Shown here piece after piece: positions 1 to 64,000 of a stretch of 64,000 bases of DNA. Made by a program: the position numbers and the translations under genes. The first letter of the stretch is position 1. Each line of letters opens with the position of its first letter. The notes under the pieces are model-generated. The model saw only the letters and a program-made list of their open reading frames with translations. It did not search any database and was not told the origin of the DNA. Origin of the DNA: Atlantibacter subterraneus (GTDB taxonomy: Bacteria > Pseudomonadota > Gammaproteobacteria > Enterobacterales > Enterobacteriaceae); NCBI RefSeq assembly GCF_007570865.1, contig NZ_VLPS01000007.1:186001-250000 (forward strand), written 5' to 3'.

Positions 1-61
1 GCACCAGGCGGGATACCTGAAAATTGGTTTAGTCGGCCAGGAAACCGCGAAAGCGAAGTGA
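1..61 (+). CDS. exbD: ExbD C-terminal end (partial gene)
   Basis: The first 61 bases encode the last 19 residues of a protein ending in GYLKIGLVGQETAKAK and a TGA stop at 59-61. This matches the C-terminus of ExbD, the inner-membrane TonB-energising protein that works with ExbB to drive siderophore and vitamin B12 uptake across the outer membrane. The gene enters from the left edge, so its start and membrane anchor are outside the window. The next gene, yghA on the opposite strand, is also its neighbour in E. coli, which supports the call. Confidence 0.85.
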   Translation, partial: HQAGYLKIGLVGQETAKAK

Positions 62-73
62 TTTCCGGGCGTT

Positions 74-104
74 AAAAAAGGCGTGGCGAAGACCACGCCT
101 TTTT
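74..104. terminator. Bidirectional terminator between exbD and yghA
   Basis: A stem of AAGGCGTGG and CCACGCCTT encloses a short loop. It is preceded by an A-run and followed by a T-run, so it can end transcription of exbD from the left and yghA from the right. Confidence 0.8.
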
Positions 105-116
105 GTTGCCTGCGGC

Positions 117-1013
117 TTAGCCTAAATGCTCGCCGCCGGTCACGCCGTGGACTTCCGCCGTCACGTAGCTGGATTCCTGGCTGGCCAGATAAACATAAAT
201 CGGTGCCAGCTCGGCGGGTTGGCCCGCACGTTTCATCGGCGTCTGCTTACCGAATTCCGGCAGTTTCTCCTGCGGCTGCCCGCCGCAAATTTGTAGCGCG
301 GTCCAGATGGGGCCTGGCGCGACACAGTTGACGCGAATACCTTTCTCGGCGATCTGCTTCGCCAGCCCGCGCGTGAAGTTAAGGATCGCGGCTTTGGTGG
401 ACGCATAATCCAGCAGGTGTGGGCTTGGCTGATACGCCTGAATCGAGGACGTGGTGATAATGCTCGCGCCGGGTTTCAGGTGCGGCAGCGCCTGTTGGGT
501 TATCCAGAAGAGTGCGAACACGTTGACCGCATAGGTTTTGGTGAACTGCTCGCTGGTGATTTCCGCGATATCCTGCACGGCGACCTGTTTACCGGCCACC
601 AGCGCCAGAATGTCCAGCCCGCCCAGCGCTTTCACCGCCTGGTCCACCAGGCTGCGGGCAAACGTCTCATCGCTCAAATCGCCGGGGATCAGCACCGCTT
701 TACGCCCGGCCTCTTCAATCAGCTTTTTCACCGCTTCGGCGTCTTCCTGCTCGTCGGGCAGATAGTTCAGCACTACATCAGCGCCTTCACGCGCGTAAGC
801 GATGGCCGCCGCGCGCCCGATGCCCGAGTCGCCGCCGGTAACCAGCGCTTTACGATCCTTAAGGCGGCCCGAACCAACATAGCTTTTCTCGCCGCAGTCG
901 GGGACCGGATCCATCTTCGCCTGGATGCCCGGAACAGGCTGGCGCTGCTTCGGGTATTCGCCGGTGTAATACTGGGTGGTGGGGTCCTGAATGTGGGTTT
1001 GATCGTTAGCCAT
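117..1013 (-). CDS. yghA: SDR-family NADP(H) oxidoreductase YghA
   Basis: A 298-residue short-chain dehydrogenase/reductase. The Rossmann motif [12 protein letters not shown] sits near residue 60 after a long N-terminal extension containing [10 protein letters not shown] that is characteristic of the YghA group. The catalytic Ser (TTSSIQAY) and the YxxxK motif (YASTK) are both present, so the enzyme should be active. Members of this group reduce small aldehydes or ketones; the physiological substrate is not known to me. The start is supported by GGAGAT about 6 bases before ATG. Length and context (beside exbD) match the E. coli gene. Confidence 0.93.
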
Positions 1014-1099
1014 AAGGGATCTCCATCAGTAGAAAATTCCCTTTAAGGATAGTGCCCGGCCATAAGTTTTCAGGCGGATTCGGGATATTCCTGAATATA

Positions 1100-1549
1100 T
1101 CAGTGATTAGTGGGTGGAGCAGGCGGAACGGCTGCGTCGGGCCCGGCAGGCGATATTTCCTCTGGCGGAAGGGTCGGGACGGTATGGGTTTTATACTGTT
1201 TTTCAGCAAGCTGGCGGCTCATCATAAGTGTGGCGGCTTCGTCGGTTTTGCATTGCTGATAGCGCGCTTCAATCTGCGCTTCCAGCTCGTTTTTCAGCGT
1301 GGGATTTTTTTTCATGATGGCGCAAAGCACGGCACCGTAGATCTCTTCTTTGACCCTGAGCGCGTAAATTTCCCGGCGGTTTTGCCACTTCAACTGCACC
1401 AGCGCGGCAGGGATGGCGACTTCCTGGGTATAGTACGCAATGTCATTATTACGAATATCAATCAGCGCCTGTCTGTTTTGACTTAATATAAATTTTTGTT
1501 CTTCTTGCTTATCCAAAGTAAAATATTTTTCGGTTTCCTGTTTTTCCAT
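1100..1549 (-). CDS. Hypothetical protein, second gene of a two-gene operon
   Basis: A 149-residue protein that I do not recognise. The body is hydrophilic, probably helical and rich in Glu, Gln and Lys, with several Tyr; the C-terminus is Pro-rich (PPEEISPAGP and PPAPPTN). No signal peptide or membrane segment is visible. Its ATG comes three bases after the stop of the upstream gene at 1553, so the two are translationally linked. Bases are AT-rich toward its 5' end compared with yghA. In E. coli yghA and yqhA are adjacent, so this cluster is extra DNA at this position. No function is proposed. Confidence 0.7.
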   Translation of the reverse strand: MEKQETEKYFTLDKQEEQKFILSQNRQALIDIRNNDIAYYTQEVAIPAALVQLKWQNRREIYALRVKEEIYGAVLCAIMKKNPTLKNELEAQIEARYQQCKTDEAATLMMSRQLAEKQYKTHTVPTLPPEEISPAGPDAAVPPAPPTNH

Positions 1550-1552
1550 TGT

Positions 1553-1957
1553 TTATTTATCCCCTAATTGATAAAAAACAGGCTCCGTTGATTCGCGAGT
1601 AATAAGATTAAGCCAAATTTTCTTACCCTGATCGTTTATCAACGTCGTTTGCTCATGAATTAATTGGCTGATCTCTTCCGGGCTTATTTTCTGTTGTTCG
1701 AGAAGAGTATTAAGCACTTGCGCAAAGCTATCAATTTTAGCCGCACAGAACAGGCGCTCTTTAATGTGGCGGTCGCGCTCCTCAAGTAACGCATGACTCC
1801 GTTGCCCCGCCAATGAAGTCCGGCTTAAAATATCTTTCTCGTGCTCTCTGATATCAGGTATTCCTTGAGTGAAATTTTCATCTGCGCTGTCGGGCTGCGG
1901 CGGGGTAGCAGGCGTAGAAATAACGTAACGCGCCGCCACGAGATAATCGGGCAACAT
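1553..1957 (-). CDS. Hypothetical protein, first gene of a two-gene operon
   Basis: A 134-residue protein of unknown family. It begins MLPDYLVAARYV, then has a Pro/Asp-rich linker (STPATPPQPDSAD), followed by a charged, probably helical body. It has no obvious signal peptide or transmembrane segment. AAGGA lies about 9 bases before the ATG, which supports the start. The downstream gene follows after three bases. The promoter must lie in the roughly 100 bp divergent gap shared with the membrane-anchored gene at 2061, suggesting that the three genes form one functional unit. Confidence 0.7.
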   Translation of the reverse strand: MLPDYLVAARYVISTPATPPQPDSADENFTQGIPDIREHEKDILSRTSLAGQRSHALLEERDRHIKERLFCAAKIDSFAQVLNTLLEQQKISPEEISQLIHEQTTLINDQGKKIWLNLITRESTEPVFYQLGDK

Positions 1958-2060
1958 GATATAATTTCCTTATACTTCAGTTTGTTACGGTTGTGGCTTT
2001 GATGGATTGCGTTGACGATACCATGTGCTAATTTTAAAATCAAAAAAATGGGTTCGGTGC

Positions 2061-3145
<1,085 letters not shown>

Positions 3146-3148
3146 TCG

Positions 3149-3173
3149 TTCGCCACGGGCATCCCGTGGCGAA
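3149..3173 (+). terminator. Hairpin downstream of yqhA
   Basis: A perfect 11-bp stem (TTCGCCACGGG / CCCGTGGCGAA) with a 3-base loop follows the yqhA stop, then a short T-stretch. Confidence 0.65.
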
Positions 3174-3242
3174 TTTCTGTGCAAATCCGCCGTGTTGTGC
3201 TTCGCTTAAATAACTTTCGTCAGCGACACGCCGGAGCCTGCT

Positions 3243-4130
3243 ATGACGCGCCTCACCGCCAAAGACTTTCCTCAGCAACTGCTCGACTACTACGACTATT
3301 ACGCCCACGGCAAAATCACTAAACGCCAATTCCTGGAGCTGGCGACTAAATATGCCGTCGGCGGATTAACCGCGCTGGCGCTGTTCGACCTGCTGAAACC
3401 TGACTATGCGCTGGCGGAGCAGGTGCTGTTTACCGACCCGGATATCCTGCCGGAGTACATTACCTATCCTTCACCGAACGGTCACGGCGAGGTGCGCGGC
3501 TATCTGGTAAAACCGGCAAAAGCATCCGGTAAAGTGCCTGCCGTGGTGGTAGTGCACGAAAATCGCGGCTTAAACCCTTATATCGAAGACGTGGCGCGGC
3601 GGGTTGCCAAAGCCGGGTATATTGCGCTGGCCCCGGACGGGTTGAGCTCGGTGGGCGGCTATCCGGGCAATGATGATGAAGGGCGCGAGCTACAGCAAAA
3701 GGTTGACCCGACAAAGCTGATGAATGATTTCTTCGCCGCCATTGAGTTTTTAATGCATCACAAAGACGCGACCGGCAAAGTGGGCATGACGGGCTTTTGC
3801 TATGGCGGTGGGGTAGCAAATGCCGCGGCAGTGGCGTATCCGGAGCTGGCGGCCGCGGTGCCGTTTTATGGCCGCCAGCCGCCTGCGCAGGATGCGGAAA
3901 AAGTAAAAGCGCCGCTGCTACTGCACTTTGCCGAACTGGATACGCGCATCAACGAGGGCTGGCCCGCCTGGGAAGCCGCGCTTAAAAAAGCCGGGAAAAC
4001 CTATGAGGCGCATATCTACCCTGGGGTGAACCACGGCTTCCACAATGATTCCACCCCGCGCTACGACAAGGCCGCCGCTGAACTCGCCTGGCAGCGTACG
4101 CTGGCGTGGTTTGAAAAATATCTGCATTAA
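3243..4130 (+). CDS. yghX: Dienelactone hydrolase family protein YghX (intact)
   Basis: A 295-residue alpha/beta hydrolase of the dienelactone hydrolase type. The nucleophile elbow GFCYGG holds the expected Cys (about residue 181); the Asp and His partners are in [11 protein letters not shown] and VNHGFHND. Residues 30-60 contain [20 protein letters not shown], a hydrophobic, weakly Tat-like stretch after a conserved helical leader. The E. coli K-12 copy is, as I recall, broken by a frameshift; here the frame is open throughout. It lies between yqhA and yghU as in E. coli. The substrate is unknown. Confidence 0.88.
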
Positions 4131-4156
4131 AAAAGGGGAACGCCCGTTCCCCTTAC
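4129..4156. terminator. Bidirectional terminator between yghX and yghU
   Basis: Stem AAGGGGAAC / GTTCCCCTT with loop GCCC, beginning just after the yghX stop. It has an A-run on the left and lies between two convergent genes. Confidence 0.75.
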
Positions 4157-4171
4157 TCTTATCGGGACGCG

Positions 4172-5029
4172 TTATTTGTTATCTTCAGTTTTCAGATCAA
4201 AATCAGACGCGTCATGGCGTTCGGGCAGCTGTTCCGAGGCATCGCCCCAGGTGCGGTTAACCTTGCGGCCACGCTGTACCGCCGGGCGGGCGTTCACGTC
4301 CTGCACCCAGCGCTGGAAGTTTTTATACGACGCCACATCCAGGAACTCCGCCGCGTCATACATCCCGCCCAGGCCCAGCGCACCATACCACGGCCAGATG
4401 GCGATATCGGCGATAGTGTATTCATCACCCGCGATATAACGATGGTCAGCCAGCTGGCGATCCAGCACATCAAGCTGGCGCTTGGTTTCCATGGCAAAAC
4501 GGTTGATGGCGTATTCGATTTTCTCCGGGGCGTAGTGATAAAAGTGCCCGAAGCCGCCGCCGAGATATGGCGCAGAGCCTTGCAGCCAGAACAGCCAGTT
4601 CAGGGTTTCGGTGCGCCCGGCGTGGTCTTTCGGCAGGAAGTGGCCGAATTTTTCCGCCAGATACAGCAGGATCGCGCCGGACTCAAACACCCGCACCGGC
4701 GGGTTAATGCTGTGGTCCATCAGCGCAGGGATCTTCGAATTGGGATTGACGTCCACGAAGCCGCTGGAGAACTGGTCGCCTTCGCCGATGCGGATCAGGT
4801 GCGCGTCATATTCCGCGCCGCTTTCGCCCAGCGCTAACAGCTCTTCCAGCAGGATAGTGACCTTCTGGCCGTTGGGCGTGCCCAGCGAGTAAAGCTGGAG
4901 CGGATGTTTACCAACCGGAAGGGTACGTTCGTGGGTCGGGCCAGCAATGGGGCGATTGATGCTGCCCCAGGTACCGCCTTGTTTTTGCCAGGTCCAGACT
5001 TTCGGGGGTTGCCAGGATTGCTCGGACAT
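4172..5029 (-). CDS. yghU: Glutathione transferase-like disulfide-bond oxidoreductase YghU
   Basis: A 285-residue Nu-class glutathione transferase. The N-terminal thioredoxin-like domain carries LYSLGTPNGQKVTILLEEL and the NPNSKIPAL cis-Pro loop; the ESGAILLYLAEKFG motif binds glutathione gamma-glutamyl. The helical C-terminal domain contains GGGFGHFYHYAPEKIEYAI. E. coli YghU binds two glutathiones and has disulfide reductase activity. The start at 5029 was chosen because the product then begins like E. coli YghU; in-frame sequence further upstream is not conserved. It is divergent from the serine hydrolase at 5170. Confidence 0.93.
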   Translation of the reverse strand: MSEQSWQPPKVWTWQKQGGTWGSINRPIAGPTHERTLPVGKHPLQLYSLGTPNGQKVTILLEELLALGESGAEYDAHLIRIGEGDQFSSGFVDVNPNSKIPALMDHSINPPVRVFESGAILLYLAEKFGHFLPKDHAGRTETLNWLFWLQGSAPYLGGGFGHFYHYAPEKIEYAINRFAMETKRQLDVLDRQLADHRYIAGDEYTIADIAIWPWYGALGLGGMYDAAEFLDVASYKNFQRWVQDVNARPAVQRGRKVNRTWGDASEQLPERHDASDFDLKTEDNK

Positions 5030-5169
5030 CGTTTTCTCCGCCTTTACTCTGAAATGTTTAGCGAAGATAGCCGACCTTTTAGCGAATGTGTAGCAAGCCG
5101 TGCGCTTAACAACCAGGAATATGTTACATTTTCCGCGCTTATAAATGACCACACTACATAACAACGGGT

Positions 5170-6375
5170 ATGCAGAACACTACTAAACAATTTCGCTGGC
5201 TTCTGCTCGTTGTCCCGTTACTCAGCGGCTGCGGTACGCTCTCGCAAATGTCCTCCCCGGCAGGCACCCAGGAACTGCTTACCCATGAATCGCTGGATGG
5301 CGATGTGGACAGCGTGGTCCGCCACTATATGGCGCAAAAGTCGGTTTCCGGCATGACGGTAGCGGTGATCCATAACCACGGCGAACCGCAGTATTACAGC
5401 TGGGGCGTCACCGACGAAACCCATCGTTACCCGGTCAGGCCAGATACCCTGTTTGCCCTCGGCTCGCTCAGTAAAGGGGTGACGGCGGAAGTGGTCACCT
5501 GCCTGGTGAATGAAGGACGGCTCAGCTGGGACGCCAAACTGGCGACTCTGTTGCCGCCGGGCACGCCGCTCAGCGCGGATGCGCGCAACATCACCCTGCT
5601 GGAGCTGGTGACCCATACCTCCGGGCTGCCGCGCCAGAATATGGATCTGCCGATGCTAAAAAAATTCATCGGTTATTTAGGCAGCGGCGAAAACTTTTAT
5701 GGCGAGCTGGACAGCGACAACGTGCTGGATTATTTAGCCCGCTGGCAGGCACCGCAAAGCAAAGTGCCGGAATATTCCAATCTCGGCTATGCGCTGATTG
5801 GCTATATCCTGAAATATAAAACCGGCGAAGATATTCAGACGCTGGCGGCGCGCTATATTTTCCGGCCATTAAATATGGCCAGCACCAGCTTTACGCCGGA
5901 ACAACTAAAAGGCTTTCCGCAGCGCGCCCTGGGCCACGCCGGGGATCAGCCGAAATTTATTCCGCGCGGCCAGCTAACCCCGGACTGGCACTTTGACAAT
6001 AATATGGTGGCGGCGGCGAGCTTATACAGTAATGCCGAGGATCTGATTGCCTATGCCCGCTATCACGTATCAAAAACCGACAATAGCGTGCTGGACGTGG
6101 TATTTGCCGAGGTAAGCAATATGTATTATCAGCGCCCGGAAGGATCGCAGGAAATCGCCTGGGCAACCGACTTTATTGGCCGGGAAAAAATCACTTATCA
6201 GGTGGGATATATCGGCGGCTACTCCAGCTTTATCGGTTTCGATAAAGAAAAAGGCAACGCGGTAGTGGTGCTGCAAAATGCCTTTAACTGGAGCAACTAT
6301 ATTGGCATGACGTTGTTACTGGATATGGCGAAAAACGATCGCCAGCTTTCCGGCAACCGTTTCGCGAATAATTAG
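5170..6375 (+). CDS. Lipoprotein serine hydrolase of the beta-lactamase/DD-peptidase-like family
   Basis: A 401-residue protein with a lipobox LLSGC near residue 21, hence probably a lipid-anchored periplasmic enzyme. The catalytic SxxK motif is SLSK (about residue 100) and the second motif is YSN (PEYSNLGYALIGYI), as in class C beta-lactamase-fold esterases and peptidases. A classical KTG third motif is not evident; YIGGYSS sits where the third motif would be, which favours an esterase or peptidase over a true beta-lactamase. It converges with the oxidoreductase gene, overlapping it by four bases at the stop codons. Confidence 0.8.
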   Translation: MQNTTKQFRWLLLVVPLLSGCGTLSQMSSPAGTQELLTHESLDGDVDSVVRHYMAQKSVSGMTVAVIHNHGEPQYYSWGVTDETHRYPVRPDTLFALGSLSKGVTAEVVTCLVNEGRLSWDAKLATLLPPGTPLSADARNITLLELVTHTSGLPRQNMDLPMLKKFIGYLGSGENFYGELDSDNVLDYLARWQAPQSKVPEYSNLGYALIGYILKYKTGEDIQTLAARYIFRPLNMASTSFTPEQLKGFPQRALGHAGDQPKFIPRGQLTPDWHFDNNMVAAASLYSNAEDLIAYARYHVSKTDNSVLDVVFAEVSNMYYQRPEGSQEIAWATDFIGREKITYQVGYIGGYSSFIGFDKEKGNAVVVLQNAFNWSNYIGMTLLLDMAKNDRQLSGNRFANN

Positions 6376-7685
6376 GCTTCTTTGCGCCCCAGCCAGCGCT
6401 CTTTGAGCAGCGAGCCCGCAATGCCAATATCCAGAATTGGCGATGGCGGCAGGAAATTGGCCTCGCCCAGCGATTGCATATCGGCAATCAGCGGGTTGTC
6501 CTGTTTGAGCATCACGTCTGCCAGCAGGCTGCCCGCTACGGTCTGCTTCGAGACTCCCGCGCCGTTGCAGCCGCCTGCGGTACAGATCACCTCATTCAAT
6601 GCCCCCCATACCGGCGCGCCGTTGCGCGTCACGCTGATGGTGCCAGACCAGGTATGCTCCAGATTCACCTCGCGCAGCGTCGGGTAGACTTTATTGAATA
6701 ACCGGCGGTGCAACTGCGTGGCGTGCCAGGTTTGCTCCACGCTCACCTGGCCTTTTAACGCAGGCGTCACGTGCTGGCGGATCAGGAAGCGGCGATCCCG
6801 GGTAAAGCGGAACGTCGCCCCTGCGATGGCGTTAACCGGCGTCAGCCCCCAGCTTTGCATTGGCGGCAGCGTCGCCAGCTGTTCGTCGGTCAGCGGCTCG
6901 GTAATACTGGCGAAGGTCGCCATCGACGCCTGACGGGTCATGCCGGGCAGCAGGGCGGATGAGAGGGCGTTGGTTGCCAGCATCACTTTCGGGGTTTTGA
7001 TGACGCCATACGGCGTCACGACTTCCGCCACGCTGCCGTAGCGGATCTCCAGCACCGGGGTGTTATCAAAACTCTGCACGTTTTCCGGCAGGCAGTGGGT
7101 CAGCCCGGCAATCAACTGCGCCGGGTTCACCAGCACGCAGCTCGGGGTATAAATGCCTTTGCTGTAAAACCGGGTGCCGAGTTTTTCATACAACGCATCG
7201 CTTTCTAAGGTTTGATACGGCTCGTGCATTAAATCGAGATGGCTGGCGTATTCATTTAAAACACGATCGTTGCCGCGCTCGACCTGGCAATGGTATTTCC
7301 CGGCATTTTCCCAGTCGCAGGCAATCCCGTGCTGGTCAATCTGGCGTTCCAACTGGCGAATACCATCCTGCAACAGATTGCGGTAGGCATTGGCTTTTTT
7401 GAGTTCGGCGGTGGAACTGCCGATATTATGCGGTAGACCAATCACGAAGCCGGAATTACGCGCCGAGGAGCTTTCGCGTGCGCTGTGGGCATCGACAATA
7501 ACGATGTTCAGGGCTGGATTAATTTCCGCGAGACGGCGGGCGAATGCCACACCTGCGAAACCCGCGCCGATGACGACCCAGTCGGCGGTGATATCGCCGC
7601 GCAGCGTAGGATGTGGAGCGAAATGTTGTTCGCCTTCCGGCCAGCCCAGTTGGTTATGGTTAAATGGTATTGATGCGTAGCGCAA
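6372..7685 (-). CDS. FAD-dependent amine/amino-acid oxidoreductase (DadA/PuuB-like)
   Basis: A 437-residue flavoprotein. The dinucleotide-binding motif VIGAGFAGVAFARRL lies near residue 38, followed by an acidic strand end (IVIVDAH) that contacts FAD ribose. The C-terminal GGCNGAGVSKQTVAGSLLAD is the second FAD-contacting element of the DAO family. Relatives oxidise gamma-glutamylputrescine, D-amino acids or sarcosine-like amines; the specific substrate cannot be read from sequence. It is divergent from cobQ and has no metabolic partner beside it. The ends of this gene and the serine hydrolase overlap by four bases. Confidence 0.82.
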   Translation of the reverse strand: MRYASIPFNHNQLGWPEGEQHFAPHPTLRGDITADWVVIGAGFAGVAFARRLAEINPALNIVIVDAHSARESSSARNSGFVIGLPHNIGSSTAELKKANAYRNLLQDGIRQLERQIDQHGIACDWENAGKYHCQVERGNDRVLNEYASHLDLMHEPYQTLESDALYEKLGTRFYSKGIYTPSCVLVNPAQLIAGLTHCLPENVQSFDNTPVLEIRYGSVAEVVTPYGVIKTPKVMLATNALSSALLPGMTRQASMATFASITEPLTDEQLATLPPMQSWGLTPVNAIAGATFRFTRDRRFLIRQHVTPALKGQVSVEQTWHATQLHRRLFNKVYPTLREVNLEHTWSGTISVTRNGAPVWGALNEVICTAGGCNGAGVSKQTVAGSLLADVMLKQDNPLIADMQSLGEANFLPPSPILDIGIAGSLLKERWLGRKEA

Positions 7686-7797
7686 AGCCTGAACCTTTTT
7701 TTATAAAATAAACCAAATTTATAAATTAAAGATTGCCATACACGCCAGTGATAACCTGAGTGTTATTGATTTTAGACAAGTACAGCAAGGAGAGGGC

Positions 7798-9309
7798 ATG
7801 AGCCTGTCAATCATGTTGCAGGGCACCGCCTCGGATGTGGGGAAAAGTACGCTGGTGGCTGGGTTGTGCCGCATCTTTTTCCAGGAGGGTTATCGCACCG
7901 CTCCGTTTAAATCGCAAAATATGGCGCTGAACTCCGGCATCACGCCCGATGGCAAAGAGATGGGGCGCGCCCAGGTGTTCCAGGCGGAAGCGGCGGGCAT
8001 TGCGCCGGACGTGCGCATGAACCCGATTCTGCTCAAGCCCACCAGCGATCGCAAAGCGCAAATTGTGTTGATGGGCAAAGTCGCCAGCGACATGGACGCG
8101 GTGAGCTATCACCAATACAAACCAAAACTGCGCGAGACGGTGCGCGAGGTCTACCAGAGCCTGGCCGCCGAGTATGACGTGATGGTGCTGGAAGGGGCGG
8201 GCAGCCCGGCGGAAATCAACCTGCGCGACCGCGATATCGTCAATATGGGCATGGCGGAACTGGCGCAATGCCCGGTGATTTTGGTGGCGGATATCGATCG
8301 GGGCGGGGTATTCGCCGCCATTTACGGTACGTTAGCGCTGCTTCAGGAGCATGAGCGCTGGCGGGTCAAAGGCGTCATCATCAATAAGTTTCGCGGCGAC
8401 GTGGCGCTGCTGACCTCCGGGCTGGAGCAAATCGAAGCCCTGACCGGGGTGCCGGTGCTTGGCGTGATGCCGTGGCTGGACGTTAGCCTGGAGGATGAAG
8501 ACGGCGTGGCGCTCCAGCGTGGGAAATACCGCGACGTCACGGAACGCCCGCTGGAGATCGCCGTGATCCAGTTGCCGCATATTTCCAACTTCACCGACTT
8601 TAACCCGCTGGCGGCGCAGCCCGACGTGCGGGTGCGTTATGTGACGTCGCCCCATCAGCTGAACGATGCCGATCTGCTGTTGCTGCCCGGCAGTAAAAAT
8701 ACCCTGGGCGATTTGCAGTGGCTGCGCGAATGCGGGCTGGCGGAGGCGCTGCTGGCGCGGCATCAGGCCGGAACGCCGGTCATAGGCATTTGCGGCGGCT
8801 ACCAGATGCTTGGCACAACGATTATTGATGAGGTGGAGTCCGGGCTTGGCGAGCGGCCAGGGCTGGGGTTACTGGACGTCACCACCCGCTTCGCCCGGGA
8901 AAAAGTCACCACTCTGGTCTCGGGCGTGACAACCAAAAACTTCAGCGGCGTGTTGCAGCACTGCGGCCAGCAACCGGTCACCGGTTATGAAATCCATATG
9001 GGCGAAACCACGCGCGGCGAGGGCGTTCAGCCAATGTTAAGGTTCAGCGATCGCGTTGACGGCGCGGTCAGCCCGGACGGCCAGGCGGCGGGGTGTTATC
9101 TGCACGGGTTATTTGATAACGGCGGTTTTACCCGCGCGCTGCTGGACACCCTGCGTCAGCGTAAAGGCCTCGAGCCGTGGGACGGCGAAGTGCTGGACTA
9201 CGCGGCCCATAAAGCGCAGCAGTTTGATCTGCTGGCGCAGCAGATGCGTGAACACATTGATATAGAACGCGTTTATCAGATTATGCGCGAGCACAAGGAG
9301 TTAAGCTGA
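7798..9309 (+). CDS. cobQ: Adenosylcobyric acid synthase CobQ/CbiP
   Basis: A 503-residue enzyme that amidates four carboxyl side chains of adenosylcobyrinic a,c-diamide using glutamine and ATP. The N-terminal P-loop-like [10 protein letters not shown] binds ATP; the C-terminal class I glutamine amidotransferase domain has nucleophile Cys in GICGGYQM (about residue 331) and His in CYLHGLF. Full length for the family. GGAGAG lies before the ATG. It runs into cobU with stop and start sharing one base (TGATG). Upstream bases 7686-7797 are AT-rich, and I see no cobalamin riboswitch there. Confidence 0.95.
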
Positions 9310-9857
9310 TGATCCTGATTACCGGCGGCGCGCGCAGCGGAAAAAGCCGTCACGGCGAGCGGCTCGTGCAGGGCATGGCGGAGCGCGTGCTGTATATCGC
9401 CACCTCGATGATTTTTGATGACGAGATGGCCGAGCGAATCAAGCATCACCAGCTCAGCCGCCCCGCGCACTGGCGAACCGTGGAGGCGTGGCGCGATGTG
9501 CCCGCCGTTATCACGCCAGACAACGATCCGCAGGAAGCCATTTTGCTGGAGTGCATTACCACGCTTATCAGCAATCTGCTGTTTGATTTTGTTGGCGATA
9601 CGCCGGAAGAAAGCTGGGATTACACGGCGATTGAGGCGCATATCGACGCGCATATCACGCAACTGCTGGCGGCCTGCGCGGCCTGTCCGTCTCCGGTGGT
9701 GTTAGTGACCAACGAAGTGGGGATGGGCATCGTACCGGAAAACCGTTTAGCGCGTCATTTTCGGGATATCGCCGGGCGCGTCAACCAGCGGCTGGCGGAG
9801 CAGGCGGAACAGGTGTGGCTGGTTGTATCGGGGATTGGCGTAAAGATTAAAGGATAA
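9309..9857 (+). CDS. cobU: Adenosylcobinamide kinase / guanylyltransferase CobU
   Basis: A 182-residue bifunctional enzyme that phosphorylates adenosylcobinamide and then transfers GMP to it in nucleotide-loop assembly. The P-loop GGARSGKS lies at residues 6-13, and the guanylylated His is expected at residue 46 (IKHHQ). The conserved C-terminal [19 protein letters not shown] is present. Length matches the family. It is translationally coupled to cobQ. The usual next genes cobS and cobT are absent: a hairpin and a convergent autotransporter follow at once. Confidence 0.95.
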
Positions 9858-9882
9858 GGCGGCGGGCCTGTGGCCCACCGCC
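9858..9882 (+). terminator. Hairpin between cobU and the autotransporter
   Basis: An 11-bp stem with one mismatch (GGCGGCGGGCC / GGCCCACCGCC) and loop TGT starts directly after the cobU stop. The T-run is poor, so termination efficiency is uncertain. Confidence 0.45.
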
Positions 9883-9891
9883 GGGTCTGAC

Positions 9892-12819
9892 TTAGAACGT
9901 TTTGCGTAAACGCAGGCTGAAGGTGTGTGCCTGATAATCTTCGCCCGCCTGCAGATCGTAACGAGCATCCAGGCTCAGCGAGTTCACATCATACAGGGTG
10001 CTGCCGATAGCCACGCCCGCCATATCTTCAACCGGTGCCGCGCCTTTGGTGATAAAGGTGGTTTCACCGATGCTGTCTGCGGCGTAGGTCGCGGTGTTGC
10101 TCATCTGCTTGTTGTCGTACTGGTGGATCCAGGAGAATTGAACAAACGGCGTCAGGTTGCCCAGACTGGTTTCAAACGTCTTGTCCAGACGCGCGCCGAT
10201 ATCGCTCACCACGGACTGGTTGTGGGAAGAATCCACGTCCAGCGCCATACCGTTGCCGCCGCTTTCCGAGTAGCCATCGATATGCTGATAGCTGTAAGAC
10301 AGGCTTGCCAGCGGGGTCAGGGTCACGTCTGCGCCCAGCGCGAACGGATAGCCGAATTCGCCCTGTACGGTTGCAGACTGGCCGTTGAACTTACCGCGCG
10401 CGTGACCGGAGAAGCCGGTGAAATCGACGTAACGCGACGTGTCGTAGTTCTGACGGTTAACGCCTGCGGACAGGTTCATGAACCAGGGTTCGCCGGTGTA
10501 GCTGGCATAGCCGATCAGGCCATAGTTGTCCGCCGTTGAGGTGTTGCCGTTCAGGTTATCTTTGCCGTGAACCGAGGTGTTGCTGTAGTTCACCGCTGCA
10601 CCCAGACGCCATGCATCATTCAGCGCGCGGTCGGCACCGATCAGCAGGCCGCCGAATTTAGCGCTGTAGCCGCTTATTTGGTCGGTGCTGTCGCGGCGCG
10701 CATAGCCGCCAAACGGCTGCGCCCACATCAGCCAGTCGCTGTAAGCATCACCGGTAGATACGCCGCTCATGCCCGCCGTTTGCGGGTTGCGCAGATTATC
10801 CATATGGTTGCCGATCACCGAGTAAGCGGAGGCAGTAGCGGTTTGCGTCGCCTGCCCGGCGCTGATGCTCTGGCCCGGAGACAAGCGCTCGCCAACGCGG
10901 TTCGCTTCTTTGGTGTTATCAATCGCCAGCGAGGCGTTGTACAGCTCCAGCAGCTGCGGAGAAATCCCGGAGTAGCTGGTCAGACCGTTCAGCGCGGAGG
11001 TCGCATTACGGGTTGTCGCGAAGCCCGGCTGCGGAGCCGTTGGCTCAGGCTGTGTCGGCGTTTCCGGTTCGGCTGGCGTAACCGGGGTTTCCGGGATAAC
11101 CGGCACTTCAGGGGTAACTGGCACTTCTGGAGTAACCGGCACTTCAGGGGTGACCGGGACTTCAGGGGTAACCGGCACTTCAGGGATAACCGGCACTTCA
11201 GGGATAACCGGCACTTCAGGGGTAACCGGGACTTCAGGGGTAACCGGCACTTCAGGGGTGACCGGGACTTCAGGGGTAACCGGGACTTCAGGGGTGACCG
11301 GGACTTCAGGCGTAACCGGGACTTCAGGCGTAACCGGGACTTCCGGCTCAACCGGCGCGTCCGTCAGGCTGACAACCAGCGCGCTACGAGAACCGTCCAG
11401 CAGGGTTTTACCCGATACTGCGCCCTCGTAACCAGACACTTTATATTTCAGCTGGCTGGCGTTGTACTCGGTGCCGCTGACATCCGCATCAATCACCACG
11501 TAACGCTGGCCGTGCGCAAAGGCATAGCTGCTGGCTTTTTGTACCAGGTTAACACGCGAACCCGCGTCAACAATCGCTGAGCCGGTTACGTTCAACCGGC
11601 CATAGCCGCTGTCCTGCGCGTCGCCGTTTGCTACCGCGTTGTCGGCCACGCCGATAATCAACGTTGCATCGCTTTTCTGGTGATAGTTGCCGTTAATTGC
11701 GATAGGGGCATTCACCTGAATTTTAGACGCGTTGTTATACACCGTGCCGCCGGTGAACACGTTGTCGTTCAGCAGGATAGAACCCACATTAAAGTTGATG
11801 TCGCCGCCCGCACTCAACGTGCCGATGGTATCTTCAATCACAGGGACTGGACCCATAGCGAAAATGCCAAAGATCGGTGTAGGGGCTGAACCGGTCAGCT
11901 TGCCTTGCGTACCGCTACCGCCAGTGATATTCAGCGGCGCATTACCCGCAACGTAAATATCACCCTTAATCACGCCTTCGTTATGAAGATCTGTGATGGT
12001 GCCAATAGAATCGATCGCCGTTGTACTGCCGCTAATAGTGCCGTAATTATTCAGGGCGGTAATTGTGCCGGAGTTACGAATCGCCGTTGAGTCAGAGCTA
12101 TCGTAATAGTTATAACTGGTAATCGATCCGGTGTTATTTAAGGTAGCGATCGTGCCTTTATTAATAATCGTGCTGTTATTAATTAGCGTGGCATTGATAT
12201 CGGAAGAAATAATACCGATGGAATAACTTTCCATGTTGCCGTCATTCTGCAACAGATCGATGACACCGCTATTCTGGAGCGCGGTATTACCGCTGATTCG
12301 GCCATTTTGCTCATTAGTCAGCGAACCTACATGCCCACGGTTATAGATCGCGGCGTTATTCACCACGACAGGATTATTCATGTCGTAGCTTACGCTGGCG
12401 TTAATAGAGCCTTTATTGATGATATGGTCGGTCTGGCTTTCGGTACCAAGATATAAGCCGTTGTAGGCAGACAAATTGGCGTTATTTTGCGAGTTAATAA
12501 AGTTAGTGTTTTCCAGTGTGCCAATATGACCTTCGTTCTGGATACCGTGGCCATTCTGGCTATAGATCCAGCCCTTGTTAGTGAACAGATCGACGCTGCC
12601 TTCTGACCCTACTTTCACCGCAGAGCCTGAAGAGGGTTGTACCCGGCCCTCAGTCGTTACGGTAAAATCAGGATAAGTGGTATTAATCGTGACGTTACCG
12701 TAATACCCGTCGTCAATAATATTTCCCAGGTCGGCGTACGCAGCAGGCGCGAGCAGCCCGTGCGCAGTCGTCAATGCCACCAGCATAGCGCCACGCTGGC
12801 TAAAATGATTTTTTTTCAT
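9892..12819 (-). CDS. Type Va autotransporter with Pro-rich hexapeptide repeat
   Basis: A 975-residue secreted surface protein. A signal peptide ends near APAAYA (residue 29). The passenger (about 30-470) has degenerate beta-helix repeats of the form NxGxIxxLxNxGxI. A linker of about 100 residues follows, built from PEVPV[T/I] hexapeptides, then an alpha-helical joint and a C-terminal autotransporter beta-barrel of about 270 residues ending in LRLRKTF with terminal Phe. Function is probably adhesion or surface display; the ligand is unknown. The linker could extend the passenger away from the outer membrane. It is a single gene with its own AT-rich promoter region (12820-13010). Confidence 0.88.
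11094..11346 (-). repeat. 18-bp tandem repeat inside the autotransporter gene
   Basis: About fourteen head-to-tail copies of an 18-base unit encode PEVPVT or PEVPVI, with a further diverged unit (PETPVT) at one end. Copies differ at only a few positions (for example GGGGTAACC, GGGATAACC, GGCGTAACC on the plus strand). Because the unit is a multiple of three, copy-number change alters linker length without a frameshift. Confidence 0.95.
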
Positions 12820-13010
12820 AATGTCCGTTGCGATGTCTAATTGTTATCGATAAAAGCAGGTATAAATAATTCAGGAATTATCCGATGTTATTTATCGGCA
12901 GAATATCGATTTACATGACAAGATCAATCACAATTTCTTAACTATCACAGTGCGAAAACAAGACTTAAATTAAATTTTAAAATGATATTTCACTTAATCA
13001 GGATGCCGTA

Positions 13011-13850
13011 ATGCCGCTGTGTTTGTTAAGTAAACGTTATTATTTGTTGATAATGCTGATGTTTTTATTGGCTGGATGTGTAACCGGCGATAGCCGGGAA
13101 CGGGCGGCGCTGCTGGCCAAAAAATCTGGTCTGAACAGTCAAAATTTACAAACGTCGCGCTTCGAATTGCGGATTTGGCAGCGCATTACTGCGCCCGCGC
13201 AGCCAGTGCGGGTCTATATTGAGGGCGATGGCTACGCCTGGGTCAGCCGCACGCGTCCCTCCGACGATCCCACGCCGCGGCAGCCCACGGGTTTAATGCT
13301 GGCGGCGGCGGATGCTTCAGCCAACGTGTTGTATCTGGCGCGGCCCTGCCAGTTTATCGGCCCGCCGCTTCCGGCCAATTGTGGTACGACGTGGTGGACT
13401 GACAATCGTTTCTCGCCGACCGTCGTGCAGGCGATGGATGAAGCGCTGAGCCAGTCGCTGCAACCCTGGACAGGCATTCAGATTGAGCTGGTGGGTTACT
13501 CCGGCGGGGGCGCTATCGCGGCCCTGATTGCCGCGCGGCGTGATGACGTGCGCTCGCTGCGCACCGTGGCGGGTAATCTGGATGTGGCTTACGTTAACGC
13601 CGTGCATAACGTTTCTGCGATGCCTGATGCGTTAAGCGCTATCGACGTTGCTCCACGGCTGGCGAACCTGCCGCAGATCCATTTTACCGGCAGCGCCGAC
13701 AGCACCGTGCCGCCAGAGACGGCGCGGCGTTTTCAGCAGGCGGCGGGCGGACGGTGCGTGCGTATCGAACAGGTGCGGGGGATGGCGCATGGATCGGACT
13801 GGGCGGCAGTGTGGCCGTCGCTGCTACAGCAACAGCCCGACTGCCGTTGA
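13011..13850 (+). CDS. Lipoprotein with alpha/beta hydrolase fold
   Basis: A 279-residue protein with a signal sequence and lipobox LLAGC (Cys about residue 22), so probably membrane-anchored in the periplasm. The nucleophile elbow is GYSGGGA (about residue 165), followed by GSADSTVPPE as the likely acid region and GMAHGSDW for the catalytic His. Cys pairs in the mature part (RPCQFIG, PANCGTTWW) may form a disulfide. The substrate is unknown. It is divergent from the autotransporter and converges on the MetC-like gene with two bases between stops. Confidence 0.78.
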   Translation: MPLCLLSKRYYLLIMLMFLLAGCVTGDSRERAALLAKKSGLNSQNLQTSRFELRIWQRITAPAQPVRVYIEGDGYAWVSRTRPSDDPTPRQPTGLMLAAADASANVLYLARPCQFIGPPLPANCGTTWWTDNRFSPTVVQAMDEALSQSLQPWTGIQIELVGYSGGGAIAALIAARRDDVRSLRTVAGNLDVAYVNAVHNVSAMPDALSAIDVAPRLANLPQIHFTGSADSTVPPETARRFQQAAGGRCVRIEQVRGMAHGSDWAAVWPSLLQQQPDCR

Positions 13851-13852
13851 CC

Positions 13853-15034
13853 TCAGACAAACATTTTTAACCGTTCCAGCCCGGCGGCCAGGTCGGCTTT
13901 TAAATCGTCCATATCTTCCAGACCGATTTGCAGACGTAACGCTCTGCCGCCGGGCTGCCAGGTCGTCACAGTACGGTATTCCGCGCAGTTAAACGGAATT
14001 ATCAGGCTTTCAAAACCGCCCCATGAGTAGCCCATCGCGAAAATCGCCATGTTATCCAGCATGTGATCGACGCTGGCTTTGCTGTATTCCGGTTTCAGAA
14101 CAATCGAGAACAGCCCGGATGAGCCGGTAAAATCGCGCTTCCACAGTTCGTGGCCGGGGCAATCCGGGAACGCCGGATGCAGCACTTTCAGCACTTCCGG
14201 GCGGGATTGCAGCCATTGCGCCATCTCCAGCCCGCGTTTTTCCGCCTCTTTGAGCCGCAGATACATAGTGCGCATGCCGCGCAGCGCCAGGAAACAGTCT
14301 TCCGCGCCGGGCAGCATCGCCATCAGATCGTAGGTTTTGCGCAGCGCCGGCCACCAGGCCTCGTTGGCCGAGACTACGCCCATCAGCAAATCGGAGTGGC
14401 CGCCGAGATATTTAGTCCCGGCCTCTACCGATAAATCACAGCCGTGCTCGTGGGCGCGGAAAAACACCGGCGTTGCCCAGGTGTTGTCGATAATGGTGGC
14501 GATTCCGCGCGCTTTGGCCTGTGCCGTCATGGCGGGCACGTCCTGGATCTCAAAGCTCTGAGAACCGGGGGATTCCAGGAACAGGGTGGTGGTATTGGGG
14601 CGGAACAGCGCCTCGATTCCCGCGCCGATCAGCGGGTCGTAGTATTCGGTTTCAATACCCATTTTTGCCAGCAAACCCGCACAGAACAGGCGCGTGGGTT
14701 TATACACGCTGTCCGGCATCAGCAGATGATCGCCCGCTTTCAGGGTAGTGAGCAGCGCCAGGGCAATAGCGCCGAGGCCGGAAGGCGATAGCACGGTTCC
14801 CGCCGCGCCCGCCAGTTCGCTCCACGCATTCTCCAGATTGGCGATGGTGGGCGTGCCCATGGTGCCGTAATTAAACTCGGCGCGGTTGTTCTCAATATCG
14901 CTCACGGTGGGGAAAATCACCGTCGAGCCGCGATACACCGGGCTGTTCACGAAGCCTTTCTGCTGCGCAGGATTTCTGCCAATCTGGGTGATGCGCGTGC
15001 CGATACTGAAATTCGACTCGGATTGTTTACTCAT
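13853..15034 (-). CDS. MetC-like PLP-dependent C-S lyase
   Basis: A 393-residue Cys/Met-metabolism PLP enzyme. The PLP lysine is in AGTKYLGGHSD; LESPGSQSFEIQDVP and NTWATPVFF are cofactor-pocket signatures; FTGSSGLFS and YSWGGFESL match cystathionine beta-lyase (MetC). It differs clearly from E. coli MetC over the N-terminal third, and the real metC is expected beside exbB outside the left edge, so this is probably a paralogue. Pairing with an amino-acid transporter suggests breakdown of an imported sulfur amino acid to pyruvate, ammonia and a thiol. It lies 21 bases downstream of the transporter gene. Confidence 0.8.
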   Translation of the reverse strand: MSKQSESNFSIGTRITQIGRNPAQQKGFVNSPVYRGSTVIFPTVSDIENNRAEFNYGTMGTPTIANLENAWSELAGAAGTVLSPSGLGAIALALLTTLKAGDHLLMPDSVYKPTRLFCAGLLAKMGIETEYYDPLIGAGIEALFRPNTTTLFLESPGSQSFEIQDVPAMTAQAKARGIATIIDNTWATPVFFRAHEHGCDLSVEAGTKYLGGHSDLLMGVVSANEAWWPALRKTYDLMAMLPGAEDCFLALRGMRTMYLRLKEAEKRGLEMAQWLQSRPEVLKVLHPAFPDCPGHELWKRDFTGSSGLFSIVLKPEYSKASVDHMLDNMAIFAMGYSWGGFESLIIPFNCAEYRTVTTWQPGGRALRLQIGLEDMDDLKADLAAGLERLKMFV

Positions 15035-15055
15035 CAGGTACCTCTTTAACCAGCG

Positions 15056-16342
15056 TTATTCGAAAAACTTAAAGAAAGGGGACAGGCATAGCAAGATGCC
15101 AAAAAAGGTGATGAACCAAACGCCCGGACCTTTAAACTGATGCAGCGTTTTGACTTTATAAACTAAATAACAGGGAATTAAACAGGAGACTAACCCGAAT
15201 AACGGACTGCCGAGCTGCATAAAAAACAGAATCGAAAAGCGAGTGGAAATCCACGCCCACAGCCCGAGTACCACGCCAGCGTGAATAGCCAGGTTGAGCA
15301 TTTGGTGATTGATTTTCTCTTCAGGAATAAAGCGGCTGATAATATTCACCACAATCCCTTTAATGGCTTCCTGAAAGCCCAGATAAATCCCGAGAAACGC
15401 TGTTAATATCGCGAAGATATTTAACAGGGCGCTCATGACTTTTACCACCGAGCCGGGGATCACCTGAGCGGCAATCGCCAGCGCGGAAATATTCTGCTCG
15501 AATGCAGAGACCGCTTGTTCATGGCTAATCGCGAAGGTAAACGAAAAGGCGAAGAAGAGCACCGCTACCGCCAGGATAATATAGGCTACCCGATTAGCGC
15601 GAATGGCCCGGTACGTAGCGATACGTCGGTCCGGCTCCACTTTGCGGTAGGCGATATTCATCGGGCTGAGGATCTGGACAAACAGAATCGAAAACAGGGT
15701 AAACGGCAATGTCAGAAACACGTCGCGCAGAAAAGATCCAATCGGTGGAAACGCGCTGATATTATTGAAATTCCAGTGCGGAACCATCACCAGGCCCAGC
15801 GCCACGATAATACCGAACTTCACGCAGACCATCGGCCCGGAGACCTTAAACAGCAGCCGTTCGCCCTGTGAGGCGATACTGACCAGCACCACCAGAATCA
15901 CCAGCCCGTACCATACCGAATCCGACAGTAATCCGTCTGTTAATCCAAAGGTCTGAATATAGGATGCGCTATCGAAGGTGACCGCCAGCGAATAGGAAAA
16001 CATACCGTGCAGCAGCATTAAAAAATAGGCGATGCCCAGCCAGAAACCCCAGTTTTTCCCTAAATACTGGGTAATAACGTTAGAGTAATCCTCACAATTT
16101 TCACTTTCCGAGAGGGTTTTTAAATATAAGCTTTGTAATAAATAGATAGCAGGATAGGCAATGATCACCGAGGCGATAAATACCCAAATGCCTTTTATGC
16201 CGATTTGCACCGGCATAAATACAATGCCGGAGCCGATCGCCATGCCAATACACAATACGACCCATCCTGCATCATATTTGGTAAATGGAATCGATTGATG
16301 AAGCTTTTCAGAGCGGGGTACTGAGGGAGAAATGTCATTCAT
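15056..16342 (-). CDS. HAAAP-family amino-acid/proton or sodium symporter
   Basis: A 428-residue inner-membrane transporter with about 11 hydrophobic segments. The first holds [20 protein letters not shown], the signature of the hydroxy/aromatic amino-acid permease family (SdaC, TdcC, YhaO/CyuP, TnaB). The start at 16342 is preceded by CAGGAA; a start 14 codons upstream lacks a ribosome site. It is the first gene of an operon with the MetC-like lyase, and is divergent from a LysR regulator. By context it may import cysteine, cystathionine or an S-substituted cysteine; this is inference. Confidence 0.82.
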
Positions 16343-16592
16343 AATATTTTCCTGTCGCAATTTATTAAAATAATGGTGACGCATGACTGCAACGGCGGTG
16401 ATAATTATTATTCAGTCCATTCATTTTCTGACTGCAATATCATGGTACGTAATCAACAGCGAAACGAAAAGGCGCTGGCGGTGCTAACTATTAACAAGAC
16501 TTGTGCGTAAAACGCAAAAGTTGATGAGGGTCGCTGTTTGCGTGACGGCGCGATATGCTGTTGAGCAGGTATTAGCGGGGCGAGGGAGAGTG

Positions 16593-17552
16593 ATGAATAA
16601 GGTTTTTATGCCATTTAAAGCAAAAATTGATAACCACGCGATATTTCGCCAGTTGGAAATCTTTATCAAGGTGGTTGAATGCAACAGTTTCTCCGTCGCC
16701 GCGCAAAAACTAAGCCTGACGCCGTCGTCGGTAAGCCGCAGTATTTCACAGCTCGAAGAGAGCCTTGGGGTTGTACTGTTAAAAAGAACCACCCGCACTT
16801 TTATCCTCACCGAGCCGGGGAAATATTTGCTGATCCGCGCCCAGCGTCTGCTGGGCGATCTGGATGATTCGCTGATCAACACCTCCAGCTTTCATCAACA
16901 TCCGCAAGGCCAGCTCAGGATCACCTGTTCCATCGCGTTTGGCGTGTCGCATCTGATGCGGCTGTACAGCGAATACCGGGAGTCGTACCCGGACGTGCGG
17001 CTGTCGGTGGATCTCAACGATCGGAACGTAAATCTTAACGAAGAGAATTTTGATATTGCCCTGCGGATCACCGCGCGACCGCCGAATAACTTTGCTCTGC
17101 GGGAAATCTGTAAAATCAACTGGGTGTACTGCGGCAGCAAAACCTATTTTGAACGGCGGGGTATTCCGCAGTCGCTGGCCGATCTGGAACAGCACGACTG
17201 TTTAATTAATCCCAACGTCTCGGATAACTGGTATTACATCGACGAGCAGCACCAGCCGCGCGCGTTAAAGGTGAATAACATTATTGAGGTCAACAGTACG
17301 CTGGGGCTACTGAATGCCGCGCTGCATCATCAGGGGATTGTCAGCCTGCCGACCTATCTGCTGGGCGATTATATTGCCCGCGGCGAGCTGGTGCCGGTAC
17401 TGCTGGATCATGAGGTCAAAGAGCATGAATACAGCCTGTATGCGCTGTACCATCCCGGCTACCATCAGGACCCCAAAATACGCAGCTTTATCGATTTTAT
17501 GGTGAAGCGGATCACTGCCGCCCCGGCGTGGGATACCTGGCTGGAGACCTGA
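16593..17552 (+). CDS. LysR-family transcriptional regulator
   Basis: A 319-residue regulator. The winged helix-turn-helix (about residues 15-75) contains FSVAAQKLSLTPSSVSRSISQLEESLGV; the effector domain follows, of the CrgA-like subgroup judging by RPPNNFALREI. The ATG at 16593 is chosen for the GAGGGAGAG before it; earlier in-frame starts lack one. It is divergently transcribed from the transporter-lyase operon across 250 bp, the usual layout for a LysR activator and its target, and probably senses the transported amino acid or a precursor. Confidence 0.88.
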   Translation: MNKVFMPFKAKIDNHAIFRQLEIFIKVVECNSFSVAAQKLSLTPSSVSRSISQLEESLGVVLLKRTTRTFILTEPGKYLLIRAQRLLGDLDDSLINTSSFHQHPQGQLRITCSIAFGVSHLMRLYSEYRESYPDVRLSVDLNDRNVNLNEENFDIALRITARPPNNFALREICKINWVYCGSKTYFERRGIPQSLADLEQHDCLINPNVSDNWYYIDEQHQPRALKVNNIIEVNSTLGLLNAALHHQGIVSLPTYLLGDYIARGELVPVLLDHEVKEHEYSLYALYHPGYHQDPKIRSFIDFMVKRITAAPAWDTWLET

Positions 17553-17570
17553 GTTCGCGTCTGTTAAGGT

Positions 17571-17597
17571 AAAAACCCGCCGGGCGGCGGGTTGTCG
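17571..17597. terminator. Terminator between lysR gene and DUF2238 gene
   Basis: An 8-bp stem AACCCGCC / GGCGGGTT with loop GGGC lies between two convergent genes. An A-run precedes it on the left. Confidence 0.7.
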
Positions 17598-18209
17598 TTA
17601 CAGTTTTTCAATCTGCCGCGAGTGCCATGGGCCGAGAATAAACACCGAAATCATCGCACCCAGCAGGGCGCACAGCATATCGGACTGGGTATCCCACGGG
17701 TCGCCCTGGGTACCGAGAAACTCATCCGCGCCCTGGCCCAATATCATTGCCACCCACCACTCAATTAATTCATAAAAGGCGCTAATCGCCAGCGCGATAC
17801 AGCACACCAGGAAACCCAGCATTTTGCGCCCGTTGATAAAGCCGCCGCGAATCAGCACTTCTCGCGCCGCCAGCGCCGGAACTAAGCCCTGAAACAGGTG
17901 GCCGAGTTTGTCGTAGGGGTTGCGGCTGAGGTTCAGCCACTCCTGGACCTCAAACCCGAGGGGCACTTTGGCATACGAGTACATCCCGCCGACGATCAAA
18001 ATAATGGCGTGGAAGAAGATCAGCACGTACAGCAGGGGCGTCAGCGGATAGCGCCGGGCGGTGGCCCACAGGATCGGCACCACGATCAGCACCGGGAGCA
18101 CTTCCATTAGCCAGGTGAGTTTGCTGGCGGTGGCAACGCCAGTGACGATAAGCAATGCGGCCAGTAGCAGTACGCCGACGGGCAAATAGAGAGGACGGGC
18201 AGAATTCAT
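17598..18209 (-). CDS. DUF2238 (YjdF-like) inner-membrane protein
   Basis: A 203-residue protein with about six hydrophobic segments (VGVLLLAALLIVTGVA, VLPVLIVVPILWA, LLYVLIFFHAIILIVGGMY and others) and the DUF2238 signatures DKLGHLFQGLVPALAAREVL and AFYELIEWW. It resembles E. coli YjdF; no function is established. The start at 18209 has AAGGAT at a good distance. A hairpin at 18290 separates it from the ABC operon, so it probably has its own promoter. Its 3' end has a decayed relative at 23618-23696. Confidence 0.85.
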   Translation of the reverse strand: MNSARPLYLPVGVLLLAALLIVTGVATASKLTWLMEVLPVLIVVPILWATARRYPLTPLLYVLIFFHAIILIVGGMYSYAKVPLGFEVQEWLNLSRNPYDKLGHLFQGLVPALAAREVLIRGGFINGRKMLGFLVCCIALAISAFYELIEWWVAMILGQGADEFLGTQGDPWDTQSDMLCALLGAMISVFILGPWHSRQIEKL

Positions 18210-18289
18210 TAGCGATCCTTCACTCAGGGGAAAGGGCATACTATCCGACTGAAAGCGAAGAAAAACAACGCTGAAAATAGCAGGGGAAA

Positions 18290-18311
18290 GGCGTGACGTT
18301 GGCGTCACGCC
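18290..18311. terminator. Hairpin at the end of the ABC transporter operon
   Basis: A perfect 9-bp stem GGCGTGACG / CGTCACGCC with loop TTGG, located just after the binding-protein gene (minus strand) and before the DUF2238 gene. Confidence 0.6.
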
Positions 18312-18333
18312 TGAAACGTTACATTACGCTACA

Positions 18334-19131
18334 TCAGGGACGGTTAAGGATCTCAGCGGGGATCGGTTCGCCGTGATATTTCTCATAAATGGCATTCAGT
18401 TTTCCATTTTTCAGGTTAGCCGCAATCCATTCGTCGAGTTTTGCTTTCAGCTCTGGCTCATTCTTTTTCAGGCCAATGGCTAAATCAAACACGGTTAGCG
18501 TCATTTTCGGTTCAAATGCCAGCTTCGGGTTTTGCTTGTTGATCTGATTCACCAGGGTAGCGGATGTCGCGACCGCATACGCCTGGCCGCTGACGGCTGC
18601 CGTGACCATCGTGGCATCGTCATCATAACGTTGAATAGTTACGCCATTTTTCGCGGCGTCTTTGGTCAACATCGAGTCCTGAGTCGTGCCCCGGGTCACG
18701 GTAATGGCATGGCCTTTCAGGTCGGCCCAGTCGCTGATTTTGGTGGCCGCAGGCGCGCCAATTACCGAGCGTAAGCCCGCATAGGCGCGGCTAAAATCAA
18801 TCACCTGCGCACGCTGCGGCGTGACGGAGAGCGTGGAAATCACGATATCCGCCTTGCCCGTTTGCAGGTTGGGAATACGCGTCGCGCCGGTGGTCTCAAT
18901 GAACTTCAGTTTCAGCCCCCAGTCTTTAGCCAACAGCTCGGCGGTTTCAACGTCGGAGCCAACGGGTTTCATCGACGCATCCAGCATCCCGGAAGGTGGA
19001 ATAGAGAGATCGGTGGCGACGCGGATCTCGCCCCGTTTTTGAATCTCCTCCAGAGCATTGGCCGAAACCGGGAGCGTGACAACGGCAGACAGCAGTGTGG
19101 CGAGCAGTAAGATGTTTTTTGCAGGGCTCAT
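18334..19131 (-). CDS. Polar amino-acid-type ABC transporter, periplasmic binding protein
   Basis: A 265-residue family 3 solute-binding protein with signal peptide (LLATLLSAVVTLPVSANA). The start of the mature domain, EEIQKRGEIRVATDLSIPP, and the KADIVISTLSVTPQRAQVIDFS motif are typical for binders of amino acids or related zwitterions. It is the last gene of an operon with two permeases and an ATPase. Linkage to a sugar-phosphate isomerase and a hydroxyacid dehydrogenase is unusual for a plain amino-acid importer and may point to a sugar-acid or amino-sugar derivative. Confidence 0.88.
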   Translation of the reverse strand: MSPAKNILLLATLLSAVVTLPVSANALEEIQKRGEIRVATDLSIPPSGMLDASMKPVGSDVETAELLAKDWGLKLKFIETTGATRIPNLQTGKADIVISTLSVTPQRAQVIDFSRAYAGLRSVIGAPAATKISDWADLKGHAITVTRGTTQDSMLTKDAAKNGVTIQRYDDDATMVTAAVSGQAYAVATSATLVNQINKQNPKLAFEPKMTLTVFDLAIGLKKNEPELKAKLDEWIAANLKNGKLNAIYEKYHGEPIPAEILNRP

Positions 19132-19171
19132 TATTATTCTCCTTCATGGGGATTTTGTAGGGTTGAGTGAC

Positions 19172-19897
19172 TCACAAATCGTTGGAAATAAATTCCTGTA
19201 ATGCCGCTGTGGCAGGCGTTTTCAGGATCTCGACCGTACCGCTTTCATGGACGGTTCCCTGGTGCATAAAAATAATTTTATCGGCGACCTTACGGGCGAA
19301 GTTCATTTCATGGGTCACCATAATCATGGTCATGCCGCTTCCCGCCAGGCGTTCGATGACGCGCAGCACTTCGCCGGTGAGTTTGGGATCTAATGCCGAG
19401 GTGACTTCATCAAACAACATTACTTTCGGTTTCATCGCCAGTGAACGCGCGATGGCCGCGCGTTGCTGCTGCCCGCCGGAAAGCTGCTCGGGGTAGCTGT
19501 CGGCTTTATCCGCCAGCCCCACTTGCTCCAGCACCGACAGCGCCAGCCGTCGGGCTTCCGTCTTTGCCAGCTTCTTGACGGATACCGGGCCTAAGGTGAT
19601 GTTTTGTTCAATCGTCAGATGGGGAAACAGGTTGTAACTCTGGAACACGATCCCGACATCCTGACGCAGCTTGCGCAGATCGACGTGAGGATCCTCCACT
19701 TTGTGTCCACAGACCTCAATGCTGCCGCTATTGATGGTTTCCAGCCGATCAATACAGCGCAGTGCGGTACTTTTTCCGGAACCGCTGGCGCCAATCAGTG
19801 CCACGACCTGCCCCTGATTCACTGAAAAAGAGACGTCTTTCAGTACCGGGTTATGGCCAAAGCTTTTTTGCACATTTCTCAGGGTAATGATGGACAT
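19172..19897 (-). CDS. Polar amino-acid-type ABC transporter, ATPase
   Basis: A 241-residue ATPase of the GlnQ/HisP type. Walker A is GASGSGKST (about residue 35), the signature is LSGGQQQR, Walker B is KVMLFDE, and the switch His is in MVTHEM. The ATG at 19897 is chosen because GAAGG lies 8 bases upstream; a GTG six codons earlier directly abuts the permease stop. The gene follows the second permease by 18 bases. Confidence 0.93.
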   Translation of the reverse strand: MSIITLRNVQKSFGHNPVLKDVSFSVNQGQVVALIGASGSGKSTALRCIDRLETINSGSIEVCGHKVEDPHVDLRKLRQDVGIVFQSYNLFPHLTIEQNITLGPVSVKKLAKTEARRLALSVLEQVGLADKADSYPEQLSGGQQQRAAIARSLAMKPKVMLFDEVTSALDPKLTGEVLRVIERLAGSGMTMIMVTHEMNFARKVADKIIFMHQGTVHESGTVEILKTPATAALQEFISNDL

Positions 19898-19915
19898 AAT
19901 ATTAACCTTCAGCAC

Positions 19916-20602
19916 TTAATTGATGCGTGGACTTACGGTGGGGAGAAGCTTGTTTTTCTTTTCGGGCGCGGCCTGTTCAAGACGGCGGCTCAGCACCGAT
20001 ACCGGGAAGCAAAGGCAAAAATACACTGTGGCAACAATGAGATAGATAATGAATGGCTCAAAAATAGAGTTGTTGATCAGCTGCCCGGCGCGCGCCAGTT
20101 CGACAAACCCCACCACCGAGGCCAGCGACGTGTTCTTGATGATCTGCACCGAGAACCCCACCGTAGGCGGCGTAGCCAGCTTAATGGCCTGCGGGAGGAT
20201 CACTTTAAACATGCGTTGCACGCGGGAAAGCGCCAGGCATTCAGCCGCCTCCCACTGCGCACGCGGAACCGCCTGAATACAGCCGCGCCAGATTTCGCCA
20301 AGGTAGGCGCTGGCGTAAATCGTCAGCGACACGCCTGCGGCCAGCAGGGGCGAAATAGAAAAGCCCAGTTGCGGCAGCCCGAAATAGACCATAAACATGA
20401 TGATCAGCAACGGCGTGCCCTGAATTAACTGCACCCAGGTCGCCACCACCAGACGGACGATACGCACCGGCGCAATGCGGCCAAGCGCCAGCAGGAAGCC
20501 CACTAACCCACCGCCGCCGAAGGCCATCAGCGACAGAATGGCGGTCCAGACCGCGCCTTCCAGCAGAAACTGAATGTGTGCAAAATTGAGGGAAATATTC
20601 AT
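19916..20602 (-). CDS. ABC transporter permease (HisM/GlnP type), second
   Basis: A 228-residue inner-membrane permease with about five hydrophobic segments. It carries the HisM-type segment WVQLIQGTPLLIIMFMVYFGLPQLG and the EAA-loop EAAECLALSRVQRMFKVILPQAIKLA that docks on the ATPase. It pairs with the adjacent permease at 20615 as a heterodimer. Operon position: 12 bases after the first permease gene. Confidence 0.9.
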   Translation of the reverse strand: MNISLNFAHIQFLLEGAVWTAILSLMAFGGGGLVGFLLALGRIAPVRIVRLVVATWVQLIQGTPLLIIMFMVYFGLPQLGFSISPLLAAGVSLTIYASAYLGEIWRGCIQAVPRAQWEAAECLALSRVQRMFKVILPQAIKLATPPTVGFSVQIIKNTSLASVVGFVELARAGQLINNSIFEPFIIYLIVATVYFCLCFPVSVLSRRLEQAAPEKKNKLLPTVSPRIN

Positions 20603-20614
20603 CGTCTTGCCTCC

Positions 20615-21292
20615 CTAAATCATGGTGCCAAGCCGGCGACGGCGAGGGAAAATGGCCAGCCCGAACAGCCAGAAGATCAGGCGCATCAACAGCGAGATCG
20701 CGATGTAAATGCCCGCCACAATCACGAACGTTTCAAACGGGCGGTAAGTTTCTGACTGAATAAAGTTGGCGGTCGCGGTCAGTTCTTCGGTAGAGATCTG
20801 CGACGTGACCGAGGAGGCCAGCATCAGCAAAATAAACTGGCTGGTCAGCGACGGATAAACGCGTTCGATCGCAGGCCGAAGCGCAACATGCCAGTACTGC
20901 TGCCATTTGGTTAACCCCAGCGTTTCTGCGGCTTCCCATTGCCCTTTATGCACTGACTCAAATCCGGCGCGCATGATTTCGGCGGTGTAGGCACCCACGT
21001 TAATCGTCAGCGCAATCACCGAGACGGTAAAGGCGGTAAAGGAAAAGCCCAGGCTGGAAAGGCCGAAGTAAACCAGAAAGATCTGCACCAGAAACGGCGT
21101 GTTGCGGATGGACTCGACATAGATTGCCGCGATTCTCGCAAACACTTTGGAGTGAGAGCGCCGGGCAACGGCGCAGAGCGTGCCGATGAGAAAACCCGTC
21201 ACCGTCGTCACGATGGCCAGTTGGGCGGTTAACGTTGCGCCGTCCAGTAACAGCTGCCATTGTGAAAGTATTGCTGTGAAATCGAGCATCAT
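20615..21292 (-). CDS. ABC transporter permease (HisQ/GlnP type), first
   Basis: A 225-residue permease. It carries ESIRNTPFLVQIFLVYFGL and the EAA-loop EAAETLGLTKWQQYWHVALRP. The start MM at 21292 follows GGGGCG. Membrane topology of about five segments is visible. It lies 14 bases after the dehydrogenase gene, so the uptake genes and the enzymes are one transcript. Confidence 0.9.
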   Translation of the reverse strand: MMLDFTAILSQWQLLLDGATLTAQLAIVTTVTGFLIGTLCAVARRSHSKVFARIAAIYVESIRNTPFLVQIFLVYFGLSSLGFSFTAFTVSVIALTINVGAYTAEIMRAGFESVHKGQWEAAETLGLTKWQQYWHVALRPAIERVYPSLTSQFILLMLASSVTSQISTEELTATANFIQSETYRPFETFVIVAGIYIAISLLMRLIFWLFGLAIFPRRRRLGTMI

Positions 21293-21306
21293 GACTTTCG
21301 CCCCGG

Positions 21307-22215
21307 TTAATTGGTTTTTGCGGTCTGCTGGCCGGTTAATCGGTCATAGACTCTGAAAAGCGCCTGGTTGCCGTTGGCTCCTTCCCCATAAGCCTGCGCA
21401 TTCTGGTATTGGGTGGCGACAAGGGCGGTTGCTGGGAGGGGCACCGGATGCTTCTGTGCCGCTTCCAGAACCAGACGCAGATCTTTCATCATCAAATCAA
21501 TGCGAAAACCGGCGGAGTCATCGCCTTCGATCATCGCAGGCCCCAGTTTGTCGAGCATCCAGGATGCGGCGGATCCGCCCAGCAGCACTTCACGCATTTG
21601 CGGCAAATTGATATCCCAGGCGCGGGCCAGCGCCAGCGCTTCGCAAATCGCCTGAATATTGATGCCGCAAATCAGCTGGTTACATAGCTTGACGGTTTGC
21701 CCGGCACCGGATGCGCCAACGTGATTTAACGTGGTGCCCATGGCGCGCAGATACGGCGTTGCCTGTTCAAAGCCGCTGGCTTCACCGCCTACCATGATGG
21801 TCAGGGTGCCGTTTTTGGCACCAATCGGCCCGCCGGAAACCGGCGCATCCAGCATGGTTACACCCGCCGCCGCCAGCTCCTGGCTCAGCTTACGCGTGGC
21901 TTCCGGGGCGATAGTGCTCATATCCACGTACAGTTTTCCGCGCGGCGGGACAGCTAATAGCCCTTGCGGACCGCGCACGATCTCTTCAACCTGCGGGGTG
22001 TCCGGCAGCATGGAAACTACGATATCGGCATCGCTTACTGCGGAAGGGATATCGTTAACGATTTCAACGCCGAACTGGCGCAACGCATCGCCTGCGCCGC
22101 TGACGATATCGAACGCGCGCACGGTATAGCCCGCCTGGGCGAGATTGCGCGCCATCTCACGCCCCATCACACCTAAGCCAAGAAAGCCAACGATGCCGGA
22201 AGTATCTGTTTTCAT
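21307..22215 (-). CDS. Beta-hydroxyacid dehydrogenase (GarR/HIBADH family)
   Basis: A 302-residue NAD(P)-dependent enzyme. The Rossmann motif GFLGLGVMGREMARNL is at residue 10; the substrate motif DAPVSGGPIGAKNGTL and the catalytic Lys in GAGQTVKLCNQLI are intact. Relatives reduce tartronate semialdehyde or oxidise 3-hydroxyisobutyrate, threonate and similar acids. The start at 22215 is chosen because AGGAG lies 7 bases before it and because upstream sequence would overlap rpiB. The exact substrate is unknown; the neighbouring isomerase suggests a C4 or C5 sugar acid or sugar phosphate route. Confidence 0.86.
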   Translation of the reverse strand: MKTDTSGIVGFLGLGVMGREMARNLAQAGYTVRAFDIVSGAGDALRQFGVEIVNDIPSAVSDADIVVSMLPDTPQVEEIVRGPQGLLAVPPRGKLYVDMSTIAPEATRKLSQELAAAGVTMLDAPVSGGPIGAKNGTLTIMVGGEASGFEQATPYLRAMGTTLNHVGASGAGQTVKLCNQLICGINIQAICEALALARAWDINLPQMREVLLGGSAASWMLDKLGPAMIEGDDSAGFRIDLMMKDLRLVLEAAQKHPVPLPATALVATQYQNAQAYGEGANGNQALFRVYDRLTGQQTAKTN

Positions 22216-22231
22216 CAGGATTCTCCTGCCG

Positions 22232-22678
22232 TTAGTTGTGCTGTTCGAGCTGCGCCAGTTTCTCGACGCGGCGGATGAAGTCGGCATCCTGCACAAAGGT
22301 TGCCTGCAAAAAGGCGTCAATCAGATCGCGCGCCAGCCAGGGGCCAACGATTTGCGCGCCGATACACAGCACATTGACGTCATCATGCTCAACGGACTGA
22401 TGGGCGGAATGTACGTCATGACCCACCGCGGCGCGGATGCCTTTGACTTTGTTGGCGGCAATCACCGCACCCACGCCGGTACCACACACCAGGATCCCGC
22501 GCAGACCGTTGCCTTCGCGCACTTTGTTGCACACCGCGAAAGCGATATCGGGGAAATCCACAGGCTCAGGGTTATAGCTCCCCACATCGTCAATCTGATG
22601 GCCCGCTTGCTCAAGCCACTGGATGAGCTCCTGCTTAAGGTGAAAACCTGCGTGGTCACTGCCAATTACGATCTGCAT
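22232..22678 (-). CDS. RpiB/LacAB-family sugar-phosphate isomerase
   Basis: A 148-residue isomerase. It keeps the RpiB catalytic Cys65 in LVCGTGVG and the ring-opening His98 in SVEHDDVNVL, plus the phosphate-binding GSDHAG at residues 6-11. The loop GHDVHSAHQS differs from the E. coli RpiB loop, hinting at a different sugar phosphate. Family members act on ribose 5-phosphate, allose 6-phosphate, galactose 6-phosphate or tetrulose phosphates. First enzyme gene after the regulator, 23 bases downstream of it. Confidence 0.85.
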   Translation of the reverse strand: MQIVIGSDHAGFHLKQELIQWLEQAGHQIDDVGSYNPEPVDFPDIAFAVCNKVREGNGLRGILVCGTGVGAVIAANKVKGIRAAVGHDVHSAHQSVEHDDVNVLCIGAQIVGPWLARDLIDAFLQATFVQDADFIRRVEKLAQLEQHN

Positions 22679-22701
22679 CTGCTTTTCCTTATTAAGGGGG
22701 T

Positions 22702-23445
22702 TTAGTCAGCAAAAGGTTGAGAACCCACCATGCGAATGGTGGCGCGACGACGAAAATCGGCGCCAATTTCAAAATGGCGGCTCAGTAAGTCATCGGCTTT
22801 GTCTTCGTCTCGTTCGACGATGGCGGCAAAAATGGCGCGGTGGTGATCGATGAGGAACGCTTCAATGCCTTCCACCTGAATAATCTGTTCACGTCTGTCG
22901 AGGTGGGAGCGCTGCATCAGCACGCCGATCGACTGATAAATGTTGATAAGCGTTGGCGAGCCTGATGCGTTGACGATGGTTTCATGAAAACGAAAGTCGG
23001 CTCGTCCGCCTAATTCCGGCTCATGGATGGTATCGCTGATGTCGCGCAGGCAGGCGGCCAGACGATCGTAATCACTTTGTGTGGCCCGGCGGCAGGCGAG
23101 GCGCACGGCCTGGCGTTCAATAGCGATACGCGCCTGCATCACGTCATCCACCACATTCGGCTGGTGGGCCAGCACGAAGGTGAAGAATTCACCGAAGATC
23201 GAAACGTCGGGTTTTGTCACCACCGTGCCAATGCCGTGACGGATCTCTACGGCACCAATCATCGCCAGCGCTCTGAGCGCTTCCCGCAGTACCGGGCGGC
23301 TGACGCCTAACCGGGCGGACAGTTCACGCTCCGGGAGCAAGCTGTCGCCCGCGCTCAGCGCGCCGCTTAACAACTGCTCGCGCAAAAATTTAACGACGCG
23401 GTCATGGCCGCTGCTGCTTTCCGTCTTTTCGCGTTTGATATCCAT
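22702..23445 (-). CDS. GntR-family regulator, FadR/FCD subgroup
   Basis: A 247-residue regulator with an N-terminal winged helix (residues 12-75: LLPERELSARLGVSRPVLREAL) and a C-terminal FCD ligand domain whose metal-binding residues are likely in DFRFHETIV, FLIDHHRAIF and LSRHFEIG. It heads the operon of isomerase, dehydrogenase and ABC genes and probably represses it until a sugar or organic acid binds. A symmetric site TGGTAATACCA, 24 bases upstream of the ATG, fits its autoregulation. Confidence 0.9.
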   Translation of the reverse strand: MDIKREKTESSSGHDRVVKFLREQLLSGALSAGDSLLPERELSARLGVSRPVLREALRALAMIGAVEIRHGIGTVVTKPDVSIFGEFFTFVLAHQPNVVDDVMQARIAIERQAVRLACRRATQSDYDRLAACLRDISDTIHEPELGGRADFRFHETIVNASGSPTLINIYQSIGVLMQRSHLDRREQIIQVEGIEAFLIDHHRAIFAAIVERDEDKADDLLSRHFEIGADFRRRATIRMVGSQPFAD

Positions 23446-23468
23446 ATGATTTTACCGGTGGTCTTAAG

Positions 23469-23479
23469 TGGTAATACCA
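23469..23479. promoter_or_regulatory. Candidate GntR/FadR-type operator
   Basis: TGGTAATACCA is a perfect dyad (TGGT-N3-ACCA), the half-site arrangement used by FadR/PdhR-type regulators. It lies 24-34 bases upstream of the gntR start, where a bound repressor would block its own operon. Confidence 0.65.
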
Positions 23480-23617
23480 ATGGTAGATATGTTAATGAAT
23501 TATTAATGTGATGTTGATCGATAATTAACCTGATGGTTCTGTGAGCGGGATTGCAATTATTGATTTGACTGACTGGAGGCGAGGAGATCTACAGGATCGT
23601 GAGATCAGATTTTTTAG

Positions 23618-23696
23618 CTAACGCGAATGCCAACGGCCAGGAATTAACACCGAGAACATCGAACCCGGCAGGGCGCATAGCATATCGGCCTGGGTA
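23618..23696 (-). pseudogene. Decayed 3' fragment of a DUF2238 membrane protein gene
   Basis: On the minus strand this stretch reads TQADMLCALPGSMFSVLIPG, then RWHSR and a stop. It matches the C-terminus of the intact DUF2238 protein at 17598 (TQSDMLCALLGAMISVFILG, PWHSR). By hand alignment 62 of 74 bases agree between 17618-17691 and 23623-23696. Only about 26 codons remain, there is no start, and the surrounding bases are non-coding. Both copies face the same way and bracket the GntR/ABC operon. Confidence 0.8.
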
Positions 23697-23697
23697 A

Positions 23698-23822
23698 AGA
23701 GTGCCGACGATTGCATCGTACTTATTCCCGATAATAATAAAACGCAGGTGCTGCATGAAGAGTTAAAACAGGCAAAGGCGGCAGTGAAAGAGATAAGGCA
23801 GAGGGTATTAAGTTCGCTTTGA
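23698..23822 (+). pseudogene. Possible C-terminal remnant of an unknown gene
   Basis: An open stretch of about 41 codons without a start ends at TGA 23820-23822; it would encode an amphipathic, helix-like tail (VLHEELKQAKAAVKEIRQRV). It abuts the DUF2238 fragment and precedes the tRNA terminator. It could be the tail of a gene truncated by past recombination beside tRNA-Phe, or chance. I do not recognise it. Confidence 0.3.
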
Positions 23823-23842
23823 AAATATTATGAAAATACAAA

Positions 23843-23869
23843 GCAAAAACCCGCCTTTCGGCGGGTTTT
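23843..23869. terminator. Terminator of tRNA-Phe
   Basis: Stem AACCCGCC / GGCGGGTT with loop TTTC lies just downstream of the tRNA (minus strand), with runs of A on the left and T on the right. Confidence 0.85.
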
Positions 23870-23877
23870 CTGAATTT

Positions 23878-23953
23878 TGGTGCCCGGACTCGGAATCGAA
23901 CCAAGGACACGGGGATTTTCAATCCCCTGCTCTACCGACTGAGCTATCCGGGC
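23878..23953 (-). tRNA. pheV: tRNA-Phe (anticodon GAA)
   Basis: The minus strand reads GCCCGGATAGCTCAGTCGGT at the 5' end, has anticodon loop TTGAAAA (GAA), TTCGATTC in the T-arm, and an encoded CCA end at 23878-23880. The acceptor stem GCCCGGA / TCCGGGC pairs perfectly. Its position beside yqgA and speC corresponds to E. coli pheV, a frequent integration site for islands at its 3' end. No integrase or duplicated tRNA end was found nearby. Confidence 0.97.
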
Positions 23954-24057
23954 AACGGGGCGCATTAAACCCGATTCACCGTACCGCGTCAACGAAATTT
24001 CCGCCGATTGCGTTCAGATGCGCATTAAGCCGCCAGGTTGACGACAATCCCACCACT

Positions 24058-24768
24058 TTACCCGCCGAAGAAGTGCATCCACAGCGCAGATATCGGCATG
24101 CTGATAATCAGCGCAGGCAGCATATTTACCACCGGGAACATCTTGATGCCGCAAATACGCAGCCCGGTCGCCAGCAGCAGTACGCCACCGACAGCGGTGA
24201 AATCGGCCATCATCGCGGGGGTGGTGAGCGGCAGAATAATCGCTGCGCACCAGGCGAGAGTTAACTGGATTGCCACCAGCGGAAACGCGATAAACGCTAC
24301 CGCTACGCCAAGCGTGGTAGCAAAAATCATCGCGGTAAAGAAATCGAGAAAGGATTTGGCGATCAGAATGGTCGGATCGCCAGTCATGCCTTCCTGCATC
24401 GCGCCGAACACGCCGGTACCGCTGGCGCAAAACAGAATCAGAATGGCGACGAAGTTCTGAATAAACGCGTCATGACCGCCATTTTTACCGCCTTTGTCCA
24501 GTAGCGAACGCGCTTTGCCCGCGGCAGCGTTGATGCCGCGCTCCATACAGCACAGCTCGCCGATAATGGTGCCAAGCAGGGTAGAGAGCACCATTACCGG
24601 CAGGTTGGCGCATTTAACGATCAGCAACACGCCAATGCCGAGAGAAGCCAGCCCGAAGATTGACGGCATCGTCACCCGCAGCCGCTCCGGTAATTTCGAA
24701 CCCAGCAGCGCGCCCAGCAATCCGCCAATCAGTACGGCGGCACCATTGATAAAAGGACCAGTAACCAT
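24058..24768 (-). CDS. yqgA: YqgA family membrane protein (DUF554)
   Basis: A 236-residue inner-membrane protein close to E. coli YqgA. It is built from about seven hydrophobic segments and short Gly-rich turns (GLASLGIGVLLIVKCANLPV, ILFCASGTGVFGAMQEGMTG, VGGVLLLATGLRICGIKMFPV). The family function is not settled; it is sometimes suggested to be a transporter. It lies between tRNA-Phe and speC as in E. coli, divergent from speC. Confidence 0.93.
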   Translation of the reverse strand: MVTGPFINGAAVLIGGLLGALLGSKLPERLRVTMPSIFGLASLGIGVLLIVKCANLPVMVLSTLLGTIIGELCCMERGINAAAGKARSLLDKGGKNGGHDAFIQNFVAILILFCASGTGVFGAMQEGMTGDPTILIAKSFLDFFTAMIFATTLGVAVAFIAFPLVAIQLTLAWCAAIILPLTTPAMMADFTAVGGVLLLATGLRICGIKMFPVVNMLPALIISMPISALWMHFFGG

Positions 24769-25018
24769 GTGTTCTCCCGATGCGTCTTTGCGCGCAAAAA
24801 GCCGTCTTATTCTCTGTGCGGTGAATGCGTTTTCATGCGCTAATTATGCGTGTTAATGTAATGCGCCTGCGGATAAATGCGTTGCGCGGCCTGATAATAT
24901 CAATAATTTAACTGAATAATCTTTGCCGAATTATGCAGTTTATCGATTGCGCCTTGCGCGGGCCGGGCAAAGCTGCCATGATTGCGCGAATTTTCCGCTT
25001 CCCTGTCACGAGGCTTGT

Positions 25019-25123
25019 ATGATGAGGTCGTTTTCCGCGCCTGTCACTTACAGACTGCGTTCTGCCACGCAGCCGCTCGCCCGTGCTCTCAGTTGGTTAT
25101 TGCCTACACTCACCATGCGGTGA
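25019..25123 (+). CDS. Candidate 34-residue leader peptide upstream of speC
   Basis: A 34-codon frame begins ATGATG preceded by GAGG at 5 bases, a good ribosome site, and ends 165 bases before the speC start. The peptide starts MMRSFSAPVTYRLR, is basic, and contains five Arg. It is followed by a stable hairpin. The speF ornithine decarboxylase gene of enterobacteria is controlled by an Arg-containing leader peptide, so a similar device here is conceivable. This could also be chance; no homologue is known to me. Confidence 0.3.
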   Translation: MMRSFSAPVTYRLRSATQPLARALSWLLPTLTMR

Positions 25124-25145
25124 GGTCAACGCACGCTCACTCCAG

Positions 25146-25186
25146 GACATCAGTAAGACCAGATGCATTCTGTTTTTACTGATGTC
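25146..25186 (+). promoter_or_regulatory. Leader hairpin upstream of speC
   Basis: A perfect 11-bp inverted repeat, GACATCAGTAA / TTACTGATGTC, with a 19-base loop lies about 100 bases before the speC start. It has no T-run, so it is not a simple terminator; it may shape or stabilise the leader mRNA. Confidence 0.5.
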
Positions 25187-25288
25187 AGGCGGTTGGAGCT
25201 GTTTCCAGTTTCACCAAAGACGCCATACCGGGATGAACTCCCTGTGCTTGCCTGTTGGCACTTACTCCCTTTAAGGCTTTTGTTGCTT

Positions 25289-27424
25289 ATGAAATTGTTA
25301 AAAATCGCAGCCAGTCACGACATTGTCGACGCGCTTTCTACCCATCGCGAGGTGGTGACGCTGGATAATACTGACTTTACCGATGTCGCCGCCGTGGTGC
25401 TGACCGTTGCCGATACCCGCAGCGGCATTCTGGCGCTGCTGAAACGCAGCGGATTTAATTTGCCGGTGTTTGTACTGAGCGAAACGCCGCTGGCGCTGGA
25501 CGCGATTACCGGCGTGATTGACGGTAAAGCCCAGTCGTTCCTCGAGCTGGAAGCCGCCGCCACGCGCTATGAAGAGAACCTGCTGCCGCCGTTTTTCGAT
25601 ACCCTGTATCAGTATGTCGAAATGCAAAACAGCACCTTCGCCTGCCCAGGGCATCAGCATGGCGAGTTCTTTAAAAAGCATCCGGCAGGGCGTCAGTTTT
25701 ACGATTTCTTCGGCGAGAACGTGTTTCGCGCCGATATGTGCAATGCCGATGTAAAGCTGGGTGATTTGCTGATCCACGAAGGCTCGGCCAAACATGCGCA
25801 GAAGTTCGCGGCCAAAGTGTTTAACGCCGATAAAACCTATTTCGTGCTCAACGGCACCTCCGCCGCCAATAAAGTGGTGACCAACGCGCTGCTGACCCGT
25901 GGCGACCTGGTGCTGTTCGACCGCAACAACCACAAATCCAACCATCACGGCGCGCTGATTCAGGCGGGTGCCACGCCGGTCTATCTGGAAGCGGCGCGCA
26001 ACCCCTTCGGCTTTATCGGCGGGATTGATGAGCACTGTTTTGACGAGGCGTATCTGCGCGAGTTAATCCGCGAAGCTGAGCCAGCGCGTGCTGATGAACC
26101 GCGTCCGTTCCGCCTGGCGGTGATCCAGCTTGGCACCTACGATGGCACTATTTATAACGCCCGCCAGGTGATCGATAAAATCGGCCATCTGTGCGACTAC
26201 ATCCTGTTTGACTCCGCCTGGGTGGGCTATGAGCAGTTTATTCCGATGATGGCCGACTGCTCGCCGCTGCTGCTGGAACTTAACGAAAACGATCCGGGGA
26301 TTTTTGTCACTCAGTCGGTTCACAAGCAGCAGGCCGGTTTTTCCCAAACCTCGCAAATCCACAAAAAGGATAATCACCTGCGCGGCCAGGCACGGTTTTG
26401 CCCGCACAAGCGCCTGAATAACGCGTTTATGCTGCATGCCTCTACCAGCCCGTTTTATCCGCTGTTTGCCGCGCTGGACGTCAACGCCAAGATCCACGAG
26501 GGCGAGAGCGGTCGCCGCCTGTGGGCCGAGTGCGTGGAGCTGGGCATCGAGGCGCGTAAAGCCATTCTCAGCCAGTGTTCGATGATCGCACCTTTCGTGC
26601 CGCCGATGGTGGAGGGTAAACCGTGGCAGGATCATCCCACCGCGCAGATTGCCAGCGAACGCCGTTTCTTCAGCTTTATCCCGGGTGAGCGCTGGCACGG
26701 TTTTGACGGCTATGCGGATGAGCAATATTTTGTTGATCCCTGCAAGCTGCTGCTCACCACGCCGGGTATCGACGCACAAACCGGCGAGTATGCCGAATTC
26801 GGCGTGCCGGCCACCATTCTGGCGAACTACCTGCGCGAAAACGGCCTGGTGCCGGAGAAAGCCGATCTCAACTCGATTCTGTTCCTGCTGACCCCGGCGG
26901 AAAGCCCACAGAAAATGGCCCATCTGGTAGCGCTGCTGGCGCAGTTCGAGCGCCACATCGAACAGGATTCGCCGCTGTCAGAAGTGCTGCCGACCATCTG
27001 GCAAAAATATTCGCTGCGCTACAAGGGCTATACGTTGCGCCAGCTGTGCCAGGAGATGCACGATCTGTACGTCAGCTTTAACGTTAAAGACCTGCAAAAA
27101 GCGATGTTCCGCAAAGCCGAGTTGCCGCCTGTGGTGATGAATCCGCAGGACGCCAACCGTGAGTTTATCCGTGGCAACGTGGAGCTGGTACGCATCAGCG
27201 AAGCCGCAGGGCGCATCGCGGCGGAGGGGGCGCTGCCGTATCCGCCAGGCGTACTGTGCGTGGTGCCGGGCGAAGTATGGGGTGGGGCGGTGCAGCGTTA
27301 CTTCCTGGCGCTGGAAGAGGGCGTGAATTTGCTGCCAGGCTTCTCGCCGGAACTTCAGGGGGTGTACAGCGAAACCGATGCCGACGGGATTAAACGGCTC
27401 TACGGAAATGTGCTGAAAGCCTAA
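25289..27424 (+). CDS. speC: Constitutive ornithine decarboxylase SpeC
   Basis: A 711-residue PLP enzyme that decarboxylates ornithine to putrescine. The PLP Lys is in SVHKQQAGFSQTSQIHKK. An N-terminal wing domain (1-107) precedes the core, which includes FACPGHQHGEFFKKHPAG. The start ATG at 25289 gives exactly the E. coli SpeC length and N-terminal pattern; in-frame sequence 42 codons upstream is not conserved. The product feeds SpeD/SpeE encoded near the right end of the window. It converges with nupG across a terminator. Confidence 0.97.
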   Translation: MKLLKIAASHDIVDALSTHREVVTLDNTDFTDVAAVVLTVADTRSGILALLKRSGFNLPVFVLSETPLALDAITGVIDGKAQSFLELEAAATRYEENLLPPFFDTLYQYVEMQNSTFACPGHQHGEFFKKHPAGRQFYDFFGENVFRADMCNADVKLGDLLIHEGSAKHAQKFAAKVFNADKTYFVLNGTSAANKVVTNALLTRGDLVLFDRNNHKSNHHGALIQAGATPVYLEAARNPFGFIGGIDEHCFDEAYLRELIREAEPARADEPRPFRLAVIQLGTYDGTIYNARQVIDKIGHLCDYILFDSAWVGYEQFIPMMADCSPLLLELNENDPGIFVTQSVHKQQAGFSQTSQIHKKDNHLRGQARFCPHKRLNNAFMLHASTSPFYPLFAALDVNAKIHEGESGRRLWAECVELGIEARKAILSQCSMIAPFVPPMVEGKPWQDHPTAQIASERRFFSFIPGERWHGFDGYADEQYFVDPCKLLLTTPGIDAQTGEYAEFGVPATILANYLRENGLVPEKADLNSILFLLTPAESPQKMAHLVALLAQFERHIEQDSPLSEVLPTIWQKYSLRYKGYTLRQLCQEMHDLYVSFNVKDLQKAMFRKAELPPVVMNPQDANREFIRGNVELVRISEAAGRIAAEGALPYPPGVLCVVPGEVWGGAVQRYFLALEEGVNLLPGFSPELQGVYSETDADGIKRLYGNVLKA

Positions 27425-27454
27425 AAAAATGCCGACCCTGTGGTCGGCATTTTT
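27424..27454. terminator. Bidirectional terminator between speC and nupG
   Basis: Stem AATGCCGACC / GGTCGGCATT with loop CTGT, flanked by A-run and T-run, between convergent genes. Confidence 0.9.
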
Positions 27455-27470
27455 ACATTGTAACGCGCTA

Positions 27471-28727
27471 TCAGGCGCTGTGCGGAACGCCTGCAACCGG
27501 CGCTTTTACGTGTTTGTACTTGAACAGCACCACGAATGCGAAGGCCAGAACCAGTGAGTAGCCCGCGAAGATCAGCCACACGGTTTGCCAGTCGGTAATG
27601 CCGTTCAGAGTATATTGCTCAACCACTTTACCGCTCACGATGCCGCCGAGGATACAGCCGAAACCGTTAGTCATCATCAGGAACATACCCTGGGCGCTGG
27701 CGCGGATGGCCGGTTTCACTTCCTGTTCAACAAACATCGAACCGGAGACGTTAAAGAAGTCGAAGGCGCAGCCGTAAACGATCATCGACAGAACCAGCAA
27801 CACGGTGCCCATCGGGCTCGGATCGCCGTAGGCGAACAGGCCGAAGCGCAGCATCCAGGCGATGATACTGATCAGCATGACTTTCTTGATGCCGTAACGG
27901 CTCAGGAAGAACGGAATGGTCAGGATGAACACGGTTTCGGAAATCTGCGAAATCGACATCAGCACCGAGGCGTGTTGCACAATAAAGCTGCCAGAGAACA
28001 GCGGGTCCTGATCGAAGCTGTGCAGGAAGGTGTTACCAAACATATTGGTAATTTGCAGTTCTGCACCCAGCAGCATGGAGAAGATAAAGAAAATCGCCAT
28101 GCGCTTGTTTTTCAACAGCGCGAACGCGTCCAGGCCCAGCATGGTCGACCAGCTCTGGTTTTTCTGCTGGTTAGACACCGGCACGTGCGGCAGGGTCAGG
28201 GTAAACAGCACCAGCACCAGAGAGAGCGCCGCGCCGATATACAGCTGCATATGGCTCAGTTCGAAGCCGGAGAAACTCACCGCCCACATCGCCAGAATAA
28301 AGCCGATGGTGCCCCAGATACGGATAGGCGGGAAGTCGGTAACGATATCTCGCCCGGCCTGCTGCAAACGGTAGTAGGAGATGGTATTAACCAGGCCCAG
28401 CGTCGGCATATAGGCCAGCGAGTTAATGAGGATCACCACAAACATCTCGGTGGGCGTGGTGACGTTGGCCGCCATAAACAGCGTCGCAGCGCCGACCAGA
28501 TGACAGAACGCGTACACCCATTTAGCGCTGATCCACTTATCCGCCACAATCCCCAGCAGCGTCGGCATAAACACCGCCGCGATCCCGAGTGAGCTGTACA
28601 CCGCGCCAATAGACGCGCCGTCGAACTTCAGGGTAACGAACATGTAGGAGCCGAGCGTGGTCAGCCAGCTTCCCCACAAGCAGAACTGCAGAAACGAGAG
28701 CACTTTCAGCTGCAGCTTATAATTCAT
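27471..28727 (-). CDS. nupG: Nucleoside/proton symporter NupG
   Basis: A 418-residue major facilitator protein with 12 predicted membrane segments; it imports purine and pyrimidine nucleosides using the proton gradient. Family signatures are LQFCLWGSWLTTLGSYM at the first helix and DFFNVSGSMFVEQEV in the second half. The ATG at 28727 gives the E. coli NupG length and start (MNYKLQLKVLSFLQF); 16 further codons upstream are not conserved. The 5' region (28728-28931) probably holds the CRP/CytR-type control known for nupG, but I cannot place sites with confidence. Confidence 0.96.
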   Translation of the reverse strand: MNYKLQLKVLSFLQFCLWGSWLTTLGSYMFVTLKFDGASIGAVYSSLGIAAVFMPTLLGIVADKWISAKWVYAFCHLVGAATLFMAANVTTPTEMFVVILINSLAYMPTLGLVNTISYYRLQQAGRDIVTDFPPIRIWGTIGFILAMWAVSFSGFELSHMQLYIGAALSLVLVLFTLTLPHVPVSNQQKNQSWSTMLGLDAFALLKNKRMAIFFIFSMLLGAELQITNMFGNTFLHSFDQDPLFSGSFIVQHASVLMSISQISETVFILTIPFFLSRYGIKKVMLISIIAWMLRFGLFAYGDPSPMGTVLLVLSMIVYGCAFDFFNVSGSMFVEQEVKPAIRASAQGMFLMMTNGFGCILGGIVSGKVVEQYTLNGITDWQTVWLIFAGYSLVLAFAFVVLFKYKHVKAPVAGVPHSA

Positions 28728-28931
28728 GTTATTTTCCTCACACGAGAAACCAAAATTATGTTGAATTAAAAACATTGAAGGTTGTGAATTGTGCGGATTT
28801 TAGCATTTCAGCCACCAGGCTTTATGTTACCTACGACAAAATTCTGCAAAAAAAACCGTCTTGCAGATACGAAATGTGATGAGGTTAATGGTTTCGAATG
28901 AAGAAATGCCACTTCATGCCAGGCGGGGCAC

Positions 28932-28966
28932 AAAAAAATATCCCTCACGGAGAATGTGAGGGATAT
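28932..28966 (-). terminator. Terminator downstream of mltC
   Basis: A 10-bp stem TATCCCTCAC / GTGAGGGATA lies beyond the mltC stop; the minus strand then has a run of seven T (A-run at 28932-28938). Confidence 0.85.
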
Positions 28967-28981
28967 AACATTTAACAGGAA

Positions 28982-30061
28982 TTACTTACGGCGATAACTC
29001 TTTTGTGCGGTATCTACTTTATACAGATAACGACGCGACTCAGCAGATGGATGGCGCGTGGTCAGGGTTTCATACACATCCCCCGGCTGCATGCTGTTAA
29101 TGATGCTGGCCGCCTTGATTTTATCGCTTGAGAACACGCGTAACACGCTGCCCGCCCCGCCGTTGTAGGCGGTGATCACCGCGTATCGTCGTGAGGTCGG
29201 ATTCTGAATACCGCCAAGATAGACATTATTCAGCATCGCCAGGTAGGCCGTACCGGTGTCGATATTGCTTTGCGGATCGAACAGGTAGCTGCGGCTCGGC
29301 GTGCCCGATTTACCCTGCGAACGGAACACGTCTTTACCCGCGGTATGCTGCACCACCTGCATCAGCCCCAGCGCGTCAGAACGGCTGACTGCATACGGGT
29401 TAAAGGAGGATTCGGTCTGCATAATCGCCAGGATCAGCGACTCATCCACTCCATATTTGCGCGCAGCCTGGCGCACCATGCCCACATACTTATGGGCACG
29501 CTTATCAAGGTGGTTCGGCACCAGATTAATAGTGATGCTGTAGATCACGCGTAGACCGTTGCTGCGGCTCTTCATACGGGTTTGCAGCAGGTAGTCGGCA
29601 AAACGCGCCGCGCGCCACTGCCAGCGGATAGGCTCACCGGTGTTATCCACCACCTGCCCATACAGGAACGGCTGTTTGGAAATGGGTATGTCGTTCACAT
29701 CGGAATAGAGATCGATAGAACCCGGATCGTCGCCCATCAGCAGGGTGGTGATGATCGCCTGGCGCAAGCGGGCGGCGGGATCGGTGCCCGCGATGGTCTC
29801 GACCGTAATCGTACCCTGGTCAAAGTTGATGTGGCTGCGGGTCTGGTAGCCATCGGTGTACTTAACGTAGTCTTTCGGCCCGGCGATCAGAACTTCATTA
29901 AATCCCCAGATATTCTCAATGTTATGGGCGAACTGCCCCATCAGGATGTCAAAACCGTTGGTATCTTTTTCCAGTTCCGGATTATAGCTTTCCGTTTTTT
30001 TACTGGAGCAGGAGATGAGTAACGGCGCAATCAAAGCCAGCGCGAGTAATTTTTTCATCAT
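28982..30061 (-). CDS. mltC: Membrane-bound lytic murein transglycosylase C
   Basis: A 359-residue outer-membrane lipoprotein (lipobox LLISC, Cys about 18) that cleaves peptidoglycan glycan strands to 1,6-anhydro products. An N-terminal DUF3393 domain (about 30-190) is followed by an SLT domain with catalytic Glu in [13 protein letters not shown] and the motifs [13 protein letters not shown] and AYNGGAG. Length equals E. coli MltC. The start could be either of two adjacent ATGs (30061 or 30058). Its anhydromuropeptide products are the substrates of AmpD encoded at 41028. Confidence 0.95.
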
Positions 30062-30101
30062 TAAGGGAGTGCGTTGTGTTATTGAAATTGTGTTGTCAAA
30101 A

Positions 30102-30118
30102 AAGGGCCAAAGGCCCTT
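30102..30118 (-). terminator. Hairpin at the yggX stop
   Basis: A 7-bp stem AAGGGCC / GGCCCTT with loop AAA overlaps the last codon and stop of yggX; the minus strand continues with T residues. It may attenuate transcription into mltC. Confidence 0.6.
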
Positions 30119-30392
30119 ATTGTTGTTCTGGCGGCGTATAGCCTTCGATGTGTACGTCTTTCCCTTCGAACAGGAAGTTAATCATTTCCTGCTCCAGCAG
30201 CTTGCGGTGCTCCGGGTTCATCATGTTGAGTTTCTTTTCGTTAATCAGCATGGTTTGCTTGGTCTGCCACAGCTTCCACGCCTCTTTGGAAATCTCGTTA
30301 TAGATGCGCTTACCCAAATCGCCCGGATAGAGTTGGAAATCCTGGCCTTCGGCGTCGCGCTGCAGGTAGGTACAAAAAATCGTTCTGCTCAT
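30117..30392 (-). CDS. yggX: Fe(II)-trafficking/oxidative protection protein YggX
   Basis: A 91-residue cytoplasmic protein beginning [20 protein letters not shown] with the conserved Cys7, then [17 protein letters not shown]. YggX protects iron-sulfur clusters from superoxide and helps iron handling. Its start lies two bases beyond the mutY stop, so it is co-translated with mutY, whose product carries an iron-sulfur cluster. Length and order match E. coli mutY-yggX-mltC. Confidence 0.95.
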
Positions 30393-30394
30393 CG

Positions 30395-31480
30395 TTAGTC
30401 CTCACTATCGTGGCGAAGGGGTTGTGTCACAACCGGCTCCGCATGTAATTGTTGCAACAAACGCTCAACCGGGGCGGCAAGCCCAACGGATGGCGGCTGT
30501 GCCAGGTTATACCAGAGTGCGCTCTCTTCCTCCACGCAAGACGCCTGCGAGGACACAGAAAGCCACATGGGTATGATATCCAGATGGAAGTGGCTGAAAG
30601 TATGGCGGAACGCGTTAAGCTGCGTCAGAGTATCGGCCTTAATGTTACGTTTCGCCAGCCACTCGCGCAGGCTCTGTTCGCTGTCAAACTGCGGGAAACA
30701 AAACAGCCCGCCCCATAACCCCACCGGCGGGCGTTGGGTCAGGCGCACGGTGTTGTCCTGCTGCATCAGCAGAAAATAGCCGACTTTCTCCGGCAGCACC
30801 TGCTTCGGTTTTTTACCCGGATAACGGGCCCAGCTTTGCGTGGCATAGGCCACACAGCCGAGCTGGAGCGGGCAAATCTCGCACTTCGGGCGCGAGCGGG
30901 TGCAGACCATCGCGCCTAAATCCATCATCGCCTGATTGAAGCGCTCCACGCCTTTGGCTGGGGTAACGGCTTCGCTCAGCGACCAGAGTTTTTTCTCTAC
31001 CTCTTTCTTGCCCGGCCAGCCTTCCACGGCGTAGCAGCGCGCCAGCACGCGCTTGACGTTGCCATCCAGAATCGGAAAGTGCTGGCCCAGCGACAGTGAC
31101 AAAATTGCGCCTGCGGTGGAACGGCCCACGCCGGGCAGCGCAGCGACGTCATCAAAGGTCTGCGGGAATATGCCGCCGTACTGTTCGGCGACCATTTTCG
31201 CCGCTTTATGCAGGTTGCGGGCGCGGGCGTAATAACCGAGCCCGGTCCACAGGTGCAGCACTTCGTCCAGCGGCGCGTTAGCCAGATCGGTGACGCCAGG
31301 GAAGCGCGCCATAAAGCGGGTAAAATAAGGAATAACCGTGGCAACTTGCGTTTGTTGCAGCATCACTTCAGACAGCCATACTTTGTAAGGCGTTTTTTCG
31401 ATCTGCCAGGGGAGGGTCTTACGCCCATATTTGTCGTACCAGTCGAGCACCTGGCGAGAAAATTGCTGCGCTTGCATCAT
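30395..31480 (-). CDS. mutY: Adenine DNA glycosylase MutY
   Basis: A 361-residue base-excision enzyme that removes A mispaired with 8-oxoguanine. The catalytic Glu is in [11 protein letters not shown], the helix-hairpin-helix is [13 protein letters not shown] with Asp in [12 protein letters not shown], and four Cys ligands of the [4Fe-4S] cluster occur as [17 protein letters not shown]. The C-terminal Nudix-like domain that recognises 8-oxoG includes [11 protein letters not shown]. It is functionally related to MutT encoded at 33460, which cleans 8-oxo-dGTP from the pool. Confidence 0.96.
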
Positions 31481-31630
31481 GAACGCGTGGCATCCTGCAT
31501 AGAGTTTCAGGGCCCAGATTGCAGCACAGAGCGAAAAGGCTGTAAACCGGAACTTTCCTGTGCTTGCATCCCAGGACTATCTTTGGATAATGCCGGTTTG
31601 CTTTCCCATTCACTGACACAGATTGAAACC

Positions 31631-32350
31631 ATGAATAACGACGTCATTTCACCGGAATTTGATGAAAGCGGCCGCCCGCTGCGCCGCATCCGCAGCTTTG
31701 TCCGCCGTCAGGGACGCCTGACTAAAGGCCAACAGCACGCGCTGGATAACTACTGGCCGGTGATGGGCGTTGAGTTCACTCCTGCACCGCTCGACTTTAC
31801 CGCGCTGTTTGGCCGCACTGCGCCGGTTACCCTGGAAATTGGCTTTGGTATGGGTGCCTCGCTGGTGGCGATGGCAAAAGCCAATCCTCACCAGGATTTT
31901 CTGGGCATTGAAGTGCATTCCCCGGGCGTGGGCGCGTGCCTGAGCCTGGCGCATGAAGAGGGCGTGGAAAACCTGCGCGTGATGTGCCATGACGCGGTCG
32001 AAGTGCTGCAAACCATGATCCCGGATAATTCCCTGAATATGGTGCAGCTGTTCTTCCCGGATCCGTGGCATAAAGCGCGTCATAACAAGCGCCGTATCGT
32101 CCAGGCTCCGTTTGCGGAACTGGTGAAGAGCAAATTAAAGCTCGGCGGCGTGTTCCATATGGCGACCGACTGGGAACCTTATGCCGAACATATGCTCGAA
32201 GTGATGTCGTCTGTTGACGGTTATCAGAACCAGTCTGAAAACAACGACTACGTACCGCGCCCGGAATCGCGTCCGGTAACCAAATTTGAACAGCGTGGCC
32301 ATCGTCTTGGTCACGGCGTATGGGACTTAATGTTCGAGAGGGTGAAATAA
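31631..32350 (+). CDS. trmB: tRNA (guanine-N7)-methyltransferase TrmB
   Basis: A 239-residue SAM-dependent enzyme that makes m7G46 in tRNA. The SAM motif is [15 protein letters not shown] and the catalytic region is [30 protein letters not shown] follows near the end. The ATG at 31631 gives exactly the E. coli length; the frame is open far upstream across the mutY promoter, but that part is not conserved. It overlaps the yggL start by one base (TAATG). Confidence 0.96.
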
Positions 32351-32676
32351 TGGCAAAGAACCGCAGCCGTCGTTTGCGTAAAAAGATGCATATCGATGAG
32401 TTTCAGGAGTTGGGATTCTCGGTAGCCTGGCGTTTCCCGGAAGGCACCAGCGAAGAGGTGGTGGATAAAACCGTTGATGACCTGATCAACGAAGTGATCG
32501 AGCCAAACGGTCTGGCCTTTGACGGCAGTGGTTATCTCGCCTGGGAAGGACTGATCTGCAAGCAGGAAATCGGTAAGTGCACCGAAGAAGATCAAGCGCT
32601 GGTACGTAAGTGGCTTGAAGATCGCAAGCTCGAAGAGATCCGCTTGAGCGATCTTTTCGACGTGTGGTGGGATTGA
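32350..32676 (+). CDS. yggL: YggL family protein (50S ribosome-associated)
   Basis: A 108-residue protein starting [20 protein letters not shown], a strongly basic N-terminus, followed by an acidic body (EEVVDKTVDDLINEVI). YggL (DUF469) has been linked to the large ribosomal subunit. It is translationally coupled to trmB. The start at 32350 matches the E. coli protein and avoids a longer overlap. Confidence 0.94.
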   Translation: MAKNRSRRLRKKMHIDEFQELGFSVAWRFPEGTSEEVVDKTVDDLINEVIEPNGLAFDGSGYLAWEGLICKQEIGKCTEEDQALVRKWLEDRKLEEIRLSDLFDVWWD

Positions 32677-32686
32677 GTTAATTGAT

Positions 32687-32712
32687 AACGGGCCGAGATA
32701 TTGGCCCGTTTT
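32687..32712 (+). terminator. Terminator after yggL
   Basis: Stem AACGGGCC / GGCCCGTT with an 8-base loop followed by T residues; it separates trmB-yggL from yggN. Confidence 0.8.
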
Positions 32713-32730
32713 GCTTTATAGGGAGTCGAT

Positions 32731-33447
32731 ATGATGCGTAAAGCGCTTCTGGGCGCACTGCTGGTAACGGCAATGCAGGCTCAGGCCGAATACAAATGCA
32801 GCGTCACGCCGCGTGACGATGTGGTGCTCAGCCCGCAAACCGTGCAGGTGGTTGGCGAAAACGGCAACCTGGTGATTGGCCCCGACGGCAGCGTACAGTT
32901 TAACGGCCAGCAGAAAAACCTGACCGCCGCGCAGCGTCAGCAGGCGCTGAACTATCAGAAAGCCTTACGGACCGATTTACCGTGGATCCAGCAGGGCGCG
33001 TTAAGCCGCGTAGAGAAAGGACGCGTGGCGCTGGACCGGGTAATTACTCAGGAAGTCGGTGCAAGCAGCAATATGCGCAGTCGCCTGACCAGTCTTGATG
33101 CCCAACTCAAAACCCAAATGAACCGCATTATTGAGCAGCGCAGCGACGGACTGACGTTCCACTATAAAGCTATCGACCAGGTGCGTGCCGATGGTCAGCA
33201 GCTGGTAAACCAGGCGATGGGCGGCATCCTGCAGGACAGCATCAACGAAATGGGTGCCAAAGCGGTGCTGAAGGGCGGCGGTAATCCGTTGCAGGGCGTG
33301 CTGGGCAGCCTGGGCGGATTGCAGACGGCGATCCAGAACGAGTGGAAAACCCAGGAGCAGGACTTCCAGCAGTTTGGTCGTGATGTGTGCCAGCGCGTGA
33401 TTTCCCTGGAAGATCAGCGCACGAAGCTGGTTACCAGCCTGAAATAA
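32731..33447 (+). CDS. yggN: Periplasmic DUF2884 protein YggN
   Basis: A 238-residue protein with a signal peptide (ALLGALLVTAMQAQA). The mature part is largely helical with GENGNLVIGPDGSVQFNG near its start and Cys in the N- and C-terminal parts. Function is not established. It is the last gene of the block that matches the E. coli 66-67 min region; in E. coli ansB lies beyond it, but here mutT follows 12 bases later in the same direction, so mutT may be read from the yggN promoter. Confidence 0.93.
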   Translation: MMRKALLGALLVTAMQAQAEYKCSVTPRDDVVLSPQTVQVVGENGNLVIGPDGSVQFNGQQKNLTAAQRQQALNYQKALRTDLPWIQQGALSRVEKGRVALDRVITQEVGASSNMRSRLTSLDAQLKTQMNRIIEQRSDGLTFHYKAIDQVRADGQQLVNQAMGGILQDSINEMGAKAVLKGGGNPLQGVLGSLGGLQTAIQNEWKTQEQDFQQFGRDVCQRVISLEDQRTKLVTSLK

Positions 33448-33459
33448 AGCGATCTGAAT

Positions 33460-33861
33460 ATGAAAAAACTACAGATTGCCGTGGGTATCATCCGCAACGC
33501 TGATAACGCGATTTTTATTACCCGTCGCGCCGCTGATGCCCACATGGCGAACAAGTGGGAGTTTCCCGGCGGCAAAATTGAAGCCGGCGAAACCCCGGAG
33601 CAGGCGCTGATCCGCGAACTGCAGGAAGAAGTCGGTATCGCCGCCGAACAGCCGTCACTTTACGAAACGCTGGAGTACGCCTTCCCGGACCGGCATATCA
33701 CGCTGTGGTTTTACCTGGTCGAAGCGTGGCAGGGAGAGCCCTGGGGGAAAGAGGGGCAGCCAGGGGAATGGATTGCCTCCAGTGCGCTGGACGCGGCGGC
33801 GTTTCCACCTGCCAATGAGCCCGTGGTGGCACGCCTGATTGCGGATGCCCGCGCGCGTTAA
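33460..33861 (+). CDS. mutT: 8-oxo-dGTP diphosphatase MutT
   Basis: A 133-residue Nudix hydrolase that destroys 8-oxo-dGTP before it is incorporated into DNA. The Nudix box [20 protein letters not shown], continuing EVGI, is complete (Gly, Glu, REXXEE pattern). Start [13 protein letters not shown] matches the family. In E. coli mutT follows secA in an operon; here secA is absent and yggN sits immediately upstream with no promoter-sized gap. Expression must come from yggN transcription or a promoter within yggN. Confidence 0.96.
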
Positions 33862-33886
33862 GTTACCCGCGTATTAACAAACGGAG

Positions 33887-33922
33887 CCGGGGCGGTATTG
33901 TTGAATACCGCCCCGGTTTTTT
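33887..33922. terminator. Strong terminator between mutT and yacG
   Basis: A perfect 13-bp stem CCGGGGCGGTATT / AATACCGCCCCGG followed by six T, between convergent genes. Confidence 0.92.
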
Positions 33923-33923
33923 A

Positions 33924-34118
33924 TTAGCGATCCTGTTCGCTCCACTCGTCGCTGTCGTTTAAATCGCTCTGGCTGGGGATGCGTTTTTCTTCTGCCGCCC
34001 ACTCGCCTAAGTCGATCAACTGACAGCGTTTAGAGCAAAACGGGCGAAACGGGCTGGTTTCGTTCCAGATAACCGGTTTGCCGCAGGTCGGGCAGTTTAC
34101 CGTGGTGGTTTGCGTCAT
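33924..34118 (-). CDS. yacG: DNA gyrase inhibitor YacG (zinc finger)
   Basis: A 64-residue protein with a four-Cys zinc site: CPTCGKP near the N-terminus and [13 protein letters not shown]. The acidic C-terminal tail ([13 protein letters not shown]) completes the family pattern. YacG binds GyrB and inhibits gyrase. AGGAGG precedes the start. It is the last gene of the coaE-zapD-yacG operon. Confidence 0.95.
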
Positions 34119-34127
34119 TTTGCCTCC

Positions 34128-34871
34128 TTAGCAACAGGCCAGTTCAAAATCCAGACGCTCAGGCACGCGGCCATTTTCGCTATCGATCGGCATAAAGCGG
34201 ATGGCAAAGCGGCTCTTATGCCCGGAAATCTGCGGATACAGTTCGTCGTTCATATTCAGCTTCAGGCGCAGGAGATCCGCATCGTCGCCGTTATCCTGGA
34301 AGAAGCCGTTCAGGCTGGTCTGTTTGCGGAACGGCGCAGAGTGGCGAATAAGATCGAGCACTTTTTCCAGCGCGAAACGCAGCGGATCGAGGCTGCTGAA
34401 CCAGCGGTTAACCTGGGCATCGCGTGCCTCCTGCGGCATATGCAGCCAGAAATGCAGGCTTGGTAAATCAAAACTGCAACAGCCGCCGGGGATACTGAGA
34501 CGCTGGCGCACCAGGCCGATCAGACGGTCTTCACGCAGCGCCTGGCCCAGACGCGGCGCAGCCATCAGTACCACGCTGTGCTCTTTTAGTTCCTGGCGCA
34601 ATGCGTGGATACGATCGTTATCCACGCCTGGTACTTCGGCCCAGTTCTGTAATTTGCGCTGTTGGCGTTCCAGCTCTTTCAGCATTTCGGTGCGGACATC
34701 GCCGCGCTCAAACACATCCATTAATTCACCGATATTGCGAAAAAAATGCAGGGCTGAAGCATGATCGGTCACGGTCAGGCGTGACATCACCTGTTGAATA
34801 AGAAACTCGATACGCAGCCAGGTGCGCATTTTTTCATTCAACGGGTGTTCAAAGAGAATGTGGTTGTGCAT
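34128..34871 (-). CDS. zapD: Cell division protein ZapD
   Basis: A 247-residue cytoplasmic protein that cross-links FtsZ filaments. It begins [18 protein letters not shown] after a short Met-His start, the conserved ZapD N-terminus, followed by a helical domain and a beta domain ending RLDFELACC. Its ATG overlaps the coaE stop by one base (TAATG). Length equals E. coli ZapD. Confidence 0.95.
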
Positions 34872-35491
34872 TACTGATTTTCCTGTTGCACGGCTTGTGC
34901 GGCCAGCTGCAAATAGCGTTGATGCAAGCGCTTCACCTCGGCATCAACGGCGTCTGGCCTGCCGCTATTGTCTATAACGTCATCGGCGACGGCTAAGCGC
35001 GCTGCGCGGCTTACCTGGGCGGCGATGATCTGTTCGGCATGCGTACGTGACACATTATCACGTTGCATAGTGCGGATTATCTGAGTTTCAGGATTGACAT
35101 CGACTACCAGCACCCGGTCGGCTTTTTTATGCAGCTGGTTTTCCACTAACAGCGGAACCACCCACAACACGTAGTCAGATGTGGCGCGCGCCATTTGGTC
35201 CTGGGTTTCCTGATGGATCAGGGGGTGTAATAAGGCGTTGAGCCAGGCTTTTTCCGGTGGATTAGCAAAAATACGCTCGCGCAGTTCCCGGCGATTCAGG
35301 GTGCCGTCGGGCAGCAGCATCGCTGGGCCAAAATGTTGAACGATGGATTTTAGCGCGGGTTTTTCAGGTTCAACGACATTTCGGGCAATGATATCGGCAT
35401 CAATAATGGTAATTCCCAGTTGCGCGAACTTGTTGGCTACGGTGGTTTTTCCACTTCCGATGCCGCCCGTTATCGCTACTGTGTAAACCAT
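34871..35491 (-). CDS. coaE: Dephospho-CoA kinase CoaE
   Basis: A 206-residue kinase for the last step of coenzyme A synthesis. The P-loop [11 protein letters not shown] is at residues 9-19; [12 protein letters not shown] and the lid motif [16 protein letters not shown] are conserved, with IDNSG near the C-terminus. It is the first gene of the coaE-zapD-yacG operon. The same window encodes CoA-using pyruvate dehydrogenase, though under separate control. Confidence 0.96.
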
Positions 35492-35757
35492 AAACCAATC
35501 CCAATTAATGTTTTAACAAGTTATCGCCTGTCTTTTCATGGCCTTGCAAAGGCTCGCGAAACAAGAAAAAAATCCCCTGTTCATGAAATGGCAATTTCTG
35601 CCTGGCGGCAGGTAAATTTATAGGATTGTAGCGTAAAAAAGAGCGTTTTCGCAGTCTTGCGGAGCCACAATTAGTGCGTATGATAGCGTCACTGGAGTTG
35701 GTAGTTGTACCGCCGCTTATATTTACGCGTTCATCGCCATTTACCAGGAATTCGCTC

Positions 35758-36801
35758 ATGCGTATTGAAGAAGATCTGAAGTTAGGTTTCAAAGACGTTC
35801 TTATCCGCCCTAAACGCTCTACCCTCAAAAGCCGTTCCGATGTCGAACTGGCTCGTGAATTTACCTTCAAGCACTCTGGTATCCAATGGTCTGGCGTACC
35901 TGTTATTGCCGCTAATATGGACACGGTCGGCACCTTCGGCATGGCGAAAGCCCTGGCGGGGTTCGATATTCTGACGGCGGTGCACAAGCATTACTCCGTT
36001 GAAGAGTGGCAACAGTTTATCGATAGCGTGGATGCCAACGTGCTGAAGCATGCCATCGTTTCTACCGGTACCTCCGACGCCGATTTCGAGAAAACCAAAC
36101 AGATCCTGGCGCTCAACCCGGGCCTGAATTTTGTCTGCATTGATGTAGCAAACGGTTATTCCGAACACTTCGTACAGTTTGTGACCAAAGCGCGTGAAGC
36201 CTGGCCGAACAAAGTGATCATCGCAGGCAACGTAGTGACCGGCGAGATGTGTGAAGAACTGATCCTCTCTGGTGCGGATATCGTTAAGGTCGGCATCGGT
36301 CCTGGCTCCGTATGCACCACTCGCGTGAAAACCGGCGTGGGCTATCCGCAGCTGTCCGCCGTGATTGAATGTGCTGACGCGGCCCACGGCCTGGGCGGCC
36401 AGATCATTAGCGACGGTGGTTGCACTACGCCAGGTGATGTAGCCAAAGCCTTCGGCGGCGGCGCGGACTTCGTGATGCTCGGCGGGATGCTGGCGGGCCA
36501 CGACGAAAGCGGCGGCACCGTCGTGGAAGAGAACGGCGAAAAATTCATGCTGTTCTACGGCATGAGCTCGGAATCAGCGATGAACCGTCACGTTGGCGGC
36601 GTTGCTAAATACCGTGCTGCAGAAGGCAAAACCGTTAAGCTGCCGCTGCGTGGCCCGGTAGAATATACCGCGCTCGATATCCTGGGCGGCCTGCGCTCGG
36701 CCTGCACCTACGTGGGCGCGTCACGCCTGAAAGAGCTGACCAAGCGCACCACCTTTATCCGCGTTCAGGAACAAGAGAACCGCGTGTTCAACAGCCTGTA
36801 A
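35758..36801 (+). CDS. guaC: GMP reductase GuaC
   Basis: A 347-residue TIM-barrel enzyme converting GMP to IMP with NADPH. The catalytic Cys is in [20 protein letters not shown]; phosphate-binding loops [14 protein letters not shown] and [14 protein letters not shown] are intact. The ATG at 35758 gives the exact E. coli length and [18 protein letters not shown] start; AGGAA precedes it. In-frame codons further upstream are not conserved. The 265-bp gap before it contains its promoter and that of coaE. Confidence 0.97.
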
Positions 36802-36819
36802 TTAGCTGGCTTAGCGCGA

Positions 36820-36852
36820 CAAAGAGCAGAGGGGCGACCTTCTGCTTTTTTT
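36820..36852 (+). terminator. Terminator downstream of guaC
   Basis: A stem AGCAGAGGG / CCTTCTGCT (one wobble pair, loop GCGA) followed by a run of T. Confidence 0.85.
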
Positions 36853-36858
36853 ATGCCG

Positions 36859-38061
36859 CTAGCCCGCGCCGCTCATGGCATCTCCCATCTGGAACACCGG
36901 TAAATACATGGCGATGACCAGCGTGCCGACGATCAGCCCAATCACCACCATCATCAGCGGTTCCAGCGTGGACGACAGTGAATCGGCCCGCTCGTGGGTT
37001 TGCCCGGTATGCCAGTGCGCCAGCCGCGCCAGCATCAAATCCATCGACCCGGTTTCTTCAGCGGTATAAATCAGCTGCCGACACAGCGGTGTAAAACCCT
37101 TTTCCTGTTCCAGCGTCTTCCAGAACGGTACGCCGTCGGCGATTTTCCGCATGATACGCTCCAGCATCTGCCGCCAGAACGGGGACGAGAGCGTTTGCAC
37201 CACCGCCTCCAGCCCCTGCAACAGCGGCAAGCCCGCCTGCTGGGTCATAGCGAGAATGGTATAAATCTGGCTCAATCGCTGCCCGCGCACCAGTTCGCCC
37301 ACCAGCGGCAGGCGCAGCAGCAGGTTTTGCTCCTGCCACTGCCAGTGTGGGTTACGGCGGCAGCGCAGGATAACGGTGATAAGCGTGGCCGTTATCAGCG
37401 CCAGCCAGTGCCCGCTGCCGGTGATAAAAGCAGAGAACGCCATCACGCCATGGGTTAACGCCGGTAGCGGGGCGTTAAAAGCGCGATAGATCGCCGCGAA
37501 TTCCGGCAGCACGAACCCCGCCATACCGAGGGTGACCAGCAGCGCCATTACAAAGATGATGCCCGGATAGCGCAGCGCTTTGACCACCTTCTTTCGCAGC
37601 GCCTGTTGTTCCTCTTGCTGAAGCGCCAGCCGCTGGCAGCATTCGTCGAGCTTGCCGGTAATTTCCCCTGTGCGGATCAGAGCGATAAACAGCGGCGGAA
37701 ACACCCCGGGCCACGCCTTTAACGCATCGGAAAACGGCACGCCCTGCGTCACCTGTTGAGCCAGCTCCTGTAACAGCGCCCGCCACTGCGCACGGGAATG
37801 CTGCTCCGCCAGCATCGCCAGCCCCTGGGGCAGGGCAATGCCCGCCTGTAACAGCGTCGCCAACTGGCGGATAAAATGGATTTTATAGGTCAGGTTCCAG
37901 TACTGGCGCGCAACGGTCTGGCGCTTCACCTTCAGGGGCCAGATATTTTGTTGGTACAACTGCTGAAGCGCCGTTGCACGATCTGCTGCCCAGGCCAAAC
38001 CGCCGCAGGGTGTTCCCCCTTCGTCCAGGCCGCTCCACTGCCATAGGCGGCGCTCATTCAT
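36859..38061 (-). CDS. hofC: Type IV pilus assembly inner-membrane protein HofC
   Basis: A 400-residue PilC/GspF-type platform protein. Two GspF domains are visible: the first around LATLLQAGIALPQGLAML, the second around QIYTILAMTQQAGLPLLQGL. Hydrophobic segments at about residues 170-195 and 225-245, and a C-terminal one (MMVVIGLIVGTLVIAMYLPVF), anchor it. It overlaps hofB by eight bases. It would work with HofB and PpdD in pilus assembly, though this operon alone lacks a secretin and prepilin peptidase. Confidence 0.94.
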   Translation of the reverse strand: MNERRLWQWSGLDEGGTPCGGLAWAADRATALQQLYQQNIWPLKVKRQTVARQYWNLTYKIHFIRQLATLLQAGIALPQGLAMLAEQHSRAQWRALLQELAQQVTQGVPFSDALKAWPGVFPPLFIALIRTGEITGKLDECCQRLALQQEEQQALRKKVVKALRYPGIIFVMALLVTLGMAGFVLPEFAAIYRAFNAPLPALTHGVMAFSAFITGSGHWLALITATLITVILRCRRNPHWQWQEQNLLLRLPLVGELVRGQRLSQIYTILAMTQQAGLPLLQGLEAVVQTLSSPFWRQMLERIMRKIADGVPFWKTLEQEKGFTPLCRQLIYTAEETGSMDLMLARLAHWHTGQTHERADSLSSTLEPLMMVVIGLIVGTLVIAMYLPVFQMGDAMSGAG

Positions 38062-39424
38062 GGGGCATCCCCAGCACCCGGTAAACCTCCTGCAAAGTGG
38101 TCAGCCCTTGTTCCACCGCCTCCAGACCATGTTCAAACAGCGTTACCATGCCCAATTCGCGCGCCTGCTGTTCAATCTGCTGCGCTGAAGCGCCATCAAC
38201 GATTGCCTGGCGTAACCCCGGCTCCAGCGTCAGCACTTCGAACAGCGCCACGCGCCCATAAAAGCCGGAATAGCACTGGGCGCAGCCTTTCGCTTCCCAG
38301 GCATAGAGCGGGCTCGACCAGAATGCATCCGGCAGGGACGCAGGCTGTGCTAAACGCACCCGGCAGTGCGGACATAACCTGCGCACCAGCCGCTGGGCGA
38401 CAATGATTTCCAGCGCCGAGGCCAGCATCCAGCGCGCAATGCCCATTTGCTCCAGCCGCGTAATGGTCTCTACCGTGGAATTAGTATGCAGCGTTGATAG
38501 CACCAGATGGCCGGTTTGCGCGGCTTTGATGGCGATTTCGGCGGTTTCGCCATCGCGGATTTCGCCAACCATGACCACGTCCGGGTCCTGGCGCAACAGG
38601 GCGCGCAGTACGTTCTGGAAATTAAGCCCCGCTTTGGTATTGACCTGGGTCTGGTTCAGGCCGGACAGCGGAATTTCAATGGGATCTTCCACGCTGCACA
38701 GGTTGATCTCGGGGCTATTTAACGCGCCCAGCGCGCTATACAGGGTAATGGTCTTGCCGCTCCCCGTCGGGCCGGTCACCAGAATCAGGCCCTGCGGTGC
38801 GCTGATGGCGCGGTAAAAATCAGCCTGCTGGACCGGCAGCATACCCAGCGACTCGACGGCCAGCGGACGATCGCTTTGCTCAAGCAGCCGCAGCACCGCC
38901 TTTTCACCGCTTCGGCAGGGCAGAGTGGAGAGGCGAAAAGAGACCGGTTTCCCCTGTAGCGGCACCGAAAATTGCCCGTCCTGCGGCAATCTGCGTTCGG
39001 CGATATCCAGCTCGCCCAGCACTTTAAGCCGCGCCATCACCGCCTGCGCCAGCTCTGCTGGCAGAGTGGCGAAAGGGTGCAGCACGCCGTCAACCCTCAG
39101 CCGCACCCGCCAGTGGGCGTCACCGGGCTCAATATGAATATCGGAGGCGCGTCGCTTAAGCGCGTGCAGCAGGGTCTCATCAAGCCAGGCGACGGCGGAC
39201 GTATTGTCGTCAGGCAGCGCGGGCTGCGCCTGCTGCTGGTGCTTTTCCAGCTGTTCGGCGCTCCAGCACTCAATTTTGATCTGCCGCTGCGTGGCAAAGC
39301 GCAGCGCATCCAGCAGCTCAATGCTCGGCCCTTCGCTAAGGGCGATGCGCACTTCAGCGTCAGTGAGATCCAGCAGTTGGGCATGATGGCGCTTGCACAG
39401 CGCCAGTATGAATTCACGATCCAT
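38054..39424 (-). CDS. hofB: Type IV pilus assembly ATPase HofB
   Basis: A 456-residue PilB/GspE ATPase. Walker A is GPTGSGKT, the Asp box is in RASDIHIEP, Walker B is RQDPDVVMVGEIRD, and the His box is AAQTGHLVLSTLHTN. A zinc-binding tetracysteine is formed by CPHC and CAQC. It powers pilus polymerisation from the cytoplasm. Second gene of ppdD-hofB-hofC. Confidence 0.95.
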   Translation of the reverse strand: MDREFILALCKRHHAQLLDLTDAEVRIALSEGPSIELLDALRFATQRQIKIECWSAEQLEKHQQQAQPALPDDNTSAVAWLDETLLHALKRRASDIHIEPGDAHWRVRLRVDGVLHPFATLPAELAQAVMARLKVLGELDIAERRLPQDGQFSVPLQGKPVSFRLSTLPCRSGEKAVLRLLEQSDRPLAVESLGMLPVQQADFYRAISAPQGLILVTGPTGSGKTITLYSALGALNSPEINLCSVEDPIEIPLSGLNQTQVNTKAGLNFQNVLRALLRQDPDVVMVGEIRDGETAEIAIKAAQTGHLVLSTLHTNSTVETITRLEQMGIARWMLASALEIIVAQRLVRRLCPHCRVRLAQPASLPDAFWSSPLYAWEAKGCAQCYSGFYGRVALFEVLTLEPGLRQAIVDGASAQQIEQQARELGMVTLFEHGLEAVEQGLTTLQEVYRVLGMPHE

Positions 39425-39433
39425 GGCGCATCC

Positions 39434-39871
39434 TTATTCGGCGCTAAACCGGAAGGTTTCTTCGCAAGCCTGTTTCAGCGCGCCGTCGCTGCCGCTGTCG
39501 CAGCTGCGCTGCCAGCCGGTGACGCCTTCGCTGTTGCTCCAGACCGGTGTCAGCGTCACCGTTAGCCCGTTGAGGCTCTCCTGGCCGGTTAGCGTGACTT
39601 TGCCCGCCGCGATGCTCATGGCGGAAACGTAGCGCGTGGTTTTGGGAGAAGGGATGCCTTTGCTGCCGGCATCGCAACCGCCGATGCCGCCACTTTCAAT
39701 AGCGCACAGCTCCACGGCGGTCCGGTACGGCACAAAGGTTTGCAGCATGTCCGTCAGCGCGGCTTTGCGCAGATAGTTCTGGTAGGCGGGGATACCGATG
39801 GCGCTGAGAATAGCGATGATGCCAATCACCACCATCAGCTCAATCAGGGTAAAACCGTGTTGTCTGTTCAT
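39434..39871 (-). CDS. ppdD: Type IV major prepilin PpdD
   Basis: A 145-residue prepilin. A short leader ends in Gly (MNRQHG), followed by the class IVa start FTLIELMVVIGIIAILSAIG with Phe+1 and Glu+5. Two Cys pairs in the globular domain (ELCAIESGGIGGCD and SCDSGSDGALKQAC) suggest disulfides. The start at 39871 has AAGGAG and gives the normal short leader; earlier codons would make an atypical long leader. Cleavage would need a peptidase encoded elsewhere. Confidence 0.96.
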   Translation of the reverse strand: MNRQHGFTLIELMVVIGIIAILSAIGIPAYQNYLRKAALTDMLQTFVPYRTAVELCAIESGGIGGCDAGSKGIPSPKTTRYVSAMSIAAGKVTLTGQESLNGLTVTLTPVWSNSEGVTGWQRSCDSGSDGALKQACEETFRFSAE

Positions 39872-40049
39872 AACTCGCTCCTTGATGTGGGGACGCCACT
39901 GTCGCAGAGCGCGAGAATGCAAACGAGTGCGAAATTACCGCTTTTGAAGCGGCTTTCCAGGCTATTTTAGCCGTTGCAGGTGGGAAACATTTAGCAGGAA
40001 TACAGATCGCAAATTTCACTGGAGCCGGAGGCGTCCCCCCGGCTGGCGA

Positions 40050-40961
<912 letters not shown>

Positions 40962-41027
40962 CTAATCCTGAGAGGTAAACATGCTACTCTGAAGCGTGTT
41001 TCAGCACCATAAAAAGGAGGTCTCCGC

Positions 41028-41591
41028 ATGCAGGTTAACGGGGGCTGGCTACAGGGAGTGAGGCATCAGTGCTCGCCTCATCAGGATAGTCGGCCAGATG
41101 ATGAACAACCTGGATTACTGGTGGTACACAATATCAGTTTGCCGCCGGGTGAATTTGGCGGGCCGTGGATCGATGCGCTGTTCGCCGGAACCTTAGATCC
41201 CGACGCCCATCCTTACTTCGCTGACATCGCCCATTTGCGCGTATCCGCGCATTGTCTGATTCGCCGCGACGGTGAAATCGTTCAGTATGTCCCCTTTGAT
41301 AAGCGCGCCTGGCATGCGGGCGTCTCTGTGTATCAGGGCCGCGAACGCTGCAACGACTTTTCTATTGGTATTGAGCTGGAAGGCACCGATACCTTGCCCT
41401 ATACCGATGCGCAGTACCAGCAACTGGCAGCGCTGACGCGTACGCTTATCGAACAGTATCCGAACATTGCCCGACATATGACCGGGCACAGCGATATCGC
41501 GCCGACGCGCAAAACCGATCCCGGCCCGGCGTTCGACTGGCAACGCTTTCGTGCCCTGGTCGACTGCCCGACAAATAAGGAGGTGTCATGA
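41028..41591 (+). CDS. ampD: 1,6-anhydro-N-acetylmuramyl-L-alanine amidase AmpD
   Basis: A 187-residue cytoplasmic zinc amidase that cuts the peptide from anhydroMurNAc during murein recycling. Zinc ligands are the His in [12 protein letters not shown], the His in MTGHSDIAP and the Asp in [11 protein letters not shown]; the catalytic Glu is in [16 protein letters not shown] precedes the ATG. In species with inducible ampC its loss derepresses beta-lactamase; no ampC/ampR is in this window. It overlaps ampE by four bases. Confidence 0.96.
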
Positions 41592-42442
41592 CGTTATTCA
41601 CCTTGCTGCTGGTGCTTATCGCCGAGCGCTTATTCAAGCTGGGCGAGCACTGGCAACTGGACAGCCGTCTGGAAGGCGTCTTCCGCCGGATCCACCATTT
41701 TTCCTGGTGGCGGACGATCGGCATGACGCTGCTGGCCATGCTGATTGTCTGGCTCTGCCTGCGCGCCCTGTACGGGCTGTTTTTCAATGTGCCGCTGCTG
41801 GTGTTCTGGATTTTACTGGCGCTGCTGTGCATCGGGGCAGGGCAGGTGCGTCTGCACTATCATGCCTATCTGAAAGCGGCGAGCCAGGGCGACAGCCATG
41901 CCAGAGATGCGATGTCGGCAGAGCTGACGCTGATCCACGGCGTTCCGCACGACTGCGACGAGCGCGACTATCTGCGCGAACTGCAAAACGCGCTGCTGTG
42001 GATTAACTTCCGTTTTTATCTGGCACCGCTGTTCTGGTTTATCGTTGGCGGGATTTGGGGACCGGTGTTATTGACCGGATACGCCTTCCTGCGCGCCTGG
42101 CAATCCTGGCTGGCGCGCCACCATTCGCCGCAGCAGCGTCTTTATTCTGGCGTAGACAGCATTTTGCACGTGCTGGACTGGGTGCCGGTACGTCTGGCGG
42201 GCGTGGTGTATGCCCTGTTGGGCCATGGCGAACGGGCACTGCCCGCGTGGTTCGCGTCGCTGGCCGATCGTCATACGTCGCAGTATCAGGTGCTGACGCG
42301 TCTGGCGCAGTTCTCACTGGCACGCGAGCCGCATCTGGATAAGATCGAAACCCCGAAAGCGGCGGTATCAATGGCCAGGAAAACGACGCTGGTGATTGTG
42401 GTGGTGGTCGCGCTGCTAACGATTTACGGCACGCTGGTGTAA
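41588..42442 (+). CDS. ampE: Inner-membrane protein AmpE
   Basis: A 284-residue membrane protein co-translated with ampD (ATGA overlap). Hydrophobic segments lie at about residues 45-65, 67-85, 140-165 and at the C-terminus ([18 protein letters not shown]). Conserved charged loops such as [14 protein letters not shown] and DQRLF-type regions match the CobD/CbiB-related AmpE family. Proposed to be a sensory or transport component in wall recycling; its activity is not established. Confidence 0.94.
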
Positions 42443-42457
42443 CAGCGGCTTTAGCAA

Positions 42458-42489
42458 TAAAAAATGCCTGGGGAAACCCAGGCATTTTT
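42458..42489. terminator. Bidirectional terminator between ampE and aroP
   Basis: A 12-bp stem AAAATGCCTGGG / CCCAGGCATTTT with loop GAAA, flanked by A and T runs, between convergent genes. Confidence 0.92.
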
Positions 42490-42507
42490 CGTTATAGCGG
42501 AGCGTAA

Positions 42508-43875
42508 TTAGTGCGCTTTCGCGACCTTCGCGCCTTTTTGTTTAAACATATAACCTACGCCCAGGATCACCAGCCATACCGGGATAAGGTAGACGGAAAT
42601 CGCCATGCCCGGGGTCATCAGCATGATGATCAGTACCGCCGCCATAAAGGCCAGGCACAGCCAGTTGCCCATCGGGTAGAAGATAGCCGGGAAGCGGGTT
42701 TTAACGCCCTGCTGCTGTTTAGCGCGACGGAATTTCATGTGCGCCAGGCTGATCATCGCCCAGTTGATCACCAGGGCGGAAACCACCAGCGCCATCAGCA
42801 GGCCGAAAGCCTCTTCCGGTGCGAAGTAGTTAATCAGTACGCACAGCGCGGTAAACAGCGAGGAGATCAGAATGGTGTTCACCGGCACGCCGCGCTTATC
42901 CACTTTTTGCAGCATTTTCGGCGCGTTGCCCTGTTGCGCCAGGCCGAACAGCATACGGCTGTTGCAGTATACGCAACTGTTATAGACCGACAGCGCCGCC
43001 GTCAGCACCACGATGTTAAGCGCGTTCGCCACCAGCGCGTCGCCCAGCTCATGGAAGATAAACACGAACGGGCTGGTGTCGGCGGTGACGCGCGACCATG
43101 GCATCAGCGACAGCAGTACCGCCAGAGAGCCCACATAGAAAATCAGAATACGGTAAATTACCTGATTGGTGGCTTTCGGGATGCTTTCTTCCGGGTTATC
43201 GGCTTCAGCGGCGGTAATGCCCACCAGCTCCAGCCCGCCGAAGGAAAACATAATAATCGCCATCATCATTACCAGCCCCGAGATGCCGTGCGGCAGGAAG
43301 CCGCCCTGTTCCCACAGGTTGCGTACCGTAGCCTGCGGGCCCGCCGTGCCGCTGAACAGCAGCCAGCCGCCAAACAGGATCATGCCGATAACCGCGATAA
43401 CTTTGATGATGGCAAACCAGAATTCCATCTCGCCGAACACTTTTACGTTGGTCAGGTTGATGGCGTTGATCAGCACGAAGAAGACGGCAGCAGAGACCCA
43501 CGTTGGGATTTCCGGCCACCAGAACTGAATGTATTTCCCTACGGCGGTCAGTTCCGCCATAGCAACCAGAACGTACAGTACCCAGTAGTTCCATCCGGAA
43601 GCGAAGCCCGCAAATCCGCCCCAGTATTTATAAGCGAAGTGGCTGAAGGAACCTGCAACAGGTTCTTCGACTACCATTTCGCCCAATTGACGCATAATCA
43701 AAAAGGCAATAAAACCCGCAATGGCGTAGCCCAGGATAATACCTGGCCCTGCGGACTGGATAACAGAGGCGCTGCCCAGAAACAGGCCCGTGCCGATTGC
43801 TCCTCCCAGCGCGATAAGCTGAATATGGCGGTTTTTCAGGCCGCGCTTCAGCGTGTCGTGTTGACCTTCCATCAT
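42508..43875 (-). CDS. aroP: Aromatic amino-acid permease AroP
   Basis: A 455-residue APC-superfamily symporter for Phe, Tyr and Trp with 12 membrane segments. Signatures: IALGGAIGTGLFLGSA in helix 1, GEMVVEEPVAGSFSHFAYKY, and NWAMISLAHMKFRRAK. The ATG at 43875 (MMEGQ) has GAGG before it and matches E. coli AroP; 13 further codons upstream are not conserved. Candidate tandem TyrR boxes lie 43-83 bases upstream, as expected for TyrR control. Confidence 0.95.
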   Translation of the reverse strand: MMEGQHDTLKRGLKNRHIQLIALGGAIGTGLFLGSASVIQSAGPGIILGYAIAGFIAFLIMRQLGEMVVEEPVAGSFSHFAYKYWGGFAGFASGWNYWVLYVLVAMAELTAVGKYIQFWWPEIPTWVSAAVFFVLINAINLTNVKVFGEMEFWFAIIKVIAVIGMILFGGWLLFSGTAGPQATVRNLWEQGGFLPHGISGLVMMMAIIMFSFGGLELVGITAAEADNPEESIPKATNQVIYRILIFYVGSLAVLLSLMPWSRVTADTSPFVFIFHELGDALVANALNIVVLTAALSVYNSCVYCNSRMLFGLAQQGNAPKMLQKVDKRGVPVNTILISSLFTALCVLINYFAPEEAFGLLMALVVSALVINWAMISLAHMKFRRAKQQQGVKTRFPAIFYPMGNWLCLAFMAAVLIIMLMTPGMAISVYLIPVWLVILGVGYMFKQKGAKVAKAH

Positions 43876-43917
43876 AGAACCTCGTGAGTGATCATAATCG
43901 GTGTGAATTTTCACCGT

Positions 43918-43958
43918 TGTAAGTTGTATATTCCGATAGGTGTATTTTTTTATTTACG
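43918..43958 (-). promoter_or_regulatory. Candidate tandem TyrR boxes upstream of aroP
   Basis: At 43941-43958 the plus strand reads TGTATTTTTTTATTTACG, close to the TyrR consensus TGTAAA-N6-TTTACA. A weaker partner begins TGTAAG at 43918, 23 bases away, the usual spacing of a weak/strong TyrR pair. Known TyrR control of aroP supports the call, but the boxes were matched by eye. Confidence 0.5.
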
Positions 43959-44363
43959 AAGTGGAAGGCTTAATTTTCCCTATTCCTCTACCACAGCGCC
44001 AAGAATAGTGGTAAGCGCAGTTGAATGCACCTGCTTTTAACGCGGATGCAGAAGAAGTGAATAAAAAGAAACCATTTGTAAATCGCCTCGTTATTATTCT
44101 TTCCCGCCTGCTTTTTCAATTTATACGCAAATTACGCATTTATATTCATATTTTAATCTGATGAATCGGTTCAGATCGCAAATATTGACGTTTCACTAAA
44201 GTTAAAACTACTTCTTTGGAGGTAAATACCTCATTTGTGCAAAGTTACATTAATGAAACGTTATTTCTGTAGGGTTGTTAAAATGTGGCTGCTTTACTGA
44301 TTTCAATCAAAACCGGGATGGACAGAAGGTGAATACTTTGTTACTTTAGCGTCACGAATGTGA
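43959..44363. other. aroP-pdhR intergenic region
   Basis: About 400 bp of AT-rich DNA between the TyrR boxes and the PdhR operator. It holds the promoters of both divergent genes; no reading frame with a plausible ribosome site and no hairpin terminator was seen. Confidence 0.6.
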
Positions 44364-44380
44364 AATTGGTCATACCAATT
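44364..44380 (+). promoter_or_regulatory. PdhR operator of the pdhR-aceEF-lpd promoter
   Basis: AATTGGTCATACCAATT is a perfect palindrome that fits the PdhR consensus AATTGGTnnnACCAATT. It lies 31-48 bases before the pdhR start, where PdhR autorepression in E. coli occurs and is relieved by pyruvate. Confidence 0.93.
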
Positions 44381-44411
44381 GACTCCGGGCTAATGGCAGA
44401 GACAGGGAATA

Positions 44412-45176
44412 ATGGCCTACAGCAAAATCCGCCAACCAAAACTATCCGATGTGATTGAGCAGCAACTGGAGTTTCTCATCCTGGAAGGGACCTTGCGTCC
44501 TGGCGAAAAACTCCCACCGGAACGCGAACTGGCGAAACAGTTCGACGTATCGCGTCCTTCACTGCGAGAGGCAATTCAGCGTCTCGAAGCCAAAGGATTA
44601 CTGCTTCGTCGCCAGGGAGGCGGGACATTTGTTCAAAGCACACTATGGCAGAGCTTCAGCGACCCGCTGGTCGAGCTACTGACCGATCACCCTGAATCTC
44701 AATTTGATCTGCTGGAAACCCGTCATGCCCTCGAGGGCATCGCCGCGTATTACGCCGCGCTTCGCAGCACTGACGAAGACCTTGAGCGTATCCGTGAACT
44801 CCACCAGGCCATTGAGCTTGCCCAGCAATCCGGCGACCTGGATGCCGAATCCGACGCCGTAATGCAGTATCAAATCGCAGTCACCGAAGCTGCACACAAC
44901 GTTGTGCTACTACACTTACTGCGCTGCATGGAGCCAATGCTGGCCCAAAACGTTCGACAGAATTTTGAATTGCTGTATGCCCGCCGGGAGATGCTCCCGC
45001 TGGTAAGCAACCATCGTTCTCGTATATTCGAGGCGATTATGGCGAGAGAGCCGGAGCAGGCGCGAGAAGCGTCGCATCGCCATCTCGCTTTTATTGAGGA
45101 GATATTGCTGGACCGCAGCCGTGAGCACAGTCGTCGTGAACGCTCACTGCGCCGCCTACAGCAACGAAAGGACTAA
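44412..45176 (+). CDS. pdhR: Pyruvate-sensing repressor PdhR
   Basis: A 254-residue GntR/FadR-subfamily regulator. The helix-turn-helix is in [22 protein letters not shown] (residues about 37-60) and the FCD ligand domain follows ([19 protein letters not shown]). It represses the pyruvate dehydrogenase operon and other genes of the respiratory chain until pyruvate binds. First gene of the operon, with its own operator 31 bases upstream and a 178-bp gap before aceE. Confidence 0.97.
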
Positions 45177-45354
45177 GCGCTTTTTCCGGCTCGTCAGAGT
45201 AAGAAAACAGTGCGAATTGAGCGCCAACTTTTAGAGCGCGGCAACTAAACGCAGAACCTGTCTTATTGTGTTTTTGTGAGCAGTAACCCCGTGAAAATAC
45301 AATGGGACAGGTTCCAGCTAAATCAACGTATTAGATAGATAAGGAATACCCCCC

Positions 45355-48018
45355 ATGTCAGAACGTTTACAAAATGACGTGGATCCGATTGAAACTCGCG
45401 ACTGGCTACAGGCGATCGAATCGGTAATCCGTGAAGAAGGTGTTGAGCGTGCTCAGTATCTGATTGACCAGCTCCTGAGCGAAGCCCGTAAAGGAGGCGT
45501 ACAGGTTGCCGCTGGTACCGGAGCTGGCAACTACATCAACACTATTGCCGTTGAAGATGAACCGGAATACCCGGGGAATCTGGAGCTGGAACGTCGTATT
45601 CGCTCGGCTATTCGCTGGAACGCCATCATGACCGTGCTGCGCGCGTCTAAAAAAGACCTGGAGCTTGGCGGCCACATGGCGTCCTTCCAGTCTTCCGCGA
45701 CCGTATATGATGTGTGCTTCAACCACTTCTTCCGCGCCCGCAACGACAAAGACGGCGGCGACCTGGTGTACTTCCAGGGCCACATCTCTCCAGGCGTTTA
45801 CGCACGTGCTTTCCTGGAAGGCCGTCTGACCGAAGAGCAGATGAACAACTTCCGTCAGGAAGTGCATGGCAATGGTCTGTCTTCTTACCCACACCCGAAA
45901 CTGATGCCGGAATTCTGGCAGTTCCCGACCGTATCCATGGGCCTGGGCCCGATCGGCGCGATCTATCAGGCTAAATTCCTGAAGTATCTGGAACACCGCG
46001 GTCTGAAAGACACCTCCCAGCAAACCGTTTACGCCTTCCTGGGCGACGGCGAGATGGATGAGCCGGAATCCAAAGGCGCGATCACTATCGCGACCCGTGA
46101 AAAACTGGATAACCTGGTGTTCGTCATCAACTGTAACCTGCAACGTCTGGATGGCCCGGTAACCGGTAACGGCAAGATCGTTAACGAACTGGAAGGCATC
46201 TTCGCAGGCGCTGGCTGGAACGTTATCAAGGTGATGTGGGGTTCTCGTTGGGACGAGCTGCTGCGTAAAGACACCAGCGGTAAACTGATCCAGCTGATGA
46301 ACGAAACCGTTGACGGCGACTATCAGACCTTCAAATCCAAAAACGGCGCGTACGTTCGCGAGCACTTCTTCGGTAAATACCCGGAAACTGCCGCACTGGT
46401 TGCCGACTGGACTGACGATCAGATTTGGGCCCTGAACCGTGGCGGCCACGATCCGAAGAAAATCTACGCTGCATTCAAAAAAGCGCAGGAAACCAAAGGC
46501 AAAGCGACCGTTATCCTGGCCCATACCGTTAAAGGCTATGGCATGGGTGATACCGCCGAAGGTAAAAACATCGCTCACCAGGTGAAGAAAATGAACATGG
46601 ACGGCGTGCGTTATATCCGCGACCGTTTCAATGTGCCGGTGACCGACGAGCAGGTAGAAAAACTGTCTTACATCACCTTCCCGGAAGGTTCTGAAGAACA
46701 CAAATACCTGCACGGTCAGCGTGAAAAGCTGCACGGCTACCTGCCGAGCCGCATTCCGAACTTCACTGAGAAGCTGGAACTGCCGAAGCTGGAAGATTTC
46801 CAACAGCTGCTGGAAGAGCAGAACAAAGAAATTTCCACCACCATCGCTTTCGTTCGTGCCCTGAACGTGATGCTGAAGAACCCGTCTATTAAAGACCGTC
46901 TGGTTCCGATCATCGCTGACGAAGCGCGTACCTTTGGTATGGAAGGTCTGTTCCGTCAGATCGGTATTTACAGCCCGAACGGCCAGCAGTACACCCCGCA
47001 GGACCGTGAGCAGGTTGCATACTACAAAGAAGACGAGAAAGGCCAGATCCTGCAGGAAGGCATCAACGAGCTGGGCGCAGGGTCTTCCTGGCTGGCGGCG
47101 GCGACCTCCTACAGCACCAACGATCTGCCGATGATCCCGTTCTACATCTACTACTCCATGTTCGGTTTCCAGCGTATCGGCGACCTGTGCTGGGCAGCAG
47201 GTGACCAACAGGCGCGCGGCTTCCTGATCGGCGGTACTTCCGGTCGTACCACGCTGAACGGCGAAGGTCTGCAGCACGAAGATGGCCACAGCCACATTCA
47301 GTCGCTGACTATCCCGAACTGTATCTCTTACGATCCGTCTTACGCCTACGAAGTTGCTGTGATCATGCACGATGGTCTGCAACGCATGTACGGTGAAGCG
47401 CAAGAGAACATTTACTACTACATCACCACCCTGAACGAAAACTACCACATGCCGGCAATGCCGGAAGGTGCCGAGGAAGGTATCCGTAAAGGTATCTACA
47501 AACTCGAAACTCTCGAAGGTAGCAAAGGTAAAGTTCAGCTGCTGGGCTCCGGTTCTATCCTGCGTCACGTGCGTGAAGCGGCAGAGATCCTGGCGAAAGA
47601 CTACGGCGTGGGCTCCGATGTTTACAGCGTGACCTCCTTCACCGAACTGGCGCGTGATGGCCAGGATTGCGAGCGCTGGAACATGCTGCACCCGCTGGAA
47701 ACCCCGCGTGTTCCGTACATCGCTCAGGTGATGAACGACGCGCCGGCAGTGGCTTCCACTGACTATATGAAACTGTTTGCTGAACAGGTTCGTACTTATG
47801 TACCGGCTGATGATTACCGCGTACTGGGTACCGACGGTTTCGGCCGCTCTGACAGCCGTGAAAACCTGCGTCACCACTTCGAAGTTGATGCTTCCTACGT
47901 GGTAGTAGCGGCCCTGGGCGAACTGGCTAAACGTGGCGAAATCGATAAGAAAGTGGTTGCCGACGCAATCACCAAATTCAACATCGATGCAGAAAAAGTT
48001 AACCCGCGTCTGGCGTAA
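45355..48018 (+). CDS. aceE: Pyruvate dehydrogenase E1 component AceE
   Basis: An 887-residue homodimeric, thiamine-diphosphate-dependent enzyme that decarboxylates pyruvate and transfers the acetyl group to the lipoyl domains of AceF. The ThDP/Mg motif starts [10 protein letters not shown] (about residue 230) and ends NCN. The active-site segment [20 protein letters not shown] and the pyrimidine-domain segment around [11 protein letters not shown] are intact. Length equals E. coli AceE. Strongly biased codons fit high expression. It precedes aceF by 14 bases. Confidence 0.98.
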
Positions 48019-48032
48019 GAGGTAAAAGAATA

Positions 48033-49934
48033 ATGGCTATCGAAATCAACGTACCGGACATCGGGGCTGATGAAGTTGAAATCACCGAGATCCTGGTCAA
48101 AGTGGGCGACAAAGTTGAAGCTGAACAGTCGCTGATCACCGTAGAAGGCGACAAAGCCTCTATGGAAGTGCCGTCTCCGCAGGCTGGCGTCGTGAAAGAG
48201 ATCAAAGTCTCTGTCGGCGACAAAACCGAGACCGGCAAACTGATTATGATTTTCGATTCCGCCGACGGTGCAGCTGACGCTGCACCTGCCAAGGCAGAAG
48301 AGAAGAAACAAGAAGCGGCTCCGGCGGCAGCACCTGCTGCAGCGGGCGGCGTGAAAGAAGTTAACGTACCGGATATCGGCAGCGACGAAGTTGAAGTCAC
48401 CGAAATCATGGTCAAAGTTGGCGACAGCGTGACCGCTGAGCAGTCTCTGATCACCGTGGAAGGCGACAAAGCCTCCATGGAAGTCCCTTCTCCGTTCGCG
48501 GGCAAGGTTAAAGAGATCAAAATCAGCACTGGCGACAAAGTCTCCACCGGCTCCCTGATCATGGTATTCGAAGTGGAAGGCGCTGCGCCGGCTGCGGCTG
48601 CAAAACCTGAAGTCAAAGAGCAGGCGGCTTCCGCTCCGGCGGCGGCATCCGGCTCTAAAGAAGTTAATGTACCGGACATCGGCGGTGACGAAGTTGAAGT
48701 GACCGAAGTGATGGTGAAAGTGGGCGATAAAGTGGCCGCTGAACAATCACTGATCACCGTAGAAGGCGACAAAGCCTCTATGGAAGTTCCGGCACCGTTC
48801 GCGGGCACCGTCAAAGAGATCAAAATCAACACCGGCGATAAAGTGTCTACCGGCTCCCTGATCATGATCTTCGAAGTGGAAGGCGCTGCGCCTGCTGCGG
48901 CTCCGGCTGCTCAGCAGGAAGCGGCTGCACCGGCTCCGGCTGCGAAAGCAGAGAAACCGGCCGCTGCACCGGCTAAAGCGGAAGGCAAAACTGAATTCGC
49001 TGAAAACGACGCTTACGTCCACGCTACTCCGCTGATCCGCCGCCTGGCGCGCGAATTTGGCGTTAACCTGGCGAAAGTGAAAGGCACCGGTCGTAAAGGC
49101 CGTATCCTGCGCGAAGACGTTCAGGTCTACGTGAAAGACGCGGTGAAACGCGCTGAATCCGCACCTGCTGCTGCCACTGGCGGCGGTATCCCGGGCATGC
49201 TGCCGTGGCCGAAAGTGGACTTCAGCAAGTTTGGTGAAATTGAAGAAGTGGAACTGGGCCGCATCCAGAAAATCTCTGGTGCTAACCTGAGCCGTAACTG
49301 GGTGATGATCCCGCACGTGACTCACTTCGACAAAACCGATATCACCGATCTGGAAGCGTTCCGTAAACAGCAGAACGCCGAAGCTGAGAAGCGCAAACTG
49401 GACGTGAAATTCACCCCGGTTGTGTTCATCATGAAAGCCGTTGCCGCTGCTCTGGAGCAGATGCCGCGCTTCAACAGCTCTCTGTCCGAAGATGGCCAGA
49501 AGCTGACGCTGAAGAAATACATCAACATCGGTGTTGCGGTAGATACCCCGAATGGTCTGGTTGTTCCGGTCTTTAAAGACGTGAACAAGAAGAGCATTAC
49601 CGAGCTGTCCCGCGAACTGACCGTGATTTCTAAGAAAGCGCGTGATGGCAAGCTGACGGCTGGCGAAATGCAGGGCGGTTGCTTCACCATCTCCAGCATC
49701 GGCGGCCTGGGCACCACCCACTTCGCGCCGATTGTTAACGCGCCGGAAGTGGCTATCCTCGGTGTGTCCAAATCTGCGATGGAACCGGTGTGGAACGGTA
49801 AAGAGTTTACTCCGCGTCTGATGATGCCGATTTCTCTGTCCTTCGACCACCGCGTGATCGACGGTGCTGATGGTGCGCGCTTCATCACCATCATCAACAA
49901 CATGCTGAGCGACATTCGCCGCCTGGTGATGTAA
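48033..49934 (+). CDS. aceF: Dihydrolipoyl acetyltransferase E2 AceF
   Basis: A 633-residue core subunit of the complex. Three N-terminal lipoyl domains carry lipoyl Lys41, Lys146 and Lys247, each in the sequence [10 protein letters not shown], joined by Ala/Pro-rich linkers. A peripheral subunit-binding domain (about 327-365: [20 protein letters not shown]) docks AceE/Lpd; the catalytic domain ends with HRVIDGADG, His about 606 and Asp about 610. The three lipoyl segments are near-identical in DNA over short stretches (around 48140, 48455 and 48758). GAGG lies just before the start. Confidence 0.98.
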
Positions 49935-49937
49935 TCG

Positions 49938-49966
49938 AAAAAGCCGGCCTGACGGCCGGCTTTTTT
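49938..49966 (+). terminator. Terminator between aceF and lpd
   Basis: A 10-bp stem AAAGCCGGCC / GGCCGGCTTT with loop TGAC, then six T. It would end the pdhR-aceEF transcript, leaving lpd partly on its own promoter in 49967-50143, where a GTTAACAATTTTGT-containing AT-rich stretch lies. Confidence 0.88.
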
Positions 49967-50143
49967 CTGATAATCTCATGAGGCTTTATGCGGTTATCAG
50001 GATAAAGGACAAATCGTTTGCCGTTTTGTTGTTTCAAAATTGTTAACAATTTTGTAAAATACAGGCGGATAGAACGTCCCGGTGGATGATGGGCGTAACA
50101 ACAATAGCGTCAGACCCGCCGGATATAAATTACAGAGGTCATG

Positions 50144-51568
50144 ATGAGTACTGAAATCAAAACTCAGGTCGTGGTACTTGGGGCAGGCCCGGCAGGTTAT
50201 TCTGCGGCCTTCCGTTGCGCTGATTTAGGTCTGGAGACCGTCATCGTAGAACGTTACAACACCCTGGGCGGTGTTTGTCTGAACGTCGGCTGTATCCCTT
50301 CTAAAGCGCTGCTGCACGTCGCTAAAGTTATCGAAGAAGCCAAAGCGCTGGCTGAGCACGGCATCGTCTTCGGCGAGCCGAAAACCGATATCGACAAGAT
50401 TCGTACCTGGAAAGAAAAAGTCATCAATCAGCTGACCGGTGGTCTGGCTGGCATGGCGAAAGGCCGCAAAGTGAAAGTGGTCAACGGTCTGGGTAAATTT
50501 ACCGGGGCCAACACCCTGGAAGTGGAAGGCGAAAACGGCAAAACCGTGATCAACTTCGACAACGCGATCATCGCGGCGGGTTCCCGTCCGATCGAACTAC
50601 CGTTTATTCCGCACGAAGATCCGCGCGTGTGGGACTCCACCGATGCGCTGGAACTGAAAACCGTACCAAAACGCCTGCTTGTGATGGGTGGCGGTATTAT
50701 CGGCCTGGAAATGGGTACTGTGTACCACGCGCTGGGTTCAGAGATCGACGTGGTTGAAATGTTCGACCAGGTTATCCCGGCTGCCGATAAAGACATCGTT
50801 AAAGTCTTCACCAAGCGCATCAGCAAGAAATTCAACCTGATGCTGGAAACCAAAGTAACTGCCGTTGAAGCCAAAGAAGACGGTATTTACGTTTCCATGG
50901 AAGGCAAAAAAGCGCCTGCCGAAGCACAGCGTTACGATGCCGTGCTGGTGGCTATCGGCCGTGTGCCGAACGGTAAAAACCTCGACGCCGGTAAAGCGGG
51001 CGTGGAAGTGGACGACCGTGGCTTCATCCGCGTTGACAAGCAGCTACGCACCAACGTGCCGCACATCTTCGCTATCGGCGATATCGTCGGTCAGCCGATG
51101 CTGGCACACAAAGGCGTGCATGAAGGCCACGTTGCCGCTGAAGTTATCGCTGGTAAGAAACACTATTTCGATCCGAAAGTGATCCCGTCAATCGCCTACA
51201 CTGAGCCAGAAGTGGCATGGGTGGGCCTGACTGAGAAAGAAGCGAAAGAGAAAGGCATCAGCTATGAAACCGCCACCTTCCCGTGGGCTGCTTCTGGCCG
51301 TGCTATCGCTTCTGACTGCGCAGACGGTATGACCAAACTGATTTTCGACAAAGAAACTCACCGCGTAATCGGTGGTGCGATTGTCGGTACCAACGGCGGC
51401 GAGCTGCTGGGTGAAATCGGTCTGGCGATCGAAATGGGCTGTGACGCTGAAGACATCGCGCTGACCATCCACGCTCACCCGACTCTGCACGAGTCTGTTG
51501 GCCTGGCGGCAGAAGTGTTCGAAGGCAGCATCACCGACCTGCCGAACCCGAAAGCGAAGAAGAAGTAA
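50144..51568 (+). CDS. lpd: Dihydrolipoamide dehydrogenase Lpd
   Basis: A 474-residue flavoprotein that reoxidises dihydrolipoamide in pyruvate and 2-oxoglutarate dehydrogenases and the glycine cleavage system. FAD motif GAGPAGYSAAFR (residue 12), redox disulfide GGVCLNVGCIPSK, NAD motif GGGIIGLEMG, and C-terminal catalytic HAHPTLHE are all present. Two adjacent ATGs could start it; the second (50144) matches E. coli. The upstream terminator and 200-bp gap indicate an own promoter. Confidence 0.98.
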   Translation: MSTEIKTQVVVLGAGPAGYSAAFRCADLGLETVIVERYNTLGGVCLNVGCIPSKALLHVAKVIEEAKALAEHGIVFGEPKTDIDKIRTWKEKVINQLTGGLAGMAKGRKVKVVNGLGKFTGANTLEVEGENGKTVINFDNAIIAAGSRPIELPFIPHEDPRVWDSTDALELKTVPKRLLVMGGGIIGLEMGTVYHALGSEIDVVEMFDQVIPAADKDIVKVFTKRISKKFNLMLETKVTAVEAKEDGIYVSMEGKKAPAEAQRYDAVLVAIGRVPNGKNLDAGKAGVEVDDRGFIRVDKQLRTNVPHIFAIGDIVGQPMLAHKGVHEGHVAAEVIAGKKHYFDPKVIPSIAYTEPEVAWVGLTEKEAKEKGISYETATFPWAASGRAIASDCADGMTKLIFDKETHRVIGGAIVGTNGGELLGEIGLAIEMGCDAEDIALTIHAHPTLHESVGLAAEVFEGSITDLPNPKAKKK

Positions 51569-51585
51569 TCCTTCGTTTCAAATGA

Positions 51586-51614
51586 TAAAAAGCGGCTGAA
51601 TAGCCGCTTTTTTT
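51586..51614 (+). terminator. Terminator after lpd
   Basis: Stem AAAGCGGCT / AGCCGCTTT with loop GAAT and a following T-run. A nearly identical hairpin occurs at 52060-52094. Confidence 0.9.
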
Positions 51615-51768
51615 ACGCCCGCCGTATGTCGTATTCGCGACTGCATCACCCGCAGAAAAATGTTACCTGAAGAATATTTCCATACATCTTGTTGCCCTTT
51701 GCTAAATAATAACTGATTAAATTAATAGCGAACTAATTAATAATCAGCTAACTAATTAGAGGTGACAA

Positions 51769-52053
51769 ATGAAAACGCTTTTGATTACCACAGCCTTCGC
51801 TGCGACGTTATTTTCCGGCCTGACGCTTGCCGCCGATCAGCAGATCCCCTGGGCTGATAACAGCGGTGGAACCGAGTCGAATCATATCGCCGCCATGGGC
51901 GAAGATTTAAATGCCCAGCACCAGCAAATCACTAAAACGCATGAAGGCGTCTGGGCCACCGGTTCCGGCAGCATTCGCGCCGATGAAGCCGATCTTTCCA
52001 CTACCAAACCACCGGTAGTTGGGCATCCTGAACTGATGCCGCATCAGGGATAA
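51769..52053 (+). CDS. Small periplasmic hypothetical protein
   Basis: A 94-residue protein with a clear signal peptide (LLITTAFAATLFSGLTLAA, cleavage near residue 22). The mature 72 residues are hydrophilic, Cys-free, and rich in His, Glu and Gly (NHIAAMGEDLNAQHQQITK, VGHPELMPHQG). GAGGTGAC precedes the ATG, and an AT-rich promoter-like zone (51700-51760) lies upstream. I do not recognise the family. It is a single-gene unit bounded by two near-identical terminators between lpd and the DUF2950 gene. Confidence 0.75.
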   Translation: MKTLLITTAFAATLFSGLTLAADQQIPWADNSGGTESNHIAAMGEDLNAQHQQITKTHEGVWATGSGSIRADEADLSTTKPPVVGHPELMPHQG

Positions 52054-52059
52054 TTTTTT

Positions 52060-52094
52060 TGATGATAAAAAAGCGGCTGAATAGCCGCTTTTTC
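52060..52094. terminator. Terminator between the small gene and the DUF2950 gene
   Basis: Stem AAAGCGGCT / AGCCGCTTT with loop GAAT between convergent genes; the stem, loop and flanks repeat those of the lpd terminator. Confidence 0.88.
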
Positions 52095-52097
52095 TGT

Positions 52098-52946
52098 TTA
52101 AAGGTTAACTGCTTGCCATTCGCTACCGGGGTCGAAACGCGTAATCGCTCTGGCTTTTTCATCGGTTTGAGGACCAAAATCCCTCTGCCAGATCCCATCC
52201 TGCTGGTTAATCATAAAGGTGGTGATGCCGGTTTTCCCATACTCAACCGGCCAGGCGATAAGCGCGAATCCGCCGACCATTTTCCCGTCCTGCAAGTAAT
52301 TTTTCTCACCTTCCTCTGCGCTTTTACCCTGGGCGGTAATGATACGGAAATGGTATCCGTGATAGCCCATACCGGGCTGCACCGGACTGAATGATGGCCC
52401 TAACGGGCTGGGTGCTTCGCCTGGCTGCACGGGCCAGTACAACCCATCTTTTTTGCCTTCGCTGCTGACAAATTTTTGCGCATATTCCTGATTCATTTGG
52501 TAAAAGCTATGCTGAGCATCCACATAAGCATGCATCGCCTGGATCGCGGAGAGTTCGTTGCGGCCAATCGCCCGGGTCAGGATTTCATCCGCCGCGCTTT
52601 TCATATCGAACCGCCAGCCGTTTTCGGCTTTCACGATGGGCAGCGGCAGTTGCCAGCTCTCGTTGCCTACGTTGAGATGCGCGACGTTATCTTTTTGCAC
52701 GATACGATGGCTGACTTTCCAGTCGCGGTTAAATCGTTCAACGGCCTGCGGATCGACGCCTTCAGGCGGTAAAAATTCTCGCCAGTCATTGCCCAGCAGA
52801 TTGGTAAGTTCGGCATCATCCTGTTGAGTTATCGCAACGGCAAACGCGTTCGCCGCTTCTTCCGGCGTGTTGAAATACTGCTGGGCCTGGGCCAGAACAG
52901 GCAGTAAAAGCAGGGGAAGGGCGCGTAGAGTTATTCGGTTTTTCAT
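52098..52946 (-). CDS. DUF2950 periplasmic protein
   Basis: A 282-residue protein with signal peptide (LPLLLLPVLAQA). The mature part opens with QQYFNTPEEAANAFAVAI and has GRNELSAIQAMHAYVDAQ and PVQPGMGYHGYHFRI, typical of DUF2950. Function unknown. It starts 12 bases after the DUF3300 gene on the same strand; these two families commonly occur together, implying joint function in the envelope. Confidence 0.88.
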   Translation of the reverse strand: MKNRITLRALPLLLLPVLAQAQQYFNTPEEAANAFAVAITQQDDAELTNLLGNDWREFLPPEGVDPQAVERFNRDWKVSHRIVQKDNVAHLNVGNESWQLPLPIVKAENGWRFDMKSAADEILTRAIGRNELSAIQAMHAYVDAQHSFYQMNQEYAQKFVSSEGKKDGLYWPVQPGEAPSPLGPSFSPVQPGMGYHGYHFRIITAQGKSAEEGEKNYLQDGKMVGGFALIAWPVEYGKTGITTFMINQQDGIWQRDFGPQTDEKARAITRFDPGSEWQAVNL

Positions 52947-52958
52947 ATTCGTTCCTGC

Positions 52959-54593
52959 TTACTGGCGATGAAATTCACGATGGCGCGGGACATTTTCCCG
53001 GGCCTGAGAAAGACGCTCCCGATCCGCTGCTGCATGCTGGCGGCTTTGTAGCCCGCGCTGCTGCTGCGCCTGCCACGAGGGCGAACGGCTGTCGTTGCCG
53101 CTAAAGGCGTTGGCGTTTAACGTTTCGCGCCGCTGTTGTCGCTGCTCCGGGGTAATGGTCGCTCGATGTTGTTGCACCGCTTCCCGGCGCTGCTGTTGCT
53201 GAGCGGTGGGATGCTGCATCTCATTTTTCGCCGCGTCCCGGCGTTGCTGCTGCTGCGCGGTAGGGTTTTTAAGATGCTGTTTCGCCGCTTCACGGCGCTC
53301 GCTGTTATCTGCGCTGTCGTAGCCGCGATAGTTATTGCGCTGGGCTATCTGGTTAAGCTGTTTTGATGCGGCCTGGCGCTGGGCGTCACGCGTTGCGGGC
53401 TGGGATGCGTTGAGCTTGTGCCCCGTGGATTGCTGAAGCTGCTGCATCGCCGCCTGGCGCTGCCCATCCCGTGAAACCGCAGCGTTTTGCGTGGCGCTTA
53501 AGCCGCCCGCTACGTTGGTTTGATGGAAGCGCGCGGCCACGGCGTCGTTCCTGTACGGCACGTTATCGCGATAGGCAGGATTATGGGTCCAGACCCGATC
53601 GCCGCCGGTGAGGTGTTCCCCGGATATCCGGTTGTAGTTATCCACGTTGATATTGATGTTATTGCCGTTGCGGTAATAGCCGTCGCCATGATCGTGATGA
53701 TAGTCATCGTCATGATCGTGATGGTGGTGATCGTCATCGTCATCCCAGTCGATATTGCTGAACAGCGCATAGGTGGTCGCCACGCCGAGGCTGTAGCCAA
53801 AGCCCTTCACAAAGCTTTCAGTAAACTGCTGCCCGGGAGGGGGCGGTAAATAGACTGGCGGATAGCTGGCGTTGGGCCATGTGCCGTACACGGTGCTCGG
53901 GTTGTAGGTCGGGACATAAACCACCTGCGGATCGGCGGGCTCGATTTTAATGATCGTCTCGGCAGGCGCGCTGGTTACCACGGTGGTTTTCCCAGCACCT
54001 GAATTTTGTGGCGCGGGTGCGGCAACAGAGGTTTTAGGCGTTTGCGTCACCGTCTGCTGCTGGTTTGACTTCAGCGCGCCGGTTTGCTGCGCCAGTGCGC
54101 GGAGCTTTTGCACGGCATTCATCACGTCCTGAGGCTGGGCCAGAAAGGCATTGCCTAAGTCTTCTACCCATTGCGGGTTCTCACCCATCAACGCCATTAA
54201 CTGCGGGAACGCCACCAGCGATTTTACGCTGGGGTCCCAGGGCTGGCTCGCCACTGCCTGAATCGCCTGATCCCCCTGAAGCGAGGGATTATCCCGCGAC
54301 CATTGTACCGCCTGTACGACGTTGGCCGGATAGGTTGACGCCATCAGCACCTGCGATAACAGCGCATCCGGATACAGCGCCACGGGCGCGACCCACTGAT
54401 CGATTTGCGCGGTGGTATAGGCGGCGGCAACCGGCGCGGCGGGTGCCGGCTGCGCCTGAACAGGCGCGGGTTGGGATGACGGGGGGCTCGTGACGGGCGG
54501 CGTCTGGCTTTTAACATATAGCACGCCAGAGGCGGCTAATAGCCCGGCGCTGCACAATAGTGCAAGCAGGTGTGGCTTAAAGGGCAATTTCAT
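52959..54593 (-). CDS. yacH: DUF3300 protein YacH, Asp/His-rich
   Basis: A 544-residue protein with an N-terminal hydrophobic segment (HLLALLCSAGLLAASGVLYV), probably an uncleaved anchor or signal. The DUF3300 domain (about 60-270) contains WVAPVALYPDALLSQVLMAS and VVYVPTYNPSTVYG. Then comes a strongly metal-binding-like stretch of Asp and His (IDWDDDDDHHHHDHDDDYHH), and a C-terminal coiled, Gln/Arg-rich region with repeats of about 20 residues (PTAQQQQRRDAAK, PTAQQQQRREAVQ). In E. coli yacH also lies between lpd and acnB. Function unknown; a metal or stress role is only a guess. Confidence 0.9.
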   Translation of the reverse strand: MKLPFKPHLLALLCSAGLLAASGVLYVKSQTPPVTSPPSSQPAPVQAQPAPAAPVAAAYTTAQIDQWVAPVALYPDALLSQVLMASTYPANVVQAVQWSRDNPSLQGDQAIQAVASQPWDPSVKSLVAFPQLMALMGENPQWVEDLGNAFLAQPQDVMNAVQKLRALAQQTGALKSNQQQTVTQTPKTSVAAPAPQNSGAGKTTVVTSAPAETIIKIEPADPQVVYVPTYNPSTVYGTWPNASYPPVYLPPPPGQQFTESFVKGFGYSLGVATTYALFSNIDWDDDDDHHHHDHDDDYHHDHGDGYYRNGNNININVDNYNRISGEHLTGGDRVWTHNPAYRDNVPYRNDAVAARFHQTNVAGGLSATQNAAVSRDGQRQAAMQQLQQSTGHKLNASQPATRDAQRQAASKQLNQIAQRNNYRGYDSADNSERREAAKQHLKNPTAQQQQRRDAAKNEMQHPTAQQQQRREAVQQHRATITPEQRQQRRETLNANAFSGNDSRSPSWQAQQQRGLQSRQHAAADRERLSQARENVPRHREFHRQ

Positions 54594-54795
54594 AGATGAC
54601 TCCGACGAAGGCCAGCCGTAAGGCGTTTAGGTTGCCGCGAGTATATTCACCCGTACTTTGCTTTTTTGACTTAAATGGTGAACCGGGCCATTAAGTCCGG
54701 ATAAAGAGTGTGAGCATTTATTACACAAATTATAAGCGATGATGGATTTGCTGCTGCGCTGTTATTGAAAGGCCGCTCTGACGAGCGGCCAGTAG

Positions 54796-54915
54796 CTAAT
54801 TGCCGAGGTTGACGACAAACAGCACCGAGATGTCGGAAATATTCCAGCCGCCATGCAGTGCCGTCAGCAGTAAACCTGTCACAATGATTAATGCATATAG
54901 CTGTCGCATCTCCAT
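54796..54915 (-). CDS. Small membrane protein candidate, 39 residues
   Basis: The minus strand encodes a 39-residue peptide starting MEMRQLYALIIVTGLLLTAL, a single hydrophobic helix with a short polar tail. AAGGAA lies before the start, and a GC-rich hairpin (stem GGCCGCTC / GAGCGGCC, 54771-54790) follows the stop. This arrangement looks like a real small gene. I do not recognise the family. Confidence 0.5.
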   Translation of the reverse strand: MEMRQLYALIIVTGLLLTALHGGWNISDISVLFVVNLGN

Positions 54916-55187
54916 TGCGTACGTTTCCTTATTCAGGACTACGCTGATTCCTCTTCACCGGGAAAGGCAGAACCTGGCAAATGAGGATTTGCCAGGTAGA
55001 TAATGGAACTGCTCCCGGACCCGGTGACTGGTTGCTACGCCAGCGAAGCAGGCCGATGCGGACATTACCTGATGATTACTTTTTAAAACAGGTGGGTAGG
55101 AGTAATTTCATCGGCTTTCATTCGAATCTGGATAACGTTACGCAAAAAACATTTTTCCGCTTGCGTTCAGTTTCTGAGCGGAGCAAA

Positions 55188-55283
55188 ATGCACAGCGTGA
55201 GGGTTTGCCACAAATCAATACCGCCGGACCGGTGCTTGCTACCACCGCATGGCACAAACTAACCGCTGAAAAGCGGTTTTTTT
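55188..55283 (+). ncRNA. Candidate short transcript with 24-codon frame and intrinsic terminator
   Basis: An intrinsic terminator (stem AACCGCT / AGCGGTT, loop GAAA, T-run) at 55261-55283 belongs to no visible gene. A 24-codon frame from ATG 55188, with GGAG before it, stops exactly at the base of the stem. This could be a small RNA, a small protein gene (MHSVRVCHKS...) or a leader for acnB, which starts 214 bases later. Confidence 0.35.
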
Positions 55284-55496
55284 GTATCCGAAAAACGCCG
55301 TTTTCTTGCGCTACACCATGCTTAACGATTCAGCCAATCTTTTTATGTTACTTTTTTGTAAACGGATTAACACCCCCTCGAAATCCTGCTATGCTGCCCG
55401 ACGCGGTATCGGGCATTTACCCTACAAACTGCTGTCTCACAGGAGCGTGAAGAGAATCGCCTGCCGCATATGACAATGAGAGCGAGGAGAACCGTC

Positions 55497-58094
55497 GTGC
55501 TAGAAGAATACCGTAAGCACGTAGCAGAACGTGCAGCCGTTGGGATTGTTCCAAAACCCTTAGATGCAACCCAAATGGCCGCGCTCGTCGAGCTGCTGAA
55601 GAATCCGCCCGCGGGCGAAGAAGAATTCCTGTTAGATCTGCTGACCAATCGTGTACCGCCGGGCGTTGATGAAGCCGCCTATGTTAAAGCCGGATTCCTC
55701 GCTGCAATTGCCAAAGGCGAAGCAACCTCCCCGCTGGTCACCCCTGAAAAAGCCATCGAACTGTTAGGCACCATGCAGGGTGGTTACAACATCCATCCGC
55801 TGGTGGACGCGCTGGAAAACGACAAACTCGCGCCGATTGCTGCGAAAGCGCTGTCCCATACTCTGCTGATGTTCGATAACTTCTACGATGTGGAAGAAAA
55901 AGCCAAAGCGGGCAATAGCTATGCGAAGCAGGTGATGCAGTCCTGGGCGGACGCCGAATGGTTCCTGTCGCGCCCGACGCTGGATGAAAAAATTACCGTT
56001 ACCGTCTTTAAAGTGACCGGTGAAACCAACACCGATGACCTGTCTCCGGCACCGGATGCCTGGTCGCGCCCGGATATCCCGCTGCACGCCCTGGCGATGC
56101 TGAAAAACGCCCGTGAAGGCATTGAGCCGGATCAGCCTGGCGCAGTTGGCCCGATCAAGCAGATCGAAGCCCTGCAACAAAAAGGCTACCCGCTGGCCTA
56201 TGTGGGCGACGTGGTCGGTACCGGTTCTTCCCGTAAATCCGCCACCAACTCGGTGCTGTGGTTTATGGGCGACGATATCCCGAACGTGCCGAACAAGCGC
56301 GGCGGCGGCCTGGTGCTGGGCGGCAAAATCGCGCCAATCTTCTTTAACACCATGGAAGATGCGGGCGCGCTGCCTATCGAGGTTGATGTCAATAACCTGA
56401 ACATGGGTGACGTGATCGACGTTTATCCGTTCAAAGGTGAGGTCCGCAACCATGAAACGGGCGAGCTGCTGGCAAACTTTGAGCTGAAAACCGATGTTCT
56501 TGTCGATGAAGTACGCGCCGGTGGCCGTATTCCACTGATCATCGGCCGTGGCCTGACCACCAAAGCGCGTGAAGCGCTGGGCCTGCCGCACAGCGACGTA
56601 TTCCGTCAGGCCAAAGACGTAGCGGAAAGCAACCGCGGCTATTCTCTGGCGCAGAAAATGGTGGGCCGCGCCTGCGGCGTCGCTGGCATCCGTCCGGGCG
56701 CTTACTGCGAGCCGAAAATGACCTCCGTAGGCTCTCAGGACACCACCGGCCCAATGACCCGTGATGAACTGAAAGACCTGGCGTGCCTGGGCTTCTCTGC
56801 GGATCTGGTGATGCAGTCCTTCTGCCACACCGCTGCGTATCCGAAGCCGGTTGACGTCACTACGCACCACACCCTGCCGGACTTCATTATGAACCGTGGC
56901 GGCGTGTCGCTGCGTCCGGGCGATGGCGTGATCCACTCCTGGCTGAACCGCATGCTGCTGCCGGACACCGTTGGCACCGGCGGTGACTCCCATACCCGTT
57001 TCCCGATTGGGATTTCCTTCCCGGCGGGCTCAGGTCTGGTGGCGTTTGCCGCCGCGACCGGCGTAATGCCGCTGGATATGCCGGAATCGGTGCTGGTGCG
57101 CTTTAAAGGCAAAATGCAGCCGGGCATCACCCTGCGCGATCTGGTTCACGCTATCCCGCTGTATGCCATCAAACAGGGTCTGCTGACCGTTGAGAAGAAA
57201 GGTAAGAAAAACATCTTCTCTGGCCGCATTCTGGAAATCGAAGGTCTGCCGGATCTGAAAGTGGAGCAGGCGTTCGAGCTGACCGACGCCTCCGCCGAGC
57301 GTTCTGCGGCAGGCTGCACCATCAAACTGAACCGCGAGCCGATCGAAGAGTACCTGCAGTCCAACATCGTGCTGCTGAAGTGGATGATTGCGGAAGGCTA
57401 CGGCGACCGTCGTACGCTGGAGCGTCGTATTCAGGGCATGGAGAAGTGGCTGGCGGATCCGCAACTGATGGAAGCCGATGCCGATGCGGAATACGCTGCG
57501 GTGATCGAAATCGATCTGGCGGATATCAAAGAGCCGATCCTGTGCGCGCCGAACGATCCGGACGATGCGCGTCTGCTCTCTGACGTACAGGGCGACAAGA
57601 TCGACGAAGTGTTTATCGGTTCCTGCATGACCAACATCGGTCACTTCCGCGCGGCGGGTAAACTGCTGGATACCCATAAAGGCCAGCTGCCGACCCGTCT
57701 GTGGGTTGCGCCGCCGACCCGTATGGATGCCGCACAGCTAACCGAAGAGGGCTACTACAGCGTATTCGGTAAGAGCGGGGCACGTATTGAGATCCCGGGC
57801 TGTTCACTGTGCATGGGTAACCAGGCGCGCGTGGCGGACGGTGCGACCGTGGTGTCGACCTCTACCCGTAACTTCCCGAACCGTTTAGGCACCGGCGCGA
57901 ACGTCTACCTGGCGTCTGCGGAACTGGCTGCCGTGGCGGCGCTGATCGGCAAACTGCCGACGCCGGAAGAGTATCAGACGTTTGTTTCCCAGGTGGATAA
58001 AACCGCCGCGGATACCTATCGCTATCTGAACTTCGACCAGCTTTCCCAGTACACCGAGAAAGCGGATGGGGTAATTTTCCAGACGGCGGTCTGA
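55497..58094 (+). CDS. acnB: Aconitate hydratase B
   Basis: An 865-residue [4Fe-4S] enzyme of the TCA cycle, isomerising citrate and isocitrate; the apo form binds mRNA. The HEAT-like N-domain starts [14 protein letters not shown] (translated from a GTG). Cluster ligands are Cys in [10 protein letters not shown] (about 710) and the pair in CSLCMGNQ (about 769 and 772). The GTG start is preceded by AGGAG and gives the E. coli length; an ATG 27 bases earlier in frame is not conserved. Confidence 0.97.
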
Positions 58095-58105
58095 TACCTC
58101 GCATA

Positions 58106-58137
58106 ACGAAAAGGGAAGCCTCAGCGCTTCCCTTTTT
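58106..58137. terminator. Terminator between acnB and the hypothetical gene
   Basis: Stem GGGAAGC / GCTTCCC, extended by A and T residues, with a T-run; between convergent genes. Confidence 0.85.
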
Positions 58138-58143
58138 TATGCC

Positions 58144-58542
58144 TTACGACAGGGCATCCTCTTTGCCGCTGTAGCGCGGCAGGCTTACCACCGGATAGGT
58201 AAAGCTCTCTTCAACCCGGCAGCGCTCCGGCTTTTTCTGGTCGGCATAAATAATGAACCAGCGCTCATTCTCCGGGAAATAGACCACATCATCGCCATTG
58301 CGAAACGAATAGGTTTGGTAACGCACGCCCGATTGGGTGTGATCTTTATGCGCGCCAGAAGCAATCTGAAAATGTTTGCCCCACTGCATGGTGGTGAGGT
58401 GATATTTAAAAAAGGAGATCAGTACATTCTGGCGGGTCAGGCAGTCGAGCCGCACCGCTTCGCCCGCATACGCGGCGGAAAAAGGAAAGACGAGGGAAAT
58501 AAACAGCAGGACTGGGGACAATGACATTTTCAATTTTTGCAT
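58144..58542 (-). CDS. Hypothetical secreted protein
   Basis: A 132-residue protein with a signal peptide (VLLFISLVFPFSAAYA). The mature part has two Cys (RLDCLTRQN and ERCRVEES) that could form one disulfide, and many aromatics (YFPENERWFIIYA), suggesting a small beta-rich periplasmic fold. The start could be residue 1 or the Met at residue 6. I do not recognise the family; in E. coli acnB is followed directly by yacL, so this gene is extra here. Confidence 0.7.
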   Translation of the reverse strand: MQKLKMSLSPVLLFISLVFPFSAAYAGEAVRLDCLTRQNVLISFFKYHLTTMQWGKHFQIASGAHKDHTQSGVRYQTYSFRNGDDVVYFPENERWFIIYADQKKPERCRVEESFTYPVVSLPRYSGKEDALS

Positions 58543-58715
58543 AACTGATTACGATTTAAGGCCTTAAGAAGATACTCAGGATAGCACAGCCATCCCGGCT
58601 GGCTTTTTTCTTGATACCTCTGCCCGCCGCGCTGTTTTTCTTGCGCCGTGCTGCGATAATTACAGATAAGAAGATTCGGGCGCAGTTTGCCCGGCGTGTA
58701 GCAGAGGAAAACACT

Positions 58716-59078
58716 ATGGATCATGAATTTCTGCGCGACGTTACCGGTACGGTGAGAGTACGCATGTCGATGGGCCATGAAGCGATTGGCCACTGGTTTA
58801 ATGAAGAAGTTAAAGAGAACCTGGCGCTGCTGGAGGAAGTGGAGCAGGCAGCGCAGTCGGTCATCGGCAGCGAACGTCAATGGCAAAGAGCCGGGCATGA
58901 ATACACGCTGTGGCTGGATGGCGAAGAAGTCATGGTGCGCGCCAATCAGCTGGCCTTCTCTGGCGATGAAATGGAGGAGGGGATGAGCTATTACGATGAA
59001 GAGAGCCTGTCGCTGTGCGGCGTGGAGGATTTTCTTCAGGTGCTGCGCGCCTATCGTGAATTTATTCAGCAAAAATAG
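58716..59078 (+). CDS. yacL: YacL family protein (UPF0231)
   Basis: A 120-residue acidic protein beginning [20 protein letters not shown], with [20 protein letters not shown] and [18 protein letters not shown], almost collinear with E. coli YacL. Function unknown. The ATG at 58716 has GAGGAAA before it; the open frame upstream is not conserved. In E. coli yacL lies between acnB and speD; here a TRAP operon has been inserted after it. Confidence 0.93.
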
Positions 59079-59558
59079 CGTCAGGTAACTGTCAGACGCT
59101 GTTTGATCATCGGGCTTGCTGACTGCCACTGCGGCCGTCAGCGGCTATCTTTGGCCGACTTTCCTGGCCGTATTCAACCTGCTGCGCGCTTTCCCGGGTT
59201 TTGCCCATCATTTTTTCATATTGTACTTTTTGGTTTTTTTATTAGTGCATTTGCCTGCGTTGCCTGCACGTTATTTATTAATTGAGTTATTAAGGTTAAA
59301 TGGGTTGATTTTGTGTTAATGAAATATGATTAACAGAATTGATATTGGTTTTTCCGAGTTATTTAAAAGAAAAAAACGAATGGTTTTTTATTAGTCATCT
59401 AATTGTTTCCTGAGTTGTTTTCAATAATTAAGAGTATCCTCACAACTTTTATAAAATGCTGTTTCATAAAATTCTTAATGAGATGCCGATCTGTTTTTTT
59501 TACCTGCGATTAGGTATGTTGTCAGCAATTCGGAGTATTTATAAAAAAGGATATCGAA
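59079..59558. other. yacL-dctP intergenic region with palindrome
   Basis: 480 bp, AT-rich from 59210 onward. A weak hairpin (AGCGTC / GACGCT) follows yacL. A dyad TGTTAAT-N8-ATTAACA lies at 59314-59335, a plausible operator. The rest probably carries the TRAP operon promoter. No gene with a convincing ribosome site was seen. Confidence 0.6.
59314..59335. promoter_or_regulatory. Inverted repeat upstream of the TRAP operon
   Basis: TGTTAAT and ATTAACA arms of seven bases are separated by eight bases, 224 bases before the dctP start. Perfect symmetry in AT-rich DNA suggests, but does not prove, a regulator site. Confidence 0.4.
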
Positions 59559-60557
59559 ATGAAATTGAAAAAAATTGCGACGCAAATGATTCTCGCATTG
59601 CCTCTGGCTACTCTGGCCTTTTCATCCGCAGCCATGGAGAAGGTGACGCTGAAATTAGCTCATAATCTTGATACCTCCCATATTGTGCATCAAACCTGGG
59701 CTCAAATGGCTAAGGATCTTGAAACCGAATCGGGCGGCAAAATGAAGCTGCGTATTTATCCTGGTGGCCAAATGGGCGGCCCACGCGAGACGCTGGAATT
59801 ATTGCAGAATGGCGCGCTGGATATGACAAAAGCCATGGCAAATGAATTAGAAGCGTTTACCCCTGCCTATTCTATTTTCAGTCTGCCGTATTTATTCAAA
59901 AGCGATGCGCATTTCAAGGCGGTGATCCATGGTGCGGTAGGTAAAGAAATGATGGAAGAAATCAAACAAAAAGGTTTCTTCCCTGTCGCCGCATATGTGG
60001 GCGGAACCCGGAGTTTCTATGCTAAAAAAGCGATTCATTCTCCTGCGGATATGAAAGGAATGAAAATCCGCGTTATTACCACGCCGACAACCATTAAATT
60101 TATCGAACTGTTAGGCGCTTCGCCGGTGTCGATCCCCTTCGGTGAGGTCTATACCGCATTGCAGCAAGGCGTGATTGATGGCGCAGAAAATAACGAGCCC
60201 TCCTACGTTCAGACGCGTCATGTTGAAGTTGCGAAATTCTACTCGGATAACCAGCATTCTGCCGTACCCGACTATTTGATTGTGTCTAATAAGGCCTGGG
60301 CGCGTCTCAGTGATGAGCATAAAGCGGTGCTGGAAAAAGTATTTAGAAAATCTGAACAAAACCAAATGAAAGCCTGGGATGAATTGGTCCTGGAGTCTAA
60401 AAAAGAAGCAGAAAAGGCCAGCGCTACGTTTATTGAAGTTGATAAAGAGCCCTTCCGCGCGGCCTTACGTCCACTATACGACGAATTTAAAAACGATCCC
60501 GCTCGTGGTCCGTGGATCACAAAAGTAGAAGAAGTCGCAAAAGAAATTTCTCAATAA
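59559..60557 (+). CDS. dctP: TRAP transporter periplasmic binding protein (DctP family)
   Basis: A 332-residue secreted protein with signal peptide (LALPLATLAFSSAAM). The mature protein opens KVTLKLAHNLDTSHIVHQ; the conserved Arg that binds the substrate carboxylate is in MKIRVITTPT (about residue 171) and EVYTALQQGVIDGAENN is the family signature. The ligand is an organic acid but could be a C4-dicarboxylate, sugar acid or keto acid. AAGGAT precedes the start. First gene of the dctPQM-type operon. Confidence 0.9.
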   Translation: MKLKKIATQMILALPLATLAFSSAAMEKVTLKLAHNLDTSHIVHQTWAQMAKDLETESGGKMKLRIYPGGQMGGPRETLELLQNGALDMTKAMANELEAFTPAYSIFSLPYLFKSDAHFKAVIHGAVGKEMMEEIKQKGFFPVAAYVGGTRSFYAKKAIHSPADMKGMKIRVITTPTTIKFIELLGASPVSIPFGEVYTALQQGVIDGAENNEPSYVQTRHVEVAKFYSDNQHSAVPDYLIVSNKAWARLSDEHKAVLEKVFRKSEQNQMKAWDELVLESKKEAEKASATFIEVDKEPFRAALRPLYDEFKNDPARGPWITKVEEVAKEISQ

Positions 60558-60565
60558 GGAACACA

Positions 60566-60590
60566 TAAAGGCGGCAATGCCGCCTTTATT
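60566..60590 (+). terminator. Intra-operon hairpin between dctP and dctQ
   Basis: A perfect 11-bp stem ATAAAGGCGGC / GCCGCCTTTAT with loop AAT. Such hairpins often protect the binding-protein mRNA or attenuate read-through, giving more binding protein than membrane subunits. Confidence 0.7.
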
Positions 60591-60603
60591 CAGGGAGTGT
60601 CCT

Positions 60604-61125
60604 ATGGATATCGAAAAATATAAAAGGCCAATTGATCGCTTACTGGCGATGTTTTCCATTTTTGTCATGGTGATGTTAGTAGTTTGCGTCGTATGGCAGG
60701 TATTTAGTCGCTATGTTTTATCACAGCCAAGTACGTCGACGGACGAATTAGCGCGTTTCAGTATGATCTGGGTGGGCTTACTGGGCGCAGCATTTGCTGT
60801 GGGTAAACGCCGTCATTTGAGTATTGATTTATTCACTGCTGAACTCACAGGCATCCGGAAATTAATCAATCAGCTGTTTATTGATGGCTGCGTTTTTCTC
60901 TTCGCTGCCTGCGCAATGGTCTGGGGCGGAATGGCGCTTTTAATGAGTGTTTTTAAATCAGGTCAACTTTCGCCAGCACTGCAAATGCCCATGGCCTATG
61001 TCTATGTTGTGTTACCGATTAGCGGGCTACTGATATGTTGGTATAGCGCGTTGTATATGTTGGACACCCTTACCCGCCATGCAAATGCATCATCTTTACC
61101 AGAAATTGAAGGAGGAAAATCCTGA
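60604..61125 (+). CDS. dctQ: TRAP transporter small membrane subunit (DctQ family)
   Basis: A 173-residue membrane protein with four hydrophobic segments (MFSIFVMVMLVVCVVWQVFS, WVGLLGAAFAVGK, LFIDGCVFLFAACAMVW, YVYVVLPISGLLICWY). The family motif QVFSRYVLSQPSTSTDELARF is present. It partners with DctM. ATG 60604 has CAGGGAG before it. Its stop overlaps the dctM start by one base (TGATG). Confidence 0.9.
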   Translation: MDIEKYKRPIDRLLAMFSIFVMVMLVVCVVWQVFSRYVLSQPSTSTDELARFSMIWVGLLGAAFAVGKRRHLSIDLFTAELTGIRKLINQLFIDGCVFLFAACAMVWGGMALLMSVFKSGQLSPALQMPMAYVYVVLPISGLLICWYSALYMLDTLTRHANASSLPEIEGGKS

Positions 61126-62426
61126 TGGACTGGACGCTTACACTGGTTATGTTTGGCTCGTTTTTCCTGCTCGTTTTTGCTGGCGTACCTATCTCTTTCT
61201 CAATTGGACTCGCGACCCTTGCCGCGGGGGCGATGATGCTGCCGTTCGAAACTATCCTGACGGTTATCAGCCAGAAAATGGCTACCGGTCTCGACAGTTT
61301 TTCACTGTTGGCGATCCCGTTCTTTTTTCTCGCCGGGACACTGATGAATAGCGGCGGCATTGCACAACGTTTGATCAATTTATCTCAGGTATTAGTGGGC
61401 CGTGTACCCGGTTCGCTCGGCCATGTGAACGTAATGGCCAACATGATGTTTGGTTCTATTTCCGGCTCTGCTGTCGCTGCGGCAGTCGCGGTGGGTGGGA
61501 CCATGGCACCAATGCAGAAAAAAGCGGGTTACGATCCGGCATATTCAGCGGCAATCAACGTGACTTCCTGTATTTCGGGGCTGTTGATTCCTCCTTCTAA
61601 CGTTCTCATTATCTATGCGCTCACGGCGGGTGGTATTTCTGTCGCTACGCTCTTTATGGCAGGCTACGTACCAGGCATTTTGATGGGCCTGAGTGTGATG
61701 CTGGTTGCGGGCTTTATTGCAAAACGTCGTGGTTATCCGGTAACGGAACGTCCGACCCTGGGCCTGGTGTTACGGGTATTCTGGGAAGCGCTGCCCAGCC
61801 TGATGCTGGTCGTCGTTGTGATGGGCGGGATTTTAGGCGGTATTTTCACGGCGACCGAAGCCTCCGCAATTGCCGTTGTTTATACCTTTATTTTGTCAGT
61901 GGTGATTTATCGCCAGGTTAAACTGAAAGATCTCCCGGCTATTCTGTTGGATTCTGTTATTACTACGGCTATTGTTCTGCTGTTGATCGGCATTTCAGTA
62001 GGGATGTCCTGGGCAATGACCAATGCCGATATCCCTTACACCATCAGCGAAGGATTGATGGCGGTTTCTGATAATCCGATTGTTATTCTGCTGATCATTA
62101 ACGTCATTCTGTTAATTGTCGGCATCTTTATGGATATGACTCCAGCAGTATTGATCTTTACCCCTATTTTCCTGCCTATCGTCAACGAGTTAGGCATGGA
62201 TCCGGTACACTTTGGTATCATGATGGTATTCAATCTTTGCATTGGTCTATGTACGCCGCCGGTAGGAAGCGCGCTGTTTGTGGGCTGCTCAGTTTCCGGC
62301 GTCAAAATCCAGTCGCTGATTAAACCGATGTTGCCTTTCTTCGCGGTGCTGTTGGTTGCGCTGATGGCGGTGACGTTTATCCCATCCTTGAGCCTGGCTC
62401 TGCCGGGGATGTTTGGTCTGCGTTAA
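61125..62426 (+). CDS. dctM: TRAP transporter large membrane subunit (DctM family)
   Basis: A 433-residue permease with about 12 hydrophobic segments; sodium-driven uptake is known for the family. Signatures: ANMMFGSISGSAVAAAVAVGG, PPSNVLIIYALTAGGISVA and MMVFNLCIGLCTPPVG near the C-terminus. Last gene of the operon. No catabolic enzyme or regulator is adjacent, so the substrate cannot be deduced. Confidence 0.92.
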   Translation: MDWTLTLVMFGSFFLLVFAGVPISFSIGLATLAAGAMMLPFETILTVISQKMATGLDSFSLLAIPFFFLAGTLMNSGGIAQRLINLSQVLVGRVPGSLGHVNVMANMMFGSISGSAVAAAVAVGGTMAPMQKKAGYDPAYSAAINVTSCISGLLIPPSNVLIIYALTAGGISVATLFMAGYVPGILMGLSVMLVAGFIAKRRGYPVTERPTLGLVLRVFWEALPSLMLVVVVMGGILGGIFTATEASAIAVVYTFILSVVIYRQVKLKDLPAILLDSVITTAIVLLLIGISVGMSWAMTNADIPYTISEGLMAVSDNPIVILLIINVILLIVGIFMDMTPAVLIFTPIFLPIVNELGMDPVHFGIMMVFNLCIGLCTPPVGSALFVGCSVSGVKIQSLIKPMLPFFAVLLVALMAVTFIPSLSLALPGMFGLR

Positions 62427-62449
62427 TCGCGAGACATGCGCCCTGTTAT

Positions 62450-62483
62450 AAAAAACGCCTGATGTAATGTGTCAGGCGTTTTT
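62450..62483. terminator. Bidirectional terminator between dctM and speD
   Basis: A 13-bp stem AAAAAACGCCTGA / TCAGGCGTTTTTT with a 8-9 base loop and long T-run, between convergent genes. Confidence 0.92.
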
Positions 62484-62493
62484 TTTATCTGCG

Positions 62494-63288
62494 TTAAATC
62501 GCTGGAATATTACGTCCGTAATAAATCTCGCGCATTTCTTTCCAGAGCATGTCAGTAATGTCTTTACGCTCTTGTTCAGTCAAATCTTCCGGCTTGGTGT
62601 GGAACATGTAGTGCTTCAGATCGAACTCTTTCAGCAGCATCTTGGTGTGGAAGATATTCTCCTGATACACATTCACATCCATCATGTCGTACAGCGCTTT
62701 CATATCTTCAGACATGAAGTTCTGAATCGAATTGATCTCATGGTCAATGAAGTGCTTCATGCCGTTGACGTCGCGGGTAAAGCCGCGCACGCGGTAATCA
62801 ACGGTCACGATATCGGATTCCAGTTGATGGATCAGGTAGTTCAACGCGTTAAGCGGAGAGATCACCCCGCAGGTTGACACTTCAATATCCGCGCGGAAGG
62901 TGCACAGCCCGTTTTCCGGGTGGCTTTCCGGGTAGGTGTGGACGCAGATATGGCTTTTATCCAGGTGGGCCACCACCGCTTCGGGCAATGGGCCGGGGTG
63001 TTCGGTTTTATCGACCAGCTTCGGGTCGACGGGCTCTTCGCTGACCAGAATGGTCACGCTGGCACCCTGAGGCTCGTAATCCTGGCGCGCGATATTCAAC
63101 ACGTTCGCGCCGATGATGGAGCAGGTTTCCGTCAGGATCTCGGTGAGACGGTTTGCGTTATACAGTTCATCGATATAAGCGATGTAGCCATCGCGCTCTT
63201 CCGCCGTTTTGACGTAGCAAATATCGTAGATACAAAAACTCAGGCTTTTGGTCAGGTTATTAAAGCCATGCAGTTTAAGCTTTTTCAA
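62494..63288 (-). CDS. speD: S-adenosylmethionine decarboxylase SpeD
   Basis: A 264-residue proenzyme that cleaves itself between Lys111 and Ser112 ([14 protein letters not shown]) to create the pyruvoyl cofactor. It decarboxylates SAM to supply aminopropyl groups for spermidine. The start codon is TTG at 63288, preceded by the strong ribosome site AAGGAGGTG; this gives the E. coli start ([13 protein letters not shown]). It lies 14 bases after speE. Confidence 0.97.
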
Positions 63289-63302
63289 TTTTGTTCACCT
63301 CC

Positions 63303-64000
63303 TTAGGATGCCTGGCGAGCCAGCGCGTCGTTCAAGTATTGCGGCAGAGCGAAAGCGGCCGCGTGAATTGCCGGGTTATAGTAGCGGCAGGTTAAACCGG
63401 CGTCGGCAAAGCGCATCTGGATAGTTTTCAGATCGAGCTGGCGCAGCGCGGGGTTATCAGTGGCCCAGGCGAAAGTCATAATGCCGCCGTAGTAGGTCGG
63501 GATCGCTGCCTGGTAAAAACTCACGTCCCCAAAATAGTGGCTGAGTTTACGATGGCTGCCGACGGCTTCGTCCTGCTGTAAAAAGCAGACGCCGTTTTGC
63601 GCCACGAAAATCCCGCCCGGATTCAGCGCACGTTTACAGCCCTGATAAAATTCCGAGGTAAACAGGCTTTCGCCGGGTCCGACAGGGTCGGTGCAATCGG
63701 AAATAATCACATCGAAGGTTTGGGTGGTCTGATTGACGAAGTTAACGCCGTCGTCGATCACCAGCGTGAAACGCGGATCGTCATAGCTTCCGGCGTTATG
63801 GTTGGGTAGATACTGGCGGCAGAACGACACCACGCCCGCGTCGATTTCCACCATGGTGATGGTTTCGACGTTTTTATGGCGCGTTACTTCACGCAGCATT
63901 GCGCCATCGCCGCCGCCGATAATCAGCACGTGCTTTGCGTTGCCGTGTGCCAGCAGCGGTACGTGGGTCATCATTTCGTGATAGATGAACTCATCACGCT
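63303..64000 (-). CDS. speE: Spermidine synthase SpeE (partial, 5' end outside)
   Basis: The visible 232 C-terminal residues, running off the right edge at [16 protein letters not shown], match spermidine synthase, which transfers an aminopropyl group from decarboxylated SAM to putrescine. The SAM-fold motif [19 protein letters not shown], the catalytic Asp in [20 protein letters not shown] and the gate region [13 protein letters not shown] are intact. First gene of the speE-speD operon. About 55 N-terminal residues are missing from the window. Confidence 0.97.

Follow-up and report, generated by a model that had tools for sequence, protein, structure and literature searches.

The gene order of this stretch is best explained by two large inversions centred on oriC, which very probably became fixed in the ancestor of Atlantibacter and whose net effect was that each replichore received a mid-arm block of the other. 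The inner inversion would have cut one arm in the yggN-hemW interval and the other in the secA-mutT interval; for the outer inversion the intervals would be hmp-glnB and mscK-ybaM. The moved blocks would have kept their direction of replication and, roughly, their distance from the origin. The window, that is the whole stretch of 64,000 nucleotides that was analysed (G000:C13:186001-250000, in a draft genome of 18 contigs), holds one of the four joints, yggN/mutT. Its features are as follows.

23874-33447: left block, tRNA-Phe (pheV position) to yggN; K-12 3110.4 to 3101.3 kb by tblastx, read away from oriC
23878-23953: tRNA-Phe, 9.5 kb ahead of the inner joint
32687-32710, plus strand: terminator-like hairpin in the yggL/yggN interval, 10-pair stem and T-rich tail (fold z -3.4)
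32731-33447, plus strand: yggN, which closes the left block, 76% identical to K-12 YggN
33448-33459, plus strand: joint of the putative inner inversion, a 12-bp gap with no terminator called and no repeat
33460-33861, plus strand: mutT (8-oxo-dGTP diphosphatase), which opens the right block, 78% identical to K-12 MutT, ORF intact
33887-33916, plus strand: hairpin 3' of mutT, 13-nt perfect arms followed by a T-run
33460-63998, plus strand: right block, mutT, yacG, zapD, coaE, guaC, hofC and on to the speD/speE region; K-12 111.2 to 135.9 kb

The break in gene order at yggN/mutT is real, since the K-12 coordinate switches exactly between the two genes, from 3101 to 111 kb (tblastx against stretches of K-12 MG1655). 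The match descends from 3110.4 to 3101.3 kb over window positions 23874-33456 and ascends from 111.2 to 135.9 kb over 33460-63998, the latter with no jump of more than 2.5 kb between pieces; positions 117-4978 map to 3150-3139 kb. An earlier note on this DNA had placed mutT 12 bases behind yggN and had proposed that both blocks keep the direction away from oriC; the ORF ends and the K-12 coordinates bear this out. It had also assigned everything on the left to 66-67 min of the K-12 map and everything on the right to 2.4-2.8 min. "Everything" is too strong for the left side, because between about 5.0 and 23.9 kb nothing matches the compared K-12 stretches except for a 48% metC-like piece at 13997-14878. 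These approximately 19 kb ahead of tRNA-Phe (5000-23870) may be an insert beside the tRNA gene. On the minus strand, 45225-45350 matches the sRNA family tp2 of Rfam (RF02030, 104.9 bits).

The remaining joints were mapped in a complete Atlantibacter genome, G002 (4,553,773 bp), with markers derived from K-12 proteins. The blocks were placed by mapping G002 pieces to three complete relatives, after which K-12 genes fixed the outer joints; for the 800-1200 kb part, 16 of 20 pieces were used, and the last four were omitted (L145, which is repetitive, L146, L147 and L148). The inner joints lie at 805 kb (yggN/mutT) and 3748 kb (hemW/secA), and the outer joints at 1195.8 kb (mscK/hmp) and 3410.0 kb (ybaM/glnB), with the genes facing each other at both outer joints. 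With joints marked by slashes, the order from the origin is oriC, fusA, rpoD, yggN / mutT, aceE ... mscK / hmp, glyA ... gyrA, pykF, dif, and it continues from dif through topA, gltA, dnaX, ybaM / glnB, purL ... recA, metK, hemW / secA, ftsZ, dnaK, purA and rpoB. Both reciprocal joints of each inversion are therefore present in one chromosome. The mutT-mscK block of about 390 kb, which extends the right block of the window as far as mscK, has switched replichores, and so has the glnB-hemW block of about 338 kb. The direction of replication is kept in the moved blocks, as seen by tblastx in the window and by spaced markers in G002. The origin and terminus segments retain their K-12 relation, save for a likely small inversion around dif. 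The dif site itself (G002:C1:2384169-2384196, minus strand) has the opposite strand relative to pykF/topA when compared with G027, which suggests a further inversion at the terminus.

The genes hemW (3747.3 kb) and secA (3750.5 kb) face each other, 73 bp apart in G002 and 71 bp apart in the window's genome as judged by ORF ends, and a single hairpin is found at this joint in Atlantibacter. The reciprocal junction of secA that the earlier note had predicted for a complete genome thus exists, but its partner is hemW and not ansB; the note had named ansB or its neighbours. ansB/secA was rejected as the reciprocal joint, ansB being located at 3523 kb in G002. No gene at the joints appears cut, and the gene order of G002 at the joints is that of the draft Atlantibacter genomes. 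Several reading frames of G002 are split, namely secA, murC and yggS (L166, G002:C1:3740001-3760000) as well as dnaX, probably by sequencing errors.

All four joints recur in the genus, each on one contig in 5/5 Atlantibacter genomes. yggN/mutT is one continuous match in all five, hemW/secA and ybaM/glnB are present in all five, and mscK/hmp was found in G002 and the four others. Outside the genus no match spanned yggN/mutT; 27 of 55 genomes gave any match, in some just a fragment with the Nudix motif (eight candidates scored per genome), so that none of these 27 genomes shares the junction. Similarly, the mscK/hmp adjacency was absent from every other-genus genome with matches to both halves, 38 in all (119 family genomes searched, two candidates each), the mscK half being a short piece, maybe a paralogue, in seven of the 38. 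In 80 named loci, the best 80 of 187, the first gene recognised behind yggN is hemW (37), ansB (17), mutT (3) or a yggM-like gene (4), and the others have the contig end (3) or none of the first K-12 genes tried (16). Where ansB is next to yggN, as it is in E. coli K-12 too, hemW comes after ansB. The three mutT loci among these 80 are two from Atlantibacter and one labelled Citrobacter freundii. The closest named YggN relatives are those of Atlantibacter hermannii and Atlantibacter sp. RC6 (98%), followed by that of a record labelled Citrobacter freundii M-21 (94%). This record (NZ_JAALBX010000001.1; L183/L037, G001) has all four joints and is assigned by the genome collection to the genus of the window; its label looks wrong.

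The Atlantibacter order is derived when set against the state in its relatives. Of seven complete genomes from other genera, five are K-12-like at the inversion sites: the marker order of G027, G005, G021 and G013 is that of K-12, and so is that of G015 save for a topA/pykF exchange near the terminus. The other two, G018 and G024, carry other rearrangements, hence large inversions are not rare in Enterobacteriaceae. In G018 yggN and hemW are also separated (G018:C1, 3491 and 867 kb). G098, from another genus, has a large change of order at the outer markers (G098:C1, mscK at 4507 kb and hmp at 4637 kb).

The breakpoints are well equidistant from oriC for the inner inversion and loosely so for the outer one. 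For K-12, the distances to oriC come to 825.0 and 826.8 kb at the inner breakpoints and to 1238.8 and 1205.8 kb at the outer ones. In the relatives, where mnmG served to place oriC, the two arms differ by 6.7 (G027), 82.8 (G005), 63.2 (G021), 53.5 (G013) and 24.1 kb (G015) for the inner pair, and by 147.8 (G027), 68.6 (G005), 176.1 (G021) and 40.9 kb (G013) for the outer pair, with no hmp match listed in G015. If the second break were placed at random on arms of about 2.3 Mb, the chance of its landing no more than 83 kb from the mirror point would be approximately 7%, and no more than 2 kb from it approximately 0.2%. In present-day G002 (where a blastn search with K-12 oriC puts the origin near 4525.9 kb), the inner joints are 833 and 778 kb and the outer joints 1224 and 1116 kb from oriC, on arms that measure 2412 and 2142 kb up to dif. 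The weaker symmetry of the outer pair, with a discrepancy of as much as 176 kb in G021, and the unequal present-day distances in G002 speak against the scheme of two inversions, as does the fact that no remaining repeat, rRNA or tRNA marks a recombination substrate at the joints.

Among the alternatives, the one that survives best, improbable as it is, holds that the two blocks were exchanged between the arms in a single complex event with four breaks at once. It would fit the result that no intermediate with a single joint pair was found, and both pairs are common to 5/5 genomes and so arose on the same branch. However, it requires four simultaneous breaks, and symmetric inversions are, as stated in part of the text of PMC9584773, the predominant structural variation within species. 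We infer two inversions, in either order; their order and separateness are presumed, since neither was found in a genome lacking the other.

It is very improbable that a single inversion flipped the ori-containing yggN-secA segment and left the rest unchanged. The inner joint pair alone is the expected product of such an event, and its near-equal arms agree with the single equal-armed inversion spanning oriC of the earlier note. However, gyrA and not dnaX stands past the mutT-mscK block in G002, while dnaX and ybaM adjoin glnB-purL and thereby the recA-metK-hemW block. The outer joints, present in 5/5 Atlantibacter genomes, refute a single inversion, and the earlier proposal has to be extended to two nested origin-symmetric inversions.

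A chimeric assembly or contamination, also raised earlier (the chimera), is hardly credible and can be excluded in practice. The window's genome is an 18-contig draft and frames are split in secA, dnaX and murC of G002, but all four joints occur in five assemblies, of which the other four are 82-96% identical to the window DNA around the inner joint, and both sides fit one reciprocal scheme. The capture of mutT alone beside yggN, with nothing in its favour beyond the local joint, is refuted by approximately 30 kb past mutT that are collinear with K-12 (approximately 390 kb in G002 by spaced markers) and by the adjacency of secA and hemW.

The two oriC-centred inversions could have come about through the joining of breaks at two replication forks or through recombination between repeats that have since been lost. 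No repeat shared among the four joints was found at E<=0.05, nor one common to the yggN-hemW and secA-mutT intervals of G021 at the same threshold. The same repeat was thus not detected at both breakpoints, a result with which a decayed repeat is compatible. Searches for rRNA and tRNA families gave no match in the six stretches of G002 that surround three of the joints, and the only rRNA or tRNA gene of the window is tRNA-Phe, at 9.5 kb from the inner joint. rRNA, tRNA and repeats were accordingly set aside as candidate substrates at the joints. Inversions of this kind, symmetric about the origin and without detected repeats, bear on whether fork-linked joining or homologous repeats are the source of such events.

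At the inner joint, the sequence context of mutT differs from that in relatives. In K-12 the secA/mutT interval contains a strong hairpin followed by a T-run (fold -20.4 kcal/mol, z -3.8), and a similar hairpin was recognised by eye in five relatives, while the Atlantibacter yggN/mutT interval is without any such hairpin. The earlier note had mutT removed from the secA operon. It is correct that mutT no longer adjoins secA, but the old link was overstated because mutT already stands behind a terminator-like hairpin in K-12 and the five relatives. What has changed at mutT is the loss of this hairpin and the closeness to yggN. No terminator-like site was called between yggN and mutT. Before mutT, the five Atlantibacter genomes have anti-Shine-Dalgarno energies of -1.5 to -2.6 kcal/mol, as against -3.1 to -6.1 kcal/mol in K-12 and five relatives, and the weaker values would fit translation of mutT coupled to that of yggN. 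mutT is predicted to be transcribed with yggN at present and to be translated in part by coupling to it. The yggN-mutT pair may need its own promoter, given the terminator-like hairpin ahead of yggN; a sigma-70 promoter scan of 31600-34000 returned one site, 3' of mutT, against 1.1 expected. An 8-nt stem formed by the joint and mutT codons 4-7, with the mutT start codon in its loop (33448-33500), was seen in three of the five genomes. It was rejected as a conserved control since the 8-pair stem of G000, G003 and G004 is absent from G001 and G002. The moved mutT offers a ready case of a mutation-avoidance gene whose expression context was altered by inversion.

The gap between yggN and hemW is broken in other lineages as well, with different partners. 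In Buttiauxella, leuD (K-12 79 kb) follows yggN in nine loci, which was confirmed on a longer stretch of one genome. In Siccibacter the partner is satP (K-12 10 kb, two loci), and in Entomohabitans and Shimwellia it is fau (K-12 3056.5 kb), as a longer Entomohabitans stretch confirms; leuD, satP and fau, like mutT, come directly behind yggN. Enterobacter sp. kpr-6 (L103) has yggN, a yggM-like gene and then rluA-rapA (K-12 60 kb), and Enterobacter sp. ENT03 (L109) has rluA after yggN with further genes between. Loci broken at this gap (window equivalent 33447) include L093/L112, L040-L042 and relatives, L090/L097 and L103/L109.

A tree of six neighbouring genes was built from 47 hand-chosen loci, which gave 45 tips after L174 and L176, two short loci from G005 and G021, dropped out; it includes five of the nine Buttiauxella loci, and four tips with no assigned partner were left free. 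The mutT, leuD, satP, fau and rluA types form five clades (support 0.994-1.0), and parsimony on this tree requires five changes. The nearest sister is of the hemW type for the mutT clade (L051, node 0.906), the leuD clade (0.999, together with L038, whose partner state was left free) and the rluA clade (L108, 0.998). The sister groups of the satP clade (21 tips, 0.979) and the fau clade (29 tips, 0.954) consist mostly of hemW-type tips but include other rearranged clades. The K-12 distances of the right-arm partners from oriC are 725.7 (satP), 775.5 (rluA), 794.6 (leuD) and 826.8 kb (mutT), close to the mirror position of yggN, whose own distance is 825.0 kb. The fau joint joins genes of the same arm and by itself is no origin-symmetric inversion.

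Seven of eight distinct ancestral break sites lie between convergent genes, the exception being secA-mutT, while convergent pairs make up 35 of 257 adjacent pairs (13.6%) in the K-12 stretches read (binomial 6.1e-6). This comparison is post hoc, manual typing of the K-12 pairs left out IS and tiny genes, and four of the eight sites were deduced from one side only (setA-leuD, mog-satP, fau-serA and djlA/yabQ-rluA). Selection against broken genes or operons would yield such a bias without a hot spot. Tentatively, the yggN-hemW gap could be a repeat-free region that breaks recurrently, about five times in distinct lineages of Enterobacteriaceae. It would be either a point of fork arrest or breakage or a site that tolerates breaks, since it lies between the ends of two genes and no gene begins in it. 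The two options can be told apart: if only tolerance were at work, other convergent ends at equal distance should be used equally often. This recurrence is the part most worth following. In addition, the four joints provide exact gene-order markers for Atlantibacter, as in the record labelled Citrobacter freundii.

In the library searched we found no paper, judged by titles and abstracts, on this rearrangement in Atlantibacter or on breaks at yggN. Inversions between rRNA operons or IS copies can span the origin. The Atlantibacter inversions span it too, but unlike these they gave no rRNA or tRNA family match (six G002 stretches, three joints) and no common repeat at the joints. Origin-symmetric (X-type) inversions were reportedly described by Eisen et al. 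in 2000. The Atlantibacter case resembles these in being centred on oriC, with arms of similar length, reciprocal joints, and leading-strand direction and origin distance kept. It departs from the typical X-type in that two nested, genus-wide events result in a net exchange of mid-arm blocks. Within species, symmetric inversions are the predominant structural variant according to part of the text of D'Iorio and Dewar (2022, PMC9584773), where the same repeat is said to flank both sides, and symmetric inversion is a frequent, clade-dependent bias in the corresponding portion of Repar and Warnecke (2017, PMC5850607). Unlike the within-species inversions of that part of PMC9584773, the Atlantibacter joints have no detected repeats, which may have decayed since the joints are old. 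Origin-symmetric inversion is thus a known process, common in bacteria, of which Atlantibacter is a new genus-wide instance.
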